A stretch of DNA of 24,031 nucleotides, from the IMG/VR virus record IMGVR_UViG_3300035698_007726, positions 1-24,031 of that record. The stretch is one strand, 5' to 3'. Below the pieces are notes generated by a model. The model was not told the origin of the DNA and did no database searches. It saw only the letters and a program-made list of their open reading frames with translations. Shown piece by piece: positions 1 through 24,031 of the stretch; position 1 is the stretch's first letter; each line of letters starts with the position of its first letter. The position numbers were made by a program, and so were the translations under genes. The stretch is from a virus.

Positions 1-542
1 AGGTTCGCGCCTCCCAGATTCGCGCCTACCAGGTTCGTGCCTGTCAGGTTCGCGCCTGCCAGGTTCGCGTCTCTCAGGTCCGTGTCTCTCGGGTTCGCGC
101 CTGTCAGGTTCGCGCCTGCCAGGTTCGCGCCTCTCAGCATATACCGCCCGGATACCTTCACAAACAACCGGGGGGAATATGTGGAAAGCGGGTCAACGCG
201 CACGAGCAATCGGACGCTTTCCCATGCTGTTTTGTTGCCGCCGTTGTCGCTTTTTCCACGCCCCTCGCATAAAAACAAGGCGCTTCCGGCATGGTTTACC
301 GCTGCTGTAAAATCGTTCCATAGGTGATACCCGCGCGTGCAATGTTTCGGGTCTTTTATTTGAGGCATCCACCCCCCCGTGGCCGTGTCGCCGGGCAATC
401 CATAGCGAATCCGACTAGACCCGCCGCATGGCACGTTGTAGCCGTTGTGGTCTAGGGCCTTCCATCCGGCGCGGCCTTCAGCGATTGCTTTCAGCGCGAG
501 TGCTTGGATTTTTTTGGTTGTCGGTTGCGGTTGGATGTTCAT
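1..542 (-). CDS. Pentapeptide-repeat protein, C-terminus cut by window edge
   Basis: The reading frame is open from an ATG at 542 to the window edge, so the C-terminus is missing. About 135 residues form an N-terminal domain with conserved-looking pieces such as [16 protein letters not shown] and CTRGYHLW, followed by LFLCEG; this layout resembles domains found before pentapeptide repeats in phage proteins. From about residue 136 the sequence is a run of A(N/D)LxG five-residue repeats (for example [13 protein letters not shown]), which fold as a right-handed quadrilateral beta helix. Some family members mimic DNA and bind gyrase, but that role is not shown here. An AAGGGG site lies about 7 bases before the ATG. 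The upstream gene ends at 564. The role is unknown; an early host-interaction protein is the best guess from its position. Confidence 0.8.
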
Positions 543-563
543 CTGGCTAGCCCCTTCATGTTG

Positions 564-752
564 TTACCGCGTTGCATGGTCTCTCCCTTTCTTTACCAAC
601 CGCCACCCCGGCGCATCGGCTCCTTTTGGTACCCGCTCAATAAGCCCCATGGCTTCAAGCTCCACGGCCTCTTTTTCGTGCTGAATTAACGGAAACGCAG
701 CACCGTTGACGCGACCCATTGCGGTTAGGATTGCGCGGTGGGTTTTATTCAT
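564..752 (-). CDS. Small winged-helix-like protein
   Basis: This is a 62-residue protein. Its pattern of an N-terminal helix (THRAILTAMG), a middle helix, then LEAMGLIERVPK and GWRLVKKG looks like a winged helix in which the last part forms the wing, as in small MarR-like or phage DNA-binding proteins. That reading is inference from the sequence pattern only. The start lies 7 bases after the stop of the preceding gene, with only a weak ribosome binding site, so translation may depend on coupling. It could also be a protein of unknown fold. Confidence 0.6.
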   Translation of the reverse strand: MNKTHRAILTAMGRVNGAAFPLIQHEKEAVELEAMGLIERVPKGADAPGWRLVKKGRDHATR

Positions 753-759
753 CGTCGTT

Positions 760-1032
760 CTAGTATGAGTACATTATTGGTAGCTCCGGTGGCACCGGGC
801 GGGAATCTACCCACGCCCAGGCAAGCCGATCCATGAACCGAACGGCCCCACGGCGGGCGTTACGGGCTGATGCGTATCCACCCCTTGATACTAGGCCTAC
901 CCAAAAGCCGTCGCCGTTGATTACAAAATACCAGTCATGCTGGCGCTGCTTTGCGTAAGCGTGAAAATCACCAAACTTGAGCCTATAGACCCCTTCCCGC
1001 CTGTGTACCCATCCATCCTTCAGCGTTTTCAT
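760..1032 (-). CDS. Hypothetical phage protein, 90 aa
   Basis: I do not recognise the family. The protein is rich in aromatic residues (HDWYFVINGDGFWVG) and in arginine (SARNARRGAVRFMDRLAWAW), giving a basic middle and a hydrophobic C-terminus ending in PELPIMYSY. There is no signal peptide or clear membrane segment. Its start overlaps the stop of the DUF4406 gene as ATGA, which argues that it is a real coupled gene. The mixed strand and helix pattern suggests a small single-domain protein, possibly nucleic-acid-binding because of its charge. Confidence 0.6.
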   Translation of the reverse strand: MKTLKDGWVHRREGVYRLKFGDFHAYAKQRQHDWYFVINGDGFWVGLVSRGGYASARNARRGAVRFMDRLAWAWVDSRPVPPELPIMYSY

Positions 1033-1409
1033 GATTTAACCATCCTTGATTTTGTGAATGCTTCGGCGGTTGGCAGTGATATCATGTGTTGGTAGTAAGG
1101 GATTCCAAGCTTGCTTGCCAACGCAACTTCCCGAGCCGTGCCGCTGCTTATTTTGCGTGCGTCCGGTCGCGTCAACACCAAAAGGTCGCACCGCCTCAGA
1201 AGTTCCAAACAGATGGCCATATAGACCTCGTCCGGTTCCTTGCCAACGCACTCCAATCCAAACATGGTATGAGGGCAGATGACAGCGTACCCTTTCGACA
1301 CAAGGGCGTCCCGAAGTTCGGCGGCGTCCCGGATGTTACAAGCTATGCCGTGGGGCGTTTTGGCGGTGAATGGGCCGCAGATGTAGGCGAGGGGAATTGT
1401 TTTAGACAT
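1029..1409 (-). CDS. DUF4406 / nucleoside 2-deoxyribosyltransferase-like protein
   Basis: I chose the ATG at 1409 (MSKTIPLAYICGP) because the family's first strand, (V)YI(C/A)GP, comes directly after it and the start overlaps the upstream stop by 8 bases. A longer in-frame extension exists but lies inside the upstream gene. The 126-residue product has YICGPFT near residues 9-15, a DLLVLTRPD strand in the middle and SSGTAREVALASKLGIPYY near the C-terminus. The last motif carries the glutamate that is catalytic in nucleoside deoxyribosyltransferases (SxGxxxE). DUF4406 proteins are common in phages and are thought to act on nucleotides or sense them; the substrate is unknown. A role in phage nucleotide metabolism or modification is inferred. 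Confidence 0.85.
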   Translation of the reverse strand: MSKTIPLAYICGPFTAKTPHGIACNIRDAAELRDALVSKGYAVICPHTMFGLECVGKEPDEVYMAICLELLRRCDLLVLTRPDARKISSGTAREVALASKLGIPYYQHMISLPTAEAFTKSRMVKS

Positions 1410-1716
1410 GTTTTCCCACCCATTCGGCGTGATCGATGGCCTCTGAAACGATGTTGTCAACCAGACCATCGGCATGTTTTTGGGATTGACTGAGGGCTTC
1501 TTTCGCGGCGGATCGGACGGCTTCTCTCAGCGCCACGCCTTCCGCCGCCAGCCATTTGACTCTTTCTTTCAGCGCGGGAACGTCATGGTTTGCGAGGCAA
1601 TCGTTTACGGCATTCAACCGCCAAACCTCGGCAAGCAATCTCAGTGCATCCGCGTTTTCCGCGCACCGCACCTGCATTGCCTCAAGGTCCGCGTGGGTCA
1701 TAGGCTTAGACATCAT
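1402..1716 (-). CDS. Hypothetical helical protein, 104 aa
   Basis: I do not recognise this protein. It is almost entirely predicted helix: two long amphipathic stretches, LEAMQVRCAENADALRLLAE and LKERVKWLAAEGVALREAV, suggest a coiled coil or helical hairpin. It begins with ATGATG; the second ATG (1713) sits at better distance from the GGGGG ribosome binding site, so the true start may be three bases later. Both starts overlap the stop of the Lar-like gene. Many phages carry similar small coiled-coil early proteins of unknown role. Confidence 0.65.
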   Translation of the reverse strand: MMSKPMTHADLEAMQVRCAENADALRLLAEVWRLNAVNDCLANHDVPALKERVKWLAAEGVALREAVRSAAKEALSQSQKHADGLVDNIVSEAIDHAEWVGKHV

Positions 1717-2099
1717 TCCCCCTTCATTTTTTCCAGCGCTTCTTTGACGCCGGGTAGGTCGAATAGCTCGCTTTCAAGCATGACGAAAGCTTCAAGGTAG
1801 GCAGAGCCCGTCCTGTCGCGGCACTCATCCGGGGTAATGTCGTCGCACCGACACTTGAGGCGAAAAGCAGTAAGGGCACGTTGCGCTTTTGATAGCGGCT
1901 TCGCAACGTCTTTCGGGTCGATGGTGGGCGGTCGGGTGTTCCAGGCTTTTGTCGCCGCAAATCCACCAGCGTCTACAAACGGACCGTCCGCCGAACATTT
2001 TTGATTTTTGCAAGAAAGCCAATATGCCTTCGACAAACCAGTCGAGCGTATTTCGGTGTCAACGCCACCACAAAACGGGCACGGCTTGATCGTTTCCAT
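1713..2099 (-). CDS. Lar-type restriction alleviation protein
   Basis: The N-terminus METIKPCPFCGG followed by CKNQKC and FAATKAWNTRP matches the Lar/restriction-alleviation zinc-binding family (KPCPFCGG, then a second cysteine pair, then a conserved AxxAWN). In Rac prophage, Lar lowers type I restriction by modulating the host system. Here the domain covers about residues 1-55 of 128, and the remaining part (SKAQRALTAFRLKCRCDDITPDECR onward in shorter pieces) is an extra region with three more cysteines. I chose the ATG at 2099 because the GGGAGGA site is 7 bases away; the alternative ATG at 2105 directly abuts it but overlaps the upstream stop as ATGA. Function in this phage is inferred from the family. 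Many phage proteins with this domain have never been tested. Confidence 0.8.
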   Translation of the reverse strand: METIKPCPFCGGVDTEIRSTGLSKAYWLSCKNQKCSADGPFVDAGGFAATKAWNTRPPTIDPKDVAKPLSKAQRALTAFRLKCRCDDITPDECRDRTGSAYLEAFVMLESELFDLPGVKEALEKMKGE

Positions 2100-2101
2100 T
2101 T

Positions 2102-2242
2102 TCATTCCTCCCACACCCTGCAATTCCAGCACGGGTGAATCGATTGTACATGTTGCATCCGCTCCGTTACGACCCGACAACCGATCACCACGCCAGCGGT
2201 TATGATGGCTAGGGCGATTGCGTAGGCGATGAGGCGTTTCAT
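2102..2242 (-). CDS. 46-aa lipoprotein or membrane-anchored peptide
   Basis: This short gene fills the gap between the Lar-like gene and the preceding gene. It starts with MKR, has a hydrophobic stretch (LIAYAIALAIITAGVVIGC) and a lipobox-like VIGC at residues 19-22, then a short tail that ends with a CWNC pair. The start overlaps the upstream stop as ATGA, the stop overlaps the next ATG (2105) as ATGA, and a GGGAGG site lies 7 bases before the start. These three features make it a likely real gene despite its size. It may be lipidated or simply span the membrane once. A role in membrane takeover, exclusion or lysis control is possible, but nothing in the sequence decides. Confidence 0.65.
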   Translation of the reverse strand: MKRLIAYAIALAIITAGVVIGCRVVTERMQHVQSIHPCWNCRVWEE

Positions 2243-2487
2243 TTGGTGGCCTCCCTTGACCAGCTACGAATAACGTTTGGTGACCAATAGGCATGACCAC
2301 GCGGTTGATGGTCTGGAAGTGGGTATGCCACGTCGGCATCAAGGCGCAGGACTACCGAGCGCCCAACCCTTTTGGCCCATGCTTGTGCGCTCGCAAGGAA
2401 CGCCCACCCCCTGACAGGTGGTAAGATTGCTCCTGTGGCGCAATACCTTTTGAGCTTTGCGGGCGTTGTCGCGTGGTAGAGGATCAC
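2239..2487 (-). CDS. Small protein with ADP-ribosyltransferase-like N-terminus
   Basis: The 82-residue protein begins MILYHATTPAKLKRY, followed by GAILPPVRGWAFLASAQAWAKR and VVLRLDAD. The opening (L)YHAT motif and spacing resemble the first strand of the ADP-ribosyltransferase and RNA 2'-phosphotransferase fold, where a His after an aromatic residue contacts NAD. The protein is too short to hold a full canonical domain, so this is a weak fold inference. Similar small proteins (YHxT...AxAWAKxTGR) occur in phages and bacteria without known function. The start overlaps the stop of the ASCH-like gene as ATGA. Confidence 0.7.
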   Translation of the reverse strand: MILYHATTPAKLKRYCATGAILPPVRGWAFLASAQAWAKRVGRSVVLRLDADVAYPLPDHQPRGHAYWSPNVIRSWSREATK

Positions 2488-3143
2488 GGGCGGGCCTCCT
2501 TAAAACTAATCGCCCACACCCACGGGTTCGCATCCCAGGACTCTGGGCCGGTTGCTCCATAGATTTCGGTCCACATGTGTTTGAATCCGGTCCTGTAATC
2601 ACTCACGGCGGTCGCACCGTGGGGGCCGCTCTCAACTACATCAAAGTGACCGCTTACGCCTTCTACCATCGCGTCCCCTTCCGAAATGTCCTGAATCCTT
2701 TCAGCCCGGACGGATACGATTTTGAGCCAAATACGAGCGGCCCCGGTCGGCATGCAAATGGGGGAAAGGGTGTTTTGCTCCCAACACCAATTAGACATAG
2801 GGAGTGTGGCGTTGTCGTGCTGATAGCCAACCGCGCCAAAGTCGTTATAAAGCCCCTCTTTCACATACAGCAGATCGCCGGGGCCACCGTAAGGGCACTT
2901 AACCGGCATGTCGTTTGTGGTGGTTTCAATGATGTTCCCATGCGGGCCCGGCCACCGGATCGGAAGTTGCGGCAAGTGGTGGCGTGGGCACATTGACTTT
3001 TTGAAGGATTCAACGCACGCCTTCGGTTGTGGTTTCATCAACCGCCGCGTCTGCCCTTTTGTCCCGTCGCCACCGGACCATGGGAGCATCCTTATGAATT
3101 CGGGCTTGAAGAGGATGGGGGTTTCTTTAACTGTTGACATCAT
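2484..3143 (-). CDS. ASCH-domain-like phage protein
   Basis: The pattern ILFKPEFIRML, then GQTRRLMKPQP, PYGGPGDLLYVKEGLYN, IWLKIVSVRAERIQDISE, GDAMVEGV and WDANPWVWAISFK matches a widespread phage family with an ASCH-like fold, a beta-barrel related to PUA that binds nucleic acid or nucleotides. Automated pipelines sometimes label it a morphogenetic protein, but its position here is in the early region, next to the Lar and DUF4406 genes. The 219-residue length is normal for the family. It begins with ATGATG overlapping the upstream stop, so the start could be 3140. A role in RNA or modified-base binding is inferred from fold only. Confidence 0.8.
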   Translation of the reverse strand: MMSTVKETPILFKPEFIRMLPWSGGDGTKGQTRRLMKPQPKACVESFKKSMCPRHHLPQLPIRWPGPHGNIIETTTNDMPVKCPYGGPGDLLYVKEGLYNDFGAVGYQHDNATLPMSNWCWEQNTLSPICMPTGAARIWLKIVSVRAERIQDISEGDAMVEGVSGHFDVVESGPHGATAVSDYRTGFKHMWTEIYGATGPESWDANPWVWAISFKEARP

Positions 3144-3379
3144 TCGCCCGCCTTCTTGATCGCATCCATGGCTTGATCGTAAATCGACTTGCTTTCGTCG
3201 GCGTCGGCCGGATCGCCAGTTTCAAGCCAATGGTCCACGTTGGCACAAAACCGCTGACAGGCTTTCAAGAGGTCCGGGGCGGCGTCTAAAAGCGGTGGTA
3301 GCTTGACGTGAAATGTGACAGCTTCCTTTAGCGGTGTATCACAAAAAGGGCACTTGGCCGTGTGTGCTTTTTCTGACAT
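3140..3379 (-). CDS. Small CPFC-containing hypothetical protein
   Basis: The 79-residue product has one CPFC pair near its N-terminus (residues 10-13), which could be half of a zinc site, then a helical part with PDLLKACQRFCANVDHW. The LLKAC(Q/K)xx helix is very common in small uncharacterised phage proteins. It starts within TAATG at the stop of the preceding gene, with a GGTGGAGGGG ribosome binding site. That same 15-base ribosome-binding segment, including the TAATG, is present word for word in front of the next upstream gene (3595-3609), suggesting local duplication of the translation signal. No function is assigned. Confidence 0.65.
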   Translation of the reverse strand: MSEKAHTAKCPFCDTPLKEAVTFHVKLPPLLDAAPDLLKACQRFCANVDHWLETGDPADADESKSIYDQAMDAIKKAGE

Positions 3380-3597
3380 TACCCCTCCACCGATACTAAG
3401 CTGATATTAATTTTAACGGCGCGGTGTCCGCTGTGTGTGGTTTTCCTGTTTGCGCGCCACAGCGGTTCGCCAAATGCGATCATCGCCTCGCGGCTTGTGG
3501 CCCTGATTGTGTCAAAAAAGATATATTCCTTGCGGCCAGCCGGTGCTATGGCTGCAATCGCCCAGGCCGTCCGACAATCCCTCCGAAGTTTTAACAT
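3379..3597 (-). CDS. Hypothetical basic protein, 72 aa
   Basis: The layout TAWAIAAIAP, then FFDTIRATSREAMIAFGEPLW, then GHRAVKINISL resembles a frequent phage early protein: two strands, a helix starting with TR/SxEAI, and a final strand. It has no known function. The start ATG at 3597 follows the same GGTGGAGGGGTA signal that precedes the gene at 3379. It lies 24 bases after the DUF669 gene and overlaps the next gene by one base (TAATG). Confidence 0.6.
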   Translation of the reverse strand: MLKLRRDCRTAWAIAAIAPAGRKEYIFFDTIRATSREAMIAFGEPLWRANRKTTHSGHRAVKINISLVSVEG

Positions 3598-3621
3598 TAC
3601 CCCTCCACCCCGAAAGTTGTT

Positions 3622-4083
3622 TTAAAACGGTACGTCGCTGTCTTCCCTGTTGTCTGCAACCATCCGATTGATGTAAACGTTGACATAGGGCTTGCCGTTC
3701 TTGTCCTTCTTTTCTGTGGTCTTCTGTTGAACTTCAACGACCACATCGAGGAGGTCGCTCAGGTGGTCGGGAAGGTCGTGTAAAAGCCCGAGGTTCACAC
3801 CACAGCGGCCCAGGTCCGCTTTCAGGTATCCCATGTTCCCTTCGTTAATAAAGTTCGTTTTGAACATCGTGCGGCCCTCGTAGGTGCCGTTTGTGATTTT
3901 CAATTGCCATTTGAGCAGGATGTAGCCCTTGACGTGATCAAGGGATACCTTGTGGATTTTGGCCTGGTAGGTACCATCCGGCACGGGGTCGAAGTCATTT
4001 CCGGGCGGTTTGGAATCAGCGTATTCGTTATCGAAAGCTGCCAAGTCCTCTGCGGTAACCGGGGGGCCGTCGTATTCTGACAT
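3622..4083 (-). CDS. DUF669 protein, likely ssDNA-binding partner of the recombination module
   Basis: I chose the ATG at 4083 (MSEYDGPP) because it follows the upstream stop by one base and has a GGTGGA site; a longer extension overlaps the upstream gene. The core NDFDPVPDGTYQAKI, then LLKWQLKITNGTYEGRTMF, FINEGNMGYLKADL and PYVNVYINRM is typical of DUF669, a phage family usually found beside Sak4-like ATPases and exonucleases. The product is 153 residues long and ends SDVPF, an acidic-hydrophobic tail like the DDIPF tip of SSB proteins that recruits partner proteins. The tip and neighbours together support a single-strand DNA-binding role; this is inference. Confidence 0.85.
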   Translation of the reverse strand: MSEYDGPPVTAEDLAAFDNEYADSKPPGNDFDPVPDGTYQAKIHKVSLDHVKGYILLKWQLKITNGTYEGRTMFKTNFINEGNMGYLKADLGRCGVNLGLLHDLPDHLSDLLDVVVEVQQKTTEKKDKNGKPYVNVYINRMVADNREDSDVPF

Positions 4084-4084
4084 T

Positions 4085-4798
4085 TTATTCCACCTTTTCG
4101 TTTTGATCGTTACTGAGTGCGGCCTTGATTTGTGCAAAGTCCATGGGCAGGACTTCAGGCAACCTACCGGTACGGTCGCCAGCTTCGTAATTCTTGGCAG
4201 GTCTGGTCCTTATCACGCGGCGTTCAACGGGTTGGCCGTTTTCCGTATCGGCTTCGATGTCACAAAAGGCGATCACGTCAACCATGCCAAGGAGGATTTT
4301 GCGGATGCTTTCCGTCAAGGTTGGCGTGGTCTTGACATACTTACCGGTACGGCTTTCCTTTTCCTGTTCTTTGGAGTGGGAGATCATGATAAGGCCGAAG
4401 GGCATGGAGGCAAGCTTGGTAATCACCCGCTGGAATTCGCCGTTCACAAGGGCATATCCCTTGCCGTATGCGAGATCGGATTCGTGTTCGGCCCCGTTCT
4501 TCCCCAGGACATGTTCGGCACACAGCTTGTGCAACATGTCAACAGTATCGATCACGATGGTTTTGTAATCGTGCTTGCCCCCCGCTATAAGGGCGCAGGC
4601 CGCAAGAAATTCGCTCCATGATGCGATGGGTACCTGGAACACCTCCAGGCTGTTAAGGCCCGCCTCAGTGGCCAGGAATAGGGCATTGTCGGCTTGGCTG
4701 GCGAGGGTTGACTTGCCGATCTTTGGCGGTCCGTAAATCAACCATGTCAGTGCGCCTATTTCCTGCTTGGCTGGCGTTTTTGTCGTCGGTAATTCCAT
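4085..4798 (-). CDS. Sak4-like RecA-fold ATPase (single-strand annealing family)
   Basis: The 237-residue protein carries a Walker A motif GPPKIGKST (residues 23-31) and a Walker B strand IVIDTVD (81-87), followed by a conserved GLIMISHSKE segment (sensor-like). This arrangement matches the AAA_24/Sak4 group of minimal RecA-like phage ATPases, which help anneal or pair single strands during phage recombination. It sits directly between a PD-(D/E)XK nuclease gene and a DUF669 gene, the usual grouping. An AGGAGGGG site overlaps the stop codon of the nuclease gene (4811), indicating coupled translation. The assignment to Sak4 rather than another RecA-fold ATPase rests on length and context. Confidence 0.85.
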   Translation of the reverse strand: MELPTTKTPAKQEIGALTWLIYGPPKIGKSTLASQADNALFLATEAGLNSLEVFQVPIASWSEFLAACALIAGGKHDYKTIVIDTVDMLHKLCAEHVLGKNGAEHESDLAYGKGYALVNGEFQRVITKLASMPFGLIMISHSKEQEKESRTGKYVKTTPTLTESIRKILLGMVDVIAFCDIEADTENGQPVERRVIRTRPAKNYEAGDRTGRLPEVLPMDFAQIKAALSNDQNEKVE

Positions 4799-4810
4799 TT
4801 AGATCCCCTC

Positions 4811-5725
4811 CTAAAATACCGCGTTCGGTGTTGGCTTCAATTCGCTATTTGCGGGCCGGTGTTCATAGAAATTATCCAGGATGTTTTGATCATTATTGGA
4901 CCGGCACAGTGCGAAGTATGGGCAGGGCCGAAAATAATCAAAGCATCGGTCTGTGTTTCGAGTCCATGTGTCGGTACGGTATGCCTCCAGAAGGTGTTGG
5001 GTGGTTTCCCATAAGTCCTGCATTGTGGCCTTGCGGTCGTCATCGGACAAGATGACCATTTCGCGGTGGTAGTTTTCGGGGTTTGAATAGATATCATCCA
5101 TCCTGGTTTCAAACTCCGCGTCGGTTTCATTCTTTTTCGGCTTTATTCGCGCCTTGCGAATGATGTTGTACATGGCCCGGTTGACATGCGCTTTGAATAA
5201 ATGGGAAAGCGCCACAGCGTAAAGGTTTAACTGGGAATCCAGTGGAAGTTTTTCAATGATGTCACCCGTTATTTCGGCGGCGGTCTTGTGGTCAATGATA
5301 AAGATTCCGCCACTATCAAGGCCAACCAGGTCAACCTTTCCAGATAATTCGAAAGACCTGGAAAGCCGACCTGTTATTTTTGGGTTGCGGATCGGAACCG
5401 TAAAGCTGCCCTCGATTGCCAGAATCCTAAAGGGCTCCTTGCGGTATCGGGCCTGATAGCCATCCAGCATCGCCGCCGCCATCGTCTTGTTTTTGAAACC
5501 ATCGCGCCCAGGAAAGGCTTTGTTTATCAGGGCGCTAATTTCGCCGCCCCCATCCTTCCCGTGGTAGATCATTTCAAGCCCCCTGTGGATCACCTGCCCG
5601 AAAAAAAGCTTGTTATCATCCCGCCCCACCGGGACAAGCTGTCGCACGTTTCGCCAGTAGAAGTTACGAGGGCAGTTTTTGAAGGTCTTTGCGGCGGAGT
5701 AGGTGATCGTCCTTTTTGCCATCAT
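4811..5725 (-). CDS. PD-(D/E)XK exonuclease, Cas4/RecB type with probable Fe-S cluster
   Basis: The protein has YSAAKTFKNCPRNF at the N-terminus (Cys18), a helix with QVIHRGLE (His47), GKVDLVGLD (Asp132), IFIIDHKTA (Asp145, Lys147) and DSQLNLYA (Gln165), which together make the complete motif set of a RecB/Cas4-like nuclease. Three cysteines near the C-terminus (Cys261, 268, 274) with Cys18 fit the 4Fe-4S cluster that closes the fold in Cas4 and AddB. Such phage enzymes resect DNA ends so that an annealing protein can act, and the Sak4-like ATPase gene follows 12 bases downstream. It starts with ATGATG at the stop of the upstream gene, so 5722 is an alternative start. Confidence 0.9.
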   Translation of the reverse strand: MMAKRTITYSAAKTFKNCPRNFYWRNVRQLVPVGRDDNKLFFGQVIHRGLEMIYHGKDGGGEISALINKAFPGRDGFKNKTMAAAMLDGYQARYRKEPFRILAIEGSFTVPIRNPKITGRLSRSFELSGKVDLVGLDSGGIFIIDHKTAAEITGDIIEKLPLDSQLNLYAVALSHLFKAHVNRAMYNIIRKARIKPKKNETDAEFETRMDDIYSNPENYHREMVILSDDDRKATMQDLWETTQHLLEAYRTDTWTRNTDRCFDYFRPCPYFALCRSNNDQNILDNFYEHRPANSELKPTPNAVF

Positions 5726-5997
5726 TCCCCCCCGGTCTCATCTGGACAAACGGCTTCGGGCTCACGTTGTTCCTGACAGTAGGCGTCGAATGTCATGAAC
5801 CCGATTGCTTCGGCTACGCTTGCCGGAAGGTAGCCAGGGTCGTCTTCGATGATCAGGTCTGCCACGAGGTCGCGTGCTTCTTGTGTTGCCATGGCTGCGC
5901 TAACGACCAGGCCAACCCAATCATCATACAGCCCCCCATCGTCTTCCTGGCGTGCTTCGGCGTCGGCTCGTAATTGTTCGGAGTTTTCGGCGTTCAT
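5722..5997 (-). CDS. Hypothetical acidic protein, 91 aa
   Basis: I do not recognise this family. It is strongly acidic (EARQEDDGGLYDDW, IIEDDPGYL, ending PDETGGE) and mostly helical. There is no membrane segment. It overlaps both neighbours as ATGA-type junctions, so it belongs to the operon that makes the nuclease. A DNA-mimic or partner-protein role would fit its charge, but there is no direct evidence. Confidence 0.65.
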   Translation of the reverse strand: MNAENSEQLRADAEARQEDDGGLYDDWVGLVVSAAMATQEARDLVADLIIEDDPGYLPASVAEAIGFMTFDAYCQEQREPEAVCPDETGGE

Positions 5998-6245
5998 TTG
6001 GTGGCCTCTTCATGCGGGGCGTCAACGATCTCGATGTCATACTTGGATGCTTCGAGTTCGGATCGCTGGACAAAGACCGGAAATTTGGTGGGATACTCGC
6101 TGTATTTCTTGCCGTGAATGTCGAGCGCCACGGTTCCGGCACGCTTCGTTTTCCACCCGGTCTGGTCCCACTGGCCCTTGGAGGCATTGGTCAAAAAGAC
6201 TTCGCCAGCCTTTTTCTCGGGATGGTTCCGGTCCTGAATTGCCAT
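5994..6245 (-). CDS. Hypothetical protein, 83 aa
   Basis: The protein starts MAIQDRNHPEKKAGEVFLTN and continues with WKTKRAGTVALDIHGKKY, FPVFVQRSELEA and an acidic end. The GEVFLTN strand and alternating pattern suggest a small beta-rich domain. I cannot name a family with known function. A very strong AAAGGAGGGG site lies 4 bases before the ATG at 6245. Its end overlaps the next start as ATGA. Confidence 0.65.
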   Translation of the reverse strand: MAIQDRNHPEKKAGEVFLTNASKGQWDQTGWKTKRAGTVALDIHGKKYSEYPTKFPVFVQRSELEASKYDIEIVDAPHEEATK

Positions 6246-6283
6246 GGTCCCCTCCTTTGGGTTGTCGATAATGGTTCGGCCTA

Positions 6284-6814
6284 TTAATCGTGCGGATCAA
6301 ACCGTCCGCCGCAAACCGACCGGTCCATGTTGCATCCCTCACAGGGGTCTTTGCCCTCCCTTGACAAAATGAATACCAGCGTTTTGTCAAGGGTGCATCC
6401 GGGCGGAACGATGCCGGGTTCCGTAAGGACCTCGCCAAACCTTTCACGAATCCGGTCGGCGTCTTTTTTTGTATCCACCGGCCCATCCTTTTCGCTTGGC
6501 GGCTGGTCGGATTCGGGCTGGCCAACCGCTTCCTTGACAGCCGCAACCGCCGCGCCCTGGCCGTTGTCCCGATCATAAAGCCACGTTTCGATCTCATCAC
6601 CGGAAAAGTCCACCTTCATCACGCGGCCTTCGAGATAGTCAAAGTACTGGGATCGGATGAGGGTGTCGGCGGCCTCTTCTGTGGTCATCGTGTGGCCCGG
6701 CTGGTGCTGTAGGAGGCCCATCCCCTGCGACTGTGCCCTGTTGAACAGCGCGGCCAGCACTACCGGTGCCGGTGCAACGATGTCGCCGATCTTAATGGTT
6801 CCGTCCTCTTTCAT
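6284..6814 (-). CDS. Conserved phage protein with C-terminal cysteine motif, 176 aa
   Basis: The segment SQGMGLLQHQPGHTMTTEEA, then YFDYLEGRVMKVDFSGDEI and LYDRDNGQGAA belongs to a family seen in many phages, often near early or replication genes, without an assigned activity; residues 25-105 hold this domain. The rest is a charged linker (PSEKDGPVDTKKDAD) and a C-terminal part with four cysteines ending in CEGCNMDRSVCGGRF, which looks like a zinc or metal site. This second part may be a fusion. The gene holds an exact 12-base inverted repeat at 6358-6393. AAGGAGGG precedes the ATG at 6814. Confidence 0.7.
   Translation of the reverse strand: MKEDGTIKIGDIVAPAPVVLAALFNRAQSQGMGLLQHQPGHTMTTEEAADTLIRSQYFDYLEGRVMKVDFSGDEIETWLYDRDNGQGAAVAAVKEAVGQPESDQPPSEKDGPVDTKKDADRIRERFGEVLTEPGIVPPGCTLDKTLVFILSREGKDPCEGCNMDRSVCGGRFDPHD
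6358..6393. repeat. Exact 12-base inverted repeat inside a gene
   Basis: CCCTTGACAAAA at 6358-6369 and TTTTGTCAAGGG at 6382-6393 are perfect complements around a 12-base spacer. The element lies in the coding sequence for the C-terminal part of the 176-residue protein. It could form an mRNA hairpin or act as a protein-binding or recombination site. Each arm contains a TTGACA hexamer, but neither strand shows a good -10 box 17 bases away, so I do not call it a promoter. Confidence 0.8.
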
Positions 6815-6844
6815 CTCATTCCCTCCTTAGTGTTTCAAAACGGC

Positions 6845-7129
6845 CTATTCGCCGGGCCTGTCGGGTTTGGTGTCGGTCGTGTTGGTGGTTTCAACGGGGG
6901 TGTCGTCGTCGGTTGCGACGGGGGCGGAAACTGTGGCTGCGTAGGTGTCGGCAAGCTCCCGGAGCGTTCCCAGCGTTCTGGCATCCCCACCGCTAAGGAA
7001 CAGCCTAAAGCGGACCTCGGGGTTTTCCGCGTCGGTCCCGTGGAGCGACATTCCGCCGTGATCGTGCTTCAAAAACAGCAGCGGCGGGAACCCGTTCTCT
7101 TTTACTGAAAATACAAGGCTTGTGTTCAT
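6845..7129 (-). CDS. Hypothetical protein with acidic Thr-rich tail, 94 aa
   Basis: Residues 1-65 read as a small folded domain (LVFSVKENGFPPLLFLKHD, then EVRFRLFLSGGDARTLGTL). Residues 70-94 form a low-complexity tail rich in D, T and P that is probably disordered. I do not recognise a function. An AAAAGGAGGGG site lies right before the start, and the gene is the first one downstream of the 640-base non-coding RNA region, so its translation may be influenced by RNA folding there. Confidence 0.65.
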   Translation of the reverse strand: MNTSLVFSVKENGFPPLLFLKHDHGGMSLHGTDAENPEVRFRLFLSGGDARTLGTLRELADTYAATVSAPVATDDDTPVETTNTTDTKPDRPGE

Positions 7130-7157
7130 TTCGTCCCCTCCTTTTGGTTTGGCGGCT

Positions 7158-7183
7158 GGCCGGTTATCATCCGGCCGGTTATC
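7158..7183 (-). repeat. 11-base direct repeat in the last RNA domain
   Basis: The bases GGCCGGTTATC occur at 7158-7168 and again at 7173-7183, separated by four bases. They lie inside the last domain, just before the ribosome binding site of the gene starting at 7129. They may form alternative pairings or a duplicated protein-binding site. Confidence 0.7.
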
Positions 7184-7231
7184 TTGCTCCCGCGCGTCGG
7201 GTCGCAGCCGCCCTTGCCCCGTTGGGGCATT

Positions 7232-7251
7232 CGGTTCGTGTTTTGAAAGAG
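7232..7251 (-). promoter_or_regulatory. boxA-like motif, copy 3
   Basis: The minus strand reads CTCTTTCAAAACACGAACCG, preceded by TAGGTAG much as copy 1 is preceded by TAGATAG. A hairpin with a six-base stem (7215-7229) follows three bases later, the relative order of boxA and boxB in lambda-type nut sites. Confidence 0.5.
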
Positions 7252-7364
7252 CTACCTAGCGGCGGTTGGCCGGATTATCTACCGACCGAGTTGGCACAAG
7301 CGCGGAATTATGTGCATGGTTAGGGCCGCGATCCCTCCCGTGCGCGAAAACGGGCGCAACCGCC

Positions 7365-7382
7365 GTTCGGTTTTCAAAAGAG
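7365..7382 (-). promoter_or_regulatory. boxA-like motif, copy 2
   Basis: The minus strand reads CTCTTTTGAAAACCGAAC, directly after the tRNA-like domain and before the next closed domain. It shares the CTCTTTnnAAAAC...GAA pattern with the other two copies. Confidence 0.5.
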
Positions 7383-7501
7383 ACGACTGCCCGGAGTCGA
7401 ACCGGGATACATGGGTCAGTTGGCGATCAACCAACCGTAGCGCCCATGCGTCCTCACCACGGGAACCGCGCGCGCGGCCCCGACGTCTAGACGACAATCG
7501 C
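7382..7501 (-). ncRNA. tRNA-like domain with canonical T-arm and enlarged arms
   Basis: The minus strand contains CCCGG-TTCGACT-CCGGG, an exact T-stem and T-loop of tRNA type. Seven following bases (CAGTCGT) can pair with GCGATTG at 7501-7495, using two G-U pairs, as an acceptor stem. TCGTCTAGA after the 5' strand and GAGGAC later resemble a tRNA D-arm, but a GC-rich hairpin (around CCGCGCGCGCGG) is inserted in the D-loop position. A CATGGG/CCCATG stem encloses a second hairpin (GTTGG, 7-base loop, CCAAC) where the anticodon loop should be. The total is 120 bases, too long for a normal tRNA. It is a degenerate tRNA or a tRNA mimic; I cannot assign an anticodon. Confidence 0.45.
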
Positions 7502-7505
7502 CATA

Positions 7506-7520
7506 TTCAGTTTTAAAGAG
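7506..7520 (-). promoter_or_regulatory. boxA-like motif, copy 1
   Basis: On the minus strand this reads CTCTTTAAAACTGAA, preceded by GTAGATAG. It closely resembles the boxA antitermination element of bacterial rRNA operons (GCTCTTTAACA or TTCTTTGAAAACTGAA). It lies directly between the pseudoknot-order domain and the tRNA-like domain. Binding of NusB/S10 is inferred only. Confidence 0.5.
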
Positions 7521-7531
7521 CTATCTACTTA

Positions 7532-7644
7532 CAGCCGGGCCTGGGAGGACGGCCGCAACCAACGGGTTTTACAATGGTTCCAAGCAACGCTTTTACAAAG
7601 GGTTCTTGATCGATTCGGCCCGGCTGAATCCTGGCCGTCCTCCC
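7532..7644 (-). ncRNA. RNA domain with interlocked (pseudoknot-order) helices
   Basis: On the minus strand a 12-bp perfect helix closes the domain (7633-7644 with 7543-7554). Inside it, a hairpin has a 5-bp stem (7626-7630 with 7612-7616) and a nine-base loop (7617-7625). That loop is fully complementary to bases just 3' of the closing helix (within 7532-7541; ten complementary bases counting the edge of the stem). The order of arms is A-B-A'-B', the topology of a pseudoknot, or else of two mutually exclusive folds. The rest of the interior is filled by two imperfect 25-base tandem repeats (7605-7581 and 7580-7556). Confidence 0.6.
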
Positions 7645-7662
7645 TGCCAACGGTGTCAGGGC

Positions 7663-7685
7663 GGGGCCTATGAGTAATAGGCCCC
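7663..7685 (-). other. Perfect 9-bp RNA hairpin
   Basis: GGGGCCTAT and ATAGGCCCC flank a five-base loop with no mismatch. No U-run follows on either strand, so it does not look like an intrinsic terminator. It probably forms a stable stem in the non-coding RNA. Confidence 0.75.
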
Positions 7686-7770
7686 ACGCTCGCAACGCGG
7701 GTTGTGGTGTGCAATAAGGCCAACAGGGTAGGTCTTTGGTTTGGCAGTGTTGGCCGGTGGGTAGTCATTG

Positions 7771-7983
7771 TTATGCGGTCCTCAGGCTTTTGGCAATCTC
7801 TTCGATCACGGTCCTGTCAAACCGGGCTTGTCCACCCGGAGTCCGATATGTAACCGGGATGAGCCCGCTCCATACGTGATTCCGAACCGTGTCACCCGAT
7901 ACGCCCAAAAGCTTTGCGGCTTCACCGGTTCCGATGAATCGCTTCACTTTCGCCGATTCCGTTTGTTTCGTGTGTTTCTTCAT
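7771..7983 (-). CDS. Small helix-turn-helix protein, excisionase/MerR-like
   Basis: The segment IGTGEAAKLLGVSGDTVRNHVWSGLIP, then TYRTPGGQARFD is the classic helix-turn-helix of the excisionase/MerR type (HTH_17), with the TPGGxxRF turn before the wing. I chose the ATG at 7983 (MKKHTKQ) because GGAAGG lies 7 bases upstream; a start at 8013 has no ribosome binding site. At 70 residues the protein is DNA-binding only. It is the last gene before the non-coding RNA region and the second of two adjacent small helix-turn-helix genes. It may be a phage transcription regulator or a directionality factor; no integrase is in view. Confidence 0.85.
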   Translation of the reverse strand: MKKHTKQTESAKVKRFIGTGEAAKLLGVSGDTVRNHVWSGLIPVTYRTPGGQARFDRTVIEEIAKSLRTA

Positions 7984-8046
7984 TTGCCAACCTTCCCACC
8001 TTTTGATTTGCATGTCAAGAAAAAAGATTGACGAAAAGCATTATTT

Positions 8047-8289
8047 TTATTCCTCAACAGTATCGGTAGCTTGGAGCTTACGCTTTGGCCCGAACCTGCC
8101 ACGAGATTCGACGCGGTACCGTTCTACCTCTGCAAGCGTAACGACCCGGATGGGACCGATCCATGAGGTTTTGAGGCGTGGGGGGCGCGGCCTTCCGTCG
8201 CGTGTTGGGCGGGCTTGTTTTTGGAGATTGCTTGGAGAAACGCCAAGGAGCTTGGCGGCGGCGGATAGGGTGATCGGGTCATCCATCAT
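8047..8289 (-). CDS. Small helix-turn-helix protein
   Basis: The pattern ITLSAAAKLLGVSPSNLQKQ, then PRLKTSWIGPIRVVTLAEVERYR is that of a DNA-binding protein with an N-terminal helix-turn-helix and a basic middle (RPTRDGRPRPPR). The ATG at 8289 overlaps the upstream stop; a second ATG follows at once at 8286 and a TTG start at 8301 is possible. The family is similar to, but different in sequence from, the helix-turn-helix gene next to it. A regulatory role in the early operon is inferred. Confidence 0.8.
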   Translation of the reverse strand: MMDDPITLSAAAKLLGVSPSNLQKQARPTRDGRPRPPRLKTSWIGPIRVVTLAEVERYRVESRGRFGPKRKLQATDTVEE

Positions 8290-8528
8290 GTGACCACCCA
8301 ACCTTTCTTCAGCCTACGACCCTGGCCCCTTGCTGCTATTGCGAGGATTTCAAAAACCGTAAAGCGGTCATTGTGCCAGCTCCAAACAAGGTCGGTGTCC
8401 TTGTCATACCCATCGAATCCGTATGCTAAAAGCCAGCGGTCGCCTGTGGTTTCTCCCGATACGTTGCTCTGGTAATCGAAGGCCCATCCGGTTTTACAGC
8501 GCTTTCCGCTAGTGCTTCTGGCCTCCAT
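8286..8528 (-). CDS. Hypothetical protein, 80 aa
   Basis: I do not recognise the family. It contains WAFDYQSNVSGETTGDRWLLAYGFDGYD and WSWHNDRFTVFEILAIAARG, a beta-rich aromatic first half and a helical, basic end (GRRLKKGWVVT). GGAGG lies 8 bases before the ATG at 8528. The stop overlaps the start of the helix-turn-helix gene, so both are translated together. Confidence 0.6.
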   Translation of the reverse strand: MEARSTSGKRCKTGWAFDYQSNVSGETTGDRWLLAYGFDGYDKDTDLVWSWHNDRFTVFEILAIAARGQGRRLKKGWVVT

Positions 8529-8531
8529 CTG

Positions 8532-8720
8532 TCAATCCTCCTTGTCCGCTTTGTGGCATTCGGGGCAAAGAATATCTTCGTCAATTTCCACCCCGCAACC
8601 GTCACAAATGATCCGGTCACAGTATGAGCAGACGCAACCGCCAAGGCCAAAAATGGTAGCCCCACAAGCCGCGCACTTGGCCACCTTGGCGGGCATGTCA
8701 GCATTGAGTTTGATGGTCAT
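8532..8720 (-). CDS. Small cysteine-rich zinc-binding protein, 62 aa
   Basis: Nine cysteines in 62 residues are arranged mostly as CxxC pairs: CAAC (16-19), CVC and C (29-34), CDGC (39-42) and CPEC (52-55). This is enough for two zinc sites of the ribbon or treble-clef type. Such small early phage proteins may bind nucleic acid or host RNA polymerase, but no function can be read from the sequence. The gene starts three bases after the upstream stop; the GGAGG site lies within the end of the upstream coding sequence. Confidence 0.75.
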   Translation of the reverse strand: MTIKLNADMPAKVAKCAACGATIFGLGGCVCSYCDRIICDGCGVEIDEDILCPECHKADKED

Positions 8721-8723
8721 TGT

Positions 8724-8990
8724 TCAATCCTCCGGAATCGAAACGAACCGGCCAACCGTGCTGCCCCACTCGCGAATATCGCTGGTCATGTCCTCGTAAT
8801 CGGGCGGCACCTCTTCCCACAACGGAACATTCACACCCCAAAGCTCTACCTCGTCACCCGTATTGGCGTCGGGTTCGCGTAGGTCCCGGAAGTTGTCGTC
8901 AAGGATACATCCCACTGCAACGCCGTCCGTAAGCCGCCTGTATAGTGTGCCGCCGTGCCCGAATGTGCCGTGAATTCTTTCGAGTCCCAT
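8724..8990 (-). CDS. Hypothetical protein, 88 aa
   Basis: I chose the ATG at 8990 (MGLERIHG) because AGGAGGGG lies 5 bases before it. The protein is acidic with no known motif: FGHGGTLYRRLTDG, then DDNFRDLREPDA, ELWGVNVPLWEEVPPDYEDM and FVSIPED. The leader contains the 18-base repeat also found in front of the next upstream gene. The function is unknown. Confidence 0.65.
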   Translation of the reverse strand: MGLERIHGTFGHGGTLYRRLTDGVAVGCILDDNFRDLREPDANTGDEVELWGVNVPLWEEVPPDYEDMTSDIREWGSTVGRFVSIPED

Positions 8991-9012
8991 TTCATCCCCT
9001 CCTATTTGGTCT

Positions 9013-9030
9013 GTTGTGTTGTTTGATTCC
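9013..9030 (-). repeat. 18-base direct repeat in leader, copy 1
   Basis: The minus strand reads GGAATCAAACAACACAAC, identical over 18 bases to 9306-9323. It sits a short distance before the ribosome binding site of the gene starting at 8990. It is C/A-rich and probably unstructured, like translation-enhancing leaders. Confidence 0.8.
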
Positions 9031-9031
9031 G

Positions 9032-9283
9032 CTATGCGTAAAGCGTCCACATGAACGAATCCGCAACTGGCTGGTGTCCGCGTCGAATCAGCAGATCAAT
9101 TGCACAAACCGATATTTTCACGGCCTCTGCTGCCTCCCGCGAAAGCCCGCTCCCGGTGTGAAATAGGCACCTGTTTTTTGCGTCCACAAAACGATACTTC
9201 AGCGCCAACTCAACAACGCCCCCAGATACGCGCTCAACGTCATCGATTGTAAGCTGGATGCCGCAAGTTTTAATGTCTGCCAT
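9032..9283 (-). CDS. First gene of the early operon, hypothetical, 83 aa
   Basis: I chose the ATG at 9283 (MADIKTCG) because an AAGGGAGA site lies 7 bases upstream. The protein has ITIDDVERVSGG-like pieces (LTIDDVERVSGGVV), then LKYRFVDAKNRCLFHTG and LSREAAEAVKISVCAIDLLI, suggesting a small alpha/beta domain of unknown function. A longer form starting at ATG 9325 is possible: that ATG coincides with the predicted transcription start of the promoter at 9332-9360, so it would be a leaderless message. Confidence 0.65.
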   Translation of the reverse strand: MADIKTCGIQLTIDDVERVSGGVVELALKYRFVDAKNRCLFHTGSGLSREAAEAVKISVCAIDLLIRRGHQPVADSFMWTLYA

Positions 9284-9305
9284 TTTGGATTCTCCCTTTG
9301 TGCCC

Positions 9306-9323
9306 GTTGTGTTGTTTGATTCC
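9306..9323 (-). repeat. 18-base direct repeat in leader, copy 2
   Basis: This is identical to 9013-9030. It starts within the first few bases of the transcript expected from the promoter at 9332-9360 and lies before the ribosome binding site of the gene starting at 9283. Confidence 0.8.
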
Positions 9324-9331
9324 ATGACCCT

Positions 9332-9360
9332 ATTGTGCCGCATACCAGGAACAATGTCAA
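9332..9360 (-). promoter_or_regulatory. Sigma70 promoter of the early operon
   Basis: The minus strand has TTGACA (9360-9355), a 17-base spacer and CACAAT (9337-9332). Upstream of it is an A/T-rich stretch with two GATAAAA-like runs on the plus strand that could act as an UP element. Transcription should start near 9325 and run leftward into the early genes. Confidence 0.8.
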
Positions 9361-9420
9361 GATAAAAGCGCACCAAAAGATAAAAAATAATCGCTTGGAA
9401 TATCGGGGGGTTGGGGGCAT

Positions 9421-9437
9421 GGGTTCCAATAGAACCC
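9421..9437. repeat. Inverted repeat upstream of early promoter
   Basis: GGGTTC and GAACCC flank a five-base spacer. It lies about 60 bases upstream of the -35 box of the early promoter and could be a regulator site or a small hairpin. Confidence 0.5.
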
Positions 9438-9465
9438 AAATAAAACCCAAACATTAGGGGTGGCG

Positions 9466-9490
9466 AACTTGTAAGGATTGCTTACAAGTT
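9466..9490. promoter_or_regulatory. Perfect 10-base palindromic arms, possible operator
   Basis: AACTTGTAAG and CTTACAAGTT are exact inverted arms around GATTG. The lack of a U-run on either strand argues against a terminator. A dimeric regulator site is likely, given its place between two promoters; the binding protein is unknown. Confidence 0.6.
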
Positions 9491-9596
9491 GGGCTTGCCG
9501 TTTTCAATAACAGCAACTAGCTTTCCTGGTTAATGCTCGGGTTTGTGGCAAGTAAAGGAAAACCGCCGATTTGCTAGGCTGGCTCGGCGGCAAGCA

Positions 9597-9629
9597 GAAG
9601 AAAAGGCCAAGAGGGTTTTCCCCTTGGCC
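9597..9629 (-). terminator. Intrinsic terminator at end of the late operon
   Basis: The minus strand folds GGCCAAGGGG-AAAA-CCCTCTTGGCC with one bulged base, followed by TTTTCTTCT. It lies about 110 bases after the stop of the phosphoesterase gene and would end leftward late transcription before the early promoter. It also lies about 45 bases downstream of the start of the promoter at 9678-9706. Confidence 0.7.
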
Positions 9630-9677
9630 CCTTCTGGGAATAAAGGATCTGCATCTAGATCCCCTAAGTATGAAGCC

Positions 9678-9706
9678 TTATTACCACCCCTGCCCAGAAA
9701 TGTCAA
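9678..9706 (-). promoter_or_regulatory. Second near-consensus leftward promoter
   Basis: The minus strand has TTGACA (9706-9701), exactly 17 bases and TAATAA (9683-9678). The start should be near 9671. The transcript would carry a small GGATCT/AGATCC hairpin (9647-9664 region) and then meet the terminator-like hairpin, giving an RNA of about 70 bases unless termination is overridden. Confidence 0.7.
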
Positions 9707-9737
9707 CGTAAAACATTGGGGCGGGGGTTAGGTGGCA

Positions 9738-10775
9738 TCACAGCCCGAAGTCAGTCCGATCCATCATCCGAACTTCGATCTTGTGTCGGTCTGGAAAAAA
9801 TCGCAGGACCGGAACGCCAAAAGCGAACGCTACGCCCTGCTTTTCCAAGAACGGGTCGGACTTTTTAAACGTCCCGGTTACCACGTCGGCATATCCACAC
9901 CCACGATGAATCCAATATTGAGCAGCGGGCTTGTGAAGGTGGGCAGACATGACAAAGTGGATCGGCTCGCCAGCATCCTCACGGGCTCGCCTGTGACCAT
10001 TCCAGCGATTCAGGCGGGTTGACCCGGGCAAGTGATGATTGCAAATCCCCTCGTATTTTTGGTCCCCAACTTCCAACGTCAATCGCACACTGTTGAAGCA
10101 GACCGGTACCAAGCTACCGACCGAATGTGCAAAGGTCATATGGCCGCGTTTGAAATTGCGCGCCTCATGGTTTCCGTCGTTATACAAGACGCATTTACCG
10201 GCGGGCTCCCACATGCCGTCAAGGTTCTTGACCCATTCATGGCCATCCCCTCCACCGGCAAGCTCTTCCAGGTGGTACCGGGCAAGCCTTTCCTGATGAT
10301 GTGGCGGGATAACTTGGTCAAACACGGTCCCGGCACTTGGAAAGGACGGTGGGGTGTTTTCGATCAAGTCGCCACCCTTGCGACAGTACCTCTGGTCATC
10401 TGCCATGATCCAAGCGTTTACCGCTTCGAATAGGTCATAATCGACGCCATAAAAACCGAGATGTTCATCGGCCACGTCGGCAAGGTCTACCGGTTTGTCT
10501 GTGTCAATCCTGAAGTGGACGTGTGGGTTATATGGATTCATCGCGTCGGCTATTCTGCCGCCCTCTTTCGCGTGGGCAACCAAGCGGGCCGCAATGGCGC
10601 TATCGCTGCGATCTGTGGCGGGGGCGGTATACTTCGCCCCGGATATTTCGATCCATTTCATGAGGGTTGTGTGGTGAATCCCGAATTCCCGAGCTACGGC
10701 CCGAAGTTCGCCGGTTTCGGTGAATCTCGCAACGGCCTTGGCTTTGAATGCGTCGTCATACACGGGCGCGCCCAT
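9738..10775 (-). CDS. Metallophosphoesterase with N-terminal helix-turn-helix
   Basis: Residues 1-45 (YDDAFKAKAVARFTETGELR, then AREFGIHHTTLMKWI) form a transposase-type helix-turn-helix. The rest is a calcineurin-like phosphoesterase: DEH (103-105), GDLIEN (135-140), GNHE (201-204), the histidines in CNHHLPG (247-248) and SAHLHKP (His279, His281) supply the usual two-metal site. Phages use such enzymes as phosphatases or nucleases, and a DNA-binding head suggests action on DNA. It is the last gene of the late operon, one base overlapping the holin candidate (TAATG). The substrate is unknown. The joining of the two domains is read directly from one open frame. Confidence 0.85.
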   Translation of the reverse strand: MGAPVYDDAFKAKAVARFTETGELRAVAREFGIHHTTLMKWIEISGAKYTAPATDRSDSAIAARLVAHAKEGGRIADAMNPYNPHVHFRIDTDKPVDLADVADEHLGFYGVDYDLFEAVNAWIMADDQRYCRKGGDLIENTPPSFPSAGTVFDQVIPPHHQERLARYHLEELAGGGDGHEWVKNLDGMWEPAGKCVLYNDGNHEARNFKRGHMTFAHSVGSLVPVCFNSVRLTLEVGDQKYEGICNHHLPGSTRLNRWNGHRRAREDAGEPIHFVMSAHLHKPAAQYWIHRGCGYADVVTGTFKKSDPFLEKQGVAFAFGVPVLRFFPDRHKIEVRMMDRTDFGL

Positions 10776-11047
10776 TAATTCATATCCTGGTTGGATTCGT
10801 GAGGCGGTCGAACTATCTCGACGGCTTCTGAAATAAGACTTGCCGCGTGCTTGGCCACAATCTCTTGCACCTTCGTTTGTTCTTTGGCCCGATCAACCAA
10901 CGCCTGTGCGATCAAGTAGGCGACGGCAAGGGCTGTAACCATGACGCCCTTGGCCAGCGGTGGGATGGGCAGGGTCAACAGGATGGCCATGGCAGTACCA
11001 AAAGCGCCCATCTTCTTACTCAGGAGCCCTGAAAGCTTGTCACCCAT
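10775..11047 (-). CDS. Holin candidate with two membrane segments
   Basis: The 90-residue protein has a short N-terminus, two hydrophobic segments (about residues 15-31 and 33-52, joined by PIPPLAKG-like residues), and a charged helical C-terminus (DRAKEQTKVQEI). This is the build of a small class II-type holin or an LydA-like membrane protein. It is located about 6.5 kb away from the endolysin gene, which is unusual, so holin function is an inference from size and topology only. AAAGGA lies 8 bases before the ATG. Confidence 0.6.
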   Translation of the reverse strand: MGDKLSGLLSKKMGAFGTAMAILLTLPIPPLAKGVMVTALAVAYLIAQALVDRAKEQTKVQEIVAKHAASLISEAVEIVRPPHESNQDMN

Positions 11048-11123
11048 GTCGGCGGTCCTTTCTTCTAAGATCGTGGCTCACATCGGAACACAGGGCCACA
11101 AACTATCACACTTTTCTTTTTTC

Positions 11124-11152
11124 TGTTACTTTTTTATGAAAAGGGGTATAAT
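11124..11152 (+). promoter_or_regulatory. Plus-strand promoter of the lipoprotein gene
   Basis: A perfect TATAAT lies at 11147-11152 in an A/T-rich stretch, with a poor -35 match (TGTTAC at about 17 bases). Transcription would begin near 11159, just ahead of the AGGAGG ribosome binding site at 11161-11166. Confidence 0.65.
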
Positions 11153-11174
11153 CTCGAAATAGGAGGTGTTGAAA

Positions 11175-11480
11175 ATGAAGAGTCTACTTTGGATCGTACC
11201 GGTGCTGCTTATCCTCTTGACCGTCGCGTGCGGGGAAGATGACATGGGGGATTCGCCGGGCTCGGTTGGGAACTGTGGGGCTGTTGAGTATTGCGAGATG
11301 GCAACCCTTTGTTTTTTTCACGAAACCGGGGATGAGGAATACGGCAAAGAGGCCTACATATCATCATGCCTTGAATATGTGGACGGGGGGTCTGTTCGTT
11401 GCGGCTGTGAGTGTATGTTACAAGGCATGGACTGCGGTTTTTACCGAGAATGCTTAGGTGATTGCCAGGGCGAACTCTAG
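11175..11480 (+). CDS. Cysteine-rich lipoprotein on the opposite strand (moron)
   Basis: The 101-residue protein begins MKSLLWIVPVLLILLTVAC: a charged start, hydrophobic core and lipobox TVAC with Cys19 as the lipidation site, followed by an acidic GEDD. The mature part has ten further cysteines, an even number that suggests disulphide bonds outside the cytoplasm (for example VRCGCEC, FYRECLGDC). An AGGAGG site sits 8 bases before the ATG at 11175; a GTG at 11166 lies on the ribosome binding site and is not a credible start. It is the only plus-strand gene here, has its own promoter and is inserted between two late genes. Known phage lipoproteins with this layout (Cor, Llp) block superinfection; such a role is inferred. 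Confidence 0.8.
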   Translation: MKSLLWIVPVLLILLTVACGEDDMGDSPGSVGNCGAVEYCEMATLCFFHETGDEEYGKEAYISSCLEYVDGGSVRCGCECMLQGMDCGFYRECLGDCQGEL

Positions 11481-13192
11481 CCAACCTGTCGAATCTTAAC
11501 CGCCGCGTCTCCGGTCATGAAATCCACCGAATGCTCGTATATTTGACCCTTGATCGTGCTGTCTCCTGTTGGGAATATCGGGTTGTTTGAATGTGTCGTG
11601 ACGACCTGCCCAACGTGGGCATCCATAAGGCGGCGTGATTTAAATTCGTGGGTGTCCCCGTATTCTGACAGGATCGAATAAATATTTGCAGACAGCAGGT
11701 CGGCGGTCGTTTGGTCATATATCCAAAGGTTTTCTTGAATATGAAAGTCCTTTGTCAGCGCGCCCTCTTGGTTTAGTTCGTGAAAATAGTTGCCGTCGTT
11801 TTCGTACACCGGCTTTTTGTCCACGTCATCAATGTAGTATGGGATGTCGTGATAATCCCAGAAATAATGAAGGCGCTTTATTATTTCCTCGTTGAATCCA
11901 CCTTTGCGCTTTGAGCTGTTCGCCCGAATATCTTTCGGGTAAATATCATAATCTGCGCTGAAAATTTCGGTGTAGTATCGCGGCGATATGCCAATGCAAT
12001 ATTTTCCACGGTGCATGTATGTGTAGAGTCCAAGCTCAACAGAAAGCTCTTGCAGCCAATCGGCAAGCGATTTTTGCTCGCGCATCCACCGTTGGCCCTT
12101 GATGGCATAGCTGTTAAAAACCGATAGCGCGGTCGAGTAGGTTGTGATGTCTACATCTCCGGCGGGCACGTCAGCAAAATAGAAAAGAAGATAGAGCCAT
12201 ATTTCGGCGGGGTTTGTAATCGTTTGGCCAAGCCCGTCTTGCGTTCCTTCTGGCGGGAAATCCCCAAAGAAAAACTTATCACCGCGCTCCCACAGCGTCC
12301 CGCCACCCCCGTCGCCCCAGTGCGAATTATAGCCATCAAAGGTGGCGTTAGCGGAATCTATATTTGTTATCTGGTAGTCGTCTAGGTGTGCGCCGTCGCG
12401 CATGTGCCATATGGTTGATTTTGCGGTCGGCGAATCAAACGGGTAGGGCCCCAAGATTCCGTTCGGCCCCGGATCGCAAAGCTTGAAAGAAAAGTTGTCT
12501 AGGCCAATGTTGTCCGTCATCACACACGGGACTTCGATCATTCCCGAATCTTCGCCACCTGGAGGGTTGTTTAATATGGGCCAATCTTTACAGAAAACAA
12601 TCGGTATTGGCCTGCCCTCAAGGTCCGGGTCAAGGTCTGGATAGTCTGCTACAGAGAAAAACTCATTAGGAAATCGCATTTTGTCCGATTGCATTTCTGC
12701 AATAGGATGGATCGTAATTTCATTGTTTTTCCACTCTACCCCGGACGGGTCAACCATTCCGGCAAAGTATAAGTCCGTCGTTTGAACAGGGCTCGTGCCT
12801 CTGCCTATCAGCCAAAGCGAACACCACACCTCCCACCCGGTAGCCGCGCCATATTCCTTATCCTCAAGGTCATCAAGGAAGTCTGTAAACTCGCTTCGAC
12901 CGTAGTCCCTCGCTATGGTAATACCGACCTCTGGAAAAACTACCTTCGGTTGTCTTTCGCTTCCTATGGAGTTCCGAAGCGGCGTTATGTTTGTGATGTT
13001 TCCCGGATAGTGACCCTGCATCGGGATGGCAACTGTTTTTAGCGTCCAATCGGCCGCCCACCCCTGGAAAACGCCACTGCGAAGGGAAAACCGATGCCAC
13101 ACCGAAACAGCCGGGCCAGATGTCTGCAAAAATGCAAATACGGCAAGCACATCAAAACTAACTGACCTGTCGGTCCAGGTAGGCTGCGACAT
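11477..13192 (-). CDS. Tail hub-like structural protein, 571 aa
   Basis: The sequence has the flavour of a siphovirus tail-tip protein: beta-rich, with IHPIAEMQSDKMRFPNEFF, then DYPDLDPDLEGRPIPIVF, the last piece like the (G/E)(R/K)PIPIVYG segment in phage tail hub proteins. A later helical part, SLADWLQELSVELGLYTYMH, followed by GKYCIGI is also typical. It follows the 1207-residue tail-tip gene with AAAGGGGG before the ATG. It probably helps form the baseplate or carries the tail tip. Its stop codon overlaps the last bases of the convergent lipoprotein gene. I cannot give a gene symbol. Confidence 0.65.
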   Translation of the reverse strand: MSQPTWTDRSVSFDVLAVFAFLQTSGPAVSVWHRFSLRSGVFQGWAADWTLKTVAIPMQGHYPGNITNITPLRNSIGSERQPKVVFPEVGITIARDYGRSEFTDFLDDLEDKEYGAATGWEVWCSLWLIGRGTSPVQTTDLYFAGMVDPSGVEWKNNEITIHPIAEMQSDKMRFPNEFFSVADYPDLDPDLEGRPIPIVFCKDWPILNNPPGGEDSGMIEVPCVMTDNIGLDNFSFKLCDPGPNGILGPYPFDSPTAKSTIWHMRDGAHLDDYQITNIDSANATFDGYNSHWGDGGGGTLWERGDKFFFGDFPPEGTQDGLGQTITNPAEIWLYLLFYFADVPAGDVDITTYSTALSVFNSYAIKGQRWMREQKSLADWLQELSVELGLYTYMHRGKYCIGISPRYYTEIFSADYDIYPKDIRANSSKRKGGFNEEIIKRLHYFWDYHDIPYYIDDVDKKPVYENDGNYFHELNQEGALTKDFHIQENLWIYDQTTADLLSANIYSILSEYGDTHEFKSRRLMDAHVGQVVTTHSNNPIFPTGDSTIKGQIYEHSVDFMTGDAAVKIRQVG

Positions 13193-13193
13193 T

Positions 13194-16100
13194 TTAAACC
13201 CCCTTTGAAACCGAGCCGCCTACGATTTCCTTAACGGCAAAGTTGATATTTTCGTAGATCGCGCCCGCGCCTGAATACGAAAGGTCGCTTGAAAACTGGC
13301 AGTAAAGCGGGTTGAACCAATAGGCCGGGCTTGGGGCATCCGGGGCCGTTTCGCCTGTCGAAAACTCAGACGGGTCTAGCATCAATAGCATGTCCCCGGT
13401 TTTTCCAACTGCCCGGTAGAGCGTCCGAAGCTGCAAAAAATCGGTTGACGGCAAGGTCTGGAAAACAAGATCATACGCTTCGGCCTGATCAAGCTCCATA
13501 CTTTCAAGCGTCTGGTCAATTGTTGCGGATATTTGGCTTTCGTCTTTGTTGGTAAACCGATATGCTCTCTCAAATCCGCCTATGGATGGCGTCCACATAT
13601 CGCCCGCTTCAGCCATGACGATGCGCCCGATCCGGGGTTTTGTCGCAAAGGGGGTGCCCGCTGGTTTGTATGCCACCATGAAAGCCCAATACCGGTACTC
13701 TTCCTCTGGCCTGTGGCAAATTGTTTGAAGGCTGGCAAGACTTGAAAGACTCACGAGATACGAGGCGTTTCCAATCCAGTTTTCGAATTTCGTGCTTGCA
13801 CCGACGCCCACAATGGCTGCCAAGTTTGATGCATTTGCGGCCAAGTATAAATGACACAAACCGCCGCCCGCCGCGCTTGACACAAGGTCGTCAAGGTTAT
13901 GGTTTTTAAGCATAAAGGCGTCGATTGTTTTTGCAACACCCATATCAAAAATGATCATAAACGTACCGACCGAAACGCCCGGCAATAGTGCATAATCGGT
14001 TATATCGGTGTAGTCTTCAAGTTGCCACGGGTCTGAAAGGCTCGTTTCCTGTAGGTTCGTTGACGGAAAATCAGAATCAACTTCCGCGTTAGCGCCGTGG
14101 TACATCGTCGCATCATCCGAGTCGAAAGAATAGGCCAGCCTGGGGGCCGTGGTGGCGTTTGCTGCTACTGGTACGGTTGTATCTTCCGTCAATACGGTGC
14201 CAAGGAGCCGAACGGCTGATGTTTGCCCGCTTTGGTTTTTTGCCCGAACCCAAATGCTTTTCAAGCCGTCGCCAGCCGAACTGATATAAAACGGCAAAGA
14301 TACGGTCGCCGAAAACGCTTCTGAGTCAACCCGGTAAACTGTTGAGCCCGTCCAGAGTAGATTTTCGCAAGCTTCGATTTGATAAATAGAGCCCGCCCCC
14401 GTTGCGGCCCCACTATCCGACCCGCTGTTGCCCTGACATTGAATGCGAATACCCCGCGCCGTAATGGCTGCGCCTTCGGCTATCGACACGTTTACAACAG
14501 GTTCATCCATGTAAATGATCGTTGCCTGCGTTCCGGATGATTCATTCCCTGTCGTGTCAATCTGGGTTGCTTTGTAAATATAGGCCCCATCGGCAAGCCC
14601 CTTATCGTGGATCGCGTAAAAGGCAACATACGCGCCCGATGTGGTGTCGAACTCTTTGTTATCGCCAGAACCAAAAGTCCCATCGTTTTGCAGACAATCC
14701 CAGGTCGATCCATCATCATCGGATCGGTAGAGTAGGGCATGGTCCCGGTCATCGGGGCTTGGCGTTGCGGGCTGATCAAATCCGACTATCACGTCATCGT
14801 CGTCAACCCCCCTCACGTCAATATCCACATCGGCGGGGGCCGTCACATCAAAATCAAGGAACCCCGCGCCCACAGTAGTAGCGCCGACGCCAGTTGCATA
14901 AGCCGCCGAATCACAGGGGCAGACAAATAGCACCTGATCATCGATCAGCTTGCCCCGCGTGGTGGTATGATTCGTAACGGTATCGTCTGACAGGTCGAGT
15001 AGGTCTATCCCCTTTGCCGCAGTCCCGATCATGGCATACCCGGCCGCGCCTGTTACGGCCGAAGATAGAGCGATGCACTTGACATCGTTAGAGGTCAATA
15101 CTAAATGGTCCGGCCCCACGGAGCCGCCCGCTATTCCGTAGGATTCGTAGGCAGTCAGGTAGGGGGATATCTGATTGTAGGCAAGAATCCACGCCGAATA
15201 TTTATCGTTATCGCAAATGACCCCGATGGTATTGGTGGTGCTTACCGCGTTCGCCGCAACGTCTATAAATTCTACCGATTCAATAAAATCATCATAGTAG
15301 GCCTCAGCGTTTTCGTTGCTCAGGTCCAAAAGAGTCCAGATCATCGTTAGCCCGTTAAGGCTGGCGATGGACACCTTTTGCTGGTTTGAAAGCGGGTCTT
15401 CGGTGAACGAAGCATAGGTCGCGTGGCTTGTCCATGAGCCCACGCCTAAATCGTGGTAGATCGTGACCGACGATCCGTTACGAACAAATCGCAGTTTATA
15501 CCCATCGGCCGTGGCGACGGCCACAACGCCCAATTCGGTTGTGGTAGAATCCTGCGTTACGCCGCCGCTGTCAATTCGCGAATACACGTAACACTCTACC
15601 CGACCATCAACGGCATCCCAGTAAAATCTAATCTCTGATTCAATCCAATTACTGCCGTCAAGTTTTATTATAATCCGTCGCCGGACAACATCCCCCGCCC
15701 CGGTAATCGCAGGATTCGTGCCGCCAAAGCCGGTGTATTGTAAATCAAAATCGCCCGATATCATGCCTCCATAATTTTGTGACGATGCGTTGTCATCGTC
15801 CGCCTTGACCGTAAAAACCCACTCCCCACCCGCCAAGGCTACCGATGACGTGGTATCTGTGGTTCCAATCATATCCCAACACGTTCCCGGAGTCGCTCCG
15901 CTGAAATCAGAGTCAAGGTTTCCAAATGCGAAGTCGCAACCAAAAAGATGCGCTGCGATAGCTGTGATATCTGAGATGGTCCACAGGCTCACGCCATGAA
16001 TCCCGGTCAGCACACCATCGGAAGTGAGGGCAATCTTGGAGGTTCCATAAAAAGCATAATCGTAAGTATAGTATTGAGTCGTTGTGCTTGGAATATAAAT

Positions 16101-16817
16101 AGACATACGGCTACAACGCAACGGATTTTCATGGCCAGAATCCCTGTAGGTGTAGGCAAGATACCAAGTCGAATCGATTTCCGCCGATACGAGGTCAAAA
16201 ACATCGTAGGTAGCAGCGGTTTGGAACATGCCATTGGCCGACCCATAGGCCCCGGTATATCCGGCAACGCGATTGTAATAAAAATCACCGCCAGATGTGT
16301 AGGCGTCATATCCGCTCGTATCTACACCCAGGGTGAAGTTGTCTGCATCAACGCGGGTGATCGTAAACTCTGTATTATTTACCGATGTCATTCCGACGAC
16401 GTTAGCGATATATACCTTGTCCCCATTTTGGAGATTGTGGGTAGCACATGTTACCTGGCCAGGATTGGCTTTGGAGATAGCGGTGATAACCTTGCGAGTC
16501 GTCAAGTCGGCTAGGGTGATCCGTCCGATATCCCCATCATCATCCCCATCGTGATCGCCAAAGCCGACGTAAAGATAAGTCCCGTCCCGTGCGATGGCTG
16601 TGACGTTGGCTTGCGTCAACCAACCAGCCCGGACGGATACCCCTGTCGCTATCGTTCGCATGATGCAACACACACCCGATCCGGTGATATGGAACATGTA
16701 ATCGACGCCGGTATCCAGGTAAGAAATGGGCTTTGCGGTGATCGTGTTGGAATCGGCCAGCATCGCCTCAATTGGATCGGCGGCGGCTATTTGGTATTGG
16801 CTGAAATGGATTGCCAT
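13194..16817 (-). CDS. Large multi-domain tail-tip or receptor-binding protein, 1207 aa
   Basis: Several extracellular-type modules can be read. Residues 111-180 (GQVTCATHNLQNGDKVYI, then NNTEFTITRVDADNFTL) form an FCCH-like beta domain common in phage tail proteins. A lectin-like beta-sandwich is likely at about 300-520 (DFDLQYTGFGG and WIESEIRFYW). A fibronectin type III-like part follows at about 660-770 (ALLYRSDDDGSTWDCLQ). A discoidin-like segment lies at about 900-1060 (DPWQLEDYTDITDYALLPG and FMIIFDMG). The last 130 residues resemble tail-assembly domains. HDGDDDGDIG near residue 90 may bind calcium. Such proteins recognise the host surface. AAGGGG lies 10 bases before the ATG. Confidence 0.75.
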   Translation of the reverse strand: MAIHFSQYQIAAADPIEAMLADSNTITAKPISYLDTGVDYMFHITGSGVCCIMRTIATGVSVRAGWLTQANVTAIARDGTYLYVGFGDHDGDDDGDIGRITLADLTTRKVITAISKANPGQVTCATHNLQNGDKVYIANVVGMTSVNNTEFTITRVDADNFTLGVDTSGYDAYTSGGDFYYNRVAGYTGAYGSANGMFQTAATYDVFDLVSAEIDSTWYLAYTYRDSGHENPLRCSRMSIYIPSTTTQYYTYDYAFYGTSKIALTSDGVLTGIHGVSLWTISDITAIAAHLFGCDFAFGNLDSDFSGATPGTCWDMIGTTDTTSSVALAGGEWVFTVKADDDNASSQNYGGMISGDFDLQYTGFGGTNPAITGAGDVVRRRIIIKLDGSNWIESEIRFYWDAVDGRVECYVYSRIDSGGVTQDSTTTELGVVAVATADGYKLRFVRNGSSVTIYHDLGVGSWTSHATYASFTEDPLSNQQKVSIASLNGLTMIWTLLDLSNENAEAYYDDFIESVEFIDVAANAVSTTNTIGVICDNDKYSAWILAYNQISPYLTAYESYGIAGGSVGPDHLVLTSNDVKCIALSSAVTGAAGYAMIGTAAKGIDLLDLSDDTVTNHTTTRGKLIDDQVLFVCPCDSAAYATGVGATTVGAGFLDFDVTAPADVDIDVRGVDDDDVIVGFDQPATPSPDDRDHALLYRSDDDGSTWDCLQNDGTFGSGDNKEFDTTSGAYVAFYAIHDKGLADGAYIYKATQIDTTGNESSGTQATIIYMDEPVVNVSIAEGAAITARGIRIQCQGNSGSDSGAATGAGSIYQIEACENLLWTGSTVYRVDSEAFSATVSLPFYISSAGDGLKSIWVRAKNQSGQTSAVRLLGTVLTEDTTVPVAANATTAPRLAYSFDSDDATMYHGANAEVDSDFPSTNLQETSLSDPWQLEDYTDITDYALLPGVSVGTFMIIFDMGVAKTIDAFMLKNHNLDDLVSSAAGGGLCHLYLAANASNLAAIVGVGASTKFENWIGNASYLVSLSSLASLQTICHRPEEEYRYWAFMVAYKPAGTPFATKPRIGRIVMAEAGDMWTPSIGGFERAYRFTNKDESQISATIDQTLESMELDQAEAYDLVFQTLPSTDFLQLRTLYRAVGKTGDMLLMLDPSEFSTGETAPDAPSPAYWFNPLYCQFSSDLSYSGAGAIYENINFAVKEIVGGSVSKGV

Positions 16818-16831
16818 TGTCGTGAAACCCC

Positions 16832-17251
16832 TTATCGCAATTCGTGGTAATCGATTGCCACTACACGCCCCTTAAACCAGCCCCACGAATCGGCTTTGCG
16901 CTCAACGGGGATAGCCAACCCCTCGGACCTAACCGCTCCGTAAAATGCTTTTCGACTCGGGAAGGCGTGCCCTAGTTCTTCATACGATAACAGGCGAAGT
17001 CTCGGCATGATGACAACGAACCCCAACGGATCGGAAAAAAGTACCGGGCACAGTCTCCCGCGCAATTCCGCAGGCCACTTTCGCCAAATGCGCTGCTCTG
17101 ACATGTTGGTCAGGAGCCCCGAAAGGAAGTTGCGCCAAGAGTATGTCTGTGGCACCTTTACGGCAAGGCCCCAAAAAAGGAAAACGCGCCGAAAGCAACC
17201 GCTCTCAACCTTCACGATGGCCACCCTCTTCCTTTTTCGGCTTTTTGTCAT
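16832..17251 (-). CDS. Miniature protein-kinase-like protein, 139 aa
   Basis: RRVFLFWGLAVKVPQ places a lysine (Lys32) where the beta-3 lysine of a kinase would be. CPVLFSDPLGFVVIMPRLR fits a hinge. The end DSWGWFKGRVVAIDY looks like a kinase-type metal-binding Asp (Asp134) in the (N)xG...G..xAIDYG form seen in small kinase-like proteins. The fold call is inference from these three motifs; the catalytic loop is very short, so the protein may be a pseudokinase. The first ATG (17251) lies inside the upstream gene, a 47-base overlap; a GTG at 17215 with an AGAGGG site 8 bases away is a plausible later start. Its place among tail and lysis genes gives no clue to its role. Confidence 0.6.
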   Translation of the reverse strand: MTKSRKRKRVAIVKVESGCFRRVFLFWGLAVKVPQTYSWRNFLSGLLTNMSEQRIWRKWPAELRGRLCPVLFSDPLGFVVIMPRLRLLSYEELGHAFPSRKAFYGAVRSEGLAIPVERKADSWGWFKGRVVAIDYHELR

Positions 17252-17594
17252 GATGCGATACCCCGGCCCGTTTCATTTCGCGAACCTTGCCGGGCTTGCA
17301 TTTGAGGTCTTCAACTTTTACGCGGGTGGGGGTCGTTTGGTCTGAGTCCATCCAAAGGTCGATTTCCGGGTTTCCCTCTAACGACTTCCACTCCTTGGGA
17401 TACTTTTCAAATTCACCCGACAGGATACGCGGGCATCCTCGGAACGTGTCACATTCGACACCCTTGACTTCCATCCGCACCATTTCAAACGGCGAAACAC
17501 AGTCACATTTACAGCGCCCCGAAAGATGCTCTTTCTTGCTTTTCGGATCGCTAGGGCTTTCACGCATTACCGCGCCGGTAAGATCACACTGCAT
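17205..17594 (-). CDS. Hypothetical cysteine-rich protein, 129 aa
   Basis: I do not recognise the family. Seven cysteines are present, with CKCDC in the first third and GVECDTFRGCP next, a possible metal site; the last part is very basic (REMKRAGVSHHDKKPKKEE). The start ATG overlaps the endolysin stop by 11 bases. There is no signal sequence. It may be a small tail or lysis accessory protein, but nothing supports a specific role. Confidence 0.6.
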   Translation of the reverse strand: MQCDLTGAVMRESPSDPKSKKEHLSGRCKCDCVSPFEMVRMEVKGVECDTFRGCPRILSGEFEKYPKEWKSLEGNPEIDLWMDSDQTTPTRVKVEDLKCKPGKVREMKRAGVSHHDKKPKKEEGGHREG

Positions 17595-18075
17595 CGTTGA
17601 TTTCCTGTCTAAGAGCGTTTCGAAGCGCCTTCATAACGACCTTGTTTCCAGGACATGACTTGTGAGGATCGGGAGCGCCTGCTAGGGCCTTAATCTCCCT
17701 ATGGCCTATGACGTGATCAACCGGGATGTTAAAGCGCCTACAGAGCTGTTCTAGGAGCGGGAACAGGGCATCATACTGCGCCGGGTTGAAATCCCGCACG
17801 TCGCCATGGCCTGTCATGCAAATGCCGATGGATTTATGATTCATCCCGCGTGCATGGGCACCGCGCCTGTCGTAGGATCGACCGGCCCGGATAGCGCCGT
17901 CGTCTTCAATGACGACATGATACCCACACCCGGCCCAACCAAGCTGTCGGTGCCAGTAATCAATGTCCTCGATGGTGACGCCAAGACGATCAGCAGCGGC
18001 CGTATGAATCACGATCCACTTAGGCCAGTTTGAGCGGATGTGTACCTTGATTACGGCACGGTCAAAAAGGCTCAT
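17584..18075 (-). CDS. N-acetylmuramoyl-L-alanine amidase endolysin, T7-lysozyme type
   Basis: Starting at ATG 18075 (MSLFDRAVIKVH), which overlaps the upstream stop as ATGA, the product has 163 residues. It shows WIVIHTAAADR with the first zinc His, YWHRQLGWAGCGYHVVIEDDG, GAHARGMNHKSIGICMTGHG and, near the end, VIGHREIKAL with the second zinc His, then KSCPG with the zinc Cys. This is the Amidase_2 fold of T7 lysozyme, which cleaves the bond between muramic acid and L-alanine in peptidoglycan. There is no cell-wall-binding domain, as usual for phages of Gram-negative hosts. It is next to the XhlA-like gene, forming a lysis pair. Confidence 0.92.
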   Translation of the reverse strand: MSLFDRAVIKVHIRSNWPKWIVIHTAAADRLGVTIEDIDYWHRQLGWAGCGYHVVIEDDGAIRAGRSYDRRGAHARGMNHKSIGICMTGHGDVRDFNPAQYDALFPLLEQLCRRFNIPVDHVIGHREIKALAGAPDPHKSCPGNKVVMKALRNALRQEINDAV

Positions 18076-18272
18076 AGCTTGATAGCCGCAAGGATGATCC
18101 CGGTTATCAGGGTGGCCAACATGGAAAGCTGTATCCATAACAACTTATCCCACTTGCTGAACAGCTTTTCCACGTTATGCTCTGTTGATTTGAGCCGACC
18201 TTTGATCGAGTCTACTTGCAAAGCACACTCCCTGCGGCGCACATGGCCGTCTCCGTTGGTTTGTTCGGTCAT
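18072..18272 (-). CDS. XhlA-like tail-anchored membrane protein
   Basis: The 66-residue protein has a hydrophilic, coiled-coil-like first part (IKGRLKSTEHNVEKLFSKWD) and one C-terminal membrane segment (LLWIQLSMLATLITGIILAAI). This is the build of haemolysin XhlA, which works with a holin and an endolysin in lysis. It overlaps both neighbours as ATGA (tape measure upstream, endolysin downstream). It may be a lysis regulator or a holin itself; the sequence cannot decide. Confidence 0.75.
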   Translation of the reverse strand: MTEQTNGDGHVRRRECALQVDSIKGRLKSTEHNVEKLFSKWDKLLWIQLSMLATLITGIILAAIKL

Positions 18273-20314
18273 GCAATGGCCTCTTGTGGGTTCCAGGCCC
18301 GCCGCCTGCGCTGTTTGTCAAGTGCTGGAATTATCTTATCTGCAACTATTCCATCGAAATCCCTCGCGTCTAAGCTTGGGGCGTTGATGTTGTAGGTATG
18401 CGACTCGTAAACCGTGACATTTTGCCCACCACCGCCTGGAATTTGGCCGGTGCGGTTCATTTGATCCATGTTTTTAGCGCCGATAGACCGAGTTGATCTG
18501 GCGTTGACGACGTATTCTCCACCATGAGCCATAACCGGGACCGGTTGGGAGTCAGGATATCCGCCAAGGTAGGTGCCGTCCCGAGCATTGACCGGGCCGC
18601 CCGTCTTGCGCTCCACCGAGCCGCCCTTCTTTTTGAACAGAAACCCCAACGGACCAAACGCCGCGCCGCCTGGCATTGCGCTGTAAATCCCCTGAATAAG
18701 GACAAGCTTCACAGCGATGGAAATCATTTGCTTCACAACGTCTCTGAGCCCCTGCGCCCAATCGTGCGTCCCGTCAACAATCGTGTCGGCTATCCCGGTG
18801 CCGATTTCGTTGATTGTACCCATTGCGGCGGCTTGCGTTAGGGCTGTCGCCCTCATGGTCATTCCGGTTAATTCCTGAATATTAGAGATTCGCTGTTGGT
18901 GAGTCTGGGCTTCTGTGTCGGCGTCAATTTGGCTTCTTGCCAAAACGGCCATCTCGTGGTTTGCGCTATTTTCACTTTCGAACTGTTTGATTATTTCAAG
19001 CTTGTGGGCTTGTTCGGCGGCAAATCTATCACCGTCCGACTGGCCCCACGCGACCACCTGGTCATGGCGGGACTGCATTTCACGCCAAGCGCCCTCATCC
19101 CACTCGACGGTAACAACGGGAATGGGCTCTAGCTTCTGCGCAGGCTTTGCGCCAGCCACAGTTTCATCATCGCCACCGCCGCCCCCGCCGCCAAGCGGCC
19201 CACCAACAACCTTGGTTCTTTTTCCCCTTAATGCTTCAACTTCCTTAACAGCCGCCGCCGACCGTTCCGCAAAGTCTGTTTGTTGGGATTCGAGCTTGTT
19301 AAACTCGAAAGATAAATCCTGCATTTCTCCCTTTAATGCAGAAAACTCTAGCTTCGCATCGGCAAGCCCGGACCCCGCAAGCCGCATCCCAACATCACGT
19401 ATCCCCAACAATCCGGCATAGGCTGTTTTTGCGGCAACCAGCCCCTTGGCCAACCCATACCCGGCCCCCCCGATAGCCGACAGCGACCTGACCATGCCTA
19501 TGGCAAAGTCGTCAACTATCCCAACCGAACCATCAAGGCCATCAGTGAAAGACGTAACGCCCGTTGTCATAACACTAAGCGCACCGCGCACGGCATCAGA
19601 TTGCAAGACTACACTTCCAAGGCCCTCCTTGAAGTCGCCAACGGCGTTGTTTAGCGCGGTCCATTCACCGGCCACAGTATCGCGCATTTTCTCAGCAAGC
19701 CCGCCGTACTTCACAGACAAAACATCCGTCAAGGCCGCAACGCGCTCCTCTTCGGTTCCAAACTTGAGAAGTTTTTTCTGTGTTTCATTAAGCACGATTC
19801 CGTATCGGCTGAAAAGGCCGATTTCGCCTGTCATCGCCCGGCCCAAAAGCATGCCAGACGTTTTCATATCAATCTTGGCCTCGCTCATGTCGTGCATAAG
19901 CGGGATAAGGCCCCTGACTGCTTTCGCTGAAAGGTTGAAATAGGAAAGCTCGTTCATCCCGGCAATGGTAGCCTCATCTCCTATCCGCGTAACCTCTTGG
20001 CGCTCGGCTGCGTAGGCTATGAGGGCGTCGGCTGATTCGCCATACTTGACCCGAAGCTTGTCCTCAACGTCAATTTGAACGGCGGCGAGGGATAAGCTTT
20101 CTTTGATAACGTTGTTTATCGACCTGTAGATAACTCGGAAGCCCATGTATGCAAGGCCAGCAGCGAGGACGCGCTTTGCCATTGTAGCCATGGCGGCAGA
20201 TGTGGCGTTCGCAACCTTTGTGCTTTGCTTCATCGCCGCATTCGGGGCCTTCATTTTGGCCGTCATCTGGTCGCGCATTCTTAGAATAACGTCAACGTTT
20301 TCTTTGCTCGCCAT
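18269..20314 (-). CDS. Tape measure protein
   Basis: The 681-residue protein is mostly helix with a charged N-terminus (VDVILRMRDQMTAKMKA), hydrophobic patches (RVLAAGLAYMGFRVIY), a long coiled-coil part near residues 320-360 (LEFSALKGEMQDLSFEFNKL), a glycine run and a second hydrophobic patch (MISIAVKLVLIQGIY) near 550-565. It follows the frameshift chaperone pair, the standard place for the tape measure. Such proteins set the tail length: about 680 residues would predict a tail of roughly 100 nm by the usual 0.15 nm per residue. The YGESADALIAYAAERQEV region lies in the TMP core that matches other siphophages. Confidence 0.9.
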   Translation of the reverse strand: MASKENVDVILRMRDQMTAKMKAPNAAMKQSTKVANATSAAMATMAKRVLAAGLAYMGFRVIYRSINNVIKESLSLAAVQIDVEDKLRVKYGESADALIAYAAERQEVTRIGDEATIAGMNELSYFNLSAKAVRGLIPLMHDMSEAKIDMKTSGMLLGRAMTGEIGLFSRYGIVLNETQKKLLKFGTEEERVAALTDVLSVKYGGLAEKMRDTVAGEWTALNNAVGDFKEGLGSVVLQSDAVRGALSVMTTGVTSFTDGLDGSVGIVDDFAIGMVRSLSAIGGAGYGLAKGLVAAKTAYAGLLGIRDVGMRLAGSGLADAKLEFSALKGEMQDLSFEFNKLESQQTDFAERSAAAVKEVEALRGKRTKVVGGPLGGGGGGGDDETVAGAKPAQKLEPIPVVTVEWDEGAWREMQSRHDQVVAWGQSDGDRFAAEQAHKLEIIKQFESENSANHEMAVLARSQIDADTEAQTHQQRISNIQELTGMTMRATALTQAAAMGTINEIGTGIADTIVDGTHDWAQGLRDVVKQMISIAVKLVLIQGIYSAMPGGAAFGPLGFLFKKKGGSVERKTGGPVNARDGTYLGGYPDSQPVPVMAHGGEYVVNARSTRSIGAKNMDQMNRTGQIPGGGGQNVTVYESHTYNINAPSLDARDFDGIVADKIIPALDKQRRRRAWNPQEAIA

Positions 20315-20601
20315 CAGTCTTTCCTGTCAGCTAAAATCTTAGCAACTTTTGATGAAATAACCCGAAACGCTGCCATGATCGGTGCGGGTTGATCTGCAAT
20401 ACTACCTGGAAATGGCAGGTGGATCACCGGATTAATCGCTCCCATGCCGTCACCGATTACACCACCCACACAGTCGATCCACGTTTCGACGATTGAAGCT
20501 AGGCCGGGGTGTTTGCTTTGGAACTTACGGGGGCATTCGTCAAAGCGTTCGCCACCGCATGGGTATGGGTCAAAACCTTCGCACCCACGCGCCTCCATCA
20601 T
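20314..20601 (-). CDS. Tail assembly chaperone, T part of the G-T frameshift product
   Basis: The region from an internal ATG at 20601 encodes 95 residues, but the same frame is open without a stop back to 20694, where it meets the slippery heptamer of the upstream gene. A -1 shift there joins the two into a protein of about 244 residues. In lambda-like phages the shifted product (G-T) and the unshifted one (G) bind the tape measure during tail assembly. I therefore think this part is made mainly as the extension. It contains six or more cysteines near its start (GCGGERFDEC-type pieces), perhaps a metal site. The stop overlaps the tape measure ATG at 20314 by one base. Confidence 0.8.
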   Translation of the reverse strand: MMEARGCEGFDPYPCGGERFDECPRKFQSKHPGLASIVETWIDCVGGVIGDGMGAINPVIHLPFPGSIADQPAPIMAAFRVISSKVAKILADRKD

Positions 20602-20690
20602 TTCTTGATTCTGGTAACAGGGTGGGGTGTTTGGCTCTTCAACGTCGCCACATCCCCACCCACAATCGAAGATGGATGCGACGACGCGCC

Positions 20691-21047
20691 TCAGTTTTTT
20701 ACGTCGTCATCCGAAGATTGGGAGACTTTCAAGGGGGCCTGTTCAAGTTCCATCATCAGATCGTGGGGGACTTCGGTACAGGCGCAAAGCTCTTTCCCGT
20801 TCGTGATCGCTTGGCCTTCGATATCCAGGTTGTCGATTTTGATGACGTTCTTTTCTACCATTTGCGCGTAAATCGCAGTCACCTTTTCCATGTCGTCTTT
20901 TGATTCGTTGATCATGGAAACGAATTTGCGAAATTCCAGACATCCCAAAATCTTGATGGTCAACGTCATGGGGTTCTCAGCATCCTCCTTGCGCTGGCCA
21001 CCGAATTCAGGAATGTACACCGCCGTTCTTGACAAACTAAGAGCCAT
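20691..21047 (-). CDS. Tail assembly chaperone, G-like
   Basis: The 118-residue protein (MALSLSRTAVYIPEFGGQ, then LTIKILGCLEFRKFVSMINE, ending SSDDDVKN) lies directly before the tape measure region in the place of lambda G. It ends at a TGA just after the slippery heptamer at 20694-20700. Start ATG 21047 has AGGAGGGG 5 bases upstream, within the end of the small gene in front. The family has little sequence conservation, so the call rests on position plus the frameshift site. Confidence 0.85.
   Translation of the reverse strand: MALSLSRTAVYIPEFGGQRKEDAENPMTLTIKILGCLEFRKFVSMINESKDDMEKVTAIYAQMVEKNVIKIDNLDIEGQAITNGKELCACTEVPHDLMMELEQAPLKVSQSSDDDVKN
20694..20700 (-). promoter_or_regulatory. -1 ribosomal frameshift slippery heptamer
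   Basis: On the minus strand A-AAA-AAC stands in the correct phase (zero frame AAA AAC), directly before the TGA stop of the G gene. After a -1 slip the codons continue CTG AGG CGC and run through to the T part. The stop codon directly behind the site could also promote slippage. Confidence 0.85.
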
Positions 21048-21049
21048 GA

Positions 21050-21217
21050 TTACCCCTCCTTTTCCAGGCTACTTTTCAACGCCCGGAGTTCGTTTTCGAT
21101 CTTTTCGATATCCGCTTTTGCAAGGTTAAAGTTGCGGCGGACCTGCGCGAGGCGTTGATCAAGTTCGTTGGCCACTCGCCACGCACCGGCCCGCCGTTTG
21201 GTTACCAATTCGCCCAC
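21050..21217 (-). CDS. Small coiled-coil protein, 55 aa, GTG start
   Basis: An open frame from GTG at 21217 reads MGELVTKRRAGAWRVANELD and continues as one long charged helix (IEKIENELRALKSSLEKEG) to a TAA at 21052-21050. GGGG lies 8 bases before the GTG, which itself follows the tail tube stop by three bases. It fills an otherwise empty gap in a packed operon, which supports its reality. The heptad pattern suggests a coiled coil. Role unknown; perhaps a tail-assembly helper. Confidence 0.6.
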   Translation of the reverse strand: MGELVTKRRAGAWRVANELDQRLAQVRRNFNLAKADIEKIENELRALKSSLEKEG

Positions 21218-21220
21218 GTT

Positions 21221-22609
21221 TTAGACCCCGAACTTGAAAGAGTCGCCATCGGTAGAGCTACCCAGGGCCGGGCGGCTTTCCATGGTAATGGTCATCATCT
21301 CGCCGGACATGTTCGGAATCGAAGCCGGGTTAAACGGGACTTTCGGCGCATAAAAGAAGATGCACCGGCCCGCAACGCTCCCGCACTGGAAAGCCATCTT
21401 GAGCGTGGTACGCGCCTGGGCCTTCTGGAATAAATGCAGGTTGGTTTCGTCAACATAGATATCGGCACTAATCGTGGTGGACCGGTCCGCAGCCGCGTTG
21501 GTTGCGGTCGTCTTTCCATCATCGCCACAGTATGGCAGGATAGCCCGGCCGGTGTTGTGGGTGATCGTCACGTTGGTCGCCTTGATCGAATCGCCCGACG
21601 TGGTGTCGATGTCGAGATATAGACGGCCAGCAGTCATCAAGATAGGATCGCCAGCCGTGGTCTCGGTTGACACGCCGCCGCCGGGGGACAAAACGATTTC
21701 ATCAAGGTGGGCGGCGGCGGACGTGCCGCCATAGCCGCGCACAATGCCCAAAGTCTTGCCGGTCGAATCAACTGAGGAAACCTGGATTTGTTCGGTGCCG
21801 CCAAACAGAATAGCGCCCACCGTGTTACCCACGTCATCAACCGCCATCTCGACAACGGCATCATCAATGCCTGTGTCAAGCGTGGTATCGTTCATCCGGG
21901 CGTAATCCCGCGCCATTCCAGCCATGGCCAAGTTGGCCCGTTCGCCCCTGGCAAACGTCCACACGAATTCATTCATCCAAGCGGCTTCGGCATATTCGGC
22001 CCACTGCGCGGTACCACAGTTGGACCACAGGCGCCACAGCGTGGTGATATCGCTTGGCTGACAAGGGCAGGTGTAGTTGATGACGGATTCGATCACGTCA
22101 AGGGCAACAGGGGCCTTTGGAAGGGCCGGATAAACGGTCAGGGCAACACCGTCTTTGGATTCGACGTGGAAAAAGTAGGTCTTCCCAACGCCAACCCCGG
22201 ACGCGAACGTAACCGCGCCGATCTCGCCAGCGTCAAGCTCATCCGCTGTCAGGGTGAATACCGTTGTGGACGGGGCGGGTGTCCCGGCAACAGACGTCGC
22301 AGACAGGGTTTCCGCCGTGAAGCCCGTTTCGAGCAATGGTGCAATGTCAACCGCCGTCCCCTGAGTACCCGAGCCGTTGAGGTCTGTATTGACCGTGATT
22401 GGAACCTCAAGGGTGGTTTGAACCTCTTCCCTTGGATCACGGGTTGCGCGAAAGGCGTCAAGCGCTTCAACGGTGGGGGTGGGGGTGATTTCAACACCCG
22501 AACCTTTCCCAACTTTGAAAGCGTCCGTTGCGGCAAACACAACGGGAGTTCCCGCCGTGGTCTGGTCCACAACGTAGTGCTTGACTTGAGTTCCTGACTG
22601 ATCAGACAT
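21221..22609 (-). CDS. Major tail tube protein with extra domain, 462 aa
   Basis: The protein follows the small head-tail genes and precedes the chaperones, the standard place of the tail tube gene. It is beta-rich with low hydrophobicity: TPTVEALDAFRATRDPREEV, VPITVNTDLNG, then a central region and a C-terminal TTLKMAFQCGSVAGRCIFFY followed by MSGEMMTITMESRP. The last part fits a tube-forming strand set. At 462 residues it is longer than many tube proteins (150-350), so the middle (about 115-320) is likely to hold one or two decorating domains that protrude from the tail. Start ATG 22609 overlaps the upstream stop by 8 bases. Confidence 0.75.
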   Translation of the reverse strand: MSDQSGTQVKHYVVDQTTAGTPVVFAATDAFKVGKGSGVEITPTPTVEALDAFRATRDPREEVQTTLEVPITVNTDLNGSGTQGTAVDIAPLLETGFTAETLSATSVAGTPAPSTTVFTLTADELDAGEIGAVTFASGVGVGKTYFFHVESKDGVALTVYPALPKAPVALDVIESVINYTCPCQPSDITTLWRLWSNCGTAQWAEYAEAAWMNEFVWTFARGERANLAMAGMARDYARMNDTTLDTGIDDAVVEMAVDDVGNTVGAILFGGTEQIQVSSVDSTGKTLGIVRGYGGTSAAAHLDEIVLSPGGGVSTETTAGDPILMTAGRLYLDIDTTSGDSIKATNVTITHNTGRAILPYCGDDGKTTATNAAADRSTTISADIYVDETNLHLFQKAQARTTLKMAFQCGSVAGRCIFFYAPKVPFNPASIPNMSGEMMTITMESRPALGSSTDGDSFKFGV

Positions 22610-22796
22610 CGCTGGCCCCCTTCTTGGTTATTTTCCGGGGCGCTTTTATTTCGACGTCCACCGGGTATGTTTTCCAGCCTTCCTTGATCATCGCTGGCAT
22701 GTCGCGTGGGTCCACGTCGGCATACCCTTTAGGATCAATTCTAACGCCATTGTATTTGCAACCGTCACAGGGCGGTTGCAGCTTGGATAGAGCCAT
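22602..22796 (-). CDS. Hypothetical small protein before the tail tube gene, 64 aa
   Basis: The protein has a CDGCKYNG pair near its start, then VRIDPKGYADVDPRDMPAM, and ends with basic residues (APRKITKKG). It may bind a metal through CxxC. I do not recognise the family; proteins of this size often lie between the tail terminator and the tube gene. It starts two bases after the upstream stop. Confidence 0.6.
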   Translation of the reverse strand: MALSKLQPPCDGCKYNGVRIDPKGYADVDPRDMPAMIKEGWKTYPVDVEIKAPRKITKKGASDV

Positions 22797-22798
22797 GA

Positions 22799-23290
22799 TT
22801 ACCTCACTAGAGTTGGGTCTGAGCCGTCGTGGTCAAAGGTCACTTCGTATTCGCGTGCGACGATGATGTGGTCGCCGTAAATCTGATCTGAGTCGAGTTG
22901 CGCGCCGGAGCGAAAGGTTACCATTTGGGCCAACCGGCAAAAGGTTTCATCACCACCGTATACCCGCGCCGCCCTGTCTAGAAACTGCTTTGCAATGTCG
23001 GCATCTTGGCGAACCGTTGCGGGCGCTATCAGGTCGATATCCACCGAATAACGCTTTCGAGCATCTGCAAGCACTAGAATTGTGTTTGTGTAAATACCAA
23101 GGCCCGCCTGGATAGCGGTTTCGGTCATACACAAAACGACATTCCACGTATCATCCTCCATCGCTCCAAGGTCGATAGCCGCGCCACGGACTGAAACGGA
23201 TAGGGATGCAATGGTTTCATCCGTTACGAGGGCTTGAAACGACGCCTCTACAGCGTCCTTTAATCTCTTTTCGACGGTGTAGGTCGTCAT
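22799..23290 (-). CDS. Tail terminator-like protein
   Basis: The 163-residue protein starts MTTYTVEKRLKDAVEASFQ and has a helix-strand build with VRGAAIDLGAMEDDTWNVVL, ILVLADARKRYSVDIDLIAP and VAREYEVTFDHDG. It lies between an HK97 gp10-like gene and the tail tube gene, the usual place for the tail terminator (lambda gpU type), which caps the tail tube before it joins the head. The assignment is by position and size; sequence similarity is low. Its start overlaps the upstream stop as ATGA. Confidence 0.6.
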   Translation of the reverse strand: MTTYTVEKRLKDAVEASFQALVTDETIASLSVSVRGAAIDLGAMEDDTWNVVLCMTETAIQAGLGIYTNTILVLADARKRYSVDIDLIAPATVRQDADIAKQFLDRAARVYGGDETFCRLAQMVTFRSGAQLDSDQIYGDHIIVAREYEVTFDHDGSDPTLVR

Positions 23291-23790
23291 TTAAAAACCT
23301 TTTTAGTGGCTACCAAAACGCCACGGCCAACGCGGTCAACGGTTGCCTTGCGGCGCTTTTGTTCATCCTTGAAGAGAAAGGGGCGGTCCGCTTCAACGTA
23401 TGCGGCGTAGTCTTTTTGAGCGATGACTTGAACAATCCCAGGGGCCAACTTGATGACCCGAATCGCGCCCCGAAGCCCGCCAGCGAAATGGCGTGCGGTT
23501 GGGATGTTTAAAATCGGGGGATGCTTCAAGCTTGTGCGCCCGATGGTCCCCCGTGCCGTGATATAGAATTTGTAATGACGTGCGCCCCATTCACCGCGTC
23601 GCTTTGAACCGCGCCCCCGTTGTGCTGCGCCGTGTACGATCCGAAACGCTTCTTTCGAGGGCTCAAACCAATCCTTGCTTGCGCTTTCCAGAATCGCATC
23701 ATTCGCGTGCTTGACGACTAGCCGGGGCATGGCTTTCAGTTCGCGTTGAACCTTGTCAAAGCTACGACTGGCTAGGATCGTCATCGTCAT
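23287..23790 (-). CDS. HK97 gp10-like neck/tail-completion protein
   Basis: The 167-residue basic protein has an N-terminal helix (FDKVQRELKAMPRLVVKHAND), a basic middle (GRGSKRRGEWGARHYKF) and a C-terminal RPFLFKDEQKRR segment followed by a helix. The closing 'RPFL' element and the helix-plus-strand layout are typical of the HK97 gp10 family, which completes the tail and fixes it to the connector. It overlaps the preceding gene by 29 bases and the next as ATGA. Confidence 0.75.
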   Translation of the reverse strand: MTMTILASRSFDKVQRELKAMPRLVVKHANDAILESASKDWFEPSKEAFRIVHGAAQRGRGSKRRGEWGARHYKFYITARGTIGRTSLKHPPILNIPTARHFAGGLRGAIRVIKLAPGIVQVIAQKDYAAYVEADRPFLFKDEQKRRKATVDRVGRGVLVATKKVFK

Positions 23791-23992
23791 AACCGCCGAT
23801 CTTAATGACAGCCGGGGCAGTCAGGGCCGCTATCATTCTCCTGGCCTCTAAAAGCTGCATTGCCAGAACGGCTTGCCTTTGCTCGCCATCCGACCTGATA
23901 GCACCGCTCCCGGACGTACCGGGGGCTTTCGTCAACCGGCCCATCTCGGTTAGGATCGAATCGCGCCATGTTTGCGCTTCGGCAAGGGTCAT
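23762..23992 (-). CDS. Small helical head-tail joining-like protein, 76 aa
   Basis: I chose the ATG at 23992 (MTLAEAQTWRD), which has a GGAG site 6 bases away. A TTG at 24022 is possible, but it lies in a hairpin. The start TLAEAQ followed by a later QLLEARRMIAAL helix resembles small phage head-tail joining proteins (DUF6148/gpW-like), though with little sequence evidence. The C-terminus is an acidic tail (GGYDDDDPS). Position before the gp10-like gene supports a head-tail role. Confidence 0.55.
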   Translation of the reverse strand: MTLAEAQTWRDSILTEMGRLTKAPGTSGSGAIRSDGEQRQAVLAMQLLEARRMIAALTAPAVIKIGGYDDDDPSQS

Positions 23993-24010
23993 CGATAGCT
24001 CCAAAGAAAC

Positions 24011-24030
24011 GGGGGCCGGCAAGGGCCCCC
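24011..24030. terminator. Strong hairpin at the right edge
   Basis: GGGGGCC and GGCCCCC can pair around a six-base loop. On the minus strand GTTTCTTT follows the stem, so it might weakly terminate leftward transcription between head and tail genes. The window ends next to it and context is lacking. Confidence 0.4.
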
Positions 24031-24031
24031 C

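Follow-up and report, generated by a model that had tools for sequence, protein, structure and literature searches.

Introduction

Known phage antitermination routes are nut (boxA-boxB-N), put, which is RNA only, and Q. The put stem-loops bind the beta' zinc-binding domain. In HK022, put measures about 70 nt, folds into two stem-loops and needs no dedicated protein factor (PMC9378689). Several nut sites per phage are known, as in mEp021 with its three (PMC11893012). For rRNA operons, PMC10250234 discusses a model in which the leader strand is held in place by the boxA-NusB complex up to the emergence of the trailer. The published boxA consensus GYTCTTTAANA (PMC5725501) is gammaproteobacterial and may not be that of the host of the phage described here.

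We analyzed a 24,031-base IMG/VR phage record at its full length (the window). The minus strand of positions 7130-7768, about 640-641 nt, had been described preliminarily as a structured noncoding array of closed domains in series, in the sense of the operon, and our analysis confirmed this. The array resembles several described systems in part. As in the rrn leader, boxA stands just before the 5' strand of a closing helix. In E. coli rrnB it precedes a leader-trailer helix of 26 pairs (G.U allowed) by 1 nt; the gaps are 8, 7 and 29 nt in the window and 2 nt in a second phage (L180, of which 15 kb were read as L184). The rrnB spacer also holds a tRNA before boxA. In contrast to the rrn leader, the array contains no rRNA, has domains of approximately 60-120 nt and several boxA motifs in tandem, belongs to a phage early operon, and one of its gaps (boxA3 to U4) is as long as 29 nt. 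The array shares with lambda nut a boxA near early regulatory genes, but has multi-branched domains where nut has a single small hairpin. Like HK022 putRNA, it is proposed to be a folded early nascent RNA that alters polymerase. GOLLD and ROOL, which often lie close to tRNA islands (PMC12286853), are likewise large, structured RNAs of phages and comparable in length, whereas the array consists of tandem separate small domains inside an operon, without an ARAGORN tRNA or a covariance-model match.

Results

A noncoding gap in the early operon

All window genes with family matches are carried by the minus strand. The genes next to the array are listed below.

8047-8301: HTH/excisionase-like regulator of the early cluster, upstream of the array
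7771-8013, minus strand: HTH_17 or excisionase-like regulator, directly upstream gene (family search, PHROG/Pfam)
6845-7129, minus strand: directly downstream gene, 94 aa, without PHROG or Pfam family

Past 6845-7129 the operon continues with small genes, followed by a PD-(D/E)XK exonuclease, a Sak4-like annealing protein and an SSB-like protein. Family searches of the upstream proteins revealed none that resembles N; N proteins diverge fast.

Neighbouring intergenic gaps measure 30-38 nt, compared with about 640 nt at 7130-7768. The early operon had been said to have almost no other intergenic space. The array gap is indeed far longer than its neighbours, but there is a second gap of 283 nt at 9455-9737. 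Within it, on the minus strand, a promoter-like TTGACA-17-TAATAA (9706-9678) precedes a leader of 218 nt, 9455-9672, that is very structured (z -5.8, 0/200 shuffles). In sliding windows, the most negative runs of z-scores on this strand were the 9455-9706 region and one near 21.5 kb. Terminator-like hairpins were seen by eye in 9455-9706, and no boxA. We consider this region a second candidate nascent-RNA control element.

Codon log-odds were negative for all six frames of 7130-7768 and positive for 27/27 minus-strand genes that we chose, each left out of training. Two ORFs within the gap gave no PHROG match at E<=0.1. We rejected a hidden gene on these results; the gap looks noncoding.

Closed domains in series

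All arms of the four closed domains that had been described were present when read on the minus strand, and so was the 9-bp hairpin at 7663-7685, as 7685-7677/7671-7663. The domains are as follows.

7663-7685, minus strand: hairpin U0, 9 bp, loop of 5, mean pair probability 0.99
7543-7644, minus strand: domain U1, 12-bp perfect closing helix 7644-7633/7554-7543
7532-7626, minus strand: putative H-type pseudoknot of U1, 10-bp perfect helix 7626-7617/7541-7532, -22.5 kcal/mol
7382-7502, minus strand: domain U2, closing helix 7502-7495/7389-7382
7260-7365, minus strand: closed domain U3, 9-bp helix 7365-7357/7268-7260 and stacked 5-bp arm 7286-7269
7151-7212, minus strand: closed domain U4, 8-bp helix 7212-7205/7158-7151 and stacked 5-bp arm 7175-7159

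The U2 arm 7501-7495/7389-7383 has 7 bp, two of them G.U, and becomes 8 bp when 7502/7382 is added. The 10-bp helix of U1 crosses the closing helix, which would allow an H-type pseudoknot or a switch; nested folding gives this 10-bp helix a probability of 0. A 32-nt stretch at 7132-7163, which covers the end of U4 on its 3' side and a Shine-Dalgarno-like sequence, is 84% identical to 6479-6510, which lies within a gene (E 1.6e-4).

We counted how many helices could be fitted in series, with 8 bp as the minimum length and -12 kcal/mol as the energy ceiling. The array chains five such helices, a number reached by 1/400 dinucleotide shuffles and by none of 70 other minus-strand stretches of the record, where the longest chain was three. 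A looser, general helix-chain detector found many chains in GC-rich loci and did not single out the array. Neither did 120-nt sliding windows (mean z -0.65 in the array, -0.15 elsewhere). The 641-nt minus strand folded with z -3.35 (20 shuffles) and the plus strand with z -3.41. The two strands fold equally well, so folding energy does not choose between them. Single domains had modest z-scores (U1 -2.1, U2 -1.8, U3 -1.4, U4 -3.3).

The closure probability of U1 was 1.00 in all three folded pieces that contained it. That of U3 was 0.79 in 7130-7768 and 0.22, 0.10 and 0.03 in shorter pieces, that of U4 was 0.82, 0.43 or 0.20 depending on the piece folded, and that of U2 was 0.00, 0.11, 0.07 and 0.04, reaching 0.99 only when U2 was folded alone. 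The predicted closure of U2-U4 is therefore one that varies with the amount of flanking RNA folded; a co-transcriptional path would favour local folds.

boxA motifs in the linkers

The linkers of the array carry motifs that resemble the boxA consensus.

7506-7521, minus strand: boxA1, GCTCTTTAAAA, perfect consensus match at 7521-7511, then CTGAA; the U2 closing helix begins 8 nt on
7366-7382, minus strand: boxA2, CTCTTTTGAAAACCGAA, diverged, 3 mismatches to the consensus (7383-7373), 7 nt before the U3 helix
7235-7252, minus strand: boxA3, GCTCTTTCAAAACACGAA, 1 mismatch in the first 11 bases (7252-7242), 29 nt before the U4 helix

Read in operon sense, the linkers are CTCTTTAAAACTGAA before U2, CTCTTTTGAAAACCGAA before U3 and CTCTTTCAAAACACGAA before U4. 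A small hairpin lies between boxA3 and the U4 closing helix, and U1 is without boxA.

On the minus strand, sites with at most one mismatch to the gammaproteobacterial consensus occupy 2/629 positions of the array and 1/23,392 elsewhere; the array holds the sole perfect site, and of the two sites with one mismatch it holds one. Counted on both strands and in any place, such sites are not above chance (4 against 1.9 expected; 10/100 shuffles reach 4). The motif CTCTTT N0-2 AAAAC N1-2 GAA, which was drawn from the array sites themselves, occurs three times in the window, always in the array and in operon sense, and 0/100 shuffles reach three. In the full fold, the unpaired probability was 0.29 for boxA2 and 0.34 for boxA3; taking slightly broader limits gave 0.64 for boxA3.

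Together, the last hairpin of U2 and the T-rich start of boxA2 score as a terminator-like site (7399-7384, sense strand). Sites of this kind in 6500-11300 numbered 5 against 6.5 expected by chance. A weak promoter-like site (9 of 12) lies at 7796-7767 on the sense strand, where 4 such sites were found and 2.5 expected. Downstream on the sense strand there are two terminator-like sites, weak and at chance number; any antitermination effect would therefore have to be on Rho.

Ends of U2-U4 resemble the top half of a tRNA

U2, U3 and U4 share a common end, namely an 8-bp closing helix with a 5-bp arm (loop of 7-8 nt) on its 3' strand and no spacer. This stacked end resembles the acceptor and T arms of tRNA. 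The strands of the closing helices are GGCGATTG/CAGTCGTC in U2, GGCGGTTG/CAACCGCC in U3 and GGCGGCTG/CAGCCGCC in U4. A descriptor of the tRNA top half, loosened in the version reported here to admit the short span of U4, found exactly U2, U3 and U4 on the sense strand of the array; three were reached by 1/3000 shuffles and 0/277 other stretches. The first descriptor (40-nt minimum span, 8-bp helices) found two units, reached by 30/2000 shuffles and 7/140 other stretches; with 7-bp helices two units were reached by 151/2000 shuffles and 17/140 other stretches.

In the alignment of U2-U4, 39/39 cells were paired, with three compensatory pairs, a result reached by 36/500 shuffles. This covariation is that of three paralogues in a hand-chosen register; no homologue was found, and hence no cross-genome covariation.

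U2 is the sole object in the window that combines a cloverleaf topology with a canonical T-arm (one reached by 6/600 whole-window shuffles). Its arms are given below.

7492-7489/7453-7450, minus strand: D-stem of U2
7448-7443/7415-7410, minus strand: long anticodon-like arm of U2
7406-7390, minus strand: T-arm of U2, loop TTCGACT

Topology and T-arm are as in bacterial tRNA and tmRNA. Unlike in these, the D and anticodon arms of U2 are oversized and its closing helix is not followed by CCA; there was also no RF00005 or tmRNA match. U3 and U4 are without a canonical T-loop. The tRNA model RF00005 gave no match at E<=10 and was detected in the control in 14/14 genomes. ARAGORN at default settings called no tRNA or tmRNA in the window; forced tRNA and tmRNA calls appeared only when the threshold was lowered to 50-70%. 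Membership of the tRNA or tmRNA families, which the preliminary description had raised, is thus not supported by Rfam or by ARAGORN.

Searches for relatives and known families

Rfam gave no match in the whole window at gathering score. The only matches of 7050-7850 at E<=10 were MIR845_1 (E 9.9) and Pseudomon-groES (E 6.6), both at chance level. The covariance models of GOLLD and ROOL, which the preliminary description had raised as possible families, were not matched in either search.

By blastn against 50,697 phage and 72,556 plasmid records, the region gave only chance matches of 28-45 nt. No homologue of the array was found in IMG/VR by scans with the HTH protein, the exonuclease, Sak4 and the tail protein, or in species genomes scanned with the tail protein and the phosphoesterase. 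By tblastn against phage records, the window proteins matched at less than 60% identity only (exonuclease in 118 records, Sak4 in 377, 2484-3143 in 332, 6284-6814 in 3), and 11477-13192 and 21221-22609 gave no match. The protein of 6284-6814 has no PHROG or Pfam match; approximately residues 19-93 (6539-6757, minus strand) are conserved in 30 IMG/VR loci with GC of 0.27-0.71. These loci were rejected as relatives, as 34 window proteins gave by tblastn one other match, HTH in L132 (E 1.5e-5, 45 residues).

A boxA-pair pattern returned at least 120 stretches in IMG/VR; after scripted ranking of the loci, no array was seen in the sequence of L098 or L020. A pattern of T-arm plus boxA returned 27 stretches, of which 17 overlap an ARAGORN tRNA, so a boxA motif can follow ordinary tRNAs. 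In the available part of the literature outside most subscription papers, we recognised no phage boxA array with tandem closed domains.

Other elements were seen on large phage contigs. On a 66-kb contig (L161, 8628-8714, minus strand) a noncanonical tRNA-like element with an 8-bp closing helix is followed by ACTCTTTAACAAAAC; it scored 20.4 bits with the tRNA-Sec model, below the cut-off of 47. A 437-kb contig (L171) has CRISPR-like repeats, read by eye on the minus strand, with GCTCTTTAAAAC beside the last repeat. A 340-kb contig (L177) carries 38 tRNA genes in about 11.5 kb, 807-12306 (ARAGORN).

A second phage with a like layout

A search of IMG/VR for boxA plus GGCG gave three stretches. 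L181 and L182 are one coding region found twice, and the third is L180. By a rough uniform estimate, a pattern this short should give more than 10 chance hits in IMG/VR; therefore the hit in L180 means little alone, and the weight lies in its place and its tandem domains.

The order in L180 is a cI-like repressor, a divergent promoter-like site (read by eye, just before the array boxA), boxA GCTCTTTGAAAACTGAA, three domains and a cro-like HTH gene with a weak PHROG match (E 8.3e-4). The cro-like gene is followed by two more, one HTH and excisionase-like and one CII-like, and an integrase lies on the opposite flank. The site at the start of the array is the only boxA with at most one mismatch to the gammaproteobacterial consensus on the operon-sense strand of the 15 kb.

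The three domains stand in tandem and have closing helices of 13, 9 and 14 bp. Three helices of at most -18 kcal/mol were reached by 0/400 shuffles, and three in series at -12 kcal/mol by 11/400. The MFE of the array had z -5.0 (60 shuffles). The domains covary mutually: 10/33 pairs have two-sided changes, which was reached by 2/500 shuffles, and at most three such changes were seen in the control in which the partner was slid.

At E<=10 a covariance model of these domains (R1) had no hit in the window, and thus the two arrays share a layout and not a family. Among 59 further loci that were searched together with L184, R1 gave a single match (L152, E 0.041), which we took as chance. By blastn against phage, E. 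coli and plasmid records, the L180 array gave only short chance matches, and the 4.3-kb stretch around it gave none. Rfam had no match above chance for this array.

Discussion

The boxA motifs and the tRNA-like top halves were absent from the preliminary description, and they change the likely meaning of the array. What we read from the sequence is a noncoding stretch with the arms of closed domains, motifs like boxA that have the sense of the operon and lie in register with the domains, and a second phage of like layout. A boxA followed by closed domains beside early regulators is a layout that an antitermination leader requires and that rRNA operons show, and of the readings weighed here loading of the Nus complex is therefore the likeliest. 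We propose, tentatively, that the array is a nascent RNA which, in the manner of an rRNA operon, may load the Nus complex of the host.

On this proposal, the minus strand of 7130-7768 would be transcribed as an untranslated RNA within the early operon. During its transcription, NusB/S10 would bind the boxA motifs and a host Nus antitermination complex would be loaded, as at rRNA operons. Polymerase would thereby withstand Rho throughout the 640 untranslated nucleotides and on into the recombination genes that follow. The complex may also keep the 5' strand of each closing helix close to the RNA exit channel until the 3' strand pairs, as was proposed for pre-rRNA. The array would then be a phage analogue of the rRNA-operon leader, where lambda uses nut and HK022 uses put. 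We infer these steps (transcription, binding of NusB, Rho resistance and boxA-assisted closure) from the layout.

Several observations argue against loading of the Nus complex. The terminator-like site after U2 (7399-7384) is the opposite of what antitermination asks for. The motifs are uneven: boxA2 has its three mismatches, boxA3 is remote from the U4 helix and U1 has no boxA. Their count on both strands is at chance level, and the consensus may not be that of the host. In the full fold boxA2 and boxA3 are unpaired with probabilities of 0.29 and 0.34, and the closure of U2-U4 depends on the piece folded. The covariation among U2-U4 is reached by shuffles at the rate given above, the tRNA-top descriptor was tuned, and an array homologue that could offer cross-genome covariation was not found. 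The second phage has one boxA as against three in the window, and its domains are unrelated to those of the window by covariance model.

The main rival, which we hold to be possible though rather unlikely, is that the array is a trans-acting noncoding RNA and that boxA merely shields a long untranslated transcription from Rho. The domains would be excised, the tRNA-like ends by RNase P and the long helices by RNase III, and would act as stable RNAs, for example as decoys for a host defence that targets tRNA or other RNA. Tandem noncoding domains with tRNA-like top halves are consistent with this, as is the fact that rRNA, which boxA serves, is itself an untranslated product (PMC10250234). The phage contig L161, with its noncanonical tRNA-like element directly before ACTCTTTAACAAAAC, and the weak promoter-like and terminator-like sites on the sense strand of the array point the same way; however, sites of both kinds occur at chance number. 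The array also lies inside an operon, only U2 has a canonical T-loop, and the target is a putative one.

An improbable reading is that of a decayed phage tRNA cluster, in which U2-U4 would be degenerate tRNA genes and the linkers the spacers between them. The canonical T-arm and full cloverleaf topology of U2 would fit such an origin, and so would the overlap of T-arm plus motif stretches with ARAGORN tRNAs. Against it, neither RF00005 nor ARAGORN recognises a tRNA under the settings given above, and U1 is not tRNA-like. Decay should break pairs, but compensatory changes keep the closing helices while U3 and U4 lose the signature bases of tRNA.

We find it quite improbable that the array is an RNA-only antiterminator of the HK022 put kind, with folded domains that bind RNA polymerase directly and a boxA resemblance of secondary importance. 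The array adjoins early regulators, the L180 array starts at a boxA right after the promoter-like site read by eye, and the window contains a second very structured leader after a promoter-like site (9455-9672). The put RNA is a folded nascent RNA that needs no protein factor (PMC9378689), but compared by description its two stem-loops in about 70 nt stand against 640 nt of multi-branched domains here.

A type III toxin-antitoxin RNA was considered from the layout; a PADLOC scan of 10 nearby proteins gave only mad1 and MTase_II matches, both from the HTH protein. An RNA anti-CRISPR is hardly credible and was rejected on strand: two 17-nt plus-strand copies, 88% alike, around GTTTTGAAAGAGCTACC and GTTTTAAAGAGCTATC may resemble a Cas9-type CRISPR repeat, but such mimicry needs the strand opposite to the neighbouring genes, and the operon-sense letters are boxA-like in 3/3 copies.

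Returning to the loading of the Nus complex, its wider form is that phages carry unrecognised mimics of the rRNA operon in their early operons, in which boxA would load the Nus complex and drive the co-transcriptional closure of tandem, fast-evolving domains. We regard this generalization as unlikely on present evidence. In such mimics the grammar of boxA plus closed domains would be kept and the domain sequences would not, and searches by homology or covariance would therefore miss the class.

In summary, the array may be an undescribed way to control transcription. If Nus loading is true, the combination of rRNA-type boxA and closed domains, lacking a recognised N, would add a separate route of antitermination. 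The assistance that boxA tethering may give to the closure of a distant helix, which is hard to test on rRNA, would become testable on a domain of 100 nt. If the domains act in trans instead, they would represent a novel type of noncoding phage RNA bearing tRNA-like ends.
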